A stretch of 64,000 nt of DNA from a virus. Both the position numbers and the translations under genes were made by a program. Positions 1 through 64,000 of this stretch are shown here, piece by piece (position 1 is the first letter of the stretch; each line of letters begins with the position of its first letter). The notes under the pieces are model-generated. The model saw nothing but the letters and a program-made list of their open reading frames with translations, was not told where the DNA came from and did not search any database. Where the stretch lies: positions 1 to 64,000 of IMG/VR virus record IMGVR_UViG_3300008262_000007; one strand, 5' to 3'.

Positions 1-375
1 TATTAATACATCTGCATCAGTATTTTCTGCGGCATGAAAAATTGAATAGACTTTATGACTAAATCTTATTGCGTCCCATTTAAATCCCTTCCAACTATCT
101 TTTCTAGTAGCTTGTCTTTCTTTACTAACATCGCCATTGGCTTTAGGCACATCTTTCCATTTCTCTTTAAAAGCTACAAGTTTAGGAACTGACGAATGAA
201 GATCATGCAACTGTATTCTATGATGATAATTTGTAATTTTTGGATTACAGTCTTCTGGATATAACATAAGTGTTACTTCACTTGGCCAGTTAAGCATATA
301 ACTGTCAATCATACGCTGTGCATATTGCGTTAATCCTGCGTTATGAAAGGTAGTTACAACAGCAAATTTTCTCAT
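1..375 (-). CDS. Glycosyltransferase-like protein, 3' end cut by the window edge
   Basis: Reading leftwards from the ATG at 373-375, an open frame runs to base 1 without a stop, giving about 125 N-terminal residues. It begins MRKFAVVTTFHNAGLTQYAQ, a hydrophobic beta-strand followed by a helix, as at the start of a GT-A nucleotide-sugar domain. The start resembles the DxD-containing protein at 3924-4673, so the two are probably paralogous. The sugar-binding DxD would lie beyond the edge and cannot be seen. The ATG overlaps the stop of the next gene upstream (ATGA), which indicates translational coupling in the minus-strand sugar operon. The assignment is inferred from this resemblance and from the neighbours. 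Confidence 0.6.
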   Translation of the reverse strand, partial: MRKFAVVTTFHNAGLTQYAQRMIDSYMLNWPSEVTLMLYPEDCNPKITNYHHRIQLHDLHSSVPKLVAFKEKWKDVPKANGDVSKERQATRKDSWKGFKWDAIRFSHKVYSIFHAAENTDADVLI

Positions 376-1283
376 AGGTAATCCTTTATTATATTCCAAG
401 CAACACCTGACTGTAAGTCTTTAAAGTTAAAATGACACATTGATATCTTTTCAATCCAAGGTTGTCTATCAGGCATTAGCGGATTTTCAATCAATGACAG
501 GTGTGTGTTAGCAATATCAAATGCTTGACTAACTTTAGGATTAGGGTCTGTAACAAATACAGGAATGCCTTCAATTGCTGATGCAACTCCTGGACTACTA
601 TTGTAGGTTACAGTAGCCCATGCATATTTAAAGTCGTCTAATATATTTTCATTACTACTAATTTTTACATTAGGATGATTTAATTTAAGGTATTGTCTAG
701 CTCGTTTGTCGCCTGGATGTGCTCTAACAATTATAGGCCTATCAGTATATTTTCTTAATTCGTTAATAGTTTGATCACACCATTTCATTACATCTAGACC
801 GGCCATGCTCCATCCGCCGTTTCTTTGTAAACAAATTAATATATGAGCTCCTAGTAATCTCCAAGGATGCAATTCAAGCCCGATATCTTTTTTAATTTGT
901 TGCCAACGACTGGAGTCAACATTATTAGTAAAATAATTACCAGTAGTTGGAAATACATCATCAAGACTAAAACGAAGATATGTGTTAATGTTTTTAGGAT
1001 CTTTATATAAAAACAAATTACTATCTATTGCAATAGTATGTTTACCAATTCTTCTCTGAGATTCTATTATCTTCTTTCTAAACATCAAATGCGGAGCAGT
1101 GCCGCTATCTGCGTGTACCCACCCTTGCATCACTGCTAGGTCAGAAGGCTCCCATGTCATTGTTTCAACTTCTGTACTTAGGCCGTCCTGAACTCCAAGA
1201 TGAAAATTTCTTAGTACATCTCGTTTTTCTAATTTTGTATTGTTAGCAGGTATACCTGCGTAGTAAATTCTAACAGTTTTCAT
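372..1283 (-). CDS. Capsular polysaccharide synthesis/export-like protein (KpsS/Kdo-transferase type)
   Basis: This 303-residue protein has a C-terminal half typical of capsule synthesis proteins. A strand ends in RAHPGDKR (about residues 187-194), followed by a conserved T-x-N-S-S-P-G-x-A-S-A-I-E-G segment (about 226-239), which in that family forms the nucleotide-sugar-binding pocket. No signal peptide or membrane segment is visible, so it is probably cytoplasmic. It overlaps the broken gene upstream by 14 nt and the partial glycosyltransferase downstream by 4 nt. It is probably a glycosyltransferase acting on surface glycans. The exact sugar is unknown. Confidence 0.6.
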   Translation of the reverse strand: MKTVRIYYAGIPANNTKLEKRDVLRNFHLGVQDGLSTEVETMTWEPSDLAVMQGWVHADSGTAPHLMFRKKIIESQRRIGKHTIAIDSNLFLYKDPKNINTYLRFSLDDVFPTTGNYFTNNVDSSRWQQIKKDIGLELHPWRLLGAHILICLQRNGGWSMAGLDVMKWCDQTINELRKYTDRPIIVRAHPGDKRARQYLKLNHPNVKISSNENILDDFKYAWATVTYNSSPGVASAIEGIPVFVTDPNPKVSQAFDIANTHLSLIENPLMPDRQPWIEKISMCHFNFKDLQSGVAWNIIKDYL

Positions 1284-1918
1284 TCATTAGTATTCTATAT
1301 GCTGTGCCATTTTTTAATTCGTCTAGATGAAATTGGCCATATGCTAAATGACATGCCCATTTATATACTTTATCTATATCATGCACTGATGGCGTTTCAA
1401 TTAGGCTTAAATCTTTATCGCTTACAGGATCGGCCGCTGTTGGTGCAAGAGTAAATGCTGGCACTCCATATAATACACTTTCTACAGCAGCTATACTTTG
1501 ATAAGTTACTAGAGCATGACAATTATCTAAATCTTCAAATATTGTTTTTTGACGGTGTTACTAATAATATATGTTTGCCTCGCTTAGATTTTTCTATAGT
1601 ATAATCTAATTTTCTCCAGCGATCGTCTGGTCTATCTATAATTTGTCCATGCTGAACATCATTCTTAACAATGCGATGCCATTGTTTCCAACCATAAGGA
1701 TTAGATGGAGATTTGTAGTTTCCTACATATCCGCTGTCCATAAAATAAAAAGGATGGTTTGTTTCCCAGCACTGGTGTATAAGTTTTCGTTTACCCATAC
1801 TCCTAATTAATATTGGATTAGAACCAAAGTCTGTGTCATAATCTTGCGTAGGCAAATTTGCACCACGTGCAAACATATTAATATATTCGTCGTCGAGATT
1901 TTTACTTAGACAAATCAT
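1270..1918 (-). pseudogene. Broken paralogue of the capsule-type protein (frameshift plus internal deletion)
   Basis: Two fragments in different frames together match the neighbour at 372-1283. The 5' part (start ATG at 1916-1918, stop at 1535-1537) runs to a segment HILLVTPSK. The 3' part resumes in another frame as TIFEDLDNCHALVTYQS and ends at 1270. The break is at a run of six T on the plus strand (1545-1550). Against the intact paralogue about 55 residues are also missing at this point, including the equivalent of the RAHPGD segment. This looks like a roughly 165-nt deletion that shifted the frame, rather than a simple homopolymer read error. An ATG at 1985-1987 is possible but would overlap the preceding gene by 86 nt. 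Confidence 0.6.
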
Positions 1919-2588
1919 GTTGCTGACAGTGTTCTGTATATACTCGTTCTCTATGCCACTCGTTACAGAAATTTCCTTTGTCGGCAAATTCGTGAAAGCA
2001 AGGAGTTCCTAATGTATAATGTACTAACTTAGCATTGGGATTATATTCATATTCAATGTCTAGCCAATTCCATTCTTTAGGTAATTCGCCTATGCGGGTT
2101 TCATCTAACCACGAGAAACGGTGGAGGAAACTGCCTTTGGATCGCTGGATAAATTCAGGGGTAAGTTTCCTGTTGTGAAGGCTAGCACAATTCCACAGAA
2201 TAACACTAGACCAATTTTTTCGAGGATAGTCTTCATTTTTTGCTCCTAAATATTTAACAGGCATTTTAGTTTTGTAGTCGTGTTTGACTACCTGTACATC
2301 TTTGTTTTCGTCTTTTAAAGACCACAGTTCTGCAATGTCGCCACGTACAATCATATCACCGTCGATAAAAATTGCATGCCCTTCCCATTTCATTAAGTAC
2401 GGTACTAAAAATCTTGTGTATATAAAATGATTACTACCGTCTGTATGAGTTTCTGTATAATCTTTAAAAAGATTTAATGCTACAGGAATAATAGCTACAG
2501 GCTTAGAGGAATTTCTTATAATACTGTTTGCACAGGTATGATAAGCAATAGCTTCCCTAGGATCATAGCCTATAAAAACTGGAATCAT
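1902..2588 (-). CDS. Glycosyltransferase, GT8-like, with DxD motif
   Basis: The predicted 228-residue protein starts MIPVFIGYDPREAIAYHTCA and has a classic FIDGDMIV segment (D76-G-D78), the metal and nucleotide-sugar DxD site of GT8/GT-A enzymes. Later His and Asn positions (NWSSVILWNC, KLVHYTLGTP) also fit that fold. The start at 2588 is preferred over an ATG nine codons upstream because it forms an ATGA overlap with the stop of the cytidylyltransferase fusion gene. It should transfer a sugar from a UDP- or GDP-sugar in the cytoplasm. Donor and acceptor are unknown. Confidence 0.75.
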   Translation of the reverse strand: MIPVFIGYDPREAIAYHTCANSIIRNSSKPVAIIPVALNLFKDYTETHTDGSNHFIYTRFLVPYLMKWEGHAIFIDGDMIVRGDIAELWSLKDENKDVQVVKHDYKTKMPVKYLGAKNEDYPRKNWSSVILWNCASLHNRKLTPEFIQRSKGSFLHRFSWLDETRIGELPKEWNWLDIEYEYNPNAKLVHYTLGTPCFHEFADKGNFCNEWHRERVYTEHCQQHDLSK

Positions 2589-3349
2589 TTTCTTTCTATG
2601 TCCTCTTCTTCGCAACGATCGCCGTATTGTATTTCAATAAGTTTTAAAGGTTCATTAGATGGATTACATAATTGATGCCATTCTGTTTTTTTAATATGTA
2701 GGCTTTGGTGTTTATGAAAAACTCCATACAGTTCTTGGTCTGAACTTTTATTAATAGTATAAACTTCTGCTGTTCCTTCTGCTACAAACCAGTGTTCTGC
2801 ACGATCTTGATGTCGCTGCATACTTAAACATTGTCCAGGGTCAACTGTTAATTCTTTAACTTTTACTTCTCTATTGTTTTCGTGTAATATTCGATAATAT
2901 CCCCATTTGCGTTCAGTCTTAGGAGCTTTCCATTCTTGCAATATCCACGAGCTAGAGTTCTTTTTATCTTCGCCGCCTACACCAAATACAAATTCTAAAT
3001 TATTATCAACTACATCCATTTCTGGAATGTTCTTTGCTGTTCTATCACCGCCATTAGCAAATATTAATTTTGCATCAGGATAGTGTGCCCGAACTTGATG
3101 TATAAAATGTTTAGCAGATCCGTCTGAATCGTCAAATGTAAAAACTTCGTCGACCATTGACAGATTATTAATAATGCAGAGCCTTTCATTCCATGGCATG
3201 AATGCTGCACCCTTTTTACGCACTAACCACTCATCTGAATTAAGGCCGACTATTAGAACATCGCCAAGAGTTTTTGCTGCTTTAAAGTATGCTATGTGGC
3301 CGCTATGAACTGGATCAAAGCCTCCTGTAACTAACACAATTTTTGTCAT
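2585..3349 (-). CDS. Cytidylyl/adenylyltransferase fused to a ManC-type cupin
   Basis: Residues 1 to about 135 form a nucleotidyltransferase of the glycerol-3-phosphate cytidylyltransferase/RfaE C-domain group. They carry GGFDPVHSGH with the HxGH site at H15-H18, and a distal NSSSWI segment in place of the ISST signature. From about residue 148 the protein becomes a cupin like the C-terminal phosphomannose-isomerase part of ManC: Q-R-H (178-180), H186 and a tail LIEIQYGDRCEEEDIERK. The fusion would activate a sugar or polyol phosphate and isomerise or epimerise one in the same chain. It overlaps both neighbours by 4 nt. Domain calls are confident; the substrate is unknown. Confidence 0.7.
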   Translation of the reverse strand: MTKIVLVTGGFDPVHSGHIAYFKAAKTLGDVLIVGLNSDEWLVRKKGAAFMPWNERLCIINNLSMVDEVFTFDDSDGSAKHFIHQVRAHYPDAKLIFANGGDRTAKNIPEMDVVDNNLEFVFGVGGEDKKNSSSWILQEWKAPKTERKWGYYRILHENNREVKVKELTVDPGQCLSMQRHQDRAEHWFVAEGTAEVYTINKSSDQELYGVFHKHQSLHIKKTEWHQLCNPSNEPLKLIEIQYGDRCEEEDIERK

Positions 3350-3927
3350 AAGATATTAAATCCTTTATAATTATTCTTCCATGATTCATAGTCTGTCTGA
3401 GTAAAATCTATAGTGTCTTTTACAAACCATGTTTCAAATATATCCGTTGGACTGTTGCCTACATACACATTTTCAACAGCAACTTTATATCCAACAGCCT
3501 GCAAATAATCCCTTGCTATTTTATCATATTCGCCAGTTGACTGATATGCATCATGTTCAAAAGTTATACATTCAAATGTAAATCCTTCTTCTATAACTTT
3601 TTTTAATGCAAGGAATGTATTATGCGGAGGTTCGATATCGCAACTTAAATATCCAATATTTTTAGTTAGTCCAATTTTTGTAGCTGCTTGACTATAATTG
3701 AATGTTAGTGCGTTATCCCAAAATACTTTATTTTTTCTAGTTGACTTATCCCATTTCTTTTTATGAGTAAGATCTAGTTCTATACTAAATCCTAAAAATT
3801 GATGTCCTTCTAAAAGGAATGTATTGCTCATTCTAGTAGGCGAATTTGCACCAATTTCTATATAAGATTTGTTTTTGCAAATCTGTAATGCAAACCTATC
3901 TTGCATTGACTGACTTCCCTGCTTCAT
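3346..3927 (-). CDS. FkbM-like SAM-dependent methyltransferase
   Basis: This 193-residue protein has the SAM-binding strand-loop SYIEIGANSP (about residues 20-29). An acidic strand end FSIELD follows, and a later CDIEPPHNTF segment is the usual place for the D/N-P-P-like part of the active site. Length and order match FkbM-type O-methyltransferases, which often methylate sugars or sugar-linked products. It overlaps the genes on both sides by 4 nt, so it belongs to the same minus-strand transcript as the glycosyltransferases. A sugar substrate is inferred from that context. Confidence 0.65.
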   Translation of the reverse strand: MKQGSQSMQDRFALQICKNKSYIEIGANSPTRMSNTFLLEGHQFLGFSIELDLTHKKKWDKSTRKNKVFWDNALTFNYSQAATKIGLTKNIGYLSCDIEPPHNTFLALKKVIEEGFTFECITFEHDAYQSTGEYDKIARDYLQAVGYKVAVENVYVGNSPTDIFETWFVKDTIDFTQTDYESWKNNYKGFNIL

Positions 3928-4673
3928 AGCAATTCTTCTTTCGTTATCTTTTCGCCTTTGGCATACAATGCTTTATTTTTAGGATCAACCCAATGACGCA
4001 TATATTCTTTTAGTTCAGTGTGCATGAAAGGAGTTATGTGATTTATAGCAGATCCAAGATGATTTGTTTTAGCACCTTGTGCTTCTGCAAGTTTAACTCC
4101 ATTGGCCCAAGCACCTGTTTCCATGAACCTATGACAATTCATTATTTCTAATGTAGTGTGAGCTTTTCTATAATAATCAATAACTATATTTTTTAAAGGA
4201 TGCTTCATATTCAATATAAAAAATCCTGTTTCTGCTTCTCTATACTTTGCTTTGCCACCTGCAGGTATATCTACGCTAAGAGTGTTATTATCTAACAAAT
4301 TATAGAAAAAATCTAAAGGTATATCTTTTAGTGTAATAACATCACTGTCTAGCCAAATAAAAATATCATCATTAAATTCTTCAAGCGCACTAAGAACAAC
4401 GTGTCCTTTCATCCAAAATTTCTTACGACATATTACTTTTGGATTATCTGTGTGCCCTTCAACTAGATCTACAAAATTTTGAAATCTAGGGTTAATTTTA
4501 AAAAAATCTTTAATAATTAATCTATCTGACTGCTCTTCAGGAACAAAGTTTTCTGCCCAAAGTTCCATTTTTATTTCTTTGGGCCAATGCTTTAAAAACG
4601 TTGTAATTGACTCTTTACCGATAAGGTCGTAATAGGGCCTGTGCTGTGAGGTTATAACTCGAATAGATCGCAT
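3924..4673 (-). CDS. Glycosyltransferase-like protein with DxD motif
   Basis: The 249-residue protein contains IFIWLDSDVI with a DxD site at D109-S-D111 after an N-terminal strand RSIRVITSQHRPYYD. This is the GT-A arrangement for binding a metal-chelated nucleotide sugar. A later segment ETGFFILNMKHP resembles the acceptor side of GT8-like or DUF-type glycosyltransferases. It is the first gene of the minus-strand sugar operon. Upstream are an SD-like AAAGGAA and a late promoter 30 nt before the ATG. The N-terminus resembles the partial protein at 1-375. Donor and acceptor are unknown. Confidence 0.6.
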   Translation of the reverse strand: MRSIRVITSQHRPYYDLIGKESITTFLKHWPKEIKMELWAENFVPEEQSDRLIIKDFFKINPRFQNFVDLVEGHTDNPKVICRKKFWMKGHVVLSALEEFNDDIFIWLDSDVITLKDIPLDFFYNLLDNNTLSVDIPAGGKAKYREAETGFFILNMKHPLKNIVIDYYRKAHTTLEIMNCHRFMETGAWANGVKLAEAQGAKTNHLGSAINHITPFMHTELKEYMRHWVDPKNKALYAKGEKITKEELL

Positions 4674-4702
4674 GAAATTCCTTTTGCCATTAACTGCTAC
4701 TA

Positions 4703-4718
4703 TTATTTAGCTAAATAA
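4703..4718. promoter_or_regulatory. Perfect 16-bp palindrome carrying a late-promoter motif on each strand
   Basis: TTATTTAGCTAAATAA is its own reverse complement. It presents CTAAATAA, a T4/cyanophage-type late -10 motif, on both strands between two divergent genes. On the minus strand the core ends 30 nt before the ATG at 4673 and an SD follows. On the plus strand the core TAAATA (4712-4717) lies 5 nt before the ATG at 4723 and no SD fits. Confidence 0.6.
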
Positions 4719-4722
4719 ATTT

Positions 4723-5583
4723 ATGAAGAATATTGTGTTGACCGGTCATAAAGGCTTCATAGGAAGTCACTATTACAATAAAATCAAAGAGAATTTTAAT
4801 GTTTCTACATTTGATTTAAAAGAGGGTAAAAATCTTTGCTTGCAAGAAGTAACCGCTACTGCGCCCGATTGTGACGTTGTTGTGCATATGGCTGCAACCA
4901 ATGGAACTAAGCTGTTCTATGAGATCCCAACAGAAGTTGCATTTAACAATACTTTGCCAACTTTTAATTTAATTAATCGTTATAAAGAAACAAATACTAA
5001 ATTTGTTTTTACTAGCACTTGTGAAATATTTAATGGAGCAATTGACGCTGGACTATATCCTGTGCCCACAGACGAAAAAGTTCCTGTGATGTTTAATGAC
5101 ATTACAAATCCTAGATGGAGCTATAGTATACCAAAAGCACTGGGCGAAAACCTAGTAGCCAACTCAGGACTAGATTGGTTAGTAATACGTTATTTTAATA
5201 TATATGGTCCAGGGCAGATTGATCATTTTATTTCAGAATTTGTTGATCGTGTAAGCAAAGGTGAATACTATATCAAAGGCAATGATACTCGTAGTTTTTG
5301 CTATGTAGACGATGCTGTTGAAATAACACATCAATTAATCATGAATCATAAAAATTCTATAGTCAATGTAGGAAGACAAGAAGAAAATAATATAGCAGAC
5401 GTTGCTAGAATAATTATGGACTTAATGGGCGTGGATCCCAATAAGTTAGAAATATTACCTGGCCCAAAAGGTAGTGCAAAACGTAGATGTCCTGACACTG
5501 TATTAATGCAAAAATTAACAAATTTTAAAAATTATACATCTCTTAGAGATGGACTAAAAACAACTGTAGAGAGTTTATTATGA
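4723..5583 (+). CDS. NAD-dependent sugar epimerase/dehydratase (extended SDR)
   Basis: This 286-residue protein has the Rossmann motif TGHKGFIG (G8-xx-G11-xx-G14), the TSTCEIF strand holding the catalytic Ser/Thr position, and YxxxK at Y134-K138. The RYFNIYGPGQ segment is typical of UDP- or dTDP-sugar 4-epimerases and 4,6-dehydratases. It should convert a nucleotide-activated sugar. The gene abuts the UDP-sugar dehydrogenase with a 4-nt overlap, so the two enzymes probably act in the same pathway. It lacks an SD and has a late motif 5 nt before the ATG. The precise sugar cannot be read from the sequence. Confidence 0.8.
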   Translation: MKNIVLTGHKGFIGSHYYNKIKENFNVSTFDLKEGKNLCLQEVTATAPDCDVVVHMAATNGTKLFYEIPTEVAFNNTLPTFNLINRYKETNTKFVFTSTCEIFNGAIDAGLYPVPTDEKVPVMFNDITNPRWSYSIPKALGENLVANSGLDWLVIRYFNIYGPGQIDHFISEFVDRVSKGEYYIKGNDTRSFCYVDDAVEITHQLIMNHKNSIVNVGRQEENNIADVARIIMDLMGVDPNKLEILPGPKGSAKRRCPDTVLMQKLTNFKNYTSLRDGLKTTVESLL

Positions 5584-6371
5584 AAGTAGGAATAATTGGA
5601 GTAGGCGCTGTTGGCAGTGCATGTAGAAAAGGTTTTGAATTATTAAGCCACGAAGTTAAAGTACACGATCCTAAATTTAATACTAAAATAGAGGACGTTA
5701 TTGATACAGACATTGTATACGTTTGTGTACCAACTCCAGAAAGCGAAGATGGTAGTTGTGACCTAAGTATTGTAAGACAAACTATAAATGAATTAGAAAA
5801 ATTAGCATATGCGGGTGTTGTTGCATTAAAATCAACTAGCGTTCCTGGAACAACAGAAGAGCTAATAAGCAAAACTAATCTTAGAATATGCTTTGTTCCT
5901 GAATTTCTACGAGAAAGAAGTGCAGTAGAAGATTTTGTAGTCAATCACGATTTACTTGCTGTAGGATGTCATTCAACAGATGTGTTTGACGTAGTTGTTG
6001 CAAGTCACGGATTTTTTCCTAAGAATAAAGTTATGCTTACTCCTACCGAAGCTGAAATACTAAAATACTACTCTAATGTGTTTAATGCTACACGAATTGT
6101 ATTTGCAAATGCAATGTATGAAATCTGTCAAGCACTAGATGCAGACTACGATAAAATTAAAGATACATATCTAATTCGAAAAACTGCTAGTCCTGACTAT
6201 CTAGATTGCAATGAAAGAATGCGAGGGTATGGCGGCATGTGTTTGCCTAAAGATACAAAGGCCATTGACTCTTTAATTAAAAAATTAAATTTAAATTTAA
6301 AATTATTTGAAGCAGTTGACCAAGATAATACAAAGTTTAAAAAAACAGTATTTCCTGGAATGCGTCCGTGA
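5580..6371 (+). CDS. UDP-glucose/GDP-mannose 6-dehydrogenase family, short form
   Basis: The 263-residue protein has GVGAVG (G7-x-G9-xx-G12) for NAD binding. It also has the family helix EILKYYSNVFNATRI with the conserved Lys and Asn (K162, N166), and the catalytic loop GYGGMCLPKD with Cys221. Family members are usually about 400 residues. This one stops shortly after the catalytic domain and lacks the C-terminal UDP-binding domain, as in several phage versions. It should oxidise the C6 of a nucleotide sugar to the uronic acid if active. It is coupled to both neighbours by 4-nt overlaps. Confidence 0.8.
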   Translation: MKVGIIGVGAVGSACRKGFELLSHEVKVHDPKFNTKIEDVIDTDIVYVCVPTPESEDGSCDLSIVRQTINELEKLAYAGVVALKSTSVPGTTEELISKTNLRICFVPEFLRERSAVEDFVVNHDLLAVGCHSTDVFDVVVASHGFFPKNKVMLTPTEAEILKYYSNVFNATRIVFANAMYEICQALDADYDKIKDTYLIRKTASPDYLDCNERMRGYGGMCLPKDTKAIDSLIKKLNLNLKLFEAVDQDNTKFKKTVFPGMRP

Positions 6372-7975
6372 ATCCAAAAATTCTTTTAGTATATCCTAAT
6401 CTTCCTTTAATGATGGCTCCTGCTATCAGCATGGGGATTTTTAATGCAATATGCAAAAATGAAGGATGTGCAGTTGAAATTTTTGAAACTACACAGTACA
6501 GTGATGCATACTCTAATCGTCACATACGCATGACAGAAATTGGCGCTAATCGTCCTAACAAAGATGACGAAGTCAAAGATATGTTTCATATTCAGCCAAC
6601 TAGTGAAATTGTTCCAAACTTTATAAATCATGTAAAAACTTTCAAACCTGACTTAATTTTAATGGGTGTGCAAGAAGATGTTTGGGGCATGTCTTTAACG
6701 CTGTTAGATGCAATTAAAGATTTAAATGTTGATCATATCCTTGGCGGAGTGTTCCCTACAAGTGCTCCGCAGATAGTTTTAGGCAATCCTTTAGTAAAAC
6801 GTATAGGTATGCACGAAGGTGAAAATATTGTGCTAGAAGCCATAAATTGCCTTAAAAATGGTGATAGTCTAGATACTGTTGCAGGCACATGGTGGAAGGA
6901 TCGATTTGGACTTGTTCATAAGAACCCCTTGCCTCAACTCTGCGACATTACTAAGGTAACACCTGACTTTACTTGTTTTGCTGATTATCGCTGGCAACGC
7001 CCTATGGGTGGAAAAATCTTCAAAAGAGCAGTATCAATGGAGACTTATAGAGGGTGTCCCTATAACTGCACATACTGCAATAGTCCTAACACAAGAAACT
7101 TTTCTAAGGCGGCTGGTACTGGCAACTTCATGCGGCGCAAGTGTGTTAAGACCATTGAGAGAGATTTACTCTACTACAAAGAGCTTTATGAGCCTGACCT
7201 TATAATGTTCCAAGATGACAGCTTTTTGGCCAGGCCGAAACGTGAAATCTTTGAATTTTGCGAGATGTGGAGCAAGTACAAAATACCATTTTGGTTCAAC
7301 ACTAGAATTGAGAACTGTGCTCCTGATGTACTGGCTGCACTCAAAGAAGCGGGTGTGTATCGTATGACATTTGGTCTTGAGAGTGGTAATGAGGAATATC
7401 GATCAACAGTGCTAAAACGTGCAGTGACCAACAAAAAGTACCTAGAATACTTTGATTATATCAATGAAAGCAACATACCATACAGCCTTAATGTAATCAT
7501 AGGTATGCCGTTTGAAACTCGGAGCATGGTGCTTGAAACTGCTGACATGATAAGAGCCAGCAAGGGGTATGACGGTTTAACCATTTCGATGTTTCAACCA
7601 TACCATGGTACAGATTTGAGGGCCATGGCAGTAGAAAATGGATTTTTACCTGAAAATTTCATCAATGGTCAAGACAGCTCTGAGATGGGTGGTGGCTACC
7701 TCGATTCGTGGGCTCTTCGGATGCCACAGCCTTACCTTCAGCCTAATGAAGTGAAAGCACTCACTCGAACCTTTGCTCTTTATGCTCACTTTGGTCGCGA
7801 GCACTATGATGAAATTTACCGTGCAGAGACGGATGATGAGGTGTATAAACGCCTAATGACCCAGTACCAACATGAATTCTTTGGGGATATTCAGCAAGGC
7901 GGCGCAGACCGGATTAACTCCAAGTACTGCGCCGTGCATGATGCATCAAGCACCTATAACTTTGTAACTGCTTAG
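6368..7975 (+). CDS. B12-binding-domain radical SAM enzyme
   Basis: The gene starts with GTG at 6368, overlapping the previous stop as GTGA. Residues 1 to about 170 form a cobalamin-binding-like Rossmann domain. Residues 225-240 hold the [4Fe-4S] motif CPYNCTYC (C230, C234, C237), followed by a radical SAM barrel with the later FGLESGNEEYR segment. Such enzymes carry out radical methylation, ring contraction or rearrangement. In this operon a sugar-related or cell-surface product is plausible but unproven. The second half is visibly richer in G+C than the first and than the neighbours. The 3' end overlaps the stop of uvsY on the other strand. Confidence 0.8.
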   Translation: MNPKILLVYPNLPLMMAPAISMGIFNAICKNEGCAVEIFETTQYSDAYSNRHIRMTEIGANRPNKDDEVKDMFHIQPTSEIVPNFINHVKTFKPDLILMGVQEDVWGMSLTLLDAIKDLNVDHILGGVFPTSAPQIVLGNPLVKRIGMHEGENIVLEAINCLKNGDSLDTVAGTWWKDRFGLVHKNPLPQLCDITKVTPDFTCFADYRWQRPMGGKIFKRAVSMETYRGCPYNCTYCNSPNTRNFSKAAGTGNFMRRKCVKTIERDLLYYKELYEPDLIMFQDDSFLARPKREIFEFCEMWSKYKIPFWFNTRIENCAPDVLAALKEAGVYRMTFGLESGNEEYRSTVLKRAVTNKKYLEYFDYINESNIPYSLNVIIGMPFETRSMVLETADMIRASKGYDGLTISMFQPYHGTDLRAMAVENGFLPENFINGQDSSEMGGGYLDSWALRMPQPYLQPNEVKALTRTFALYAHFGREHYDEIYRAETDDEVYKRLMTQYQHEFFGDIQQGGADRINSKYCAVHDASSTYNFVTA

Positions 7976-8427
7976 AGCGAAGCGTCTTCCATACCGGCAA
8001 CTCTGAGCTTAACTACGTTGGTAATTTGCCATTGTTTCTGGTCTAATGCCTTCAAAACACCAAGCCATTTGTTACGAACAAGTGCAAACTCATTAATAAT
8101 CTTTTCGTAGTCAACTACGTCACTTTCACCGTCAACATACTTCTCAACATCTCGACTGCTTAGTGCTCGTTGATAATTTTCTAGATATTTCTTAAAGTAA
8201 GAACTACGCAGTCTACGTAGTTCTATGTTCATATACTCTAAAATTGCCTCAATTTCTTGAAGTTGGTTGAATCTTTGTTCAACAATGCCGGGCATCTCTG
8301 CTGCGGCACGTTCAACATTGCCTTTGAGCTTAACTTCTTGTCGAGCCTGTACTAGTTCGTTTTCAAAATGCATAACTGCATCAGGAATCTTTGAAATATC
8401 ACGAGATACTTCTGAATACCAACCCAT
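7972..8427 (-). CDS. uvsY: UvsY-like recombination mediator
   Basis: This roughly 151-residue helical protein directly follows uvsX and one small gene, the usual place of uvsY in T4-like marine phages. UvsY loads UvsX recombinase onto gp32-coated single-stranded DNA. The segment RRLRSSYFKKYLENYQRALS and the C-terminal NKWLGVLKALDQKQWQITN match the known pattern of a basic helical protein with no cofactor motif. The start at 8427 is preferred over a frame extension to 8466, because the extension would overlap the preceding gene by 38 nt. The identity rests on position and general resemblance. Confidence 0.75.
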   Translation of the reverse strand: MGWYSEVSRDISKIPDAVMHFENELVQARQEVKLKGNVERAAAEMPGIVEQRFNQLQEIEAILEYMNIELRRLRSSYFKKYLENYQRALSSRDVEKYVDGESDVVDYEKIINEFALVRNKWLGVLKALDQKQWQITNVVKLRVAGMEDASL

Positions 8428-8428
8428 A

Positions 8429-8659
8429 CTAGTCCCAATCCATTTCTTCGTCAAGCACTCCGTCACTGTCTAATTCTAGATAGTAATTAATTGCTTGATC
8501 GAGATAGGCACAACTGCCTATTGCCGAAGTTAACGTTTCTTCTGGTACACCGTAATCAGCACAGAGGTCGATAAATCTTTCAGCGGCTGCTTCTAGATTT
8601 TTCTTTTCTATGTACTCTTTAAATGTACCCCAGATATCAACGATTTGACTTTCATCCAT
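8429..8659 (-). CDS. Small acidic conserved phage protein between uvsX and uvsY
   Basis: The 76-residue protein MDESQIVDIWGTFKEYIEKK... is acidic and helical and ends in DEEMDWD. I do not recognise a function. A short gene of this type between uvsX and uvsY is familiar from cyanophage-like myoviruses. The ATG at 8657-8659 is chosen over a GTG at 8668 because an AGGAG-like SD lies about 8 nt upstream of it, inside the last codons of uvsX. It probably acts in recombination or replication by association only. Confidence 0.7.
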   Translation of the reverse strand: MDESQIVDIWGTFKEYIEKKNLEAAAERFIDLCADYGVPEETLTSAIGSCAYLDQAINYYLELDSDGVLDEEMDWD

Positions 8660-8664
8660 TAGTT

Positions 8665-9735
8665 TCACTCCTCAGTAAACTCTTCGTTACCTACTACAGC
8701 TTCTGAGTTATTTACCAATGTGACCATTTTTTCATTGTACTCTGACATAATCAAATCAAGTTTAGGACCGTCCCACTGCTTGCGATAATCAATATGTTCT
8801 TTACCAGACATGTCAACATACTTAAGACGATTGCCTTGTTTAACTAACAAGCCCTTTTTCTCAAATAATTCAACTAGTCCACTGTAAGGATTCATTCCAG
8901 TCTCGTATGGAATTTTGACCTGCACCCCTTCAAAAGGTTTAGCATAACGAGTCTTCATTACTTTACAACCAGCACGAATGCCCATTACGTCTGAGATCTT
9001 ATTGCCATCTTCATCTTCTTTAAGTTTAAGTTTTTTCATAGCAACTACAATACTTGAAGCATAAATGAAGCCTTGACCACCTGAAATTTTATCGTCGGGG
9101 TCAAACATGTCTTGACTTGCATACGTGTGATTAGTACAGACTAATCCAACGTTAGCATTACCTAGCATGTTAACAGTGTTACGAACTAATGAAGTTAGTG
9201 CCTTAGGCTTACGGCCCATGTCACCTTTCATGTCACCTGCTTCAAACTGGTTAACATCAGTAGGTGTTAACAACATACCTAGTGAATCAATTACAAACAA
9301 TACTTTAGGTCGATCTGCTTCGTCCATTGCTTTATAATCTTTCATGAACGTCGAAATAGTTTTTGCTACATCGTCGATCATTGCCATATTAAGTTTAAGC
9401 AACTTTTCTTCGCTGGTATCAACGCCAAGTGCGTGTAACCAACTTTCATCAAGAGCATTTTCTGAATCAATTAAAACTACAAAAATGCCCTGAGCTTGTG
9501 CATCTTTTACAATATTACCTGAACAGAAATATGATTTTCCTGCACCGCTCTCACCTGCAAACACAGTTACCTTACCTAGCGGTACGCCTTTATGAAAGTC
9601 GCCGCTGATGAGGAAATTTAATGCGTATGATCCTGTTGAAATCCAATCAGTGGGATCATTAAATCCAGCACTCACGCCTGAGATACTTTTAGTTAAGTCC
9701 TTACGGAACTTACTAACATCAAAAGATTTAGCCAT
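8665..9735 (-). CDS. uvsX: UvsX, RecA-like recombinase
   Basis: The 356-residue protein has a Walker A GESGAGKS (61-68) and a Walker B strand VLFVIDSLGM. A later TNHTYASQDMFDP region follows with the GGQGFIYASSIV segment that in RecA-family proteins lines the DNA-binding loops. UvsX polymerises on ssDNA and drives strand invasion, which starts replication forks in T4-like phages. It has a good SD (AGGAG) before the ATG and a hairpin in its leader. It lies between gp32 and uvsY, its known protein partners. Length is close to T4 UvsX. Confidence 0.95.
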   Translation of the reverse strand: MAKSFDVSKFRKDLTKSISGVSAGFNDPTDWISTGSYALNFLISGDFHKGVPLGKVTVFAGESGAGKSYFCSGNIVKDAQAQGIFVVLIDSENALDESWLHALGVDTSEEKLLKLNMAMIDDVAKTISTFMKDYKAMDEADRPKVLFVIDSLGMLLTPTDVNQFEAGDMKGDMGRKPKALTSLVRNTVNMLGNANVGLVCTNHTYASQDMFDPDDKISGGQGFIYASSIVVAMKKLKLKEDEDGNKISDVMGIRAGCKVMKTRYAKPFEGVQVKIPYETGMNPYSGLVELFEKKGLLVKQGNRLKYVDMSGKEHIDYRKQWDGPKLDLIMSEYNEKMVTLVNNSEAVVGNEEFTEE

Positions 9736-9759
9736 ATTTTTCTCCTATTAAGCCAAGAT

Positions 9760-9793
9760 GGTAAAGCATGTACTTGCGTACAGAGGCCTTACC
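9760..9793 (-). promoter_or_regulatory. Hairpin in the gp32-uvsX intergenic RNA
   Basis: In the minus-strand transcript an inner stem UGUAC/GUACA closes a GCAA (GNRA) tetraloop. An outer stem pairs GGUAA with UUACC across the ends. No U-tract follows, so it does not look like an intrinsic terminator. It lies 24 nt upstream of the uvsX start and could influence RNA processing or translation. No function is shown. Confidence 0.4.
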
Positions 9794-9801
9794 TATTCTA
9801 A

Positions 9802-10770
9802 TTAACCGTTGTTTTGTCTTGAACGGATCATTGCTAGAATGTCCTGTGCGTTGCCGCCTGCGGCTTGTTTAGGTTCTGCTTTTGGAGCAGGAGTTGCCGT
9901 TTTTACAGGAGCACTAACTGGCTCGTCATCTGGGTCTGGAGTAACTGCTGATGGTGCAACAGGATCGCCAGTCTTAGAACTCATTCCGGCTGGGCGGAAG
10001 TATTGTCCCCAACGTTGCATGTCAAATGCTTCACCATCTACTGATGCTTCAAACATTTCTTTCATGACCTTAAGCTCTACATCGCCTGGTTTCTTAGGCA
10101 AATAGTCGCTCATGTTAAACAACCCATTAGTATTAACTGCTGACATTTCTGCGTCAGTTAACGGACGCTCACGACGTGCCCAACTTGAAGTTGAGTAGTC
10201 AGCGTAGCCACCTTTTGAAGTCTTGTTAAGACGGAAATCTACACCGTGTGTGAAGTCAGTTGGCAATTCTTCCATGTCTGGATCCATCAATGCTTGTTTG
10301 ATGATCTGGAAGATCTGAGGACCAATGATAAATCGTCGAATTGGATTCTCTGGTGTCTTGTCATCGGAGATTGGGTTGTCGACTACAAACCCTTGGAAGA
10401 TGTAACTCTTTTTCTTCCAGTACTTACGACCCATGTCTTCAAGAGTTGGATCTTTGAACCACGCACGAACCTCGTTAAGGATTGGACAGCTTTCACCATA
10501 CATTTCCATACAAGGTACTTGTACTTGTACAGGACGTGAATCTGTCTCGCCTTTAACTCCCGCGAACGGAAGTTTAATCATGAGACGCTCTGCCCAGAAA
10601 AATGTATTATTGGTGTTACCATCTGGAACGAAACGAAGCGTTGCGCTTTGTCCTTCTTTCATGTTCCAAAACGGATAGATTGCGTTGTCGCCGCCTGAAC
10701 TTTGATTGTTACCGCTTGCACGGCCTTCTTGCTCTTTGAGCTTTGCTCTAATTTCTGATAATGATGCCAT
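9802..10770 (-). CDS. 32: Single-stranded DNA-binding protein gp32
   Basis: This 322-residue protein opens with a basic leader MASLSEIRAKLKEQEGRASG, equivalent to the cooperative LAST-type N-terminus of gp32. The core OB-fold region contains PCMEMYGESCPIL, which keeps two Cys of the zinc-subdomain region, and the conserved YWKKKSYIFQGFVVDNP. The C-terminal 60 residues are Pro/Ala-rich and mildly acidic, less so than in T4, and end in a basic helix. It coats ssDNA and works with UvsX and UvsY, whose genes follow. Its own sigma70-like promoter and a strong SD (GGAGG) indicate early or middle, abundant expression. Confidence 0.9.
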   Translation of the reverse strand: MASLSEIRAKLKEQEGRASGNNQSSGGDNAIYPFWNMKEGQSATLRFVPDGNTNNTFFWAERLMIKLPFAGVKGETDSRPVQVQVPCMEMYGESCPILNEVRAWFKDPTLEDMGRKYWKKKSYIFQGFVVDNPISDDKTPENPIRRFIIGPQIFQIIKQALMDPDMEELPTDFTHGVDFRLNKTSKGGYADYSTSSWARRERPLTDAEMSAVNTNGLFNMSDYLPKKPGDVELKVMKEMFEASVDGEAFDMQRWGQYFRPAGMSSKTGDPVAPSAVTPDPDDEPVSAPVKTATPAPKAEPKQAAGGNAQDILAMIRSRQNNG

Positions 10771-10830
10771 AGTATGTGCCTCCTATAAATTTGCCTATGT
10801 GCTTTGTGCCTTTAATGTAGCACTGTGTAT

Positions 10831-10860
10831 ATAATAACACAATGTTACTTACCTTGTCAA
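10831..10860 (-). promoter_or_regulatory. Sigma70-like promoter for gp32
   Basis: On the minus strand a perfect -35 box TTGACA (10855-10860) is followed after 18 nt by TATTAT (10831-10836). This predicts a leader of about 50 nt before the gp32 SD and ATG. It differs clearly from the TAAATA late motifs near structural genes. Confidence 0.65.
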
Positions 10861-10900
10861 GTTATTTTCTTGAAAAAACCTGACTAAAAAATCATCTAGC

Positions 10901-12922
10901 TTATCTTAAGCCAGCCAATTCTTTCATTCGTTGAAATTCAGGATCGAACTGTTGCGGTGACTGTTCCATTTGAAATTGTTCAAATGTTTGATTAATCCGT
11001 TCTATAAACTGCTTGGCTGGTTCTATGAACGACTCGCCATAATCTTTTTCGATAGCAGTAAGAACAGCAGTTTCACCTTTGGGGAACGTACCTGTGTTTC
11101 TGTCATATAAAGAGAGAACAAACTCTGTGACTGGCACTTTCTTCTCAAGGGTGATTTGGTCGTCACCATTAGGATGTGGAACCTTGTCGCCTTTCTTTTT
11201 GCCTTGCATTTTTGCTTGTTGTACAGCATGTGCGTATGCGTTGCCTTCTTTTTTAACAAGTCCTGCTTTTTCAAACGCTGCATCAGTCTCAGGACCTCCC
11301 ATACTTGCTCCTGTTTTTCCATCTTTTATAGTGAGATACTTAGCCGGAGTTCTAGCTATAGCAGAACCGTTGTCTTGCTTGTTAAGTATGTAATGTGTCT
11401 TACTTTGTGTATCTAGTACTGCTTTTCTTGTAGCACCAAATGCTTCAATAGAAGTTAACATAAATCCATTGCCTAAATCTTGTTGTCCAGTATCTTCTTT
11501 GGTATCATCACCTGATGATAATGCGCCTGCTTCTAAATCTTCAGCCCATGATTCAAAATCTTGGAATGCACCTTTGATTCTTTCAAGAGTTGATTTAACA
11601 TCGTTGCCTTTGCCTTTGTCATGATCAATGCTATCTACTTGCATATTAGCAGTACCTTTAAGACCAAACTTCTTTGCAATCTGTTGTACTTCTGGAGTCT
11701 CTGGTAAGCGTTTTTCTTTAACGTAAGAATATAAACACTCTAGTTCATTGCCGTTACACGAAGCTAAAACTCTTCCAGCGGCTGTCTTGTCGCGTGTTTG
11801 AGTAACAATGTGTTTTGCTAATATGGTTTTAGCATCTTCTTCTTCTTTACTACCAAATATTGCATCACCGATTGCGCCAGCTGCTTGTCCAACACCTGAT
11901 TTAAATTTGTCCCAAGTTGGGCCTTCACCTAATAAGTCATCTGGACCCAGTTCTTTTGCTTTCGTATGTTCGCTTACTAGTCTATAAATGTATGGAAATA
12001 CATCTTTAAGTTCTTCATTAAATTGACGAATAGTTAATTGGTCAATCCAATTTTCTGCAACATCGCTAGGTACTTCTTCCATCACAGGCACTGTGAATCC
12101 AGCAACTGCTTCTTTATAATATGTTTCTCTTTGTAGTCCGTGTATGGCAGATTTTACTGTAACAATTCTTTCATTAACTGCATCTAGATAATCACTAAGA
12201 CCTTCTGCCATTACACTTGAACGACCCATGTATGTTTTAAATTTCTTTAGCTTAGATAGTTCTTCGGATAAACTTGTAATGTGTGATCCAAAGTCATCAA
12301 ATGGCTTGCCACCTTCGCCTACATGACGAGCCATTGCTCTTGCTCCGTTTAAGTGACGGTATGGATATTTGAATCTTTCACCTTCGGAGCTTTCAATATA
12401 GATGCTTTCAATGTGCTGTGTTCTACCAGCTGGCATCACTTGATTAATAGGTTGGCTATGTTTTATAGCTAGTCGAGCATTGCCGACATCTTGGTAACTA
12501 GTTCTACTAGTACCATACATTTTAGATTCTACCATTGTATCTTCTCCGGTCCGGTTTGTTGCGAGAAATTTATAATCTCTTTTATCTAGATTTGATTTTG
12601 TAATATTGCGAGTATCAAAATTTAGCAAACGCTTTCTGCTAAATTGACGTAATTCTTTTAAAAATTCATACCAATGTTGACGTGTTGCTGTATCTTCGTT
12701 TTCAGCAAAATCATCACTGTACATTACTGATATAGTTTTTTCGTCAAGACTAACACTTACTTTACCTAGGCTTCTATCACCTTCTTTATAATCAAAATCA
12801 AAGAAACGAGCCTCTTTTGGAACGTTAGTTACCTCACCGCTATCATTACCAATAGTGATGGTGGGGAATCTTCCTCTAATCTTGTTGAATAATTCGTCTG
12901 CTATAAAATCTAGATTTTTCAT
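10901..12922 (-). CDS. Large conserved phage protein, probable virion component
   Basis: The 673-residue protein follows terminase directly and has a late-type motif 6 nt before its ATG, so it is probably made late. I recognise no catalytic motif. The N-terminal half is charged and mixed alpha/beta. The middle (about 330-470) is helical and very charged. A Gly/Lys-rich segment follows, and the protein ends in FQRMKELAGLR, a tail seen on many structural proteins of marine T4-like phages. A role in the capsid interior or as an injected protein is possible but not supported by motifs. Confidence 0.55.
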   Translation of the reverse strand: MKNLDFIADELFNKIRGRFPTITIGNDSGEVTNVPKEARFFDFDYKEGDRSLGKVSVSLDEKTISVMYSDDFAENEDTATRQHWYEFLKELRQFSRKRLLNFDTRNITKSNLDKRDYKFLATNRTGEDTMVESKMYGTSRTSYQDVGNARLAIKHSQPINQVMPAGRTQHIESIYIESSEGERFKYPYRHLNGARAMARHVGEGGKPFDDFGSHITSLSEELSKLKKFKTYMGRSSVMAEGLSDYLDAVNERIVTVKSAIHGLQRETYYKEAVAGFTVPVMEEVPSDVAENWIDQLTIRQFNEELKDVFPYIYRLVSEHTKAKELGPDDLLGEGPTWDKFKSGVGQAAGAIGDAIFGSKEEEDAKTILAKHIVTQTRDKTAAGRVLASCNGNELECLYSYVKEKRLPETPEVQQIAKKFGLKGTANMQVDSIDHDKGKGNDVKSTLERIKGAFQDFESWAEDLEAGALSSGDDTKEDTGQQDLGNGFMLTSIEAFGATRKAVLDTQSKTHYILNKQDNGSAIARTPAKYLTIKDGKTGASMGGPETDAAFEKAGLVKKEGNAYAHAVQQAKMQGKKKGDKVPHPNGDDQITLEKKVPVTEFVLSLYDRNTGTFPKGETAVLTAIEKDYGESFIEPAKQFIERINQTFEQFQMEQSPQQFDPEFQRMKELAGLR

Positions 12923-12928
12923 ATGTTG

Positions 12929-12934
12929 TATTTA
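12929..12934 (-). promoter_or_regulatory. Late-type motif 6 nt before the 10901-12922 gene
   Basis: Minus strand GATAAATAC overlaps the end of the terminase gene. The TAAATA core lies 6 nt before the ATG at 12922 and no SD is present, so transcription from it would give a leaderless message. Confidence 0.5.
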
Positions 12935-14515
12935 TCAATAGTTGGTGCTAATGAATATCGGCATCGGCGGCTCGTAATCTTCAAAATTGTCTGTTTGATT
13001 AAAGGTGTTATACACTCTAGGATCCCAATCTTTGAGCACATCTATCATACGTATGGACAATAACGTAGCACTAACCAAGTCATCGCTTTGTCCTAATTTA
13101 GCTTGGTAGGAACTACCTGTAGCAATAAAGTTCTTAAACTCAGAAATTAGAGGTTTAGAATTAACTTCTAATTTATCATTTTCAACCATTGTTTTTAATC
13201 TACTACAGGCTGTAATTTTTGCAGAATGTGTAGTATTAAATCCTTTACGGAATTTACGCACATGGCCTTTACGTATAGGTTCTGATACAAAAAGTCCTGG
13301 AATATTTTCTTCTCCAAAATCGTTAATTACAATTAGTGCTGCTTCGCCTATTCCGTTGTTTTCTACACTCCAGTAAATACCTGTAGAATTTTTAGTTTCG
13401 GATTCGATATATTTGCATATGTCTGCTAAAATTCTTATCTGACCAGGGATAGCAGTAGTATTGTGTTGCCACTCAGCTACTTGCTTATATGTAGGTAATT
13501 CTATAACTTGTATAGCTGCATTATTTCCTCCGGTACCCATTGACGGGTCAAGTGCAACGCAATAGGTATTATCGCTTGTGGGCTTTTTATACCAACGAGT
13601 TTGGCCCATATTAAGAATAGGACTTTTACCGTCTAATGATGCAAGTTTAATACTGCTAATCAGTGTTTCATCAAATACTAAGAATTCACAGCCGTACTCT
13701 CGACGGAATCTTTCTTCACCAATTCTACCAATTTCTTCATCGCGCCATTTGTCGTCTCTATCAGGGTGTTCACTCCAGTGACATGTAAATGCGTGAAACC
13801 CGTTAATGCCCACGTCTGATTCATTGCCATATTCGTCAAACTTTTTATCAGCATCTTTCCAAATTGTAGCAAATGTATCTTCGTCTGAGTTTGGAGTTGA
13901 AGTAATAATTGCTCTACCACCAGTTGCAAGTGTTGGTGATATTGACGTCCAAAACTCGTCTGCAATGTTAGGAGCAACGAATGCAAACTCGTCGCAGTAT
14001 AAGAGTGATATAGACATACCGCGACCGGTATTACCTGTAGTAGTAGCACTTACAATACGACTACCGTTTTCAAATTCAATACTGCCTTTGTTATAATTGA
14101 TAACACCTGCTCTAATGTGATCTGGACATAATTCGTACACATAGCGTATACGCTGCATAATTTCTTGAGCACCTGTATATTTGTGTGCTGCAATAAGAAT
14201 TGTTTGATCAGGATGGAACATTGCGAACCACGCAAGATACACCGCGGCACAAGTAGTCTTTCCAGTCTGACGAGGTAACATGTTAACGTTGAATCTATAA
14301 TTGTGATAAGATTCCATTAACCTTTCTTGATATTCGTACGGATCAAATAATAATTTGCCTTTTACCGGGTGCTGAATATATGCAAAGTTTTTTGCAAAAT
14401 AAAGATAGCCCGTATCGGAGTCCATACACTTTAACAAATCTTCAATTTGATTTTCAGTATATGTTTCTTTTTTATTAGCTTTTTTGGTTAATACGCCGTC
14501 TAGTGATTTACTCAT
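12935..14515 (-). CDS. 17: Terminase large subunit gp17
   Basis: The 526-residue protein has an N-terminal ATPase with Walker A-like LPRQTGKTT (about 80-88) and Walker B SLLYCDEFAFV with catalytic D175-E176. The C-terminal RNase H-like nuclease includes CVALDPSMG with D323, an internal Glu in YWSVENNGIGE, and a distal acidic pair in GQSDDLVSATL. It packages DNA into the prohead and makes the headful cut. It is shorter than T4 gp17 (610 residues). No intein is visible. The gene is preceded by an intrinsic terminator and a late motif only 5 nt from the ATG. Confidence 0.95.
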   Translation of the reverse strand: MSKSLDGVLTKKANKKETYTENQIEDLLKCMDSDTGYLYFAKNFAYIQHPVKGKLLFDPYEYQERLMESYHNYRFNVNMLPRQTGKTTCAAVYLAWFAMFHPDQTILIAAHKYTGAQEIMQRIRYVYELCPDHIRAGVINYNKGSIEFENGSRIVSATTTGNTGRGMSISLLYCDEFAFVAPNIADEFWTSISPTLATGGRAIITSTPNSDEDTFATIWKDADKKFDEYGNESDVGINGFHAFTCHWSEHPDRDDKWRDEEIGRIGEERFRREYGCEFLVFDETLISSIKLASLDGKSPILNMGQTRWYKKPTSDNTYCVALDPSMGTGGNNAAIQVIELPTYKQVAEWQHNTTAIPGQIRILADICKYIESETKNSTGIYWSVENNGIGEAALIVINDFGEENIPGLFVSEPIRKGHVRKFRKGFNTTHSAKITACSRLKTMVENDKLEVNSKPLISEFKNFIATGSSYQAKLGQSDDLVSATLLSIRMIDVLKDWDPRVYNTFNQTDNFEDYEPPMPIFISTNY

Positions 14516-14520
14516 GTGTT

Positions 14521-14526
14521 TATTTA
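14521..14526 (-). promoter_or_regulatory. Late-type motif 5 nt before terminase gp17
   Basis: Minus strand GTAAATAAA ends 5 nt before the ATG at 14515, with no room for an SD. It immediately follows the terminator hairpin, so terminase is probably expressed from this element rather than by read-through. Confidence 0.5.
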
Positions 14527-14529
14527 CTC

Positions 14530-14557
14530 AAAAAAATGGGCTCCGGAGAGCCCATTT
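14530..14557 (-). terminator. Intrinsic terminator downstream of the 14577-15449 gene
   Basis: The stem AAATGGGCTC/GAGCCCATTT closes a 4-nt loop, and on the minus strand it is followed by a run of seven U. It ends transcripts coming from the gp16 side before terminase. Confidence 0.85.
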
Positions 14558-14576
14558 GAGTGCTATCTATAATAGC

Positions 14577-15449
14577 TTATTTTTTGGTATTATCAAATTT
14601 CTTACCACCTTCAACACCCCAAGTTCCAGTCTTAGACTTTTTCTGCTCTGGAGCGCCTTTTTTCTCAGCAGCAGATCTAGACTTAGCATCTGATTTTGGT
14701 TCAGCATGTGGCTCATCACTGTAACGCTTTGGATTTTCTGTATGCTTAGTAACGCCCTTCTTTGAACGATCAATCTCGCCACCTGTAGAAGATTTTTCTT
14801 CTTTTACTTTTTTAGCAAATGGATTAACACCCTTTTTAGGTGCAGCGCCTTTCTTATCAGATACAGCTTTTTTCATTGGCTCTTTTTTGTTGCCATCTTT
14901 GTCCATATCTAAGAAATCTGGTTTTGCTTTCTTTTCTTTGAGTGCAGCCCATAAACGTTCTTTGATACTTTCTACTGCCATTGGGTTATCTCCGCCTGCA
15001 GCCGGCTTAAACATTTTCTTTTGCCCGTTAATACCGCCGCTAAGATCCTTAGTCATATATTTTGTATCACTATATTTTTCATCTGGGGCATTAGAAAATT
15101 CTTCTTCTTCCATTTCCGCATTATCCATAGCCAATGCCATTGGCATAGTCTTTGCTGGCATTGGCATTGACATCGACGAGCTATCTAGTCCAGCACTTTT
15201 TAACAAACTCATTAGTTCGTCAACATTTTCTTTGCCGCTTGCATTTAAGCTAATGTTCATACTAACTGGAGTGCCTTCACGTTGCGGCATGCCGCCCATT
15301 GTGCCTGGCATAGTGCCGCATTCAGCTACTTGTACTTTGTCAAAAGATTCAAGGATTTTTTTCATCGCGCCTGCTTCTTTTTGTGCGGTACCTTTAATAG
15401 TTCCTTTTTCAATGCCATTAAGAGTGGCGAGTAGTTTATTCATATCCAT
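14577..15449 (-). CDS. Low-complexity Lys/Met-rich phage protein
   Basis: The 290-residue protein has a short ordered N-terminus, a Met/Ser-rich middle (SMSMPMPAKTMPM), an acidic patch, and a Lys/Ser-rich disordered C-terminal 120 residues. It includes a segment PDFLDMDKDGNKKEPMKKA that I recognise as recurring in proteins of marine T4-like phages. There is no enzymatic motif. An SD (AGGAA) precedes the ATG. It sits between gp16 and gp17 and ends at an intrinsic terminator. A structural, scaffold-like or DNA-binding role is possible; function is unknown. Confidence 0.6.
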   Translation of the reverse strand: MDMNKLLATLNGIEKGTIKGTAQKEAGAMKKILESFDKVQVAECGTMPGTMGGMPQREGTPVSMNISLNASGKENVDELMSLLKSAGLDSSSMSMPMPAKTMPMALAMDNAEMEEEEFSNAPDEKYSDTKYMTKDLSGGINGQKKMFKPAAGGDNPMAVESIKERLWAALKEKKAKPDFLDMDKDGNKKEPMKKAVSDKKGAAPKKGVNPFAKKVKEEKSSTGGEIDRSKKGVTKHTENPKRYSDEPHAEPKSDAKSRSAAEKKGAPEQKKSKTGTWGVEGGKKFDNTKK

Positions 15450-15451
15450 AA

Positions 15452-16024
15452 TTAGTTTCCTATGACGCTAGTTGCGTTTTCTTTAGTATCCATCTGTTTG
15501 CTCTTACCGCTAGTAACTGCACCCGCAGGTTCTACGTTTCTTTCTTTACGAGCAATTTCTAATTCTTTTAATAGATCCATCACTCTATTTTGACCAACAT
15601 TAGGTTGGGCACTTTCACCGCCCATATCTTGTTTAGTTAACAAAGGTTCGTAAGGTTCATTTTCTTTAATATTTTGTTGTCTTTCTAGAGGATCATTTTC
15701 ACCTCTAATTACCCAGCGATTTTTTGCAATCATGCAGTTGTCTGCTAGGTAGTGTTGTAACACGTGACTTGTTGTGGGATAGTTAACTTCGGCTTCAAAC
15801 ATATGAACTTCCATATTTTGCATCTGTGGAAAATCTAATGGAGTTTCTTGAATAGGTGTACGTTTTGGTGCTGACAGTTTAACTAGTTCAAATTTTTCTA
15901 GGTTGCGCTTCATACTATCCGCAAATCCTTCGGGTAGATCACCTGCTACCTTAATTAGAAACTTGTAGGTCTTTTTAGACTCTGTTAAAAAATCTTTAAA
16001 ATTCTTCATCGTGTGCAATCCCAT
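15452..16024 (-). CDS. Conserved phage protein of the packaging/structural cluster
   Basis: This protein of up to 190 residues has an N-terminal FKDFLTE segment common in marine myovirus structural proteins. A mixed alpha/beta core extends to about residue 115, and the C-terminus is low in complexity. I recognise no catalytic motif. Two starts are possible: ATG at 16024, 7 nt after a late-type motif, or ATG at 16009 (MKNFKDFLTE), which fits family-type N-termini better. The gene lies between gp16 and the Lys-rich protein. Function is unknown. Confidence 0.6.
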   Translation of the reverse strand: MGLHTMKNFKDFLTESKKTYKFLIKVAGDLPEGFADSMKRNLEKFELVKLSAPKRTPIQETPLDFPQMQNMEVHMFEAEVNYPTTSHVLQHYLADNCMIAKNRWVIRGENDPLERQQNIKENEPYEPLLTKQDMGGESAQPNVGQNRVMDLLKELEIARKERNVEPAGAVTSGKSKQMDTKENATSVIGN

Positions 16025-16030
16025 TGTTTA

Positions 16031-16534
16031 TTATTTATCATTACTCATGCCTTTGAGCCGTTCAATTAAGCTATTACGGTCAGTAACAACAAACCCTTTT
16101 CCGTCAATTATTCCGCTATCGTTGTTATCTTCTTTATCTAATTTTTCTTTTTTAAGCTGTAATTCAACCATTTTTAACTTCTTGTCAATCTTAGCTACTT
16201 TAGCGTCAAGACTGGTCTTAAGCATATTGCCTGCTACTTCAAATACCCTACCACTGTATCTTGCCTCTACATTCATACCTAGATCCATTAGATCTTCATA
16301 AGCGTCAAGAGCTCGTTGAGCAATATCATTTAGTTCAGTATCAGCCATGTCGCCTAACCCTTGAACCTGTGGTAATGCGCTGGCAATTTTGTCAAATTCA
16401 GCTATGTCGCGTTTAGTATTTTCTTGTTCAACTACTGCTGCTTCTTTAACTCTCTTTTTTTCAGCAGACCGCACGTTATCTACTATTTCTTTAGATTCTG
16501 GCAAGTTTAATAATTCTTCTAATTTTTTAGTCAT
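16031..16534 (-). CDS. 16: Probable terminase small subunit gp16
   Basis: The 167-residue protein is almost entirely helical and highly charged. The core segments LGMNVEARYSGRVFEVAGNM and DKKLKMVELQLKKEKLD resemble the long central coiled-coil that makes T4-type gp16 rings. The small terminase subunit recognises DNA and stimulates gp17 ATPase. It lies two genes upstream of gp17 on the same strand. It has a strong late promoter module 29 nt upstream of the ATG. The call rests on general resemblance and location, since small terminases diverge fast. Confidence 0.65.
   Translation of the reverse strand: MTKKLEELLNLPESKEIVDNVRSAEKKRVKEAAVVEQENTKRDIAEFDKIASALPQVQGLGDMADTELNDIAQRALDAYEDLMDLGMNVEARYSGRVFEVAGNMLKTSLDAKVAKIDKKLKMVELQLKKEKLDKEDNNDSGIIDGKGFVVTDRNSLIERLKGMSNDK
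16032..16037 (-). promoter_or_regulatory. Late-type motif 7 nt before the ATG at 16024
   Basis: Minus strand GATAAATAA overlaps the last codons of the gp16-like gene. It would give a leaderless message from 16024 or a leader of about 15 nt to the ATG at 16009. Confidence 0.4.
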
Positions 16535-16562
16535 ACAAGATTTCCATTAAGTGCTACTATTA

Positions 16563-16570
16563 TTATTTAG
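16563..16570 (-). promoter_or_regulatory. Late promoter of the gp16-like gene
   Basis: Minus strand CTAAATAA is followed by a leader almost identical to the one before the sugar gene at 4673 (AATAGTAGCA then TTAATGG), with the same distance of about 30 nt to the ATG. This indicates a duplicated promoter-leader unit. Confidence 0.6.
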
Positions 16571-16579
16571 CTTTAATTA

Positions 16580-17224
16580 TTAAAACGTATATTCAAAATT
16601 TTTAAAATCTTCTTGAAAAAAATCGTACACAAAATCTTTAGTTTTTTGACTTTTGTAATAGTGTCGATAATCGTCCATCCTAGTAATGTTTATTTCTGGA
16701 AAATCTAATCTAGTATAAAACCAATCTTCCATTATTTTAAAATCGTTTTCTAATGTTTCGTATTTAAAGATTGTAGTTACATATTTTGTATACTCAGTAA
16801 GACTGTTGTCTACTACCCAAAATTTTCTATGATCTTCAATACACTCTAATAGCCATTGCTCAAACGTTAATGACGTAAAATAATCCTGGGCTCTAACTGC
16901 TTCAATTCTTTGTTTTTCCCATTGCAAAATTTCTTGGTCAGTAATTAACTCAATTCTTTTTTGATCAACTTGTCTAAGAGCGTTAGCTTGATAATAAGAA
17001 AATGTACTTACTACACGATCGTAAGGATTTCTAATTATTGTAAATGTTTCGCCAAGCGGTATGTTTTGAGAAATTAAATCTGAGGCACTTGCATGCATAT
17101 TAAACAATACTGTTTGCTTATCGTGATGACGTATCCATTGGGTAAGACTTTGGCCTGCTGTCTTTGGTATATGTATGAATGTTTTTAGCGTATTATTTTT
17201 ATCTCGAAACTGACAAGTTGACAT
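16580..17224 (-). CDS. Sulfotransferase family protein
   Basis: The 214-residue protein has both PAPS-binding signatures of the Golgi/heparan-type sulfotransferase fold. The 5'-phosphosulfate loop is FIHIPKTAGQSL (about 16-27). The 3'-phosphate segment is IIRNPYDRVVS (about 63-73). It would transfer sulfate from PAPS to a hydroxyl, commonly on a sugar. No signal peptide is seen. Its ATG overlaps the gp4 stop (TAATG), so it is translated with the head-completion gene. It is an accessory gene inserted in a packaging/head cluster and may modify a surface glycan or virion component. Confidence 0.8.
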   Translation of the reverse strand: MSTCQFRDKNNTLKTFIHIPKTAGQSLTQWIRHHDKQTVLFNMHASASDLISQNIPLGETFTIIRNPYDRVVSTFSYYQANALRQVDQKRIELITDQEILQWEKQRIEAVRAQDYFTSLTFEQWLLECIEDHRKFWVVDNSLTEYTKYVTTIFKYETLENDFKIMEDWFYTRLDFPEINITRMDDYRHYYKSQKTKDFVYDFFQEDFKNFEYTF

Positions 17225-17661
17225 TATTTTTTTCTACCTTGATGAAACATATCTCCCTCGTTTATAATTCTAAACTTAATGCCCTGTTGTTTACACCAAG
17301 CATATGCCGCTTCCCATTTAGCCTGATTAACTACCCATGCTGCTTGATTATGTCGACTTTTGCCAACCTTTTCTATTAGAGTTTGATTAGCTGGTTTAAC
17401 TTCTATAAGTTCAACAAATTGTTTTCCTGATCTATCTCCATACGAAATAAAAAAATCAGGTACATATATTGTGTATTTTCCAGTTAAAGGGTTTCGATAA
17501 GGAATCTGTACAGCTTCGCTGGCCCATTTTGTAATTGAAGGATGCTCGTCGCACATTTTCATAAAAGCAAATTCCCAACTGCTTCTGTAAGTTGGGGTTC
17601 GCGTGCCTATATATTTTTCAGGGTTTTTTAGAGCAAATTTTCCCTGGGCAAACTTTGACAT
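17224..17661 (-). CDS. 4: Head completion protein gp4, nuclease fold
   Basis: The 145-residue protein starts MSKFAQGKFALKNPEKYIG and has the conserved TYRSSWEFAFM segment. The residues E30, D69 (YVPDF) and E87-x-K89 (IEVK) fit a PD-(D/E)xK, TnsA-like nuclease core. T4 gp4 (also called 50/65) acts after packaging to prepare filled heads for tail joining. Length matches the family. It is followed with a 1-nt overlap by the sulfotransferase. Confidence 0.88.
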   Translation of the reverse strand: MSKFAQGKFALKNPEKYIGTRTPTYRSSWEFAFMKMCDEHPSITKWASEAVQIPYRNPLTGKYTIYVPDFFISYGDRSGKQFVELIEVKPANQTLIEKVGKSRHNQAAWVVNQAKWEAAYAWCKQQGIKFRIINEGDMFHQGRKK

Positions 17662-17662
17662 A

Positions 17663-18037
17663 TTATATTAAAATATTTCTACGTTCTGCTTTATCGGCAA
17701 CGATTTCGCGTTTAAAACCCAGTGTGCTGGTTCTTTTTCTATTATAGTTAAGTACTTCTGCTACTACTACACTTAGTTGTAGATCTTGAAGACCTTTAAG
17801 TGTTTCAATTAATCTAAAAACTTTAATATTATCTAATTTTGCTTGTTGTAGCAGAACTATTGCAACTGATGTTGCAGCACTGGTATCAAAATTTCGACTT
17901 TCAAAAAATGCAACTACAGTATCTAAATCGTTAGACGAAACATTAATTGGTTTTGTAAAGTATCTATCAAAATAAAGATTAACTTCTTTATCTGAACGTT
18001 TAGTTACTGGTTGAATTGGTAAATTTGAATTTGTCAT
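17663..18037 (-). CDS. Conserved phage protein between the gp48/54-like gene and gp4
   Basis: This 124-residue protein is predicted to be mostly helical. Conserved-looking segments are VVAFFESRNFD, VAIVLLQQAKLDNIKVF and a basic C-terminus. It has no enzymatic motif or membrane segment. Its start overlaps the preceding gene by 4 nt and it ends one base before gp4, so it is probably made with tail and head-completion proteins. I do not recognise its function. Confidence 0.65.
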   Translation of the reverse strand: MTNSNLPIQPVTKRSDKEVNLYFDRYFTKPINVSSNDLDTVVAFFESRNFDTSAATSVAIVLLQQAKLDNIKVFRLIETLKGLQDLQLSVVVAEVLNYNRKRTSTLGFKREIVADKAERRNILI

Positions 18038-19368
18038 TCTATTGCTTTGTCTTTATAAATTTGTTTACGAGCATCAGGTAATGTTTGCCACGACTGTATA
18101 TAATTATTAACGCCACCCACTGCACCGCTAGTTAAATAGTCTCTTTTATATAGCTGAATTGCTGCCGCTTCTAATGCTAATGGATTTTCTAAAAGTTCTT
18201 GTCTTGAAAACTGAGTAACTACAATAGCACCTGAGGCTGTTGCTCCGGACCCTGTTGCATTAGTGCCAGTAGCCGGTGTAGATCCGCTGATTGACGAAGC
18301 TGTAGTAGTTTGATTACTGCCGCCTGATCCGTTATTTTTAGGGAATGATGAATTAGCAACACCGCTTACATCTATACCTGCAATATCGCCAATAGCATCT
18401 TTAACTATGTTGTATCCTTCTTGTCTTAAACCTTCAGATGTTAGACCTTCAAGGCTTCTTATAAACTGAAACGCTGCTAGGCCTGCTTCTAATGGACTTT
18501 GAAATGTTGACTTGCCGGAAATAAAATCATAAAGGTCTGCGCCTGCTCCAAAAAGTCCGTCAATGCCTAATTTTCCGCCCCCTAGTAACGATATTGGAGA
18601 AGGTTGTCGATCGTAATGAGTTGGGCCGCCGAAGCCTGTTGGACTACCGTCGGCTCCAGCCTTAACTAATCCTCTAGTGTAATGCACAGCTTCGTATGCA
18701 ACGCTTATAGAATTTTGCATAGTAGTGTTACCATCTGCGCTGTCCACGCTGTCGTGTGACCATGTTGTAATTATTGGATTAACAATAGTATATGTTGTGT
18801 AAGATTTTCTAGAAAGTTGACTTATTTCTATACTTTGAAAAAACGGTACTGAGATATCATTATCTAAACCATATTTGTATTGGTTAAATCCAGTGCCTCT
18901 GTAAGTATTATCGCCACTGCCTGCTTTATTATATGCGCCAGGAATTCTTCCGTAGCTTGCATCAGCAAAATAATATCTATAATATGCTTCTAGTAGTGCA
19001 GTAGTTACACCGTAGTTGTCGTCGTGAAACGCGATGTTAATAGGATCATAAGTTATAGAAGTATGTACGTTCTTTTTTCTATTATACTTGTTTTTAGTTT
19101 CAACATTAGCTGAAAATTTAGGTAAGTCTGCACTTTTAACTAACATGCCTATTTCTAAATTGTGTTTGTCTGCTAATTCAGGCAATATAGTTCTTACAAT
19201 TGGATCTAGCTTAAAATACACATGAAAAAGAAACTTTTGTTTAGGTGCAAATTTTAATTTGCCGTCAATAAACAGGCGACTTGCATGTTGCCAAGAGGCC
19301 ATATTTCCCTTGGGACCTAAAATCCCTGAAACTAAGTTGTCTAAAAATCCGTTAGATGTAGCTGGCAT
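18034..19368 (-). CDS. Baseplate-tail tube junction protein, gp48/gp54-like
   Basis: The 444-residue protein has a tube-fold N-terminal half resembling the gp19 tail-tube fold: FHVYFKLDP, LVKSADLPKFSANVETKNKY, then FHDDNYGVTTALLEAYYRYY and a strand-rich segment around IVNPIITTWSHD. The C-terminal part is Ser/Thr/Gly-rich (about 345-385) followed by a helical end. In T4, gp48 and gp54 form the first tube rings on the baseplate, so this is probably the tube initiator. I cannot separate gp48 from gp54. It follows gp19 after a terminator and has its own late motif. Confidence 0.65.
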   Translation of the reverse strand: MPATSNGFLDNLVSGILGPKGNMASWQHASRLFIDGKLKFAPKQKFLFHVYFKLDPIVRTILPELADKHNLEIGMLVKSADLPKFSANVETKNKYNRKKNVHTSITYDPINIAFHDDNYGVTTALLEAYYRYYFADASYGRIPGAYNKAGSGDNTYRGTGFNQYKYGLDNDISVPFFQSIEISQLSRKSYTTYTIVNPIITTWSHDSVDSADGNTTMQNSISVAYEAVHYTRGLVKAGADGSPTGFGGPTHYDRQPSPISLLGGGKLGIDGLFGAGADLYDFISGKSTFQSPLEAGLAAFQFIRSLEGLTSEGLRQEGYNIVKDAIGDIAGIDVSGVANSSFPKNNGSGGSNQTTTASSISGSTPATGTNATGSGATASGAIVVTQFSRQELLENPLALEAAAIQLYKRDYLTSGAVGGVNNYIQSWQTLPDARKQIYKDKAIE

Positions 19369-19373
19369 AATAA

Positions 19374-19379
19374 TATTTA
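19374..19379 (-). promoter_or_regulatory. Late-type motif 5 nt before the gp48/54-like gene
   Basis: Minus strand GATAAATAT has its TAAATA core 5 nt before the ATG at 19368, downstream of the gp19 terminator. There is no SD. Confidence 0.5.
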
Positions 19380-19406
19380 TCTATTGTAATTAAGTGATCG
19401 GATAAT

Positions 19407-19428
19407 AAAAAAGGAGCCGAAGCTCCTT
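19407..19428 (-). terminator. Intrinsic terminator downstream of tail tube gp19
   Basis: On the minus strand the stem AAGGAGC/GCTCCTT closes a TTCG loop (a stable C-UUCG-G tetraloop in RNA) and is followed by six U. It ends the gp18-gp19 transcript. Confidence 0.85.
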
Positions 19429-19453
19429 TTTGTAGTTAAAATCATAACTAGAT

Positions 19454-20080
19454 TTAAGTGCCGCCGCCGGTAATTAATGTACCTAAACCGCGTCCTACAG
19501 CAGTGCCAATACCAGTACCCTGCGGTGTTTGGATAGCATTGTCGTATTGTATTTCTAATGTAATTGTAACAGGTTCGTTGGTTGCATATGACAACGTATT
19601 GTAGTTAGCATTAGTAACAAAACAACCATACAACTCAAAAGTTTCTAGCACGTTTGGTGTGTTAGCACCGTTACCACCGTCTAGAATTTCAATACGTGTT
19701 GTAAACTTATAATCTTGACCGCTTGCCGCACTAGATTGTTCGTAAAAGTCAAATTGTTTCTGTAACTGTTCGCCAACAAGTTTTTGAACTGCGTTATTAA
19801 CATCTTCACGCAAGTTAAGTGTAATTGGCGCCCAAGTGTGTTTCCCAGCTAGATATGCTTTAGAGTTATATGCATGAATTTCCATTGGTTCAAATGAAAC
19901 CGTTGGTCTAGTAATATCTACAACCTGCTTTGTTAATTCAGTTGTCGGCGTTGATACACCAAAGTTTTCCAGTGACACCCTGAAGCGGTACTGGAGCTTG
20001 GGCATCAACAGACCCTGTGTGCTAGCGGAGTCTCCGCTAGCAAGTGGCACAGTAATTTTTGATAGTGTTGAAATTGCCAT
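19454..20080 (-). CDS. 19: Tail tube protein gp19
   Basis: The 208-residue protein fits gp19 of marine T4-like phages. It has an N-terminal strand LQYRFRVSLENFG, then ITRPTVSFEPMEIHAYNSKA and an IEILDGGN...FELYGCFVTNANY block, and it ends in a Gly-rich tail. It forms the inner tube through which DNA passes. The gene directly follows the sheath gene. It has a late motif 23 nt upstream, a clear SD (AGGAG) and a strong terminator behind it, in line with the large amount needed. Confidence 0.92.
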   Translation of the reverse strand: MAISTLSKITVPLASGDSASTQGLLMPKLQYRFRVSLENFGVSTPTTELTKQVVDITRPTVSFEPMEIHAYNSKAYLAGKHTWAPITLNLREDVNNAVQKLVGEQLQKQFDFYEQSSAASGQDYKFTTRIEILDGGNGANTPNVLETFELYGCFVTNANYNTLSYATNEPVTITLEIQYDNAIQTPQGTGIGTAVGRGLGTLITGGGT

Positions 20081-20103
20081 TTAACTTGCTCCTAATTCGT
20101 TAG

Positions 20104-20109
20104 TATTTA
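20104..20109 (-). promoter_or_regulatory. Late promoter of gp19
   Basis: Minus strand TGATAAATAC has its core 23 nt before the gp19 ATG, followed by an SD. This gives tube protein its own late promoter in addition to read-through from gp18. Confidence 0.55.
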
Positions 20110-20114
20110 TCATA

Positions 20115-23100
20115 TTATAGGCCCGCTATTTCTCCGGTATTCTTTAAGCGCAATGGAATGTAGATAAACTCAATTGCCTTAACTGGCTCAATTGCGACAT
20201 CAACATAAAGTTCATTGCGGTCAATTCTGTTTGGAGTATTATTAGATTCGTCACATACAACTAAGTAGTCGTAAATGGCTCTCTGACCAACTAGTTCAAG
20301 TAATAAGCTCTCAACTGCTCCTTTAATTTCGTCTCTTGTGATCTTATCGTTAGGTTCAAAAATGTATGGTTTAGCTAATAACGTTAATTGACTACGTAGG
20401 TATACTACTAAACGTGCTACGTTAATACGATCTAAAGCACTTGCATTTCTAGCGCGAGTTTTTTGACCAAAGTTTACCAAGCCAGCGCCAGCAATTGTAG
20501 TAATAGGATTAACAGCGTTAGTATACAGTGTATCGCGCTGTCCTTCGTTTAGAGTTACGCTTACAAATTCACCTTCACTGTTAATATAACCAGTTGAACT
20601 TGCATTAGTAATTCCGCCACGTCTTGTACCAGCTGGTGCAAACCATGGATTAGACACATTGTCGCTTAGTGCAATAGTGCGTAACATCATGTGACTTGGT
20701 GGTACAACAATATTATTACCAAAGTTATCGCTAGTAAAGCCCCATGGATAGAACACTGCAAGATATTCATCTCTTGTTGCTAAACCTTCGTCGTTGTCTT
20801 CAGCTACTTGTTTTACGTTAGTTGCCCATTCGTTTAATGTTGTAGCATTAGATTGTAATCTTGCAGGTGGATCACCTAATACAAATCCTGATAATCCACG
20901 ATCATAGTTAAGGCTAACTAATTCACCAATTAGCTCTGGATATCCAGGTGCTGAAAGTATGTTAAAGATTCTTGAATCGTCATCACGTATGTCATCGTTG
21001 TTATTGATAACAGCTTGCATAGCCTGTAATACAACTTTACGTTGTGCCTTGCGACCAAAGCTACCAGAACCATCATTTTGATTACCACTTTCTGTTACCC
21101 AACGATGTGGATAATAGTTTCTCATGTCAGCATCTGCTAAACGTGTATTTTTATCGCCTGTGTTAATGTAGTTGCGAACAAATTTCTTAACATTAAATCC
21201 TGAACGGCGTAGATTCCATAGCAACATACCTTTTGGATACAATGCAGGATCTGGACAATCTGGATCAATATAGGCACTGCCTAGTAAATCTACTATTTCT
21301 GCCTTTGCGCTTGATTCGCCAGTTAAACTGTAACGTGCATCAGCAAATAATACACCGTTTTCTGTTGTTTGATCAGCTGAATCTAGTAACTCCCAGCGAT
21401 CTGTTACTTCTCTATATTTGTAAACTGTAGGATAATTTTCTAAATCACTAGTATCAATCCATAAATCGCCAGTAACTAGATCAGTACCGTCGCTCTGTTT
21501 AGTTGGCTGTGTTGCACTTATAATAGGACCGCCAGGACTTGTTTTTGCAGTGTCTAATACATTATAGTAAGGACTTGCATCAATACCAGCTGCACCGGCA
21601 AACTGATATCCTACCCAAGTAGTTCCGTTGTGTACAAGAATGTCAACTTCATCGACAATAGAATTGTACCACAATGTACCATCTTCAGCTAATGTTGTAG
21701 GAGCATTTGATCCAGGTGTATAAGATAATGGTCTCCAGTTAGTTAGTCTATATTCTTGTGGACTAGTTGCGCCGTTAGTGCCAGACTCGTATACAACATT
21801 TGGTGTTCCGGTGTTAGCGTCAACAAATGGACTAATACCTAACTGTGTAAAAATTCCAGCATTAGTTGACTGTCCTTCTACTAGACGAATTTCGCCGCCA
21901 CGACTGTGTTTAATTAAAATTCTATTTGTACTGTCTACTTCAGCGGTTACAAATGGAACACCTGCTGAAGTAATAGCTTGCGCAACTGCATTAGCATCAG
22001 ATGGAGCATCTTCTATATTTGCGTTTGCAATTAAAATTGTTACAGGTGTTGAAAATGCTGAACTTCCAGGTTCTGTTGCAGAAATAGTTAGATTGTAGCC
22101 AGCACCAGCAGTGTCAGTTAATCCAGTAATGATTCCTGATCTAATAGTAGTAGCACCAACCGCGTGTCTTCTATAAATTTTAAATGTTGCTAAAGGATTT
22201 GTATCTCCTGCCACGTTACTTTGAATAAACAATGCACCAATTGAAAGATTCTGTCCACCACCAATTCTGTCAAGTTCAAATATTGCTTGTTCAGCAGTTG
22301 GATAAATTGGTGCTTCAATGCTTTCAAATAATCTTGTTTCAGTATTCCAAAGTTTCACTCTCCAGCGAGCACCTGCGTTTGGTTCAGTAGTCTTGATCCA
22401 TACAGAGCCTGTAGGACGTGGATTAGTGTCAGTTTCTTTAAAAGCAGGAACTTGTGTATGTTTTGCAATGTGCAATGATGGAGGATAAAAAGTCTTAGTT
22501 GATTGACTTTCAGTTAAAATCCCCATAGATACTAGAGCAGCTCCAGAACCGCCTTTAGATAGAACTACAGCGCCGGACAATGTTGAATCAGGACCTGATA
22601 CTGCGCCGTCACTGTAAATTACAAGTCTATTATCTTCTACACCAGCAGTAATGCCATTAATATTAAGATTATTAATTGTAGTAGCTAGCCCGGTCATAGT
22701 CATACCGCCAGTTACAGTAACGATACTGTCATTAATTAAGAATGTACCGCCTGACAGTGTTGGATTTGCTACAGTAGCTTTAACTGTTGGCCAACTAGTT
22801 CTCCATTCATCGCTACCAACTTCGACCCAGGTGCCGCTCTTATTTCTGTACCAGAATGTATTTAAGTTAGAAACAGCAACAACTGCATAATCACCAATTT
22901 GACCAATTGAACCTAGTGGAGCGCCAGGATTAGATAATGTGCCAGTAACTTGTACAACTTCTGTCAGTACCAAAGGAACCTTATTTGTAAAGCTCTGTCC
23001 ACCAGTTACAGTTATAGGATTGCTATTCCACTCTTGAATACCAAATTGAGATGTTTGTGTATCTAACCAATAAGTTCCAGCAGCAGGATCTGCTGACGGT

Positions 23101-23474
23101 ACTGAAGAACTTGGTCTTAGAAGATTTAAATCAATAGGAGCTCTAACTACCCAAGCTCTGTTGCTTACTCCTAAGAATGAATAAGCTGCTTGCAGACCGT
23201 ACTCATTTAGTTCACTACCGTGAATAGGATTATTATTAGAATCAATTTGAAACAACGGATCACCGAACGTGTCAGCTAAATCACGCTGTGAGGTTAGCAG
23301 GAATGGTTTACCTGCATTTTGTGCTAGTGTGCCCTGAGCTACGCCTGATCCTGAAGCGTTAGTTTTGTTCTCAGCACTAGCAACGAATATAACTGGGGTT
23401 GTACCTGGTTCAGCTGGAGTGTAGAAACTTTCGTCTACAACGCTAACCTGTACGCCTGGTGATGTTAAAGCCAT
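20115..23474 (-). CDS. 18: Tail sheath protein gp18, enlarged
   Basis: The 1119-residue protein starts MALTSPGVQVSVVDESFYTP, the strand that sheath subunits swap with neighbours. It ends with the conserved handshake domain (RINVARLVVYLRSQLTLLAK, then VDVAIEPVKAIEFIYIPL). T4 gp18 has 659 residues. The extra length lies in the middle, where several modules of the form G-x-x-W-x-x-T...W recur (for example GTYWLDTQ, GSVWIKTT, GTLWYNSI, GDLWIDTS), a motif also found in the fibre protein at 29680. These are probably surface-exposed. Late motif and SD lie upstream. Confidence 0.92.
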   Translation of the reverse strand: MALTSPGVQVSVVDESFYTPAEPGTTPVIFVASAENKTNASGSGVAQGTLAQNAGKPFLLTSQRDLADTFGDPLFQIDSNNNPIHGSELNEYGLQAAYSFLGVSNRAWVVRAPIDLNLLRPSSSVPSADPAAGTYWLDTQTSQFGIQEWNSNPITVTGGQSFTNKVPLVLTEVVQVTGTLSNPGAPLGSIGQIGDYAVVAVSNLNTFWYRNKSGTWVEVGSDEWRTSWPTVKATVANPTLSGGTFLINDSIVTVTGGMTMTGLATTINNLNINGITAGVEDNRLVIYSDGAVSGPDSTLSGAVVLSKGGSGAALVSMGILTESQSTKTFYPPSLHIAKHTQVPAFKETDTNPRPTGSVWIKTTEPNAGARWRVKLWNTETRLFESIEAPIYPTAEQAIFELDRIGGGQNLSIGALFIQSNVAGDTNPLATFKIYRRHAVGATTIRSGIITGLTDTAGAGYNLTISATEPGSSAFSTPVTILIANANIEDAPSDANAVAQAITSAGVPFVTAEVDSTNRILIKHSRGGEIRLVEGQSTNAGIFTQLGISPFVDANTGTPNVVYESGTNGATSPQEYRLTNWRPLSYTPGSNAPTTLAEDGTLWYNSIVDEVDILVHNGTTWVGYQFAGAAGIDASPYYNVLDTAKTSPGGPIISATQPTKQSDGTDLVTGDLWIDTSDLENYPTVYKYREVTDRWELLDSADQTTENGVLFADARYSLTGESSAKAEIVDLLGSAYIDPDCPDPALYPKGMLLWNLRRSGFNVKKFVRNYINTGDKNTRLADADMRNYYPHRWVTESGNQNDGSGSFGRKAQRKVVLQAMQAVINNNDDIRDDDSRIFNILSAPGYPELIGELVSLNYDRGLSGFVLGDPPARLQSNATTLNEWATNVKQVAEDNDEGLATRDEYLAVFYPWGFTSDNFGNNIVVPPSHMMLRTIALSDNVSNPWFAPAGTRRGGITNASSTGYINSEGEFVSVTLNEGQRDTLYTNAVNPITTIAGAGLVNFGQKTRARNASALDRINVARLVVYLRSQLTLLAKPYIFEPNDKITRDEIKGAVESLLLELVGQRAIYDYLVVCDESNNTPNRIDRNELYVDVAIEPVKAIEFIYIPLRLKNTGEIAGL

Positions 23475-23510
23475 TCTGTATCTCCTGTTGGAATTGGTTT
23501 TTCTTGTATA

Positions 23511-23516
23511 TATTTA
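23511..23516 (-). promoter_or_regulatory. Late promoter of tail sheath gp18
   Basis: Minus strand GGTAAATAT has its core 36 nt before the gp18 ATG, with an AGGAG SD in the leader. Confidence 0.55.
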
Positions 23517-23575
23517 CCATAAAAGGTACAAAACAGGCTTTATAACAGTTCAAAAAAGGGGTGAAAAAGGTGAGG

Positions 23576-23581
23576 TAAATA
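23576..23581 (+). promoter_or_regulatory. Late-type motif 4 nt before the HNH-like gene
   Basis: Plus strand GGTAAATACACTATG places the TAAATA core 4 nt before the ATG at 23586. An upstream AGGTGAGG lies within the motif rather than at SD spacing. Confidence 0.45.
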
Positions 23582-23585
23582 CACT

Positions 23586-23921
23586 ATGCGACCATTATGT
23601 CAATGCGGCCAACGACCCGCAGCAATAAATTATAAAAAAGAAGGTAAAACCTTCTATAGAAAGAAATGCGAGGTATGTTTACGCCACGGAGTAAACCACG
23701 GTGTACCAAAATGGAAACAGTCGGGCTATGAGAAAAAAAATTATTGTGAAAAATGCGGATTTAAAAGCAAGCACCTAGAACAGTTTAATGTTTTTCATGT
23801 AGACGGAAAGTTAGAAAACTGTCGTCCTAGCAATTTAAAAACAATATGTGCAAACTGTCAACGTGTGCTTCAAAAAGAAGGCGTTAAATGGAAGCAGGGC
23901 GACCTTCGACCAGACTTTTAG
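23586..23921 (+). CDS. HNH-like zinc-ribbon protein
   Basis: The 111-residue protein has two Cys pairs at the N-terminus (C5, C7, C28, C31). An HNH-type core follows: C54-xx-C57, FHVDG with H71 and D73, N83 and C88-xx-C91. This resembles small HNH endonucleases, although the first His of the catalytic motif is not obvious, so a DNA-binding role without cleavage is possible. It is encoded on the opposite strand between gp18 and gp1, and its 3' end overlaps the gp1 3' end by 38 nt. It may be a homing-type or packaging-associated nuclease. Confidence 0.6.
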   Translation: MRPLCQCGQRPAAINYKKEGKTFYRKKCEVCLRHGVNHGVPKWKQSGYEKKNYCEKCGFKSKHLEQFNVFHVDGKLENCRPSNLKTICANCQRVLQKEGVKWKQGDLRPDF

Positions 23922-24516
23922 TCCTAGCAAACAATTGCTCTATTGTTCCGTTGTTGTCTAATTCGTAATCAAATTCAGTTCCTACCCATGCAGTTTCGCT
24001 AGCATGTATTTTTAAATGTTTTAATTCTTGTGCAGCCAAATTATGCCCTTGATTAGCAGATACAGCTAGGTTATACCAAGCAGGTAACTCTCCTCTTTTA
24101 ACCAAAACAATTTTTCCGCCAGAGTCTTTGATACTTTTGATTTCGTTTGGGAACCGACAGTCGCTTATAACCACATTATCTTTGCTATTGCGCAGTTTGT
24201 TCTCTAACGATGCAATCCATATATCATCGTGAAAGCTTCTTCGACAAACTTCTGTGCCCCAATATTGCAGAACCCAGCGAGGAGTTAGTGTAGGTATTGC
24301 TAATCGTTCTGCCCACCACGGATCTACCTGTTCGCGCCACTCGCGAGCCTCTTTAGTTCGACCTTCAAGCATGGTACGATCCCAGCCAAACACTGCGGCG
24401 ACCGCATCCTTTAGAGTTGATGCAAAACTTTCTCTTCTAAATTCATGAAAATTAACTAGATAGTCTGCAACAGTATCTTTGCCCGACCCAATAAAACCGC
24501 AAATACCAATAATCAT
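23884..24516 (-). CDS. 1: Deoxynucleoside monophosphate kinase (T4 gp1-like)
   Basis: The 210-residue protein has a P-loop GFIGSGKDT (7-15). A lid/substrate region (LTPRWVLQYWGTEVCRR) and a distal VVISDCRFPNE strand match the T4 gene 1 kinase, which phosphorylates dNMPs for phage DNA synthesis. It has an AGG-type SD and a sigma70-like promoter instead of a late motif, which suits an early metabolic gene set among late structural genes. Its end overlaps the HNH-like gene on the other strand. Confidence 0.85.
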   Translation of the reverse strand: MIIGICGFIGSGKDTVADYLVNFHEFRRESFASTLKDAVAAVFGWDRTMLEGRTKEAREWREQVDPWWAERLAIPTLTPRWVLQYWGTEVCRRSFHDDIWIASLENKLRNSKDNVVISDCRFPNEIKSIKDSGGKIVLVKRGELPAWYNLAVSANQGHNLAAQELKHLKIHASETAWVGTEFDYELDNNGTIEQLFARTKSLVEGRPASI

Positions 24517-24536
24517 ATAGCCTCCGTAGATGCTAT

Positions 24537-24565
24537 ATGTTACTTTATTTTTACAGTAAAGTCAA
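24537..24565 (-). promoter_or_regulatory. Sigma70-like promoter for gp1
   Basis: On the minus strand TTGACT (24560-24565) is followed after 17 nt by TAACAT (24537-24542), about 20 nt before the gp1 ATG. The -10 box matches the consensus at four of six positions. Confidence 0.4.
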
Positions 24566-24572
24566 ATGATAA

Positions 24573-25331
24573 TTAACCAATTATAAAGCCGTAGCCGTTA
24601 CCACCTGATACTGCGGTTGCTACTTCTGTCTCTAATTTTTCCATTTCGGCTTGTGCTTCTGACTTGAGAGTGTCACCGTTGAGTTGACTGCCGCCCTGTG
24701 GTCCAGAAATAGTTGCAAATTTAGACCTTGCTTCACCTAGCATGTACTTGCAGGCTGCAAGCGTGTAGTCTTTAAGCCATTGTTTGGCCATATAGTCTTC
24801 GAGCAGTTGACTATCTGGACGATAATTGTGTACATACAACATTAGTGTTTCGTCTGCTCGTGGACGTTGTAAAATAACTAATTTTTTAGTCACTGCGTTC
24901 CATCTAAATTCAATAAAACTACCAAACATACGTCCTACTAGTTCTTGGTACTGACTAAAAAAATCATATGTGGCTAATCCGCCCATGTTCGATGAACTTA
25001 GCAGGTATGTATTTGTATAAGCTAAGTTAAATGGTTCAAAAATTGTGCCGCCATCGCCGCTGCCTGACCTACTGCCTACGCTTCTACGGAAAATTTGTCT
25101 AACTTCCATAACTTCGTTGGGTAGTGTGTACTCGTTCTGATCAATCACAGTATTCATAAAGATATAACTATCCTCAACTGAGCCATCACTACGTTGGCGA
25201 TAACGGGTGAGTGCTTTTGTCAGCCCTGTTTCGTAATGTACTGGGTCTAGTTCGACATCAACCATCCCACCGCCAAGCATAGCGTAGACATAGTCAAAAA
25301 CTTCTTGTTTTTGTGTTTTTAAATCAGCCAT
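24573..25331 (-). CDS. 13: Neck protein gp13
   Basis: The 252-residue protein starts MADLKTQKQEVFDYVYAMLG and contains DPVHYETGLTKALTRYRQRS and EVRQIFRRS, the pattern of gp13 in marine T4-like phages. It has a Gly/Ala-rich C-terminus. With gp14 it forms the connector between portal and tail. The ATG at 25331 is chosen over one 14 codons upstream, because the upstream one would start inside the shared promoter and an SD (GGAG) precedes 25331. It is divergent from gp14, unlike in T4. Confidence 0.85.
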   Translation of the reverse strand: MADLKTQKQEVFDYVYAMLGGGMVDVELDPVHYETGLTKALTRYRQRSDGSVEDSYIFMNTVIDQNEYTLPNEVMEVRQIFRRSVGSRSGSGDGGTIFEPFNLAYTNTYLLSSSNMGGLATYDFFSQYQELVGRMFGSFIEFRWNAVTKKLVILQRPRADETLMLYVHNYRPDSQLLEDYMAKQWLKDYTLAACKYMLGEARSKFATISGPQGGSQLNGDTLKSEAQAEMEKLETEVATAVSGGNGYGFIIG

Positions 25332-25347
25332 ATAGTTCTCCGTACAG

Positions 25348-25368
25348 TATTTATCGTAGCGATAAATA
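25348..25368. promoter_or_regulatory. Divergent late promoters between gp13 and gp14
   Basis: The inverted repeat TATTTATCG-TAG-CGATAAATA puts GATAAATA on both strands. On the minus strand the core (25348-25353) lies 16 nt before the gp13 ATG, with an SD between. On the plus strand the core (25363-25368) lies 5 nt before the gp14 ATG, with no SD. Confidence 0.6.
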
Positions 25369-25373
25369 TACAC

Positions 25374-26474
25374 ATGCCAAGATTATCCTTATACAAGCCT
25401 GAAAAAGGCAAAGATTACGAGTTTCTAGATAGACAAATTCTAGAAATGTTTACCGTTGGCGGTACTGATATCCTAATACACAAGTATATAGGTACAGATG
25501 ACGGTACTACTGTAAAAGATGAAACACAGATTCAAGATGTTATGTTTGGTGAAAACCGTGATAGACGTTATGACCCTGATATTTACACCCATAGAGCAAT
25601 CTATAACGTACAAGATTTAGATTTTAACCTAAGTCAGTTTGGGTTATTTTTAAGTAACGACACACTGTTTATGACTATACATATTCGCAGTAGTGTAAAA
25701 ACACTAGGGCGCAAAATTATGTCTGGTGACGTGATTGAATTACCTCATTTAAAAGATGAATATGCTCTTAACGATTATTCAATGGCGCTAAAAAGATTTT
25801 ATGTTGTTGAAGAAGTCACAAGAGCAGCCGAAGGTTTTAGTCAAACTTGGTATCCACACTTGTATAGACTAAAACTTAAACAAATTTACGACGGGCAAGA
25901 ATATAAAGACATCCTTGATTTACCTGCAGACGAAGAAGCACCCGGTGGACCTAATCTAAGAGATTTTCTTAGTACATATGAAAGAGAAATGCAGATCAAC
26001 GATGCTATTCTTGAAGAAGCTATTAGTGAAACACAACAAAGCGGTTACGACACTAGTCATTTTTTTACACTACAAGCAGATAGCACTGGTAAAACTGAAT
26101 TAACACAAGTTCAAAATCCCGAAGGGTTTAGCGAAATGGCTAAGCCTGATCGACCGGGCTATCAAGGTTATCTTATTGGTACACTTGCTCCTAACGGAGA
26201 AGTATTTGGACATGGTATTGCATTTCCTAGTACACCGCAAGATGGTGATTATTTTTTAAGAACAGATTTTTTACCTAACAGGTTGTTCAAATATAAAAAC
26301 AGTCGTTGGAATAAGGTGCAGGACCTACGCCGTGCAGATATGATTAGTGCGGACACTGCAAATAATCAGAAGGGTGATTTTATTAACAACAGTTCTACAT
26401 CAACAGTGGCAGGAGAAACGTTTGATCAACGACAATCTCTGTCAAAAGCACTTAGACCCAAGGCAGATAATTAA
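25374..26474 (+). CDS. 14: Neck protein gp14
   Basis: The 366-residue protein starts MPRLSLYKPEKGKDYEFLDR and contains VGGTDILIHKYIG and a GRKIMSGDVIELPHLKDEYA segment, typical of gp14 in marine myoviruses. It is longer than T4 gp14 (256 residues), mainly through a C-terminal extension with another G-D-Y-F-L-R-T...W module. It joins the head to the tail with gp13. It overlaps the gp15 start by one base and has a late motif just upstream. Confidence 0.85.
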   Translation: MPRLSLYKPEKGKDYEFLDRQILEMFTVGGTDILIHKYIGTDDGTTVKDETQIQDVMFGENRDRRYDPDIYTHRAIYNVQDLDFNLSQFGLFLSNDTLFMTIHIRSSVKTLGRKIMSGDVIELPHLKDEYALNDYSMALKRFYVVEEVTRAAEGFSQTWYPHLYRLKLKQIYDGQEYKDILDLPADEEAPGGPNLRDFLSTYEREMQINDAILEEAISETQQSGYDTSHFFTLQADSTGKTELTQVQNPEGFSEMAKPDRPGYQGYLIGTLAPNGEVFGHGIAFPSTPQDGDYFLRTDFLPNRLFKYKNSRWNKVQDLRRADMISADTANNQKGDFINNSSTSTVAGETFDQRQSLSKALRPKADN

Positions 26475-28120
26475 TGCAACATTTTTACGATGCTCAGATA
26501 AGACGTTATCTAACACAAATTGTTAGAATGATGAGTAACTTTAGTTATAAAGACGGCAAAGGTCGTTTAGTTCGTATTCCTGTAATGTACGGCGATTTAA
26601 CTAGACAGGCTGCAAGTGTTATAAGTCAAAATTCAGAAAATAAAATTCCTAGTGCTCCAAGAATGGCTGTGTATATTACAGGACTAGAGATGGATAGAAC
26701 TAGGACCGGTGATAGTAGTTATGTTAACAAAGTTAATATTAGAGAGCGAGCGTTTGATAACTCAGGTAACGAATATTTAAAAACTGAAGGTAAAAATTAC
26801 ACAGTTGAAAGGTTAATGCCAACGCCTTATATATTAACTGTCAATGTTGACATATGGTCAACAAATACTGATCAAAAATTACAGATCATGGAACAGATAT
26901 TAATGCTGTTTAATCCTAGTTTAGAAATACAGACCACTGACAATTATATTGACTGGACCAGCCTCAGTGTTGTAAATTTAGAAAGTATTACTTTCAGTAG
27001 TAGAACTATTCCCGCAGGTACAGAAAGTGAAATTGATATTGCTACATTAAATTTTACAACTCCTATATGGCTTACACCTCCAGCTAAAGTTAAGAAGCTC
27101 GGTGTCATTACAAATATTATCACAGCTATATTTGCAGACAATGGTTTAGAAATTAACATGGACGACAGTGTATTTGCTGAAAGCCTTGTTAAGGAAGCAG
27201 TTATTGTAGACGAGGACGGTGAGTTGACAACTACTACACGCAACGGAACCAGAGAAGGCATGACTTTTGAAACAGGCATTGTAGCATCAAGTCACAGAAA
27301 CTACGACCTTGTGTTTTTAAATGGAGTTGCAAAACTTCTAGGAAGAGGTACAATTGGTGCAGAAACTTGGACAGGTTATTTAAAAGCTATTCCTGAAGTA
27401 TTTGAGTCAGGCATAACTGAATTAAGATTACAACGTCGAGATAATTACGGTGACATTGTTGGTACTGTAAGTATTAATCCTCTCAATGAACGTGAACTGA
27501 TAGTTAATCTAGATCCAGACACACTGCCTACTGATACTACAATTAACGGACCTAATGGTGCAAGAAGTAAAATTGATTATATTATAGATCCGTTGAAGTT
27601 TGACCCTAGAGGAATACTAACAGAAAGTCCAAGAATATTGTTATTAGGCAATGTTGGTCATACTTACAAACAACGTATTGTAACCACTACCAAAACTATG
27701 TTAATAGACACAGGTGTGCCGTTTGAAGATGTTAGAGGTATTCGAGTATTAGTAAACGGCAACGAAGTGAATACTACAACTGAAACATGGAGTGATTCAT
27801 CCAATGACTCAGAAACTTATAAAATTAAATTTCCTGCACTGTTGAACATTGGTGCAATAATTGATTACGAAATATATCTAGACGAAGACGGTCCTGATGC
27901 TTGGAAGAATCTAGATGGATCTGACTTTGCTGCGTTTGCAAATGATATAGTAGAGTGGGACGGTTCTCGTTGGCACATAGTATTTGATGCTTCTGCAACA
28001 TCAACTGTTACTTATACAACCAATTTAAACACAGGTACTCAATATAAATGGCAAGACAAAGAATGGGTGTTGTCATTTGAAGGAGAATATCCAGACGGTA
28101 CTTGGAGATTAGCATACTAA
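26474..28120 (+). CDS. 15: Tail sheath terminator/stabiliser gp15, extended
   Basis: The first roughly 230 residues (MQHFYDAQIRRYLTQIVRMM, then RIPVMYGDLTRQAASVISQN and LTVNVDIWSTNTDQKLQIME) match gp15, which caps the tail tube and sheath. The family in T4 has 272 residues and this protein has 548. The extra C-terminal part is rich in beta-strand and carries DGPDAWKN and KWQDKEWVLS segments like those of fibre or decoration modules. Its start overlaps the gp14 stop by one base. The extension's role is unknown. Confidence 0.85.
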   Translation: MQHFYDAQIRRYLTQIVRMMSNFSYKDGKGRLVRIPVMYGDLTRQAASVISQNSENKIPSAPRMAVYITGLEMDRTRTGDSSYVNKVNIRERAFDNSGNEYLKTEGKNYTVERLMPTPYILTVNVDIWSTNTDQKLQIMEQILMLFNPSLEIQTTDNYIDWTSLSVVNLESITFSSRTIPAGTESEIDIATLNFTTPIWLTPPAKVKKLGVITNIITAIFADNGLEINMDDSVFAESLVKEAVIVDEDGELTTTTRNGTREGMTFETGIVASSHRNYDLVFLNGVAKLLGRGTIGAETWTGYLKAIPEVFESGITELRLQRRDNYGDIVGTVSINPLNERELIVNLDPDTLPTDTTINGPNGARSKIDYIIDPLKFDPRGILTESPRILLLGNVGHTYKQRIVTTTKTMLIDTGVPFEDVRGIRVLVNGNEVNTTTETWSDSSNDSETYKIKFPALLNIGAIIDYEIYLDEDGPDAWKNLDGSDFAAFANDIVEWDGSRWHIVFDASATSTVTYTTNLNTGTQYKWQDKEWVLSFEGEYPDGTWRLAY

Positions 28121-28133
28121 GATAATTATTAGT

Positions 28134-28565
28134 ATGAGTGATATAGTTTGTAGTGGTGCATTATTCTATGCACTAAATTCTAAACGTTTTTTGTTCTTAC
28201 ATAGAGCCCGAGGAAAACAGGGCAATATGTGGGGCCTTGTAGGCGGCACTAACGAAGGTGCAGAAACTCCCTGGGAAGGTCTTAAGCGAGAAATTGTTGA
28301 AGAAATTGGTTCTGTAGAGATTAAGAAAACAATACCTTTAGAAACATTTATTTCTAACGATAATAAATTTAGTTTTCACACATACTTGTGCGTTGTAAAA
28401 GAAGATTTTATCCCTAAACTAAATGAAGAACATGACGGGTATGCTTGGGTATCATTTTCTCAATGGCCAAAACCTCTGCATCATGGGTTGCGAAACACTC
28501 TTCAGAATAAAACAAATCTAGCTAAACTACAAACTGTATTTCAAGTCATTGATTTAATTAATTAA
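28134..28565 (+). CDS. Nudix hydrolase
   Basis: The 143-residue protein has a Nudix box at residues 38-60, GTNEGAETPWEGLKREIVEE (G-x5-E-x7-R-E-x-x-E-E), the diphosphate and metal-binding catalytic helix. Marine phages use such enzymes to hydrolyse nucleoside diphosphate derivatives, such as ADP-ribose, dinucleotides or oxidised dNTPs. The substrate cannot be told from the box. It is 13 nt behind gp15 and just ahead of a small gene, so it is probably co-transcribed. Confidence 0.88.
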   Translation: MSDIVCSGALFYALNSKRFLFLHRARGKQGNMWGLVGGTNEGAETPWEGLKREIVEEIGSVEIKKTIPLETFISNDNKFSFHTYLCVVKEDFIPKLNEEHDGYAWVSFSQWPKPLHHGLRNTLQNKTNLAKLQTVFQVIDLIN

Positions 28566-28566
28566 T

Positions 28567-28833
28567 ATGCTATCACTTAAAGATTCAGAAAGTTTTCAAC
28601 GCGAATATTTGTTGTATAAAGCAGCTATAGAAAATATTGAAGTAGAATCTGCTCGAGAACGGGGTTTTTCTTTATTGGCCAAATTACGTGACTATTGCAA
28701 TCTAATTGACGAAGGCCATAACTCGCGTAACAACGGAAATATAGATCCTAGGGCACTGCGAGATAATATTTTAGAACTAGTTGAGATTAGAAAAGAACTA
28801 ACACAACTAGCAAAAGATTCTAAAATTAAATAG
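28567..28833 (+). CDS. Small helical protein, unknown function
   Basis: The 88-residue protein is predicted to be nearly all helix and strongly charged, starting MLSLKDSESFQREYLLYKAA. It has no motif that I recognise. It follows the Nudix gene after one base, and its stop overlaps the last codons of the minus-strand fibre gene by 8 nt. It is likely real because of tight spacing and sensible codon use. A role cannot be assigned. Confidence 0.55.
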   Translation: MLSLKDSESFQREYLLYKAAIENIEVESARERGFSLLAKLRDYCNLIDEGHNSRNNGNIDPRALRDNILELVEIRKELTQLAKDSKIK

Positions 28834-29668
28834 TTGACAATCTCTTAACTGTTATTGCACCAACCATCGGTGTAAAGCTAGGACACTGATACCTATAATT
28901 TCCAGAAATTGTTTCTGGTACTCTCCAATACAATGTACCACTGTCTTTATTTTGAGCAGCACTGCCTGTGGATACAGTTCCGTCTATAGCTACATGAACG
29001 AGTCCAGTGTTATAAGCTACTCCAGTAGGATCTTGTATTTGAAAAGGCAAACTAGGTATTGCAGCTAAATGAAATGCTATAGTAGCTCCCGCCAAGGCAT
29101 ATATTGTAGGATTGTTACCTGAGTAATGACTGTTGAATGTGTATGCTGTAGTACCTACATTATCAACACGCAACGTTGCCATTGCTGGTTCGTAGACTTG
29201 ATCAATTGTTATATTTGCTGTATCTACGTCTGCTAGATTAGCAAACGATGTGGACTCTGCAAAAGAATTACTAATTGTTATATTTCCATCTGCATCTGTT
29301 GCTGTTTCAATACCAGCGCCGCCTATAAACTGTACTGTTTCTCCTTGGCTAATAGGTATTTGTGCAGAATCGTCAGCAGCAATACTGAACACATTTGATA
29401 AATTTAAATTTGCATTAAATGTAATTGAATCAGTAACAGGATTTGTAGTTATAGAGATATTATTCCCTGCAATTAAATCTAACACATGTGATGTAGAGTC
29501 TGCAATAATACTTGGTTGACCATTAGTTGATATAATTCCAAATGCATTATTAGCCTGTGACAGTGTAGAGAAACTTACATTCCATGCAGTGCCGTCATAG
29601 ACCCAAGTAGAGTTACCAGATGTGTATACTGCGTTAGTTTGTGGATTGCTTGGAAAATTTAATGCCAT
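28826..29668 (-). CDS. Fibre-type virion protein with degenerate cupredoxin-like C-terminus
   Basis: The 280-residue protein begins MALNFPSNPQTNAVYTSGNS, a module used to attach phage fibre proteins, and has beta-rich repeats to about residue 150. The last 110 residues resemble a small blue-copper (cupredoxin) domain of phage fibres, ending YRYQCPSFTPMVGAITV. In that family Cys and Met flank a His, and an earlier His precedes PF. Here these positions read SLPF and CPSFTPM, so both His ligands appear lost. The start at 29668 is chosen because an AGGAT SD precedes it and it avoids overlap with the upstream gene. Confidence 0.6.
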   Translation of the reverse strand: MALNFPSNPQTNAVYTSGNSTWVYDGTAWNVSFSTLSQANNAFGIISTNGQPSIIADSTSHVLDLIAGNNISITTNPVTDSITFNANLNLSNVFSIAADDSAQIPISQGETVQFIGGAGIETATDADGNITISNSFAESTSFANLADVDTANITIDQVYEPAMATLRVDNVGTTAYTFNSHYSGNNPTIYALAGATIAFHLAAIPSLPFQIQDPTGVAYNTGLVHVAIDGTVSTGSAAQNKDSGTLYWRVPETISGNYRYQCPSFTPMVGAITVKRLSTI

Positions 29669-29679
29669 TTGATATCCTA

Positions 29680-30783
29680 TTATGCGTAAGTAGTTAAACT
29701 GCCTAGTACAGTCCAAGCAGAATCAGCTCTAATCAAAGTAAAACTAACTACATCAATTTGATTTGCTGTTCCAGCGGGCACTGTGCCGCCTTGATATTTT
29801 ATTGTTTGCGTAACACCGTTAATTTGTATTGTAGAAGGAACTCTTGGAGTAGCTCCTTGAACTAAAATTAATACAGCAGAATTTGTTCTGTTGTTTGTTG
29901 TTGGAACATTTGTAAAATTAGCAGTAAAATTTGCATCTATACTTGTATGATAGAATATAGCACCTGTAGAATAATCATGTTCTACAACTCCGGTCGCGTC
30001 TACTTTTGAATTAAAAACTTCGCTAGTTTGTTGAATGATTGTTAAACCAGACAACGTAGTATCTGTAAAAGTAGAATCAGTTAAGATGTTACTTATTGAT
30101 GTGTCAACATATGTTTTGACTGCCCCTTCAGTTGGAACCGCTGAATTACTAGCGTCAACTAATCCCGAGTCTATAGAAAATTCATCAATAGCTACTCCTA
30201 GGGTAAATCCTAGAGCTCCTATTTGTGTGAGTGTTATTTCCGCAGTAACACTTAACGTGCCGTCTGGGCTTACTGATAGACCTACACCAGGTTTTACAAT
30301 TCCAGCTACTTGACTAGTTGCAATTCCTGGTATTGTTGGCTTATTTGATAAGTCACTGTAATTTCCAGACAACGCCACTACAGATAATGTAGGAAGTGTG
30401 ACTGGCGGAACAGCTGGCTGGATCCATTGCGAACTAGTTCCATCATTAACATATACGTATAGATAACCGTTAGTAGTATTTAACCATAAATTACCGTTGC
30501 CGGGGGTGGCGGGTACTGTTGTGCTTACAGAAATTGATGTTCCGCCGCCACTGCCACCGCCTACACCAGCTGAAGCTGCTTTGGCAGCAAATACACTATT
30601 AGATATATTGGATAAATCTGTCTTAGCAATTTCAAAGCCACCACGATCTCGCCCACTAAATACTCGCAAGCTGTTAGTAGCACGATTAAAGAAAACTTCG
30701 CCGCTAGACCCCACATTTCGATCTAAAAAATCGTCTGCTCTAGGTATAATACGGATCCTATCTACTACAGGTGTTGTTGACAT
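29680..30783 (-). CDS. Tail fibre/virion structural protein
   Basis: The 367-residue protein has an N-terminal RIRIIPRADDFLDRNVGSSG segment, a Gly/Ser hinge (about 73-84) and a G-N-L-W-L-N-T-T...W module. A long Ser/Thr-rich beta region follows. The SVVALSGNYSDLSNKPTIPG segment is typical of phage tail fibres. A recurring pattern A-V-P-T-E-G-A-V-K-T-Y-V is shared with the giant fibre-associated proteins. It has a late motif 18 nt upstream and an SD. It probably lies on the tail surface with the following protein. Confidence 0.7.
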   Translation of the reverse strand: MSTTPVVDRIRIIPRADDFLDRNVGSSGEVFFNRATNSLRVFSGRDRGGFEIAKTDLSNISNSVFAAKAASAGVGGGSGGGTSISVSTTVPATPGNGNLWLNTTNGYLYVYVNDGTSSQWIQPAVPPVTLPTLSVVALSGNYSDLSNKPTIPGIATSQVAGIVKPGVGLSVSPDGTLSVTAEITLTQIGALGFTLGVAIDEFSIDSGLVDASNSAVPTEGAVKTYVDTSISNILTDSTFTDTTLSGLTIIQQTSEVFNSKVDATGVVEHDYSTGAIFYHTSIDANFTANFTNVPTTNNRTNSAVLILVQGATPRVPSTIQINGVTQTIKYQGGTVPAGTANQIDVVSFTLIRADSAWTVLGSLTTYA

Positions 30784-30801
30784 GTTTAGTCCTCTATGTA
30801 G

Positions 30802-30807
30802 TATTTA
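30802..30807 (-). promoter_or_regulatory. Late promoter for the fibre protein at 29680
   Basis: Minus strand AATAAATAC has its core 18 nt before the ATG at 30783, with an AGAGGA SD in the leader. Confidence 0.5.
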
Positions 30808-30826
30808 TTTCGGACTGAGATCGTTT

Positions 30827-32481
<1,655 letters not shown>

Positions 32482-33054
32482 TTAGGGTACCCAATTAAAG
32501 TTAATAACTAGTCTATGGTCGTGTGCAATTGGGCTTGTACTAGAGTGATAAGTTAAGCCGTCAAAAATAACTAATCTATCTGCCTTAGGTGATACTGTTT
32601 GATCAACAGTAAATTTTTTATTTTTGCTCCACTCGTAACTTGACACACTTAAACTTTGATCTCGTTTTTCTTTATAAAATATTGTATCACCGTCACTGTC
32701 GTTTACATAGTAAAGAGCTGTCATGTGGCCGTCGTCCCAATCTACATGAGGTTCATGAATAATTGGATATGGAGTTCTTGTAGTAAAGCCTGCTCTGATT
32801 CTAATTAATTTACTGAGCGACATTTGACTTTCGTACAGTGCCTTAATTAATATCGATTGTGCTAGAGACATTAACGGATTCATAATCTCATTATTATTGT
32901 ACATCATCAGCACCCATGACGGGTCATAAGGTTGTATTCTGTTGTCAAATTGATTATATGCAGTATTTCTTAAATAGAACCAAGGTTGGTCAAGCATTAA
33001 ATTTTCTAAATAGGATGCATTTGCTGGTGAAGTTACGTTGTCTATAACTTTCAT
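32482..33054 (-). CDS. 2OG-Fe(II) oxygenase (prolyl-hydroxylase-like), A
   Basis: The 190-residue protein has the double-stranded beta-helix metal triad H103-V-D105 (EPHVDWDD) and distal H170 (LTYHSSTSP), followed by R181 that would bind 2-oxoglutarate. The alternation YYVNDSDGDTIFY is typical of prolyl-4-hydroxylase-like enzymes. It would hydroxylate a protein side chain or small molecule using 2-oxoglutarate, iron and oxygen. Its stop abuts the groEL stop on the other strand. It has a late promoter 32 nt upstream with an AAAGGA SD. It opens the halogenase/oxygenase island. Confidence 0.85.
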   Translation of the reverse strand: MKVIDNVTSPANASYLENLMLDQPWFYLRNTAYNQFDNRIQPYDPSWVLMMYNNNEIMNPLMSLAQSILIKALYESQMSLSKLIRIRAGFTTRTPYPIIHEPHVDWDDGHMTALYYVNDSDGDTIFYKEKRDQSLSVSSYEWSKNKKFTVDQTVSPKADRLVIFDGLTYHSSTSPIAHDHRLVINFNWVP

Positions 33055-33082
33055 ATCGTGTCCTTTACGTCAAACAAGCTGG

Positions 33083-33094
33083 TAAATATTTATA
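33083..33094. promoter_or_regulatory. Overlapping divergent late promoters at the oxygenase island
   Basis: GGTAAATATTTATATG contains TAAATA on the plus strand (33083-33088), 5 nt before the ATG at 33094. It overlaps TATAAATA on the minus strand (33087-33094), 32 nt before the ATG at 33054. The two motifs share bases around the palindrome TAAATATTTA. Confidence 0.6.
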
Positions 33095-33843
33095 TGATAT
33101 TCAATAGCCCCGAAATAAAAATTAAATTTAAAACTTTTGATCCATTTGTTTTAAAAAATCTAGCACCACTATCTGCTCAAAAAAAATATCCTTCATGGTT
33201 TAAAGATACACCACCATTTAGCGGCGGTGGCGCCATATCAACAAACTTTGAGCCTATTCTAGCTCCAACTATTCGACGATGTCCAGCAATAAATGATTAT
33301 TTTTCAACTGGTGTAACTATACCTAACTGGACCGATTTAGAATTTTTTATTGACGGACCTAAAAAGTCAATGGAATGGCGTTACTCAAATAATTACACTT
33401 CTATGGAATTAGTACAGCCGCACGATTCTAGTCAGTTTCCGCAATTAGCAAACAAGTACCTTCATGCAAAAATTGTAAGTCCGTGGATAGCTGAATGTAA
33501 TTCTGACATAAAATGGTTTTTAACTAAGCCTAGTTATTTTTCTGAGTTTGATGATCAGGATGTGTTGTTCTGTGACGGAGTTGTTCAATTTTACAACAAC
33601 TTTGTAACTAATGTAAACTTATTTTTTCCTATTAGAGATCAATCCTATACTGTGAAATTTTCAGCAGGTGAGCCTTTTCAGAAGTATATTCCGCTTACAG
33701 AAAAGACGGTAAATATTACTACTGAATATTGTACCCAAGAGTATTATGACCTCGCAGCACTAAAAGGAAGAAAAATTTCCTACCATCTGGGAAAACTATA
33801 CAATATTTTTAAAAGAAATAACCGCAAGGAGAGAGAAAAATGA
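33094..33843 (+). CDS. Unknown protein opening the halogenase operon
   Basis: The 249-residue protein has a hydrophobic, aromatic-rich sequence with WFKDTPPFSGGG and a segment RRCPAINDYFSTGVTIPNWT that looks conserved-motif-like. There is no known cofactor site. It heads the plus-strand operon carrying halogenases and oxygenases. Its stop overlaps the next start by 4 nt. The ATG at 33094 is preferred over one at 33058, because the earlier ATG would place the promoter inside the gene. Function is unknown; an accessory or substrate-related role is guessed only from its position. Confidence 0.6.
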   Translation: MIFNSPEIKIKFKTFDPFVLKNLAPLSAQKKYPSWFKDTPPFSGGGAISTNFEPILAPTIRRCPAINDYFSTGVTIPNWTDLEFFIDGPKKSMEWRYSNNYTSMELVQPHDSSQFPQLANKYLHAKIVSPWIAECNSDIKWFLTKPSYFSEFDDQDVLFCDGVVQFYNNFVTNVNLFFPIRDQSYTVKFSAGEPFQKYIPLTEKTVNITTEYCTQEYYDLAALKGRKISYHLGKLYNIFKRNNRKEREK

Positions 33844-34211
33844 GTACCACAAGAATAGTCAACGGCGTAGAATACACAATACCGCCAGGAACAGAACATA
33901 TATGGACTGTGCCAGAAGAAGTAGTAGTAACTGCTCCTAGAGATGAAGTAACTGTAATTGATGCAATCAACGGTCTAAGAGTGCAGGCTATAGTTCGAAA
34001 TCAAAATGAAGCAAGAATACTTGCGTTAACAGATCAATTAGCTAGTATTTGGCAAAACTTTGTAGACACTACAATTACCAAAGCTGAATTAACAACACAG
34101 GTTGGTAATTTTAGAAACACTGAACTAGAAAATACAGAAGGTGTTGATAATATAACTGTTCAATTTTTTGAAACAGTAATTCTTAAAATGTTAAGCGAAA
34201 GCAATCCATGA
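33840..34211 (+). CDS. Small protein of the halogenase operon, unknown function
   Basis: The 123-residue protein has a short beta-rich N-terminus (MSTTRIVNGVEYTIPPGTEH) and a helical rest, and is hydrophilic with no signal peptide or cofactor motif. It overlaps its neighbours by 4 nt on both sides (ATGA), and an AGGAGAG-type SD lies before its start. It is clearly part of the operon. I do not recognise it. It could be a partner, carrier or substrate of the oxidative enzymes, but nothing in the sequence proves that. Confidence 0.6.
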   Translation: MSTTRIVNGVEYTIPPGTEHIWTVPEEVVVTAPRDEVTVIDAINGLRVQAIVRNQNEARILALTDQLASIWQNFVDTTITKAELTTQVGNFRNTELENTEGVDNITVQFFETVILKMLSESNP

Positions 34212-35806
34212 TAAAGCCAGTTAAAAAAATTATAATAGTAGGCGGCGGCAGCGCAGGTTGGATGAGTGCCGCTGCATTAATAAAAGCATATCCTGAAAAA
34301 GAGATTGTTGTAATTGAAAGTCCAAATGTTCCAATCGTAGGCGTAGGAGAAAGCACACTTGGCGGAATTAATGACTATTGTAAATTTTTAGAAATTGACG
34401 AAAAAGATTTCATGACATTTACTGATGCAAGTTATAAAATGAGCATCAAGTTTACTGACTTTTACGAAAAAGATGCAGGTGGATTTCATTATCCGTTTGG
34501 AAGACCATTAACACAAGGTACTATTAACGGAATGAATGATTGGCTCGTTAAAAAAGCACTATATCCAGATACTCCAATCGGTGATTATGTAAACTGCTTT
34601 TTTCCGGCCGCTGCTCTATGGGATCATAACAAGTTTGCGTTAAACAACTACGGACTTTTTGATAACTACGAACCAGACAATGATGTAGCATATCATTTTG
34701 ATGCAACAAAATTTGGTGCTTGGCTTAGAGAAAGATATTGCAAGCCTAGAGGTGTAAAACACATACCTACTACTGTAATAGATATTAAAGTAAACGAAAA
34801 TGGTGTAGAAAAACTTGTACTTGAGTCAGGCGATGAAATTTCTGCTGATTTATATGTTGACTGTACTGGCTTCAAAAGTATTCTGTTAGCAGGCGCTCTA
34901 AAAGAAGAGTTTGTATCATATAGTAATATGTTGCCAAACAATAAAGCTATAGCAACTCGAATTCCATATAAAGATAAAGAAAAAGAATTAGAACCATTTA
35001 CTAATAGTACAGCTATTGGCAATGGATGGGTATGGAATATTCCTAGTTGGGAACGCTTAGGTACAGGATATGTATATAGTGATAAATTTATTACTCCAAA
35101 AGATGCTAGAGAAGAATTTAAACAACATCTAATGAGCGATAAAATGGTAGTGCCTAGAACTAGAGAAGAAGTTGATGCTCTCGAGTTTAACGATATTAGT
35201 ATGCGTGTTGGAATTCACAAAAGAACTTTTGTAAAAAATGTTGTTGCTATTGGATTATCTGCAGGATTTATTGAACCACTAGAATCAAATGGCTTGTATA
35301 CTGTACACGAGTTTTTATTTAAATTAATTAAAACACTTGAGCGTCCAGCAATTACCCAATGGGATAAAGATGTATACAATGCAGCAACATTTGGTATGTG
35401 GAGAAATTTTGCACAATTTGTTGCAATGCACTACGCATTAAGTATCAGGGACGATACAGAATATTGGAAGGCTAATGCTAATCGAGTTTATTCTCCAGGC
35501 ATGCCGTCATTAGAGCCAGAAACTGCTATAGGATTTTATAAACTTCAAGGCGCAAAAATGTTTGAGTACGGTCATGATTCAGACATAGCAGGAATTAATT
35601 GGATTAGTGTAGGAATGAATTATTTTGTTTCTGATAAGACAACTGTAACTCTTAGACAAAATTTAAGAAGAGAAAATTTTAGAATTACTTACGACCCTAT
35701 TTTTAGAATGTGGGAAGAAAGAAAAGCTCGCTGGAATGAAAGTGCAAAAAATTACGGAAGTCTTTATCAATATTTAAAAGACAACATTCATAAAGGACAA
35801 GAATAA
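34208..35806 (+). CDS. Flavin-dependent halogenase-like protein 1 (tryptophan-halogenase family)
   Basis: The 532-residue protein has the FAD-binding motif VGGGSAGW (11-18), G-V-G-E-S-T at 45-50, and the catalytic Lys region ASYKMSIKF, with K77 equivalent to PrnA K79. It also has the halogenase signature WVWNIP (W274, W276) and the FIEPLES segment with E359, matching the catalytic Glu of PrnA/RebH. FADH2-dependent halogenases form a Lys-bound hypohalous species and halogenate electron-rich carbons. No flavin reductase gene is visible nearby. Viral homologues such as VirX1 have been shown to halogenate. The substrate is unknown. Confidence 0.85.
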   Translation: MIKPVKKIIIVGGGSAGWMSAAALIKAYPEKEIVVIESPNVPIVGVGESTLGGINDYCKFLEIDEKDFMTFTDASYKMSIKFTDFYEKDAGGFHYPFGRPLTQGTINGMNDWLVKKALYPDTPIGDYVNCFFPAAALWDHNKFALNNYGLFDNYEPDNDVAYHFDATKFGAWLRERYCKPRGVKHIPTTVIDIKVNENGVEKLVLESGDEISADLYVDCTGFKSILLAGALKEEFVSYSNMLPNNKAIATRIPYKDKEKELEPFTNSTAIGNGWVWNIPSWERLGTGYVYSDKFITPKDAREEFKQHLMSDKMVVPRTREEVDALEFNDISMRVGIHKRTFVKNVVAIGLSAGFIEPLESNGLYTVHEFLFKLIKTLERPAITQWDKDVYNAATFGMWRNFAQFVAMHYALSIRDDTEYWKANANRVYSPGMPSLEPETAIGFYKLQGAKMFEYGHDSDIAGINWISVGMNYFVSDKTTVTLRQNLRRENFRITYDPIFRMWEERKARWNESAKNYGSLYQYLKDNIHKGQE

Positions 35807-35807
35807 T

Positions 35808-36440
35808 ATGTTGGTTAACAATATTTTTGCTGGAAGGCTTGAACCGTCAGCTACTGTAGGCGGGTGCATAGATATTTTTGAAAATGCTTGGCCTGAGCCA
35901 GAGTTAACTATTGCAAGGATTGAACAAGAGTGTTCAAATATTAATTCAGGTGTTGGTTGGAGTAGAGCAGGAACCGTAGGTCAAGGGCATCGACAACAAG
36001 CTCGTACTAATTTAGGGTTAGGTATTACCTTAGGCGGCGAATCTGTTGATAGTCAAACTATGAAAGACATACACAATCAAATGTATTTTCTTTTATTAGC
36101 ATCTACAATTCCGTATACTGAACGATATGAAATGAATGAATACTTGTATCATGAACCGTACCAAGCATTAAAATATAGAGACGGTGAAGAATATAAAGCA
36201 CATTACGACGGTGGAACTCAATCAGGTAGATGTATTAGTGCAGTCGTATATCTCAACGACGAATACGAAGGTGGACACATTGAGTTTCCTAATTTTAAAA
36301 TTAAGATAAAACCTCAAAAAGGTATGTTGATTTTATTTCCATCTAATTTTGCGTATAAACATGTTGCACATCCTGTAACACAAGGAACAAAATATAGTCT
36401 AGTTACTTGGATTCACGATCGTCCAATTCAAGGAATGTAA
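35808..36440 (+). CDS. 2OG-Fe(II) oxygenase, B (prolyl-hydroxylase-like)
   Basis: The 210-residue protein has the iron triad H132-Y-D134 (YKAHYDGG), then VVYLNDEYEGGHIEFP and a distal H185 in KHVAHPVTQGTKYS, with K195 as the probable 2-oxoglutarate anchor. The order Y-L-N-D...G-G-x-x-x-F-P is the prolyl-4-hydroxylase pattern. It follows halogenase 1 after one base and lies 2 nt before the next oxygenase, so it is co-translated. It would add a hydroxyl to a substrate shared with, or made for, the halogenases. This last point is inference. Confidence 0.85.
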   Translation: MLVNNIFAGRLEPSATVGGCIDIFENAWPEPELTIARIEQECSNINSGVGWSRAGTVGQGHRQQARTNLGLGITLGGESVDSQTMKDIHNQMYFLLLASTIPYTERYEMNEYLYHEPYQALKYRDGEEYKAHYDGGTQSGRCISAVVYLNDEYEGGHIEFPNFKIKIKPQKGMLILFPSNFAYKHVAHPVTQGTKYSLVTWIHDRPIQGM

Positions 36441-36442
36441 CA

Positions 36443-37090
36443 ATGACTAATGCGGATCTTTTTCAAAAAAATAAGTATGTGCAAGTTAATAATGTATTGT
36501 CGCCCGAGCTGATCAATATAGCAACTACCTATGCGTTATTAGATGAAAGAAATGATCTATCATTAGAGGAAGGCGACTCTCCACAAATTCATAATTCGCA
36601 TAGCAAGTATGCTGATACGTTAATAGAAGCTTTTTTATTGTATCTGCATCCTATGATGGAAGAAAATACAGGTCTTAAGTTACATCCAACCTATTCGTAT
36701 TATAGAGTTTACAAACCTGGCGCTGATTTAGTAAAACACATCGATCGTCCTAGTTGCGAAATTTCTACTACAGTTACCTTAGGTTTTGATTATAAGGGTG
36801 CTGATTACGAATGGCCTATATTTGTTGGCGATGCTAGATGTGCTATGCAGCCAGGTGATCTTGTAATTTATAGAGGCTGTGAAGTAGAACATTGGCGCGA
36901 AGTATTTGATGCTCCGACTAATTCGTTTCATGTGCAATTTTTCTGTCATTATGTTGATGCTAACGGACCGTATGCAGATTTTAAGTTTGATAAAAGACCG
37001 TTTATTGGATATGATAAAGAAGGTAAATTAAACAAAACTGTTTCCAAACATTATTTTCCAAACAAAAAATATTTGACATTTACAGGATAG
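36443..37090 (+). CDS. 2OG-Fe(II) oxygenase-like protein, C
   Basis: The 215-residue protein has H99-I-D101 (LVKHIDRPS) and a distal H150 in EVEHWREVF. YYRVYKPGADL lies before the first pair and GDLVIYRGC lies between, the normal order in the double-stranded beta-helix. It lacks a clear Arg/Lys right after the second His, so 2-oxoglutarate binding is less certain than in its neighbours. The ATG at 36443 is chosen because an AAGGA SD fits it. An ATG 12 codons earlier would lie inside the previous gene. Confidence 0.75.
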   Translation: MTNADLFQKNKYVQVNNVLSPELINIATTYALLDERNDLSLEEGDSPQIHNSHSKYADTLIEAFLLYLHPMMEENTGLKLHPTYSYYRVYKPGADLVKHIDRPSCEISTTVTLGFDYKGADYEWPIFVGDARCAMQPGDLVIYRGCEVEHWREVFDAPTNSFHVQFFCHYVDANGPYADFKFDKRPFIGYDKEGKLNKTVSKHYFPNKKYLTFTG

Positions 37091-37091
37091 T

Positions 37092-37655
37092 ATGATAGAA
37101 GTATTTGATAATATTCTATCCGCCGAAGAGTGTGATCACATAGAGCAGTTTTTAAGAGATCCAAAATTTCCTTGGTTTTTATCTATAGGACACAATCATT
37201 GTACAACAGATTTTGATAATATTAAAAAAAATTCAAACTCTTGGTCTGGTGAAGCACTGTTACTTACACATGTATTTTATCTTGATAAATTAAAAAATTC
37301 TGATAATTATCTATTGTCAGATTTTATATTAAATAGATTCTTAGATCGTTCTAAAATTCAATTTACAGAACTATTTAGATCTAAAGCAAATCTACAACCA
37401 GCATCGCATAATGCTAATCAAATATATACAACTCCACACATTGATGGTAATAGTGACCATAAAGTCCTAATATATTATGCCAACAACTGCGACGGAGATA
37501 CGTTTATTTTTAATGATCATGCTACAGGATCTATACTAAAACAAGTTACTCCTAAAAAGGGAAGATTTTTATTATTTGATGGAAATCTATATCACGCTGC
37601 TGGCTTTCCAAGCGAATCAAATTTTAGACTTAATGTAAATTTTAATTTAATATGA
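37092..37655 (+). CDS. 2OG-Fe(II) oxygenase, D
   Basis: The 187-residue protein has H116-I-D118 (TTPHIDGN), a Y-Y-A-N-N-C-D-G-D-T-F-I-F segment and H168 (LYHAAGFPS) with R179 as the probable 2-oxoglutarate ligand. It resembles the proteins at 32482 and 39811, with similar length and ending (R-L-x-V-N-F-N), so these three form a paralogous group. It follows oxygenase C after one base and overlaps oxygenase E by 4 nt. The substrate is unknown. Confidence 0.85.
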   Translation: MIEVFDNILSAEECDHIEQFLRDPKFPWFLSIGHNHCTTDFDNIKKNSNSWSGEALLLTHVFYLDKLKNSDNYLLSDFILNRFLDRSKIQFTELFRSKANLQPASHNANQIYTTPHIDGNSDHKVLIYYANNCDGDTFIFNDHATGSILKQVTPKKGRFLLFDGNLYHAAGFPSESNFRLNVNFNLI

Positions 37656-38242
37656 TACACGGTAAAATAGAAGATTTTATTGGCATTTACGAAAATGCTG
37701 TTAGTGCAGAACATTGCAATGCTATGATCAACTACTTTGAAAGTCTTAGAGACTATAATCTTGTTATTGATCAAGATCAATATACTACACAAGCTACTGT
37801 AAGAAAAGACGAATCAGTATTTTTATGCCACCCTGATGTAATAACATTGCCTAAAGGTTCACCTATTATTTTTCCGTTTGCAGACGCATTATGGAAATGC
37901 TACGAAGATTATACTAAAGAGTTTGAAATGCTAAGAACTGCTGCCAAACACGGTTTTTATATGTTGCGTATACAGCGAACTGATAAAGGCGGAGGCTTTC
38001 ATAATTGGCATTTTGAAAATACTGGAAATGAAACATCAAATAGATTAGTCACATTTATGATGTATCTTAACGATGTAGAAGAAGGAGGTGAAACAGAATT
38101 CCTTTATCTCCATAAAAGAATAAAACCTAAAGCAGGTACTATGCTAATATGGCCGTCTACCTATACACACACGCATCGAGGAAATCCTCCGCTAAGTGGA
38201 ACAAAGTATATTATAACAGGATGGTTAACATACTTTGAATAA
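37652..38242 (+). CDS. 2OG-Fe(II) oxygenase, E, with an HxE metal motif
   Basis: The 196-residue protein belongs to the phage prolyl-4-hydroxylase-like group. FHNWHFENTG supplies H120 and E122, an HxE in place of HxD. MMYLNDVEEGGETEFLY follows, then YTHTHRGNPP with H175 and K185 in GTKYI for 2-oxoglutarate. HxE versions are familiar in marine phage members of the family, so this is not a broken site. It overlaps oxygenase D by 4 nt and lies 6 nt before halogenase 2. Confidence 0.85.
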   Translation: MIHGKIEDFIGIYENAVSAEHCNAMINYFESLRDYNLVIDQDQYTTQATVRKDESVFLCHPDVITLPKGSPIIFPFADALWKCYEDYTKEFEMLRTAAKHGFYMLRIQRTDKGGGFHNWHFENTGNETSNRLVTFMMYLNDVEEGGETEFLYLHKRIKPKAGTMLIWPSTYTHTHRGNPPLSGTKYIITGWLTYFE

Positions 38243-38248
38243 GTTAAT

Positions 38249-39811
38249 ATGATTCATATAGATAAAAATTTTAAATTTGTAATTGTAGGCGGAGGTAGTG
38301 CTGGATGGATTTCTGCACTATTTGTTCGTGCAAACTTTCCTGATAGTCAGATCACTGTTATACAAAGTAGCGAAATAGGAATACTTGGAGCAGGTGAAGG
38401 TACTACTCCTCATATTATAGATTTTTTAGATGAAATTGATGTTCCTGTAAGCAGACTAATCAAGGATGCAAAAGCAGTTTTAAAAAGCGGTATTAAATTT
38501 TCTAATTGGAACGGTGATAGAAAATACTACTACCATTCGTTTATGGATAACCCAGAGTTGGATCATACTATATTCAGCGAATTAAAGCACACAAAGTTAC
38601 CATTATTAGATCTCGAAGTGATTGCTAACGGAGGATCATTAGATGACATAGGTTTTAATTCAGCAGCGTCTGATAGAAATTGTGTGAGATTTATTCCTAA
38701 TCCATCTGCTACTAACAAAGATTTAGATCCTATACTACACTTTACTAGATTAGGAAGAACTGCGCTTCATTTTGATGCTAACTTACTAGCATCGTGTCTT
38801 GAAAATATAGGCAGGTCAAGAGGCATTAATGTCATAGACGGCATTGTTACAAACTTTACTACTACAGACAGTGGACATATTACATCAGTTAATATTGATT
38901 CAAAAAAGATTGAATGCGATTTTGTGTTTGATTGTTCGGGCTTTAAGAGATTAGCCATTGGTAATTTGTATAAAACGCCATGGAAAAGTTACAAAGAGTA
39001 TTTGCCTGCAAAGCGAGCAATGCCATTCTTTATTCCAAATAACTCACAAATAATTCCTCCTTACACAGATTCAACCGCTATGAAATGGGGATGGATGTGG
39101 AAAATTCCAGTTCAAGGCAGATTTGGTTGCGGATATGTTTATGATAGCGATAGAGTTTCTGATGAAGATGCCAAAGCAGAACTAGATCAAGAAATAGGTA
39201 TTGAGGTTGAAGTGCCTAGGATATTAAACTTTGAACCAGGTAGATTTGAAAAAATATATGAAAAGAATTGTTTAGCTATTGGACTAAGTTCGGGCTTTAT
39301 AGAACCGTTAGAGGCTACCTCTATATGGACGTCATTGATGATGCTGAATGCATGGATAGAAAATCCGGCGGCCATAACACATAACGATCAGACTGCTAGA
39401 GATAAAGTTAATCAACGGCATTGTGACATGAACGATAACACTCTAGGATTTGTTTATTTTCATTATATCACAAAAAGGGATGACACTACGTTTTGGAGTA
39501 ATTTCACTAAAGACAATAAGATTCCAGCATCGTTGCATAAGTTATTAGAAGAATCAAAACACACAATACCTAGTTATGATATGTTTTCTAACATAGGTCT
39601 AGACTGGGCTGCAAAGAGCTTTTTAGCATGCGGTAATGGACAAAAGTTTTTTAATCCTGATCATGCTAAAAAAATATTTGATGCTTACTATAATGGTAAA
39701 AGAAAAGACGATTATGATCTATTAAAGTATCAGTACTTTAGAAATATTAATTTAAATTTAACAACATTAATAGATCACTATTCTTTTATAGAATATATGA
39801 GAAATAATTAA
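38249..39811 (+). CDS. Flavin-dependent halogenase-like protein 2
   Basis: The 520-residue protein has VGGGSAGW (13-20), G-A-G-E-G-T-T (48-53), K79 in VLKSGIKFSNW, WMWKIP (W282, W284) and FIEPLEATS with E355 at the catalytic Glu position. All the usual halogenase residues are kept. It is clearly different from halogenase 1 outside these motifs and closer to halogenase 3. It follows oxygenase E and overlaps oxygenase F by one base. It would need reduced FAD from a host reductase. The substrate is unknown. Confidence 0.85.
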   Translation: MIHIDKNFKFVIVGGGSAGWISALFVRANFPDSQITVIQSSEIGILGAGEGTTPHIIDFLDEIDVPVSRLIKDAKAVLKSGIKFSNWNGDRKYYYHSFMDNPELDHTIFSELKHTKLPLLDLEVIANGGSLDDIGFNSAASDRNCVRFIPNPSATNKDLDPILHFTRLGRTALHFDANLLASCLENIGRSRGINVIDGIVTNFTTTDSGHITSVNIDSKKIECDFVFDCSGFKRLAIGNLYKTPWKSYKEYLPAKRAMPFFIPNNSQIIPPYTDSTAMKWGWMWKIPVQGRFGCGYVYDSDRVSDEDAKAELDQEIGIEVEVPRILNFEPGRFEKIYEKNCLAIGLSSGFIEPLEATSIWTSLMMLNAWIENPAAITHNDQTARDKVNQRHCDMNDNTLGFVYFHYITKRDDTTFWSNFTKDNKIPASLHKLLEESKHTIPSYDMFSNIGLDWAAKSFLACGNGQKFFNPDHAKKIFDAYYNGKRKDDYDLLKYQYFRNINLNLTTLIDHYSFIEYMRNN

Positions 39812-40398
39812 TGATTGTAAATAACGTTCTTTCTACTAACGATTATAACAACTTATACAATCTAGTATCGGGCGTAAACTTCCCGTGGTATTATCAACCT
39901 GATATAGCATTTAGAGGGTTTGATGAGCCTGTGCAAGATCCACGTATGTTTCCTAGTCATGGTTTTACTCATGTAGTATGGGATTGTGATCAAGGAAAAG
40001 TATCAGATGTTTTGCAATTTGTAGCACCAATTATTGAAAGTTTTCAAAAACAACTTGGTGTTAAAATTAATAATTTTTTAAGAATAAAAATAAATTTACA
40101 AACACCAATTATTGGATATACTAACGATCACTATAATGGCCCGCATATTGATAGATTTGATCCGCACAAAACACTCATCTATTATCTTAATGACAGTGAC
40201 GGTGATACTTTCATTTTTAATAAAGAATACAATCCTAACGATAAATCAACTTGGCATCCAGTTAGTCCGGATATTAAAGAAAGAGTTACTCCAATTGCAA
40301 ATTCTTTATATTTTTTAGAAAACGGATTCACTTATCATTCAGGAAGCAATCCAGTTAATAGTCCAAGAAGAATCACAATTAATATCAATTACAACTAA
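39811..40398 (+). CDS. 2OG-Fe(II) oxygenase, F
   Basis: The 195-residue protein has H112-I-D114 (GPHIDRFD), the YYLNDSDGDTFIF segment, and H176 (FTYHSGSNP) with R187. It is a close relative of oxygenases A and D by motif order and length. It shares its first base with the end of halogenase 2 and its last base with oxygenase G, so translation is coupled. A hydroxylation reaction is expected; the substrate is unknown. Confidence 0.85.
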   Translation: MIVNNVLSTNDYNNLYNLVSGVNFPWYYQPDIAFRGFDEPVQDPRMFPSHGFTHVVWDCDQGKVSDVLQFVAPIIESFQKQLGVKINNFLRIKINLQTPIIGYTNDHYNGPHIDRFDPHKTLIYYLNDSDGDTFIFNKEYNPNDKSTWHPVSPDIKERVTPIANSLYFLENGFTYHSGSNPVNSPRRITININYN

Positions 40399-40988
40399 TG
40401 GCAAATTTAATAATAGATAGATGGTTTTCAAATCCGGTATGGGAAACTGATCTAAATTTAAACAATGACGAACTTATAGCATATGCTTACGAGCTAAAAT
40501 CAAAGAAAGACGGAATACATAAATCTAATAGAGAAGGGTGGCAATGTTCTGATATTGAAAATCCACCTAACTCTTATTTAAATTTAATAGAATCAATAAA
40601 CAACACGCTGGTCGATGTGCATCGATCAATGGGATTAAAAATAGAATATCCATCATATGTTAAAGGCAGTTGGATTAATATTAATCCATATGGCAGTTAC
40701 AATCTTAGACACCTGCATCCAAGAAGTTTATTCAGTGGAGTATATTATCCTAAAGTTCCAGAAGGCGAATGTGGTGATTTAATTTTTTATAGAGATCATG
40801 TAATGCTCAGTTACTTACCAAATCATATTGTAGAAAATTGGAATGATATGACTAGTGGAACAACTGTATATAAAGCAAGGACAGGAATGCTTTTAATTTT
40901 TCCTAGTTGGTTAGAACATTCTGTTACTACTAACCTTACTAGTGAAGATAGGATTTCAATAAGTTTTAATACTAACTACGACTATTAA
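40398..40988 (+). CDS. 2OG-Fe(II)-type oxygenase, G (TIGR02466-like)
   Basis: The 196-residue protein differs from its neighbours. It has NPYGSYNLRHLHPRS followed by SGVYYPKVP, then GMLLIFPSWLEHSV with H174 and R185 in EDRISIS. This is the pattern of the TIGR02466 family of putative 2OG-Fe(II) oxygenases. The HLH pair (H105, H107) is the first metal region, and which residue replaces the usual Asp is unclear. It closes the plus-strand operon. Its stop overlaps the stop of the convergent small gene by 4 nt. Confidence 0.75.
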   Translation: MANLIIDRWFSNPVWETDLNLNNDELIAYAYELKSKKDGIHKSNREGWQCSDIENPPNSYLNLIESINNTLVDVHRSMGLKIEYPSYVKGSWININPYGSYNLRHLHPRSLFSGVYYPKVPEGECGDLIFYRDHVMLSYLPNHIVENWNDMTSGTTVYKARTGMLLIFPSWLEHSVTTNLTSEDRISISFNTNYDY

Positions 40989-41389
40989 ATAGACGTTTTT
41001 CCTCTAGTCAGCACACCGTAGTTTTTATCGTTAAATTTGTCCATAAATCTAAAGTGTGCATCTTTAGAATATGGAATTTTTAATTCGTCTATTCTTTCTA
41101 ATACTTGAGGTTGTACGAATCTTCCATAGAACGCTTCTAGATCTTCACCCCAGTTATGTCGTATGATATAATATTCTGCATAAGGGCACCAAGCTGCATA
41201 TACTGCTGTGCCGCCGCCTCGTTCTATGATAACTTCCCATATTTCAACATCTTCGATTTCCATAATCCTGTCGTAGCTCCAATCAGGACTAGGTGGTAAA
41301 ACTATTTTATCTGAGTCCATGTTATTATCATTCCACACTTCGTCATTAAAATCTTCAAAAATATTCTTAGTTGTCTTAAACTGAGGCAT
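40985..41389 (-). CDS. Conserved-looking phage protein, unknown function
   Basis: The 134-residue protein is acidic and rich in Trp and Tyr (DWSYDRIMEIEDVEIWEVII, then TAVYAAWCPYAEYYIIRHNW). It has no metal, nucleotide or membrane motif that I recognise. It overlaps the preceding small gene by 14 nt and lies downstream of halogenase 3 on the minus strand. Its compact, hydrophobic-patterned sequence indicates a folded protein. Its function is unknown. Confidence 0.55.
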   Translation of the reverse strand: MPQFKTTKNIFEDFNDEVWNDNNMDSDKIVLPPSPDWSYDRIMEIEDVEIWEVIIERGGGTAVYAAWCPYAEYYIIRHNWGEDLEAFYGRFVQPQVLERIDELKIPYSKDAHFRFMDKFNDKNYGVLTRGKTSI

Positions 41390-41585
41390 TATCTGTTAGA
41401 TCCTTTATCGATAAATTAAGTTTTTTCCAGCTATGTTTTCCTTCGGTAGCATGCCCAGTATAAAGTTCTCCAGTTTCTTGATCAATTAAGATCCATTTCT
41501 CTGGACACTTAGTTACTACTGTAAGTGTTATTGCAGATTCTAATTCTGCAACTTTTTTACTGTTTTTTAATTTTCTTACCTTCAT
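41376..41585 (-). CDS. Small basic protein, unknown function
   Basis: The 69-residue protein begins with a Lys-rich stretch and continues into a probable beta-rich domain (TLTVVTKCPEKWILIDQETG, then LYTGHATEGKHSWKKLNL). I do not recognise the family. It lies 9 nt behind halogenase 3 and overlaps the next gene, so it is probably part of that minus-strand operon. A role with halogenase 3 is possible only by position. Confidence 0.5.
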   Translation of the reverse strand: MKVRKLKNSKKVAELESAITLTVVTKCPEKWILIDQETGELYTGHATEGKHSWKKLNLSIKDLTDNASV

Positions 41586-41594
41586 TACAGATAC

Positions 41595-43022
41595 CTATTG
41601 ATAATTTGTAGTAATATGTTTTAGAAAGTCTGTTTCAGCAATGTGATACATGTTAGATTCTATTAGATCTTTGTGCGCCGATTCAGGATTAAGTAAGTCA
41701 AGTCCTGCCATACTCCAATTCCATAAGCCAATTGCAGGTGCACCAAAATTATTAGCTATTTCAAAATAACTTACTAACTTATTTTTTGATCGAGTAATAA
41801 TATTATCAGCGAACGGACTAACAATATTGTTTTCTTTTATATGGCGCCAGAATGGAGTATCTGCTCTAGTGCCTTGGTAGTGCATAGAAACAAAGTCTAG
41901 ATTAAGATCATAAAAATGTGCAGTTCGCGTGTTATATGAATCTTGATTTTCTATTAGGTTTGTAGTTTTAAGATCACTTGATAAGAAGTCATTAATAAAC
42001 AATAGTAGTTGAGCAATAGTAGTATGGATACTTGTAGCTTGTAGCGGTTCAACAAAACAACTTGCTAGTCCTAAGGACAATACATTTTTTTCCCAGAACT
42101 TTTCTGATCTGCCTGGGTCAAAATTTATTATCTTAATAGGAGTAATTTCTCTTCCAAGTAACTGCTCCACTTCAAGTTTAGCATCTTCTGCTGATATAAA
42201 ATTATTGTTGTAAACATAACCGCATCCTCGTCGAGTTTGTAAAGGTATGTCCCACATCCAACCAGATGACAGTGCCGTAGCATCAGTCCAAGGTTTTATT
42301 TTATCATTTTGAGTATAGTCTAAAAGAAATGGCATTGCAGTATTGCAGGGCAAATACTTACTGTAGGACTTCCATCCTACATTTAATTTTTTCATTAGAA
42401 TTTTATTAAAGCCGCTGCAATCAATAAAAAATTCTGATTCAATTTTTCTACCATCATCTAGAACTACTGATTGTATATGTCCGTTTTGAGGATCAAGCAC
42501 ACAGTCTTTAACTATAGCGTCAATGTGTGTGATGTTATCTTTTATGCAGCGTTCTTTAAAAAACTTTCCAACTTTGTGTGCATTAAAATGAAACGCATTA
42601 AACACATTGTAGTTTCTTTCTACTTCGTAGTCTAGACCTATTTTAGAAGCGATATGAGCTTTGTCTTTACCAAACTTGTGCAGTACATATTTAAACACAT
42701 GATCATTCATTCTACCAGCTGAAGGACTGCCGTCTAGGGGTGTAAAAAATGAAGTATTATCACCTAACCAATTATTAAATTTAATACCAATTTTGTTAGT
42801 TGCATCACAGTAGTCTACAAACTCTTGTAGATTAATGTCAGTTTTGAAATATCTTCCAGCTAAGAGATCAGTGAAGAATCCTGTAGATCCTTCTCCGGCA
42901 CCAATAATGCCAATTTCACTTGATTCAATTACTGTAATTTTGTGTATGTTTGGCTGCGACTTACTTATACAATAAGCCGCTAGCCAACCGGCTGTGCCGC
43001 CGCCAACGATTGTTATATTCAT
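41595..43022 (-). CDS. Flavin-dependent halogenase-like protein 3, catalytic Glu replaced by Gln
   Basis: The 475-residue protein has VGGGTAGW (6-13), G-A-G-E-G-S-T (41-47), K77 in TNKIGIKFNNW and WMWDIP (W255, W257). Where PrnA/RebH and the other two copies have EPLE, it reads FVEPLQATS, so the Glu that helps catalysis in tryptophan halogenases is Gln328. Activity may be lower or altered. It is the only halogenase on the minus strand and is followed by two small unknown genes. A near-match late motif TAAATT lies 5 nt before the ATG, with no SD. Confidence 0.82.
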   Translation of the reverse strand: MNITIVGGGTAGWLAAYCISKSQPNIHKITVIESSEIGIIGAGEGSTGFFTDLLAGRYFKTDINLQEFVDYCDATNKIGIKFNNWLGDNTSFFTPLDGSPSAGRMNDHVFKYVLHKFGKDKAHIASKIGLDYEVERNYNVFNAFHFNAHKVGKFFKERCIKDNITHIDAIVKDCVLDPQNGHIQSVVLDDGRKIESEFFIDCSGFNKILMKKLNVGWKSYSKYLPCNTAMPFLLDYTQNDKIKPWTDATALSSGWMWDIPLQTRRGCGYVYNNNFISAEDAKLEVEQLLGREITPIKIINFDPGRSEKFWEKNVLSLGLASCFVEPLQATSIHTTIAQLLLFINDFLSSDLKTTNLIENQDSYNTRTAHFYDLNLDFVSMHYQGTRADTPFWRHIKENNIVSPFADNIITRSKNKLVSYFEIANNFGAPAIGLWNWSMAGLDLLNPESAHKDLIESNMYHIAETDFLKHITTNYQ

Positions 43023-43040
43023 ACTTTAATTTATGCTGCA

Positions 43041-43059
43041 TGTTAGATCAAATCTAACA
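43041..43059. other. Short hairpin between the fibre cluster and halogenase 3
   Basis: TGTTAGAT and ATCTAACA form an 8-bp stem with a 3-nt loop. On the minus strand it lies after the stop of the Gly-rich fibre gene and before halogenase 3. No U-tract follows, so it could be an RNA processing or stabilising element, or a weak terminator. Confidence 0.4.
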
Positions 43060-43067
43060 AAAGTGAA

Positions 43068-44264
43068 TTAAGTATTTCTGTATCGAATTACAACGACTCC
43101 AGGGCCGCCGTCACCACTTTGTGTGTTACTCCAATATCCGCCACCACCGCCTGCACCTGAATTTGTAGCGCCTGATTGTCCTGCAACTGAGCCTGTTCCG
43201 CCCTCACCTCCACCAAACGCATTTAAACTTCCACCGTGAGCGCCTGCAAGTCCGTAATGACCGTAGTTACCTGGGGCGTGTGTACCTGCGCCACCACCGC
43301 CAGCATATCGAGTAAGAGTTCCTGTTACTTGACTTGCTAGGCCAGCACCACCTGTGCCCATTTCGTTACCACTGCTTGTTGGTTTACCAGACGATCCAGC
43401 ACCGCCTCCACCACCACCGCAGTGAATGGTAGTAGAACCTGCTGCCCAGCCAAAGCCGCCACCGTGAGCACCAAAGCCGCCAGGGTGACCTTGACCTGCT
43501 ATACCGCTGCCATATCCATTGCCTTCCATGGAAATATGATCGTTATTGTTTCCTGTAGGCGTACCTTGAAGTGTAGCATTTGGCATTCCTGCTAACCAAG
43601 GATGGTTAGTTCCTTGATTTCCGTGACCGCCGGGCGCTTGTGGCCACCAACCGCCCTCACCTCCTGCTCCTGGTGTGTGTCCGCCAGGGCCACCGCCACC
43701 ACTACCACCGTTATTCAATCGTATTACTGAATGTCCAGAAGTATATGAACTACCTCTACCGCCGCCGATAGCATTGTACTGCTGAGGTATTCCTGCTCCT
43801 ACTACACTAGAAGGATTTCCTGGGTTTTGATTGTTAGCATTATGCTGTGTTTCTCTTGAGCCGCCTGCGCCTACGTTAATGGTATAGTTGCCTGCGGGCA
43901 AACTGGCCTGCGATTCATATATCATTCCGCCTGCGCCACCACCACCACCAATTTGTGCACCACCACCACCACCGGCAACCATTAGTACTTCTACCTGTCC
44001 TGGATATGTCATAGTAAAGGTTGTAGATCCACTGGTAAATGTGTGTATTCTATATCCACCTGTGGTACTAAGTGTACCGCCAGAACCTAGTGCAGATCCT
44101 TCGAGGGTTACCCAAACAGTTCCGTTGTATACTTCATTTCTTGCGTTATCGGTATTGTATCGAATCATTCCAGCACTTGGAGTGACTGGACGTTGTGCAG
44201 TTGTTCCACTAGGAAGTTGAATAAATCCACTATCGTTTACTGTTACATTTTTTAACGTTGCCAT
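43068..44264 (-). CDS. Gly-rich tail-fibre adhesin-like protein 1
   Basis: The 398-residue protein starts MATLKNVTVNDSGFIQLPSG, a fibre-joining module shared by the two following proteins. A G-M-I-R-Y-N-T-D segment and a short beta region come next. From about residue 90 it becomes a Gly-rich domain with many runs of three to five Gly between aromatic and polar residues, ending GPGVVVIRYRNT. Such polyglycine-rich ends resemble receptor-binding adhesins of T4-like phages. This is probably a host-recognition protein at a fibre tip. Confidence 0.7.
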   Translation of the reverse strand: MATLKNVTVNDSGFIQLPSGTTAQRPVTPSAGMIRYNTDNARNEVYNGTVWVTLEGSALGSGGTLSTTGGYRIHTFTSGSTTFTMTYPGQVEVLMVAGGGGGAQIGGGGGAGGMIYESQASLPAGNYTINVGAGGSRETQHNANNQNPGNPSSVVGAGIPQQYNAIGGGRGSSYTSGHSVIRLNNGGSGGGGPGGHTPGAGGEGGWWPQAPGGHGNQGTNHPWLAGMPNATLQGTPTGNNNDHISMEGNGYGSGIAGQGHPGGFGAHGGGFGWAAGSTTIHCGGGGGGAGSSGKPTSSGNEMGTGGAGLASQVTGTLTRYAGGGGAGTHAPGNYGHYGLAGAHGGSLNAFGGGEGGTGSVAGQSGATNSGAGGGGGYWSNTQSGDGGPGVVVIRYRNT

Positions 44265-44267
44265 TTA

Positions 44268-45356
44268 TTATATCCTATATTTCACAATAACCACACCCGG
44301 GCCGCCCAAGCCTGCTGGATTTTCGCCGCCTGGGTGAGCACCACCTCCACCTCCACCACCTCGGTTAGTTCCACCAGCTGTAGCTACTGCGCCGCCGTGT
44401 GTACCTGAATTTCCTGTGCCGTCGCCGGCACCACCTGGATCTGGACTATGGCCGTAGGCAGGATTAACGTGTGTTCCGCCAGCACCGCCAGCTGCATAAA
44501 TTACTGCTGAGCCGCCTATTGCATTTGTAATTCCCTGTCCGCCGTGACAGCGAACCCAATTAGAATATCTGCTTATTCCTCGTGATCCTGCGCCACCACC
44601 TGATCCTCCAGCATGTGTTGCTCCAGAACCTTGAGTACCCGGATTTGGATATCCTGGGCCAGTGCCGTGGTGACCGTATCCGCCTGGATGTCCTTGTCCT
44701 ATTACGCCTGTACCGCCTGGATGTTCACCGGGATAGCTGGTATATACTGTACCTGGAGTTCCGTTTCCGCCTGGACCGCCGCCACCTGAACCACCGCTCA
44801 TTGCAGGAATTGTACTGCCTGCACTATATTGGCCACCTTTGCCGCCGCCCACTGCTTCGATGTTTGCATTTGGTCCAACAAAACTTGATGGACCGCCGGA
44901 TGTTCCTTCATCTGAATAGTGATGGAATCCGCCTGCGCCACCGCCACCTCTATTAATTGTATAATTCTGTCCACCTATGACCGATACTGCTGATTCATAA
45001 ACGTATCCGCCTGCACCGCCTCCGCCGCCGATTGGAGCGCCACCACCGCCACCACCTACTACCAATACTTCTGCTCTACCTGTATAAGGAGCACTAAAAG
45101 TACCACTGCTAGTAAATGTATGAATTCTATAGCCGCCTGCTGTTGTAATAGTACCGCCGGTTGCTATTGTGGTTCCTGAACCTGCACTTATTGACCCGTC
45201 TGCTGTTTTCCAAACTCCGTTAACATACTGTTCAACTTCGTTAGTAGTAGTGTTAAATCTAAAATCACCGTTGGTATTGGTTCTTGCAGCAGTATTACCT
45301 ACGGCTGCTTGTATAAATCCAGTGTCGTTTACTGTTAAATTCTTTAGCGTTGCCAT
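44268..45356 (-). CDS. Gly-rich tail-fibre adhesin-like protein 2
   Basis: The 362-residue protein has the same N-terminal module (MATLKNLTVNDTGFIQAAVG) and the same strand leading to GGGGGGAPIGGGGGAGGYVY as its neighbours. Its Gly-rich loops differ in length and sequence. It ends GPGVVIVKYRI. It lies 3 nt behind protein 3 in transcription order and just ahead of protein 1. The three genes look like tandem duplicates whose recognition loops have diverged. Confidence 0.7.
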   Translation of the reverse strand: MATLKNLTVNDTGFIQAAVGNTAARTNTNGDFRFNTTTNEVEQYVNGVWKTADGSISAGSGTTIATGGTITTAGGYRIHTFTSSGTFSAPYTGRAEVLVVGGGGGGAPIGGGGGAGGYVYESAVSVIGGQNYTINRGGGGAGGFHHYSDEGTSGGPSSFVGPNANIEAVGGGKGGQYSAGSTIPAMSGGSGGGGPGGNGTPGTVYTSYPGEHPGGTGVIGQGHPGGYGHHGTGPGYPNPGTQGSGATHAGGSGGGAGSRGISRYSNWVRCHGGQGITNAIGGSAVIYAAGGAGGTHVNPAYGHSPDPGGAGDGTGNSGTHGGAVATAGGTNRGGGGGGGAHPGGENPAGLGGPGVVIVKYRI

Positions 45357-45358
45357 TC

Positions 45359-46384
45359 TTAACCTCGATATCTTACAATAACCACGCCTGGACCACCTGG
45401 GCCGCCGCCTTGTGGTTCTGGTGAATATGGACCACCACCACCACCACCACCTAAGTTAGTGCCGCCAGCTTGACCGTTTTGACCCGGAAGTGTATTTCCT
45501 AAACTGCCTCTACCTGCAAGAGTTGATACTCCGTGACCTGGGCTGTGATAGCCGCCGCCACCACCGCCTGCTCTCCAAACTACACCGCCGCCAATGTTTG
45601 ATGCCATGCCTTCACCGCCACGACCTTGTTGATTACGATTTGAGCGTCCGTAGCCCATTGAGCCTGCGCCACCGCCTCCACCACCACCATAGTGTGTACC
45701 TGTAGGAGTTCCGTTATAATGAGCACCTACGCCACCTGGGTGTCCTTGTCCTGCTGTTCCAGCTGCTCCAGCATGTATAGTTTCTGGACCACCATTCCAT
45801 CCTGGGCCACCACCACCTGATCCACCGCCACTAGTTGGTTGACTACCTGGGGGATAATGACATCCTCGGCCACCGCCTGTTGCTACAATTGATACTGGAG
45901 TACCGCCGCCAAATGTGCTAGGATTACCTGAAGTACCATCATTTGCACTATGACTTGAACAGCCATTGCCACCTGTTCCAACAACTGCGGGATACGCAGT
46001 TCCAGCAACTACAGGAACTCCGCTAACATAGATATAGCCGCCTGCGCCGCCTCCACCTGAAATACTGTGGCCTCCGCCACCGCCTGCAATTGTTAGTACT
46101 TCTACAACACCGTCTTTGGTTGGTGTAAATTGTTGTGTTCCAGAAGTAAATGTGTGAATTCTATATCCTGCTGCGGTAGTGATTGCTCCGCCTGTACTAG
46201 CATTACCTACTGTTGACTCTTCTACACGTACCCAAGCACTACCATTCCAATATTCATTAGATGCAATATCTGTATTGTATCTTATCATACCAACCGTTGG
46301 ACTACCTGGTCGCTGTGCGTTTGTTCCGCTAGGAAGTCTGATAAACCCAGTATCGTTTACAGTAAGATTTTTTAATGTTGCCAT
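45359..46384 (-). CDS. Gly-rich tail-fibre adhesin-like protein 3
   Basis: The 341-residue protein has the shared N-terminus MATLKNLTVNDTGFIRLPSG and the shared end GPGVVIVRYRG around a divergent Gly-rich domain with His, Asn and Tyr between Gly runs. It is first of the tandem trio in transcription order and overlaps the S74-fibre stop by one base. A role in receptor contact is inferred from the Gly-rich adhesin resemblance. Confidence 0.7.
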   Translation of the reverse strand: MATLKNLTVNDTGFIRLPSGTNAQRPGSPTVGMIRYNTDIASNEYWNGSAWVRVEESTVGNASTGGAITTAAGYRIHTFTSGTQQFTPTKDGVVEVLTIAGGGGGHSISGGGGAGGYIYVSGVPVVAGTAYPAVVGTGGNGCSSHSANDGTSGNPSTFGGGTPVSIVATGGGRGCHYPPGSQPTSGGGSGGGGPGWNGGPETIHAGAAGTAGQGHPGGVGAHYNGTPTGTHYGGGGGGGAGSMGYGRSNRNQQGRGGEGMASNIGGGVVWRAGGGGGGYHSPGHGVSTLAGRGSLGNTLPGQNGQAGGTNLGGGGGGGPYSPEPQGGGPGGPGVVIVRYRG

Positions 46385-47238
46385 TACTTAGCTGCCCTTA
46401 ATTCATTAATTTCTTGTTTTAAAGTTTTAATAGATTCAATTAGATAAGCTGTTAATTTAGTATATTTAATACCTATAGTGTTACCTAGGTCATCTTTAGT
46501 AACTAAGTCTGGTAACACTTCATCTGTCCATTCAGCAATCAACCCTGCTTCGTGTTCTTTATTATCAATACGATCGTAAGTTACGCCACTTAGTTTTAAA
46601 ATGCTGTCTAGTGCATTCTCAATTGGCAAAATATTTTCTTTTAATGTTATACTAGAAGTTTCAACAATGCCTGCCGCAGTTAATTGACCACCAACACCTA
46701 CTCCACCTGTAACTACTAATGCTCCGTTTGTAACAGCATTTGATACTGTACTTGCTGTTACACGCATCTCTGTTGAACTCAATACTCCTGTACTTGGCAC
46801 AAAAGTTAGTTTAGTACTGCTTACAGATACTGTTGACACTGTTCCTGTAGTAGCAGTAGTAATTGCTGGATAATATACTGCTGTGTCAGCTGCTTGGTTA
46901 GCCACACTAACGAATGGAGCAACCCAACTCAAATCTCCGCTTGCGTTACTTCTTAATACTGTATTATCAACGGCTGCGGCTGGAAACGTATAAGTTACGT
47001 TAGCACTAACAGTTGCGGGTGCCCTAAGTGCTACAAAATTGCTAGAGTCAGCATCGGCTAATCTTAAACTATTTTGAGCATTAATCTGCATAGAACTAAC
47101 AGACTGCACAATGCCAGAGCCATTTGGTTCTAACAATACATTAGCATTAGACACTACAGATTGAATACTATTATTAACGGTAGTTAGGCTACCTAGCACT
47201 GCTCGACCTACTTTACCTGATGTGATTTTTCTAGACAT
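46384..47238 (-). CDS. Tail fibre with C-terminal S74 intramolecular chaperone
   Basis: The 284-residue protein has a beta-rich fibre N-terminus. From about residue 195 it has a Peptidase_S74-type domain: SSITLKENI with S195 and K200 as the probable Ser-Lys dyad, then EHEAGLIAEWTDEVLPDLV and a coiled-coil end ESIKTLKQEINELRA. This domain helps fibre trimers fold and then cuts itself off. The usual D after the Ser is another Ser here, so cleavage might be weaker. It has an AAGGAA SD and precedes the three adhesin-like genes. Confidence 0.75.
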   Translation of the reverse strand: MSRKITSGKVGRAVLGSLTTVNNSIQSVVSNANVLLEPNGSGIVQSVSSMQINAQNSLRLADADSSNFVALRAPATVSANVTYTFPAAAVDNTVLRSNASGDLSWVAPFVSVANQAADTAVYYPAITTATTGTVSTVSVSSTKLTFVPSTGVLSSTEMRVTASTVSNAVTNGALVVTGGVGVGGQLTAAGIVETSSITLKENILPIENALDSILKLSGVTYDRIDNKEHEAGLIAEWTDEVLPDLVTKDDLGNTIGIKYTKLTAYLIESIKTLKQEINELRAAK

Positions 47239-47257
47239 AATCTATTTCCTTGGATTT

Positions 47258-47578
47258 TTATACTGTTGATGTTTCTATTCCGTAGACAACAACATCAGTG
47301 TTTGCTTGCGTTGAATAGGCATAAATTGTCCTACCATTTTGTATTACAACACCGCCACGTTCTAATACTCCACCTGGTAAAACTTCTGCATTATATTCAA
47401 TGTAGTTACCTGGTGCTGGTATATTAGGATTAACTGCTAATGCTATTCGCACATTAATTGCTGTTGCATTTTTATTACAAATGCTTATAGTTACCACACT
47501 AAATGTATCTGCGGGCGGGCCGTATATACTTGTGTAGGTTGTTGCTGCCAGGGCAGCATTTGCTAAAATTCCGTTCAT
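47258..47578 (-). CDS. Small beta-rich virion protein
   Basis: The 106-residue protein has a predicted beta-sandwich pattern (FSVVTISICNKNATAINVRI, then ILERGGVVIQNG-like strands). It resembles the 109-residue protein at 60673 in length, layout and position next to a giant fibre-associated protein, so the two may be paralogues. It has a GGAGA SD. It is probably a small structural or connector protein of the fibre system. No catalytic residue is seen. Confidence 0.6.
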   Translation of the reverse strand: MNGILANAALAATTYTSIYGPPADTFSVVTISICNKNATAINVRIALAVNPNIPAPGNYIEYNAEVLPGGVLERGGVVIQNGRTIYAYSTQANTDVVVYGIETSTV

Positions 47579-47594
47579 GTTATTTGTTCTCCAA

Positions 47595-50500
47595 TTATCT
47601 TAAGAAATAGTTATATGCTAGAGGTAATCCTAAAACTGTGCCGTTAAACACTACATTACCTTTTATATTTATCGGAGCGCCGCTTACAGTTGTAATTGTA
47701 TTGGCACCAACAAATATGTCACCTGCTGTTACTGAGTTTACATTCAATGAAGCGCCGCCGCCACCGATCTGTGCTTCAATGTACGCTTTAACAGCTCGTT
47801 GAGTTGGCACAATATTATCTGAGTTAGCAGTAAAGAATGGATCTGTACTAAATTCAGTAATACTTGCTGAGTTACCACCTAGTGTAACTTCACCTAAACT
47901 TAACTCTTGTAGTCCTGCAATATTAAATGCATCAGCATTAAGTGTTGCAACACCTGTACTCTGCTCAATACTAAACAAATCGCCAACTCGGAAATTACCG
48001 TCTTGGTCAGTAGCTGTGAAGAATACTCGTCCACCATTTGAATCAACTGTTTCGTTAGCTTGAATAGGTTGTTGTAAAGGAGTGTTTGGATAATTTGTAG
48101 TATTAAATCCGCCAGTACCAATATCTAAGAAATCGTGACCAGTTAATCGAACTTGCGAGAATCTAATACGTAGTTCTACTGCTTCGTTGTTAGCTAATCG
48201 AGTACCTACTGGAATAGCAGGACTTACTTGTAAAAATCCTGTGTACGATCCTGGACTAGTTCCTAAGAAACTAACAGTATTAACTAATTTAAAGAACTGT
48301 CCAGGTAAACTATCAAACACTATGTTTGATCCTGATACTGGCTGCTGTGTTAGTCTCTTCACAGCAATAAATGTACCGTCCTGTATAAAGTCTGCACTAC
48401 CGTTAGAATTTTGACTATCAATTTCTGCACTTGCAGTAATGAACCCAGTTCCTCTGTTAACAAATGTAGGATTAGCTATTGCTCCGCTATTTAATCTTGC
48501 TTCTACTACTACATCGTCAATATTGTTAGGATCAGTGACTGTAATAGTTGGTGCACCGCTGGTATAGCCAGAGCCTGGTTCAATTAGTCGTATTTCAAAT
48601 ATCTGTTCGTTACTAACGCCAGCTCTACCTCGAGCTCTAGCTCCAATTCTTGCATCAAGGCCTGCTGTTGTAGTACCTGAACCAATTAGTACAAATTTGC
48701 CCGTTCTAGCTGGATTACCAAATGCTACAGCAAAATATCCTGTGTTTGGTAAGCTGGTAACTGCTGTCCATACAATTCCATCTTCTGAATGGTATAATGC
48801 TGTTGTTGTAGTTGTTACAACAAATACACCTTGTCCGTATGCAATGTTGTTTGTAGTTATGCTTCCTGCAATAGTTACAGCACTACTCCAAGTAATACCA
48901 TCTAAACTGTATGAGCAAGTGCCGTCACTAGCTAGAGCAACAAATCTACCATTACCCCAAGTAATATCATTCCAAGTTTTGTTTGGTAGTCCTGAACCTG
49001 CTGTCCAAGCAATGCCGTCAGTGCTATATACACTATTAGTAGTACCGCTCTTAATAGCTACAAACAATCCCTTTCCGTATGCAATAGGAAGATATCCAAG
49101 TGCTGGTAGAGCATTTGTTGTTAATGACCAGGTTGCGCCGCCGTTGTCTGAATATGCTACATCTCTGTAACCTTCTGCGATTACAACAAATCTACCAATG
49201 TTGCTTGTAACTTGTCCAAATGCAACATTTGTTTGATAGCCAGCACCCGTTGGTATTGTACTAGTGCTCCATACATCACCGTCATTTGAATATGCTGCTG
49301 TTGTACCTGCTGTAACAATCACAACACTTTGTTTAAATGTACTTGATCCATCGTTAATTAGTCCGCTAGCAATATTTTTGTATGAACTAGCACTAGCAGG
49401 TAATACCTCTGCACTCCAAGTTACACCATCTATACTCTTTTGAGCACCAGTACCGCTGTTAGGTATTGCAAGGAATAAACCTTTTCGTGCAAGACCTGTA
49501 AAGTCGTAGTTGACTACTGCTCCTGTTACACTATTGATACTAGTAATAATTACTGTAATATCGTTGGCAGGGCTTGCGCCACCAACAGATGTGCCTGCAA
49601 TAGTAATTGTATTACCTCTAACATAATTAGATCCTGCACTGTTAGTTGTTAGGTAGTATCTTTCGCCGTTACGTGTAATGTTGAAAGTTAATCCTGTACC
49701 GGCGCCGCCTGTAGTTGTAACGGCTGTATATTGTGCAGAAGTTTCAAAATAATGCGCATTTGCATAATTACTACTGCTAATAGTTGTAGCTGTTGTTGTC
49801 TTAGGAGGAGCTGTAAAAGAAATAGCTGGTTCAATCAAATAAGTTGACGAACTGTTAGGTGCTACAATGGTTGTGCCTGGAATAACATGATCCCATCCAG
49901 CTGCACCGTTACTTTCTCTTATTACCTCTGCTTCTTTAGAACCAGCATCGTAAGTGCTTATTATACCATAGTTACCAATACCTGCGCCGCCTATGATATA
50001 CACTTTCATTCCAACATAAGCTGTACTTAAAGCACCATCAGTTGCTGATAAAAATACACTAGTTGTTGTTCCGCTCTGTGCAACGTTACTTACTCGAACA
50101 TAGCCACTTCCACCTAGCGGTGCAGGTGTAGCTGGCGGAATAACTGTTTCTAAATCAACTTTAACATTTATAACAGCATTGTCGCGGAACTCGTCAGCTA
50201 CAACTACATCCCCAGTTCCAGCACCAAAAATATCAATTACAGCTTCAGTATAATCGTTACCTGCATGGTTAAATTCAAATCCTAGTAGCTGATTGTTATC
50301 AGTGAATACATTGCTAATTGTAGCACTATATTGGGTTTGATTATCAACTACTGCTGTTACAGGAGTTTCGTCAGGGTCAACACCTTCTGCTACAGATCCA
50401 AAGTCACCGTAGGAGTTGTTGCCGTTGGTTGCACGAATTCTGCCACCAGTTTCTGCTAGGTAGCCAATATGAGAGTAGTATGTAAATACAGATACAAGTT

Positions 50501-53500
50501 CTGCTCTACCGTTATTAGTAATCCATGCACCAATACCGTCTGAAATAACCTGAGTAAAGTCGTTGGATGTTATAGAATCGTTGCCGCCGTTATGCAGATT
50601 ACCGTCAACTTTTTGTCCGATAGCCGCATTACCAAATGTTGTTAGACCCTGTACATACGGTGATCGTGTTATGATCCATGTAGTAAAGTCGTCTGGTCCC
50701 CAGCCTGGATCTAAGCTAGCGTAAGCACCAGCTGTCACCCGACTTGTACCAAATTCGTTTGGTGGTGTTAAATCTCCATTTAATCCGTTTAATGTACAAT
50801 CTCTTAAGCCAGTTGCATCGCGTAAGTAGAACATGTCTTCTTCTCTACTGCCTCGTACTGCGTTAGCATAATAACGAGATACATAGCGAGATTTGTAGTT
50901 GCCTGGATATTTTAGATCATACTTTAGTGCATCAATGTATAGTCCAACATCGCGTAAGCACAACTCTACATCATATGTATATCCTGGATAAGTTTGTGCT
51001 ACATATGCTGCAACTTCTGCTACAATAAAGTTTCTATTACGCTCAAGCTGTAGTCTTGCGTATTCTCTATTTTGATTTTCAGTTTGACATACACTACCTT
51101 CGCTAGATCCGCCAAATATGATTTGATCTACAATTCTGTAGCTTTCTGTTAATCTTGCCTCAGCTGTAGCATTACTCATTAATCCTAATGCTGTGTTTCT
51201 AGCTACTGTTAAACTGTTACGAGTAGCTTCTTTGATTCTATCATCTCTATCAAATAATTCTGAAGATGTTAATCTTAAGTATGCGTGTGCTGCTTTTAAT
51301 GTTTGATAATTGCTATTAAACATAAAGTCAAAAGCTACTGCCTTAGCAACGATTGCCGCGTCTCTACGAGCCTTTGTAACACTGTAATCAACATCTGAAT
51401 AATTTGTAGCTAGGTATGCTTCTACAGCATCTTGTATAGCGTCAAACCCGCTGGCACTGATTGCAGTATAGTCACTAATTAGTGCTGTTGTAGTATTAAC
51501 GCCATTTGCTGGTGTAGGATCAACTAGTGTTACAGTTGTACCTACTGCACTTGGTCCAACATCTAATATTTCTATAATGTCTTCAACATTATTAGCAATC
51601 TGTGTTATACTTCCAACATTACCTGTAAGCGTTTGTGTTACTAACGTTTGTCTAGGACTAACAACAGTAGTATTGCCTGCTATGCTTTGTAACGTAGTTT
51701 TTAAAAAATTTAAAGAATTAATAGTTGCAGTTTTAATACTTGCTGGAATTTGAGGCTGTGTATTATCATCACCGTCCCAATAAGCTAATCCTGCTGCAAC
51801 ACTTAATGCATTTCCGCCATAGGTCAAATCATAGACTAATGCATCAATTATATATCGTGCATCTCTGCGAGTTTTAGTTTTGCCGTAACGTAGCGCAGGA
51901 TATTCTTCTGCTAGGTATGCAATAACTTCTGCTATTGCAAAATCTATATTAGTGCGAATATTTTGTCTTGCATTTAACAAACTAGTACTATAACCAGTTG
52001 GGTTTGTTAAGTATGCGCTGTGCATAGTATCTAACAGATAATCTGCACGATACTTCATTACTTTAACTAAGTCGTATACAGCATCGCTTTCGGCTTGAAT
52101 CGCCAACGGCCATTCTTGACTTTGTAATTCGTTGTTACCTACGGTAGGTGTTACTGTGACACCTTTGACTACGTTAGACACTACATCGGCAATTCTATCA
52201 AATGTAGCGATTGTATATACTGAATCACCTGCTGGTACTGTAGATCCTTGAGCAATAATTTGTGTAGAACGAAGTTCGTCACCTTGTACACAAGTATAAG
52301 CTGGCACAATTATTGGTAGAGTTTCAAAATGCTTACCAGTAGATACTTTTATTAGACTAAAAGAAACTTCTCTAGCTGGTATTGAATTCACATTGCCTGT
52401 GCTTATTGCTGTAATAATAATATTAGCTAATTCTGTTATTCTAGTAAGTGCGCCTTGTTCAATGCGTAAGTTAACATTGAAATATTGATCTACGATAGCT
52501 ACTGAATCATCTACAACATTTTGATAAATTACAGTTGGTGCTTCATTTGCAAGTACGGCTTGTATTAATACTAGCATGCGGTTGTATGCAGCCACGCTTT
52601 GTAGTCTTTCGCTTGCTAAATCTCCGTACGGGCCAGTTCCGTTATTTTCTGCGGCTGTTGAGAACGGACCGTCTGCAAGTGCATTAAGGAATGTTTGTGC
52701 AGCGGCTCTAGTTTTTAAATTGCCACCGTGGCCTAGATCATGTAAAATTTTATCAAGAACAATTCCAACATCGCGTTCGCATTTTAAAGTATCGTACTCA
52801 AAATTTTCCCAGATGCTACCTATTGTAGCACTTGCAACTTGATCTCTAATCCAAGCAGTTATTTCTTTCTGTATAAACACTCGGTTTGAGTCAAGCATAA
52901 ATTGTGCTCGTTGATTCTTAATTCCCTGTTCAACTTGTTCACATGCATAGCGAATAGTTTTAAATGGTCTATCAACACTTCCACCGTAGATAGGATACTC
53001 TCCGTCTACACCGTGTTCAGCAACATAGTACACATCTTCAACACTGCTTAAAAATTCCCAGTTAGGTAAATTATTTGCACTAACTGTTAGTACTTGTCCA
53101 TTTTCACCAATTGGTAATCTTGCTGGTGCTGAACCTGTAAAATAAACTAAGTCGCCAATTTCTGCTAGTACACTTTGTTCAGTGCCAACTGCTATAATAT
53201 TCCAATATTGACTACTGTTTACTAGATCTGGTCTACTACCTGGATCACCGCCAAAAGTAGATCCGTCGTCGCCTTCTGATATATGTCCTTGTATACAAAT
53301 GTATGAGTTATCACCAAATCGAACAACGTCACCTTCGTAGTACTCTTGGTCGTCTAACCATACATTGCGCCATCTAAATCCGCTGTTAATCTGTTTCCAA
53401 TATTCTGCATCAGGTGGTTGTTGTGCAGTTGTATGATCTTTAACGCACACATAAGTGAATCCGCCAAGACGAATAACTTCGCCTACTTTATAATGTTGGT

Positions 53501-54365
53501 TAGCACTGTCTTCGTTCCAGTCGCCAATGAAACGAAACCCTTCAGTGAACAAGTCCCAGTCGTCATTGACGCTGGTTGGAATGACTGCTAAATTAGTTGA
53601 TCTGCTTATGTACTGATTTCCGCCGTAGCGAATAACATCACCGTCTTGATATTTTACAAATGGGCTCCAATCATTTTCATATTGGAAGCCTTCTACAAAT
53701 TTAGACCAATTAGCGTTATCAGTACCAAAGTCTGCAGATGCAGTATGTGCTACTGTACTAATCCAAACTCCTGCACCGTAACGAACTAAATCGTTAACTT
53801 TGTATCGGATTCCTGAAGTCCAAGTTCCTTTAAACTCAATTCCTTGATTAAAATAATCCCACTTGTCTTGATTAGCTTCTAATCCCAAAGAAGCTGTAGC
53901 GGCAGACGTATGCAATTCATTACACACATAAGTAGTTCCGCCGTATTTAACAAAATCATTTACACGATAACGAGTGCTTGGAGTCCAAGCACCTTTCCAG
54001 TCTAGTCCTTCAGCAAAAGCATCCCAGTTAGCAATATCGGCTTCGAGACCGGCATTAACATCAGCTGTAGATGTATGAACAGTATTTGCAATGTATAGTC
54101 TAGCACCATATTTAACTATGTCATCAAACACATAACTTGTGCTAGTAGTCCAATCGCCTTTCCATATTTGGCCATCGCTGAGCAAGTTCCATTTTGGTGG
54201 AACAAGATTAAAGTCTGAGAAAAAGTTGGGTTGACTAGTGTGTCCAATAACGCAAATATATATTTTTCCACCAAATGCAATTACGTCATCTTGGTAATAC
54301 ACCGTAGATGGTGTCCACACGTTTTTCCAAACAAATCTGATTCTACCTAGTTTAAATTCTGCCAT
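47595..54365 (-). CDS. Giant tail protein 1 with N-terminal W/Y repeats and Asp-box repeats
   Basis: The 2256-residue protein starts with seven repeats of about 45 residues of the form W-x(n)-Y-x-x-x-D-x-V-x-x-G-x-x-Y-x-C...H, like CBM5/12-type carbohydrate-binding modules. A beta-helix-like region (DRPFKTIRYACEQ) and long helical repeats follow. Next comes a conserved segment LDPGWGPDDF...GQKVDG. A block of about 280 residues (nt 48660-49500) then carries six S-x-D-G-x-x-W Asp-boxes, as in sialidase-like propellers. The end carries TQRAVKAYIEAQI as in other fibre proteins. It is probably a long tail or adsorption fibre component. Late motif and SD are upstream. Confidence 0.75.
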   Translation of the reverse strand: MAEFKLGRIRFVWKNVWTPSTVYYQDDVIAFGGKIYICVIGHTSQPNFFSDFNLVPPKWNLLSDGQIWKGDWTTSTSYVFDDIVKYGARLYIANTVHTSTADVNAGLEADIANWDAFAEGLDWKGAWTPSTRYRVNDFVKYGGTTYVCNELHTSAATASLGLEANQDKWDYFNQGIEFKGTWTSGIRYKVNDLVRYGAGVWISTVAHTASADFGTDNANWSKFVEGFQYENDWSPFVKYQDGDVIRYGGNQYISRSTNLAVIPTSVNDDWDLFTEGFRFIGDWNEDSANQHYKVGEVIRLGGFTYVCVKDHTTAQQPPDAEYWKQINSGFRWRNVWLDDQEYYEGDVVRFGDNSYICIQGHISEGDDGSTFGGDPGSRPDLVNSSQYWNIIAVGTEQSVLAEIGDLVYFTGSAPARLPIGENGQVLTVSANNLPNWEFLSSVEDVYYVAEHGVDGEYPIYGGSVDRPFKTIRYACEQVEQGIKNQRAQFMLDSNRVFIQKEITAWIRDQVASATIGSIWENFEYDTLKCERDVGIVLDKILHDLGHGGNLKTRAAAQTFLNALADGPFSTAAENNGTGPYGDLASERLQSVAAYNRMLVLIQAVLANEAPTVIYQNVVDDSVAIVDQYFNVNLRIEQGALTRITELANIIITAISTGNVNSIPAREVSFSLIKVSTGKHFETLPIIVPAYTCVQGDELRSTQIIAQGSTVPAGDSVYTIATFDRIADVVSNVVKGVTVTPTVGNNELQSQEWPLAIQAESDAVYDLVKVMKYRADYLLDTMHSAYLTNPTGYSTSLLNARQNIRTNIDFAIAEVIAYLAEEYPALRYGKTKTRRDARYIIDALVYDLTYGGNALSVAAGLAYWDGDDNTQPQIPASIKTATINSLNFLKTTLQSIAGNTTVVSPRQTLVTQTLTGNVGSITQIANNVEDIIEILDVGPSAVGTTVTLVDPTPANGVNTTTALISDYTAISASGFDAIQDAVEAYLATNYSDVDYSVTKARRDAAIVAKAVAFDFMFNSNYQTLKAAHAYLRLTSSELFDRDDRIKEATRNSLTVARNTALGLMSNATAEARLTESYRIVDQIIFGGSSEGSVCQTENQNREYARLQLERNRNFIVAEVAAYVAQTYPGYTYDVELCLRDVGLYIDALKYDLKYPGNYKSRYVSRYYANAVRGSREEDMFYLRDATGLRDCTLNGLNGDLTPPNEFGTSRVTAGAYASLDPGWGPDDFTTWIITRSPYVQGLTTFGNAAIGQKVDGNLHNGGNDSITSNDFTQVISDGIGAWITNNGRAELVSVFTYYSHIGYLAETGGRIRATNGNNSYGDFGSVAEGVDPDETPVTAVVDNQTQYSATISNVFTDNNQLLGFEFNHAGNDYTEAVIDIFGAGTGDVVVADEFRDNAVINVKVDLETVIPPATPAPLGGSGYVRVSNVAQSGTTTSVFLSATDGALSTAYVGMKVYIIGGAGIGNYGIISTYDAGSKEAEVIRESNGAAGWDHVIPGTTIVAPNSSSTYLIEPAISFTAPPKTTTATTISSSNYANAHYFETSAQYTAVTTTGGAGTGLTFNITRNGERYYLTTNSAGSNYVRGNTITIAGTSVGGASPANDITVIITSINSVTGAVVNYDFTGLARKGLFLAIPNSGTGAQKSIDGVTWSAEVLPASASSYKNIASGLINDGSSTFKQSVVIVTAGTTAAYSNDGDVWSTSTIPTGAGYQTNVAFGQVTSNIGRFVVIAEGYRDVAYSDNGGATWSLTTNALPALGYLPIAYGKGLFVAIKSGTTNSVYSTDGIAWTAGSGLPNKTWNDITWGNGRFVALASDGTCSYSLDGITWSSAVTIAGSITTNNIAYGQGVFVVTTTTTALYHSEDGIVWTAVTSLPNTGYFAVAFGNPARTGKFVLIGSGTTTAGLDARIGARARGRAGVSNEQIFEIRLIEPGSGYTSGAPTITVTDPNNIDDVVVEARLNSGAIANPTFVNRGTGFITASAEIDSQNSNGSADFIQDGTFIAVKRLTQQPVSGSNIVFDSLPGQFFKLVNTVSFLGTSPGSYTGFLQVSPAIPVGTRLANNEAVELRIRFSQVRLTGHDFLDIGTGGFNTTNYPNTPLQQPIQANETVDSNGGRVFFTATDQDGNFRVGDLFSIEQSTGVATLNADAFNIAGLQELSLGEVTLGGNSASITEFSTDPFFTANSDNIVPTQRAVKAYIEAQIGGGGASLNVNSVTAGDIFVGANTITTVSGAPINIKGNVVFNGTVLGLPLAYNYFLR

Positions 54366-54383
54366 TTTTTAACTCCGCTCGTA

Positions 54384-54389
54384 TATTTA
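54384..54389 (-). promoter_or_regulatory. Late promoter of giant tail protein 1
   Basis: Minus strand TGATAAATAT has its core 18 nt before the ATG at 54365, with a GGAG SD in the leader. Confidence 0.55.
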
Positions 54390-54408
54390 TCATAAGATGT
54401 ATCATTAA

Positions 54409-57400
54409 TTATTGCATCCCTTCGTCGGGCTGTCTTAAGAACAATATCTGACTCACTATAGTTCCTGATATATTAGTTTGGCGTACAATATCAGGCCCAG
54501 TTAGTTGTGGTTCTAAGTATGTTCCGTCAAACGTTACAGGTACTGGTATAACTAGATACTGCTGTAATACATTTTCTATTTCACTCTCGCTGCCGCCAAG
54601 ACCAACCCTACCTGCTACTATTCTGTTAACTTCAAGATTTTCACCACCTACGCTAAGTCTGTTAGCAACAAATGTTGCAATAGCTCGTTGTGTAGGTATG
54701 ATGTTATTAGAATCCGCTGTAAATGTAGGATCTGTTGAAAATTCGTTTACTACAGTGCCAGAGCCGCCTAATCTAACACCGCCTAATGCTAATTCTGAAA
54801 GACCGTCTAATTCAAAGAATTCTGCACTAATTGTAACAATACCTGTACTTTGTTGAACAGCAAATAATTCGCCAGTTCTAAAGTTACCGTCTTGGTCAGT
54901 TGAAACATAAAATACTCGACCACCGTTTTGTTCAAGTACTTCGTTTTCAGGTGATGCTGTAAAGAAGTTGCCGCCGGCGTAGATTTCTGGATAATTTGTT
55001 TGTTCAAAGTTTCCAGTGCCTATATCTAAGAAATCATGACCTGTAATACGACATTGGCCGTATCTTTCTCTAAGCGACACTGATGTGCCGTGTTCTAGAT
55101 CATATTCGTTGCGTAATCTTGGAGACACTGTAAGTCTAACAAGTCTAGTTCCATTACCACTACCGTCATCGCCTAAGTCTGTAACAATTGCTCCTGTAAA
55201 TACTCGTAAATCAGTTAAGTTTTCAGTTAGTGGATCTAATATACCAGATATTCGAATTTGTACTCCTGATCCTGGTACTGTAAGAACTCCTGCAATAATT
55301 AACTCGCTATCTTGTGGGATAATGTCCGCATAGCCGTTTCCAGTAATAGTAATTACCGAAGTAGTTGTTCTATATCCAGATCCTCTGTTAACAAAATCTG
55401 GTTGGCTTAATACTCCATTTCCTATTCTTCCGTCTATCTCAACCGCAGTTGTAAAATTAGGGTCAGTAACAGTAAAAATTAAAGGTGTATTTTCATCGTA
55501 CCCACTACCTGGCTCCCAAATTTTCACAGCTCTAAATGATCCTTGTAATACGTCTGCTCTAACTTTTGCGCGAGCACCAACACGTACATGATTGATACCT
55601 CCAGTGCTAGAATTACTTGCTAACACTACCCACTTAGATACTCCGTCTACTTTACCATTGGTTACTGCTGCCCACCTTTGAGAACTTGATAACGTTCTAG
55701 AAGTCCACAGTATTCCGTCTTGAGTAGTTGCACACAACGTAGTTGGATTAACTCCTTCTAATCCTGTAGCAAAAAATACTCCTTGACTATATTTTAAATT
55801 TGTCCAAGTTGTTAAACTAGATAGGCCTGTAAGATCTACTAAAGTAGTCCAGTTAATTCCGTCAAGGCTAAACGCTGCATATCCAGCTTCATGTAACACA
55901 ATAAATCGATTATTGCCGTATTCTATTGCTGCTACATTCCAAAGTAACGATCCTAATCCTACAGTTATTTCAGGAAGTGCTAGTTCATACCTAGTCCAAG
56001 TTGTACCGTTTGTAGATACTGCTACACTCCTGTCGTTGCCTGATACTGCAACAAATTTTCCAGCACCGTATGTTACGTGTGTCCATTGACTTACTGTACT
56101 ATCACCAATTGTATCAGTGTCAGGAATGGTTGCTGTTGTAAATGTTGAACCGTTTGTACTTACTAGAACTGTGTTAGTATTATCACCTACAATTATAAAT
56201 TTACCAGCACCGTATGTTATATCTCTCCAACTACCTAGTTGAGGTAAATTTACAGTTGTCCAAGTTTGTCCCGTTAGTGACACACTTACACGATTTTCGT
56301 TATTAGCTAGTGCAATAAATCTATTGTTACCTGATGCAAGTTTTCTATAATCGCCTATAAAACTTAAATTAACTTCAGTCCAACTAGTAGCATTGTCACT
56401 CCATCTAGCATACTGACTATTTGTCAATGCTACAAATCTATTAGATTTAGCACGCCCAGAACTAGTAAATGTTTGAATACTATTTGAACTATCATCTGTT
56501 ACATCAGTTATAGTTACTATTAGATCATTTTCTGGTGTAGTGCCGCCAAATAGTGTACCTGGAAAGGTAATATTATCACCTACACTATACCCTGCTCCAG
56601 GATTAACTAGTGTGGGGGAATAACTATCGCCTGCCTTTATTACATTAAATGCAGCAGCTATTGCAGGACCGTCAAATGTTTCACCTGATCCAGCTTCGTA
56701 TACTAAACTTAATTGTTCGCCTTGAACAAAACTTGTAGGATCTCCTATACCATCTACTTCAATATACGATGTAGCGTTTGCACTAACATTAGTTACTTCA
56801 AACTCAGTACCACTTAATTTACCTCTAATCGTAAATGGTACCGCAGGGTTAGTTAAAAATATACCAGTAAATTGAACTGCTACACTAGATATAACATCCT
56901 TAATAGTTACAGAATTATTTTCATTATCTGTCCACAATGCATTACTAGGACCTGTAACATTAGTATATGACTGTGTTGTTCCGCCGTACGCTGCATCCAC
57001 ATAAATTCTATTTGTAATTAGATCAAAACTTGTACTTGAAAAATTTGGCGAGTTAACTGTAACCCTTGGTTCAATTCTATATCGTGTTGTTAAATCTAAA
57101 CTAGGTTCTATCGCTGTTCCTGGAATAATGTGTTCCCATCCTAATAATCCAGTACTTTCTTGTCTAACTGTAACTGTTTTACCTACAAATTCAAATCCAC
57201 TAATATATCCGTACTGACCAGCGCCAGTGCCGCTGGTAATTATGATTCTCATTCCTTCTATTTCTGAAAGAAACTGCGTAACATCATTTGCTGATAATCT
57301 AACTGAACTTGAAGCATCTATTGTTTCTTGTGCAGAACCTTGTCTTATTAAATATCCAGCACCGCCTTCACTTCCTGAATCTTGACTATTAACTAACCTA

Positions 57401-60282
57401 GCTTCAAACAATGCACCATCTCTAAAATCTGTATATTCAACTGCGGCCGCTGCACCAGCACCAACTATCGTTGCATTAGCTTGTGAGTATTGTTCACCGG
57501 CATTAGAATATTCAAAAGCAAAAATAGTATCACTTACTCCACCAGCAAATGCACTACTTACTTGTGCTTCGTTATTTCTGTTAAACACAGTTACCTGCTG
57601 AGGAATTTCGGTGGCGTCTGCACCGTCAGCTACTGCACCGTATCTGCCATAGCTATTATTGCCGTTGGTTGCACGAATTATTCCGCCATTTTCTGCAAAA
57701 TAACCTATTTGACAATAGTATGTGAATACAGATACAAGTTCTGCTCTACCATTATTAGTAATCCATGCACCAATACCATCTGACAATACTTGAGTAAAGT
57801 CATTAGATGTCATTGACCTATTGCCGCCATTGTGTAAAGACCCGTCAACTTTTTGTCCGATACATCCTGTACCTATATTTGTAACTCCCTGGATATATGG
57901 TGAACGATTTATAATCCATACTCGCTCGTCTGCTGGCCCCCAACCTGGATCTAAACTTACACATGCACCGCCCGTTGGCTTTTGATATAAATCAAATACT
58001 CCAGGAGGATTTAATACTCCTTGCAGTCCTTGCGTTGTCAAGTCTCTTAGGCCTGTAGTATCTCGCATAAAAAACATACTGTCAAATTGAGAACCTGTAA
58101 CAGCATTTGCATATCGTCTACCTGCTAATAAAGTTCTGTGATTGCCACTAAATTCTAAATCTTTAGCAATACCTCTTAGAAGGGCTCGTACATCATTTTT
58201 AACTCTAGTATCGCTAAATGTTACTGTAGGGTATTCAAGTTTAACATAGGCTAGTAGTTCGCTTTCGACAAAACGTTTATTAATTAGTAATGCGCGACCT
58301 GCGTTTGCAATTATTTGTGTTGCATTTGGAACATTTGATCCTACATTCACAGGATCTACTTCACCGTTTGCTGTTCTAAATAAAATATATGCTTTGTAAT
58401 CTTCTATTAGATCAACTACCGCAGATGCTCCTGCTACATTTGAATACGGAAAACTATTTACTAATATTGGTTCACCTGTGATTGGATCAAGCTCTGGAAG
58501 TCCTGTTCCTGGATTAATCTGAGGTGTTACTAAAGTGGTAATTTGATCTTCAGTATTACCTTGCGTTGGTGTGACAGGAACTCCTGTTATTAAATTTAAT
58601 AATATTGTTATAAAATATTCTAAATAATCATCAACATATTGAAAATCATCTTGATATTCTGCTATTGGTGAATTTGCAATGATAGTAGTACTTCTTAGTT
58701 CATCACCGTTAACTGCACAACCAGCAGGAACACTTATTGGTGAAATTTCTTCAAATCTACCAGTAGATACTCTAATAACAACAGGTGTAAGAGGTGGAAA
58801 AGTATCTTCAACATAGTCAGCAGCATATCTTACTGTACGAAATGGTTTTTCAAAAGTGCCTCGGCCGTCGTCATCAACTCCGTTAGTTGCTACAAATATT
58901 GTATCACTATCCCCTGCAACGGATCTCCAGTACGCTTCGAGATCAGAAGCTATTGAAAGTACTTGACCTGTTTCTCCAATTGGAATTCTAGTATCGCCTA
59001 GAGTACTTGTGTCTAGACTACTACCGTCTAATGACTCTCCTAAACCTACTGTAGGACGTGATAATCCGTATGTTAACAAATCACCAGCTGCTACAAATCC
59101 TCCAGGACGTCCAGCCTGTATTAAAATATCCCAGTAATTAAATATGTTTCCGTTGTCGCCTGGAAAATTTTGATATCCAGATTCGTGTTCAATATTACAT
59201 ACATATGTTGAGCCTAAATGATAAACTGTATCGCCTATGCTATATATTTGATCAGTCGTCCACAATCCTTGCCATTGTTTACCTGGTACTAATAGTTCCC
59301 ATGTATCGTTTTCTAAATAGTCTAATGTGCTTCCATCAACTGATTGTCCTGCGCCAATATCTCTAAGTGCGTTATATAAATTTCCGCCTCTTAAAACAAT
59401 ATCACCTGTCTTATATGCAGCATCGGTATCCCAAGGACCTACAAAATTAGAACTTCTTGCTAACAGAATCCAGTCTGATGATCCGTTGTCAACATAAGGT
59501 CTAGAATTTTGATTATTATTAACAGCATAGTACATAAACCCACGATGGCGGACAACATCACCTACGTTATAATAAGTTAGATTAGACCAGTCATCGTTAA
59601 ATTGTGCTCCAAAAATTTCAATTTGAAATTTTGTAGTGTCTAAATTTGAAGAGTTTGATGAATGTGTTTCTGTGCAACGAAATACTGTGCCGCCGTATTT
59701 TACTAGATCATTTTTTCTATATAATGTATTAGGTAGCCAGTTATTACGAACTTCAATGCCAACATGATATTCTTCCCAAGAAGCTATATTGTTTTCTAAT
59801 CTAGTATTAGCTGCATGAGAAGTTATACATTTATATGCTATACCATTGTAACGTACAATTGCTCCCGGAGTATATGAAGTTCCGTTAGTCCAATTACCTA
59901 CATAACTAGAAGTTTGTGCAAACACTGTCCAGTTGTTAAAATTTACTGCAAACGAACTTGCAACATGATTTACAACGCAAGTCCATAATGACCCGTTGTA
60001 TAAGACTATATCGCCTAGATTATATGTAGTTCCTTGCGCCCAATCTCCAACAAAACTACGACCGCTAGTCATTACGGTCCAGCGTGGTTGTATTTGTGGT
60101 GGTACAGAATTTGGAAGGATAGCTGTTAAATCAGTAGAAAATAAACTGCTAGAAGTATGTGCAACCAGACATACATAACTTTTACCGTTTAGTCGTACTA
60201 CATCGTCTCGATTATATGCTTGTCCGGTATTCCAGGTGCCTCGCCAGTTATACTTAAATCGTTCTAGTTTAAATTCAGCCAT
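54409..60282 (-). CDS. Giant tail protein 2, paralogue of giant tail protein 1
   Basis: The 1957-residue protein has the same plan as its neighbour. It has seven N-terminal W/Y repeats (first one RFKYNWRGTWNTGQAYNRDD), a beta-helix start DDTIFVATNGVDDDG, and the conserved block SLDPGWGPADE...GQKVDGSLHNGG. A block with six Asp-box-like repeats follows (nt 55590-56450), such as FSLDGINW and VSTNGTTW. The C-terminus has TQRAIATFVANRL. It lacks most of the helical repeats of the other copy. The duplication is old, as identity outside motifs looks moderate. It is a probable host-contact tail component. Confidence 0.75.
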   Translation of the reverse strand: MAEFKLERFKYNWRGTWNTGQAYNRDDVVRLNGKSYVCLVAHTSSSLFSTDLTAILPNSVPPQIQPRWTVMTSGRSFVGDWAQGTTYNLGDIVLYNGSLWTCVVNHVASSFAVNFNNWTVFAQTSSYVGNWTNGTSYTPGAIVRYNGIAYKCITSHAANTRLENNIASWEEYHVGIEVRNNWLPNTLYRKNDLVKYGGTVFRCTETHSSNSSNLDTTKFQIEIFGAQFNDDWSNLTYYNVGDVVRHRGFMYYAVNNNQNSRPYVDNGSSDWILLARSSNFVGPWDTDAAYKTGDIVLRGGNLYNALRDIGAGQSVDGSTLDYLENDTWELLVPGKQWQGLWTTDQIYSIGDTVYHLGSTYVCNIEHESGYQNFPGDNGNIFNYWDILIQAGRPGGFVAAGDLLTYGLSRPTVGLGESLDGSSLDTSTLGDTRIPIGETGQVLSIASDLEAYWRSVAGDSDTIFVATNGVDDDGRGTFEKPFRTVRYAADYVEDTFPPLTPVVIRVSTGRFEEISPISVPAGCAVNGDELRSTTIIANSPIAEYQDDFQYVDDYLEYFITILLNLITGVPVTPTQGNTEDQITTLVTPQINPGTGLPELDPITGEPILVNSFPYSNVAGASAVVDLIEDYKAYILFRTANGEVDPVNVGSNVPNATQIIANAGRALLINKRFVESELLAYVKLEYPTVTFSDTRVKNDVRALLRGIAKDLEFSGNHRTLLAGRRYANAVTGSQFDSMFFMRDTTGLRDLTTQGLQGVLNPPGVFDLYQKPTGGACVSLDPGWGPADERVWIINRSPYIQGVTNIGTGCIGQKVDGSLHNGGNRSMTSNDFTQVLSDGIGAWITNNGRAELVSVFTYYCQIGYFAENGGIIRATNGNNSYGRYGAVADGADATEIPQQVTVFNRNNEAQVSSAFAGGVSDTIFAFEYSNAGEQYSQANATIVGAGAAAAVEYTDFRDGALFEARLVNSQDSGSEGGAGYLIRQGSAQETIDASSSVRLSANDVTQFLSEIEGMRIIITSGTGAGQYGYISGFEFVGKTVTVRQESTGLLGWEHIIPGTAIEPSLDLTTRYRIEPRVTVNSPNFSSTSFDLITNRIYVDAAYGGTTQSYTNVTGPSNALWTDNENNSVTIKDVISSVAVQFTGIFLTNPAVPFTIRGKLSGTEFEVTNVSANATSYIEVDGIGDPTSFVQGEQLSLVYEAGSGETFDGPAIAAAFNVIKAGDSYSPTLVNPGAGYSVGDNITFPGTLFGGTTPENDLIVTITDVTDDSSNSIQTFTSSGRAKSNRFVALTNSQYARWSDNATSWTEVNLSFIGDYRKLASGNNRFIALANNENRVSVSLTGQTWTTVNLPQLGSWRDITYGAGKFIIVGDNTNTVLVSTNGSTFTTATIPDTDTIGDSTVSQWTHVTYGAGKFVAVSGNDRSVAVSTNGTTWTRYELALPEITVGLGSLLWNVAAIEYGNNRFIVLHEAGYAAFSLDGINWTTLVDLTGLSSLTTWTNLKYSQGVFFATGLEGVNPTTLCATTQDGILWTSRTLSSSQRWAAVTNGKVDGVSKWVVLASNSSTGGINHVRVGARAKVRADVLQGSFRAVKIWEPGSGYDENTPLIFTVTDPNFTTAVEIDGRIGNGVLSQPDFVNRGSGYRTTTSVITITGNGYADIIPQDSELIIAGVLTVPGSGVQIRISGILDPLTENLTDLRVFTGAIVTDLGDDGSGNGTRLVRLTVSPRLRNEYDLEHGTSVSLRERYGQCRITGHDFLDIGTGNFEQTNYPEIYAGGNFFTASPENEVLEQNGGRVFYVSTDQDGNFRTGELFAVQQSTGIVTISAEFFELDGLSELALGGVRLGGSGTVVNEFSTDPTFTADSNNIIPTQRAIATFVANRLSVGGENLEVNRIVAGRVGLGGSESEIENVLQQYLVIPVPVTFDGTYLEPQLTGPDIVRQTNISGTIVSQILFLRQPDEGMQ

Positions 60283-60295
60283 TTATAATTGCTCC

Positions 60296-60673
60296 TTAAT
60301 ATCCTGGACCTGACACGTCTGGATACACATATGCTCTTCCTACTACTTGTACAAATTGTCCGTCAACCGGATCTACATAATATAACACACTTCTACCATC
60401 CCATCTTAGTTGCGGATAACGTAAGTTTGCGTACACACGATCATGATCTGCATCAATACCTTCAAGAAAATCAATACCTTCTTCAAAGTCTAAAAAGTTT
60501 CCTTCTGCAACACCAATTTCGTTAATAACTACTTCTTGATCTGTTGAAGCGTTCAATTGATCAACTTTGATTAGAAATAATTCTCCGTCGTCATTTCTTC
60601 TAAGACCGTATAGATATCGTTTAGCAAAACCGCTTATAACGTCTTGCGGGGTAGTGCCTATATAGTAACTCAT
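60296..60673 (-). CDS. Small virion protein of the fibre cluster
   Basis: The 125-residue protein starts MSYYIGTTPQDVISGFAKRY and is acidic in the middle (FLDFEEGIDFLEGIDADHDR). It contains LRWDGRSVLYYVDPVDGQFV, a W-D-G-x-x-V-x-Y strand-turn similar to the W-containing modules of nearby fibre proteins. It overlaps the preceding gene by one base and lies 13 nt before giant protein 2, so it is co-expressed with it. A structural role is likely by position. I do not recognise the family by name. Confidence 0.6.
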   Translation of the reverse strand: MSYYIGTTPQDVISGFAKRYLYGLRRNDDGELFLIKVDQLNASTDQEVVINEIGVAEGNFLDFEEGIDFLEGIDADHDRVYANLRYPQLRWDGRSVLYYVDPVDGQFVQVVGRAYVYPDVSGPGY

Positions 60674-61002
60674 TATGTAATCTCCACATAGCTTACAATA
60701 ACATCAACTGAGTCATCTAAGTTTGACGATACTAGTAATCTATTATTAGGTGCTAATACTAATTTTTCACCTGTTGATACTGCTCGCAAACTAGATCCTG
60801 CAGGAAGTATTGAATCTTTTAAATAATAACCAGCCACACTTGTGTCATCTTCTACTAAAACATTTACATAAACAAATGTTTCTGTTAAATTAGTAAAACT
60901 TAATCCTAACACTGTAACTCTAGTTGTAGGCAGAGTTTCGTATATTAGTACTGGAACAATTCCAACGTTTTTAATTACAGTATTTTTAAGTATTGTTGCC
61001 AT
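60673..61002 (-). CDS. Small beta-rich virion protein, possible paralogue of 47258-47578
   Basis: The 109-residue protein starts MATILKNTVIKNVGIVPVLI and continues as alternating beta-strands (TRVTVLGLSFTNLTETFVYV, ending VDVIVSYVEIT). No cofactor motif is visible. It sits between the repetitive fibre gene and the 125-residue protein with 6-nt and 1-base junctions. It probably assembles with the fibre proteins. Confidence 0.6.
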   Translation of the reverse strand: MATILKNTVIKNVGIVPVLIYETLPTTRVTVLGLSFTNLTETFVYVNVLVEDDTSVAGYYLKDSILPAGSSLRAVSTGEKLVLAPNNRLLVSSNLDDSVDVIVSYVEIT

Positions 61003-61008
61003 TTGTCT

Positions 61009-64000
61009 TTATCCAAAAATTAAAACTTTTTCAATTGCTATACCTTCTGCATCCGCAAAGCTGATACCACCGCTTGCGCCTGCTACTGATACCCAAGTTG
61101 TTCCATCGTATAATTCAACTCGTTTATCAGAAGTATTATATCTAACCATTCCTGTTACACCTGATGGACGAGTACTGTTATCTCCAACTGGCAGCACTAC
61201 TCCGTACGGATCTGTAAATTCAAAATATCCTGTACCAGTAGTTTGTAAAATTGTATTGCTGCCAGAAACTGTATTTGTTATTCTGTTGTCTTGGAATGCA
61301 AAATTTTCAAATCTAACTCTACCGGTACCATTTGCAGAAAGTACTAAATCTGTATTTGGTGTAATAGTACTTATCACATTTCCATCTACCTGGATAGCAT
61401 CTACGACTACTTGAGGTGCATTAAGTCTAATGGTGTTTATGTCTACTATGGTATTATTTTGAACAATGAATCTTATAGTGTTATCGTTAGCACCTTCTGT
61501 TAATTCTGCTGTGACTTTGGTATCGCCGTCAACATCTACTACACCATGTAACTGAATCCAATTTGTACCGTTATACCCTTCAAATCTTGCCAATTCACTG
61601 TTGAACCTAATTTGTCCGGCAACTGCTGCGGGGCGTTGTAATATTGTTCCAGCTGGCAATTTAATAGCACCTGTACTATCAATTATTACTGATCCACCTG
61701 CTGGAGCTATTGTAAAATTGCTTACAGAACTAATAGTTGCATTGTTGATGCTAAAATCATCAATTACTATTGATCCAGTTCCGTTTGCACGTAACTCTAA
61801 ATTTGAGTTAGATGTTGTAGTTGTGATAAAGTTATCATCAATTAGTATATCGCCAGTAGTAAAATTATTAGCAGTAATAGTACCGGTGCTGGTAATGTTA
61901 CCTGTAGTAATTGTTCCAATAACGGTTAGATCATTTGATATAACAACATCATTATTTGGAATAGAAATTATACCAGTGCCGTTAGCACGTAGTTCTAAAT
62001 TAGAATTACTATCAGTAGTAGTAATTACGTTTCCGCTAATTTGAATATTTTCAAACTGTGCGCTTGCACTAACTGTAACAGTTCCTGTGGTTGCAAAGTT
62101 GCCAGTTATATTGATATTACCTGTTTGTGTTACTGCACCTGTGTGAGTAATTGTTCCTATTATGGTTATATCTTCTAGATCTGTGTTGCCATTAACTGTT
62201 AAATTCTGCTCAATGATAACATTGTTACTAGGTACTACTACTTCGCCTGTTCCGTTAGCACGTAGTTCTAGATCTGAATTAGGTGTAGTAGTTATGATAA
62301 AATTATCATCAATTAGTATATCGCCTGTACTAAATCTATTAGCAGTAATAGTGCCAGCACTATTGATATCCCCTACAGTAATTGTACCATCAACAAATAA
62401 GTCGTTTGATATAACAACATCATTGTTTGGAACTATTACTTCGCCTGTACCTGCGGCTCTTAGTTCTAAGTCTGAATTACTATCAGTGGTAGTAATTACA
62501 TTATTATTAATTTGAATATTTTCAAATTGCGCAGAAGCACTAATTGTTACTGTTCCAGAAATACTATAATCGCCAGTTAGTGAAATATTTCCAACCTGCG
62601 TTACATTACCAGTATGTACAAGTGTGCCTTGAATTGTTGTGTCGTCTAAATCAGTATCGCCATTAACTGTTAAGTCTTGGCCTAATACAACATCGTTTGT
62701 AGGCATAACAACATTGCCTGTGCCATTAGCACGTAATTCTAGATCTGAATTAGAAAGTGTTGTTGTGATTATATTGTTATCAATTAATATATTACCAGTG
62801 CTGAACTGATTTGCTGTAATTGTTCCTGTTGTAGTTAAATTGTTTGCATTAATATCTGCTACAACAGTTAAATCATTTGTTATCTGAACATTGTTGTTAG
62901 GAACAAGAATTACACCTGTGCCATTAGCACGTAGTTCTAGATCAGTGTTGGAAGTAGTAGTTGTAATAAAATTATTATCAATTCTAATTTCTTCAAACTG
63001 TGCATATTCTGCAATAGATAACGAACCGTTTATAGTAACATCACCAATTATGTCATAATTACCTGTTTGTGTTGTGTTACCATTAACTGTTAAAATGCCG
63101 GTTACGTCAACATCGCCTAGAGTAGATTCGCCAATAACTGTAAGTTCGTTATTAATTAATACGTTGTTGTTAGGAACAAGAATTACACCTGTGCCATTAG
63201 CACGTAGTTCTAGATCTGTATTACTTACTGTCGTTGTGATATAGTTATTAGATATAGAAATATTATCTACTGTTACGTTATTAACAAAAATATTTGACCA
63301 ACGTAGCGCGGCTGTACCTAAACTGTAAACACTGTCCTGAGCAGGTATAATATCAGAATCAATGCCTGCTATAAATTGAATTGTGTCAGTGGGTGCATCA
63401 CCTATAGTAATGTTTCCGCCAATTGATACATTGCCAGTTACATCAAGGTTGCCTGTAATAGTTACATTATTGTTTAGATTGATTTCATTTGAAGCTGCAA
63501 CAATGTTAACATTGCCAGAGAGACTTTCAACAGTGTTTCCACTAATGCGTAGATTGCCTGTGTCAATTCGTGTACCGTCAATAAAAGTTATATTAGAACC
63601 GTCTGTAAATGTTACTCCAGATTCCGATACGTTAAAATTTGAAACAGTCAGTTCAACTGTTCCTGTATCCTGATTAACATAAAACAAATCACCAACTCTA
63701 AAGTCACCTTTGTGGTCTACAGAATTGTAGCGTATTTTAGCACCGTTAGTTTCTACTACTTCGTTGTCTTGTATTACAGTAATAGGATCATTAGTAACTT
63801 CTTTACCGTTGCCAATATATGCTAGATTTTGACCTATAGCATACATTAAAACACCAGGGCCGTCACCAACTAATCCAAAGTTACCGTATACAGACGCTGA
63901 TCCAATTAATCTAACTTCTGCTCCAAAGTCTGTAAAATCAGTTAGGGTAATATACTGTGCTGTGGCACCGCCTGAGAATCTAATGTCTTGTGCATAAACA
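61009..64000 (-). CDS. Repetitive tail fibre protein, 5' end beyond the window
   Basis: The frame is open to the last base, and the segment upstream of the first Met (…FSGGATAQYITLTDFTDFG…) reads in the same fibre-like style, so the true start lies beyond 64000. At least 997 residues are present. The middle carries seven close copies of a DLELRANGTG-centred unit plus a divergent eighth (DLVLSANGTG), spaced alternately about 66 and 91 residues apart, as expected for a trimeric beta-helical shaft. The C-terminal part has fibre modules L-P-A-G-T...R-P and W-I-Q-L-H-G. It is probably a long tail-fibre shaft. Confidence 0.75.
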   Translation of the reverse strand, partial: VYAQDIRFSGGATAQYITLTDFTDFGAEVRLIGSASVYGNFGLVGDGPGVLMYAIGQNLAYIGNGKEVTNDPITVIQDNEVVETNGAKIRYNSVDHKGDFRVGDLFYVNQDTGTVELTVSNFNVSESGVTFTDGSNITFIDGTRIDTGNLRISGNTVESLSGNVNIVAASNEINLNNNVTITGNLDVTGNVSIGGNITIGDAPTDTIQFIAGIDSDIIPAQDSVYSLGTAALRWSNIFVNNVTVDNISISNNYITTTVSNTDLELRANGTGVILVPNNNVLINNELTVIGESTLGDVDVTGILTVNGNTTQTGNYDIIGDVTINGSLSIAEYAQFEEIRIDNNFITTTTSNTDLELRANGTGVILVPNNNVQITNDLTVVADINANNLTTTGTITANQFSTGNILIDNNIITTTLSNSDLELRANGTGNVVMPTNDVVLGQDLTVNGDTDLDDTTIQGTLVHTGNVTQVGNISLTGDYSISGTVTISASAQFENIQINNNVITTTDSNSDLELRAAGTGEVIVPNNDVVISNDLFVDGTITVGDINSAGTITANRFSTGDILIDDNFIITTTPNSDLELRANGTGEVVVPSNNVIIEQNLTVNGNTDLEDITIIGTITHTGAVTQTGNINITGNFATTGTVTVSASAQFENIQISGNVITTTDSNSNLELRANGTGIISIPNNDVVISNDLTVIGTITTGNITSTGTITANNFTTGDILIDDNFITTTTSNSNLELRANGTGSIVIDDFSINNATISSVSNFTIAPAGGSVIIDSTGAIKLPAGTILQRPAAVAGQIRFNSELARFEGYNGTNWIQLHGVVDVDGDTKVTAELTEGANDNTIRFIVQNNTIVDINTIRLNAPQVVVDAIQVDGNVISTITPNTDLVLSANGTGRVRFENFAFQDNRITNTVSGSNTILQTTGTGYFEFTDPYGVVLPVGDNSTRPSGVTGMVRYNTSDKRVELYDGTTWVSVAGASGGISFADAEGIAIEKVLIFG
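61787..63213 (-). repeat. Tandem DNA repeats in the fibre gene, about 471-bp super-period
   Basis: Copies of a core near gcacgtagttctaga start at about 61787, 61985, 62258, 62453, 62729, 62927 and 63200. Steps alternate near 198 and 273 bp, giving a higher-order unit of about 471 bp (157 codons). One 53-bp stretch is identical at 62891-62943 and 63164-63216. Confidence 0.8.

Follow-up and report, generated by a model that had tools for sequence, protein, structure and literature searches.

A halogenase- and oxygenase-rich island beside the fibre genes of a T4-like aquatic phage, possibly a tailoring module for virion adhesins

Gene content and layout of the island

The 64 000-nt stretch of viral DNA analysed here (the window) contains an island of halogenase and oxygenase genes that adjoins fibre genes, as had been pointed out in an earlier note made from the sequence. 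The coordinates and strands of all the ORFs named in that note were borne out, and so was the packing of the plus-strand genes, which overlap or abut; 32482 and 40985–43022 are on the minus strand. The features, with their left border and their fibre-gene neighbours, are listed below.

24573–28565 (mixed strands): left border, serving as fixed flank in the unbiased survey described below; gp13-like head-tail adaptor (−), structural protein, gp15-like sheath stabiliser, NUDIX (+)
32482–33054 (−): 2OG-Fe(II) oxygenase, Oa type, phrog_274; H103-x-D105...H170...R181
33082–33094 (no strand): palindrome GTAAATATTTATA, a T4-type late-promoter motif in back-to-back arrangement, separating 32482 (−) from 33094 (+)
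33094–33843 (+): DUF6065-like protein, phrog_7084, dUTPase-like beta-fold core
33840–34211 (+): small conserved protein, function unassigned
34208–35806 (+): flavin-dependent halogenase 1, VirX1-type; K77 = PrnA K79, E359 = E346
35808–36440 (+): 2OG-Fe(II) oxygenase, Ob type, phrog_61; H132xD134...H185...K195
36443–37090 (+): 2OG-fold oxygenase, Oc type, phrog_2954 ('ferrochelatase'); P4H fold in the predicted structure, lacks the 2OG-binding Arg
37092–37655 (+): 2OG-Fe(II) oxygenase, Oa type
37652–38242 (+): 2OG-Fe(II) oxygenase, Ob type, facial triad variant H-x-E
38249–39811 (+): flavin-dependent halogenase 2, distinct deep clade
39811–40398 (+): 2OG-Fe(II) oxygenase, Oa type
40398–40988 (+): PF13759-type oxygenase, HxH...H instead of HxD/E
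40985–41389 (−): U409, conserved protein, function unassigned; minus-strand unit with halogenase 3
41376–41585 (−): small protein, phrog_4098 match at its C-terminal part
41595–43022 (−): flavin-dependent halogenase 3 (halogenase-like, see below); Gln328 at the PrnA E346 position
43068–47238 (−): fibre-side neighbours, regarded as candidate substrates; three Gly-rich fibre-type proteins plus one with Peptidase_S74 (fibre chaperone)

The clustering of the oxygenase genes is not due to chance, since every PF13640 match of the 138-kb record falls at 32.5–40.4 kb. Wherever dN/dS could be computed for island genes it was 0.04–0.22, each tested gene being under purifying selection; together with motif conservation (see below) this rules out decayed or selfish genes. 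Halogenase 3 starts 44–45 bp downstream of a same-strand fibre gene, both in the window and in relatives. Pfam and PHROG matches revealed no NRPS, PKS or carrier proteins (scaffold-building enzymes) among the island genes, and a megablast search of the island against isolates returned no match.

DUF6065-like proteins are repeatedly found beside phage halogenases. The core fold of the one in the window is dUTPase-like, but TM is only about 0.4–0.6, depending on the target; identification as a dUTPase was rejected and no catalytic role is claimed. We found no literature on DUF6065.

Characteristics of the halogenases and oxygenases

The note had counted three halogenases and seven oxygenases, and both numbers stand. 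Genes 34208, 38249 and 41595 match PF04820 (E = 3e-100, 2e-94 and 4e-93, respectively) as well as phrog_2928. The first and third Gly of the GxGxxG-type motif and the lysine at the PrnA-K79 position are invariant in 139/139 halogenases, WxWxIP is well conserved across homologues, and all three window proteins possess the three elements. A glutamate occupies the PrnA E346 position in halogenases 1 and 2, whereas in halogenase 3 alignment with 2JKC (E346D) places Gln328 there, a Gln kept in all orthologues of this protein. Since loss of activity has been reported for a halogenase with a Glu-to-Gln change (PMC8407142), we class halogenase 3 as halogenase-like only. In the tree the three proteins fall in three deep clades, which rules out recent duplication of one of them. 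The best solved relative of halogenase 1 is VirX1 from cyanophage Syn10 (PDB 6QGM): residues 5–529 align with VirX1 residues 4–528, nearly the whole length (E = 1e-99), and the key Lys and Glu are kept. Halogenases 2 and 3, in contrast, belong to other deep clades than VirX1, and halogenase 3 further differs from it by its Gln. According to a review (PMC8407142), VirX1 prefers iodide and broadly accepts bulky substrates, toward which its active site is unusually open. No PF01613 match, indicative of a phage-encoded flavin reductase, was found across 11 phage records; reduced flavin is therefore presumably host-derived.

For six of the seven oxygenases there is a match to a 2OG-Fe(II) family in Pfam or PHROG, several of the Pfam scores being just under cut-off. 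The seventh, 36443, has no Pfam match; it was assigned by its predicted structure (pLDDT 90), a prolyl-4-hydroxylase fold with a double-stranded beta-helix, which at E about 1e-8 finds its best PDB matches in P. putida P4H, P4H with EF-Tu and PHD2. Its PHROG label, 'ferrochelatase', is regarded as a mislabel, as are 'DNA endonuclease V' and 'minor coat protein' among these oxygenase families. The iron ligands are fully conserved across homologues (HxD in 65/65 for Oa and 39/39 for Oc, HxD/E in 93/93 for Ob), and the C-terminal 2OG-binding Arg/Lys is found in 63/65 Oa, 93/93 Ob and most Od sequences; the family of 36443 has His or Cys at that position. The conserved motifs claimed earlier thus hold for the halogenases (FAD, Lys, WxWxIP) and, as concerns the HxD/E...H triad, for six oxygenases but not for 40398, which has HxH...H, with an HxH invariant in its own family (125/125).

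Late-promoter motifs

The T4-type late-promoter motif ATAAATA is 33.7-fold enriched at operon starts in this genome, and one copy is situated about 33 nt upstream of oxygenase 32482. The divergent palindrome, which splits the island, is kept in relatives L012, L014, L015 and L017; in L016, from which the DUF6065 gene is missing, the divergent motif persists as TTAAATATTTAA. A sigma-70 promoter scan across the island gave hits at chance level. From these motifs, which are matches in sequence and not observed transcripts, we infer that the island is probably expressed late.

Contents of the syntenic site in related phages

With regard to gene set and order in related phages, to which the note had attached importance, the order proved to be conserved in relatives at 65–85% identity. 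The syntenic site was surveyed in 62 relatives picked by the neighbouring tail gene, with a 10-kb view. Its contents vary between the fixed gp13/gp15/NUDIX flank and the far-side fibres, as expected of a host-recognition or hyperplastic region: halogenases are present in 12 relatives, oxygenases in 41 and an ADP-heptose-type module in 35. At this site halogenases tend to take the place of the heptose module: the two are anti-associated (OR 0.10, P = 0.003), less strongly once the relatives are thinned (P = 0.03, 0.10 and 0.02 at 90, 80 and 70% clustering), and the 10-kb view may account for part of the effect.

Co-presence of halogenases and oxygenases was not significant (P = 0.19). Of 50 relatives, 31 have oxygenases and no halogenase at this site, and 2 of the 12 halogenase loci have no oxygenase in view. 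This argues against the joint oxidative-halogenation pathway initially proposed, and a single obligate pathway is rejected given the lack of a significant link. The number of oxygenases per locus is nevertheless higher with a halogenase than without (3.0 versus 0.92, P = 0.006). The note would have considered a joint pathway unlikely if motifs were lost or the genes showed no tendency to stay together; the motifs are kept and the genes tend to cluster, but without obligate partnership, so that half of what would speak against such a pathway was observed.

The Gly-rich fibre type is not significantly linked to halogenases in the survey (2/12 versus 3/50, P = 0.25). In only 27 of 110 halogenase contigs, many of them short, a halogenase is in a codirectional run with a fibre-like gene. 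Fourteen sister halogenase loci carry a carbamoyltransferase gene, and sister islands also encode a protein with Methyltransf_24 and another weakly resembling GT9.

Possible function of the island

The explanation that we favour, though tentatively, is that the island is a tailoring-enzyme module of the hypervariable host-recognition region of a T4-like aquatic phage, which would modify the phage's own fibres or adhesins late in infection. The heptose anti-association, the strong purifying selection and the three deep halogenase clades argue for this reading, as do the location by the fibres, the position of halogenase 3 behind a fibre gene, the late-promoter motifs, the lack of scaffold-building enzymes, the inclusion of protein hydroxylases among P4H-like folds (P. 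putida P4H-EF-Tu, PHD2) and the open active site of VirX1 (PMC8407142); virion adhesins would be the most likely target. Fibre-side location and late motifs fit a virion-protein substrate. Against this, proximity to fibres could reflect hotspot hitch-hiking, the Gly-rich fibre type shows no significant link to halogenases, few halogenase contigs have a halogenase codirectional with a fibre-like gene, and the heptose anti-association weakens on thinning. Host-supplied reduced flavin and halide would power the halogenases, which would modify exposed Trp, Tyr or His of fibre or adhesin proteins, while the oxygenases, powered by 2OG, Fe and O2, would carry out Pro/Asn/Lys-type hydroxylation on the same proteins. 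Modification before or during virion assembly would diversify host recognition, and the exchange of the enzyme module for the ADP-heptose-type module at the same site would amount to a choice between alternative chemistries. A more specific version, which we consider doubtful, is that dedicated late enzymes halogenate and hydroxylate the phage's own fibres or adhesins as a swappable recognition layer, halogenase 3 targeting a different residue from halogenases 1 and 2, e.g. tyrosine, since it lacks the E346 glutamate and lies behind fibre genes.

Alternatively, the island might make or decorate a small molecule or capsular sugar, giving a halogenated, hydroxylated metabolite derived from an amino acid or sugar. 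This is the published prediction for the S-SSM6a cyanophage cluster (PMC7824862); it agrees with the small aromatics that are the classic substrates of flavin-dependent halogenases and with the carbamoyltransferases, Methyltransf_24 and GT9-like proteins of the sister islands. We think it rather unlikely here, as the window island has no gene recognisable as a carbamoyltransferase, methylase or scaffold enzyme and neither late-promoter motifs nor fibre linkage would be predicted. That the genes have no joint function, being independent morons gathered at a recombination hotspot by the fibre genes, would suit a site of a known hyperplastic or host-recognition type (PMC2984593, PMC7029224), the non-significant halogenase–oxygenase co-presence and the supply of halogenases from three deep clades. 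The conserved gene order and catalytic residues, the greater number of oxygenases beside halogenases and the co-occurrence of the same families, in differing orders, in cyanophages and the window clade make this improbable. Least probable, in our estimation, is a change of the host surface (LPS, lipid A or an outer-membrane protein) that would block superinfection: LPS glycosyltransferases of pelagimyophage clusters have been so interpreted (PMC7029224) and ADP-heptose-type genes alternate at the syntenic site, but LPS is devoid of the electron-rich aromatics that flavin-dependent halogenases need, and late-promoter motifs would put the surface change late.

We know of no protein-halogenating enzyme within the flavin-dependent halogenase family, which weighs against the explanation that we favour. 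If true, modification of virion adhesins would add a new layer to phage–host recognition, and the halogenases would form a new, protein-modifying class. The late motifs, fibre adjacency, DUF6065 partner and heptose alternation raise a concrete question, namely whether phage adhesins are chemically decorated; as island-bearing phages (Syn9, S-RIM44 and HTVC008M) are in culture, it can be answered by virion mass spectrometry.

Comparison with known systems

The nearest cellular relatives of halogenase 3 (≤37% identity) are in BrvH-type loci of Colwellia and Sphingomonadales, 6FRL being the best PDB match. There, as in the phage island, several halogenases are often in tandem, but the flanks consist of Cupin_8 proteins and TonB receptors (48/80); only 6/80 bacterial loci have neighbours of the phage type, an oxygenase or DUF6065, and several of these six resemble phage contigs. 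Transfer of a bacterial halogenase operon is thus ruled out.

Like the pelagimyophage host-recognition cluster and the cyanomyovirus hyperplastic region, the island is a variable one in the structural module near neck genes, with fibres and non-structural enzymes; unlike them, it contains halogenases and oxygenases instead of LPS glycosyltransferases or photosynthesis and carbon genes (PMC7029224, PMC2984593). Reports of halogenases and of numerous 2OG oxygenases in marine phages go back to about 2010, with ascribed roles in antibiotic making, 2OG/nitrogen signalling and DNA repair (PMC2984593, PMC3037559, PMC9964418); we found no native substrate reported for any of them, VirX1 included.

Contrary to the earlier statement that no such phage system had been described, cyanophage clusters of halogenase and 2OG oxygenase genes have been published. 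In the 8–12-gene cluster of S-SSM6a, the metabolite role of which is predicted only, a halogenase is accompanied by several 2OG-Fe(II) oxygenases, a carbamoyltransferase and a methylase (PMC7824862). We also saw halogenase and 2OG clusters in Syn9, S-RIM44, Sf-CH11 and HTVC008M, and location beside fibres is found in cyanophages too, with differing gene orders. We recognised neither the carbamoyltransferase nor the HemK-like methylase of the S-SSM6a core in the island of the window, which differs from that cluster by its three halogenases, seven oxygenases, DUF6065 protein and fibre-flanked late-promoter setting. This kind of cluster is therefore already known and recurrent in aquatic T4-like phages, and the island described here is a variant of it.

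Enzyme families and catalytic residues

All open reading frames of the earlier note were found again at their positions. The three halogenases (gene starts 34208, 38249 and, on the minus strand, 41595) match PF04820 (Trp_halogenase; E 3e-100 to 4e-93) as well as phrog_2928, and six of the seven oxygenases match 2OG-Fe(II) families (Pfam and/or PHROGs). The seventh (36443), with profile matches only to phrog_2954 ('ferrochelatase') and one related PHROG, was identified from structure prediction (pLDDT 90): the model has a prolyl-4-hydroxylase fold and most resembles P. putida P4H (4J25; 4IW3 with EF-Tu) and PHD2. Four PHROGs occur here on proteins of 2OG-oxygenase type (phrog_274, phrog_2297, phrog_2954 and phrog_1644), and the names 'DNA endonuclease V', 'DNA endonuclease', 'ferrochelatase' and 'minor coat protein' look like mislabels of such proteins. 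The clustering of oxygenases is real, since in the whole 138-kb virus record PF13640 detects five genes and every one of them sits at 32.5-40.4 kb. Gene 33058/33094 (to 33843) encodes a DUF6065-type protein of the phrog_7084 family, one member of which matches PF19541 (E=1e-6); the predicted beta core of these proteins is dUTPase/dCTP-deaminase-like, and no literature on DUF6065 was found.

Key residues are intact save for the exceptions that follow. The proposed conservation of halogenase motifs is borne out: the FAD-motif glycines and the lysine of PrnA K79 are invariant in 139/139 homologues from phage loci, where WxWxIP is also well kept. Virtually all oxygenases retain their iron ligands, and the proposed HxD/E...H pattern fails at 40398, which has an HxH that is invariant in its homologues (125/125); 36443 is without the 2OG-binding Arg/Lys. 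At the PrnA E346 position Glu is normally essential. Gln occupies this position (fixed with PDB entry 2JKC, E346D) in halogenase 3 (41595-43022), in each of the five distinct sequences of halogenase 3 that share 56% identity or more, and in only 9 of the 139 phage halogenase rows. Because a Glu-to-Gln change is described in a review as inactivating a halogenase (PMC8407142), halogenase 3 may act on another class of substrate.

Relatives of the island

The window comes from a 138,417-base virus record, which has T4-type terminase, sheath, sheath stabiliser and head-tail adaptor genes plus a GroEL gene. No close isolate was found at the DNA level; a nearly identical contig of 185,762 bases exists in IMG/VR, as do shorter ones. 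Gene order is kept in relatives whose halogenases are 65-85% identical, as the earlier note had proposed to check (<, minus strand): GroEL / <oxygenase / DUF6065 / small protein / halogenase / oxygenases / halogenase / oxygenases / <unknown / (<halogenase) / <fibres. Oxygenase and halogenase copies have been gained and lost among these relatives, and pairwise dN/dS against one relative is 0.04-0.22 in all genes with unsaturated dS. The other lineages Syn9, S-RIM44, Sf-CH11 and HTVC008M have these families too, differently ordered and placed either between fibre and neck genes or next to neck/terminase genes. The window halogenases fall into three deep clades, one each, and up to five halogenases occur per record; two related contigs (L138/G033 and L204/G035) have four or five, several at the same site as the island. 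The complete phage GroEL gene (30892-32481) directly adjoins the island, as it does in several relatives. At 2585-5583, towards the left edge of the window and away from the island, lie sugar-nucleotide genes, namely a nucleotide-sugar epimerase and a Nucleotidyltransferase-MannoseP_isomer fusion.

Among cellular homologues, those closest to halogenase 3 (Colwellia, Sphingomonadales and others) share at most about 37% identity with it. A copied bacterial operon was ruled out as source of the phage set because these homologues have other neighbours: TonB receptors at 48/80 loci, and Cupin_8 proteins, with oxygenase/DUF6065 neighbours at only 6/80, some of which resemble phage contigs in metagenome bins. 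Four contigs assigned to bacterial MAGs (L381, L343, L337 and L350; labels such as Maricaulis and Porticoccaceae) bear the phage-type halogenase/oxygenase set and are probably misbinned phage contigs.

Survey of the syntenic site

Relatives of the neighbouring sheath-stabiliser gene were picked regardless of halogenases. Upstream of this gene 16 oxygenases and 0 halogenases were counted in 860 kb, vs 117 and 45 in 969 kb downstream. A downstream stretch of 7 kb or more was available in 62 contigs. Halogenases occur in 12 of these, oxygenases in 41, DUF6065 in 13 and an ADP-heptose-type module in 35 (by Pfam, a PfkB kinase with nucleotidyltransferase, an epimerase and a cupin). Halogenases and this module tend to exclude each other: it is present in 2/12 loci with halogenases vs 33/50 without (OR 0.10, p=0.003, kinship ignored and 7-10 kb in view; clustering at 90%, 80% and 70% gives p=0.03, 0.10 and 0.02). 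In four phage loci (L140, L151, L192 and L201) the module (kinase-nucleotidyltransferase, epimerase, HAD phosphatase, cupin) lies downstream of the NUDIX gene, at the site that the island fills in the window; a carbamoyltransferase sometimes accompanies it, and its holders are mostly without halogenases.

Promoter motifs and expression

Upstream of this genome's operon starts the 7-mer ATAAATA, which forms the T4 late-promoter core, shows 33.7x enrichment (10/38); across the window, TATAAATA as a whole is depleted (1 observed vs 9.6 expected). One feature stands exactly between the minus-strand 32482 oxygenase and the plus-strand block:

33082-33094, both strands, back-to-back T4-type late-promoter motif TAAATATTTA, copies overlapping

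The motif is kept in relatives despite a diverged surrounding spacer. Since the plus-strand DUF6065 start codon follows only a few bases behind it, the late mRNA of this gene may be leaderless; a relative's locus without DUF6065 (L016) has a normal leadered copy (6658) ahead of the next gene. The same-strand distance from fibre gene to halogenase 3 start is 45 bp in the window and 44 bp in relatives. Together, motifs and fibre-gene placement suggest that the island is likely expressed late.

Possible function and known systems

We infer timing, substrate and benefit of the island. The best-supported reading, held tentatively, is a tailoring module, expressed late, in the host-recognition region: halogenases supplied with host flavin and halide, and oxygenases with 2OG and oxygen, would modify virion adhesins. 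PF01613 flavin reductase was found in none of 11 phage records. Decoration of a small molecule or capsule, the role predicted for a cyanophage cluster of halogenase, 2OGFeDO enzymes and carbamoyltransferases in a 2021 survey (PMC7824862), appears rather unlikely here. Accumulation at a hotspot with no joint function, also unlikely and a little more so, bears on the earlier expectation that halogenases and oxygenases stay together. That expectation held only for oxygenase number (mean 3.0 per locus with halogenases vs 0.92 without, p=0.006, in tests that ignore shared ancestry and view 7-10 kb); simple co-presence was not significant (10/12 vs 31/50, p=0.19, kinship ignored). A change of the host surface is the least probable of these readings.

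Halogenase and 2OG genes of cyanophages were tabulated in 2010 (PMC3037559), and antibiotic protection, 2OG/NtcA signalling or DNA repair has been ascribed to them (PMC3037559 among the sources); S-SCSM1 has 24 2OG genes (PMC9602691). The earlier view that no described phage system has this gene set must be dropped, the 2021 cluster being already published. In kind, the island's location matches that of the pelagimyophage host recognition cluster (PMC7029224). From the cyanophage cluster and this matching location, the kind is therefore known, and the island is a larger, carbamoyltransferase-free variant of it.
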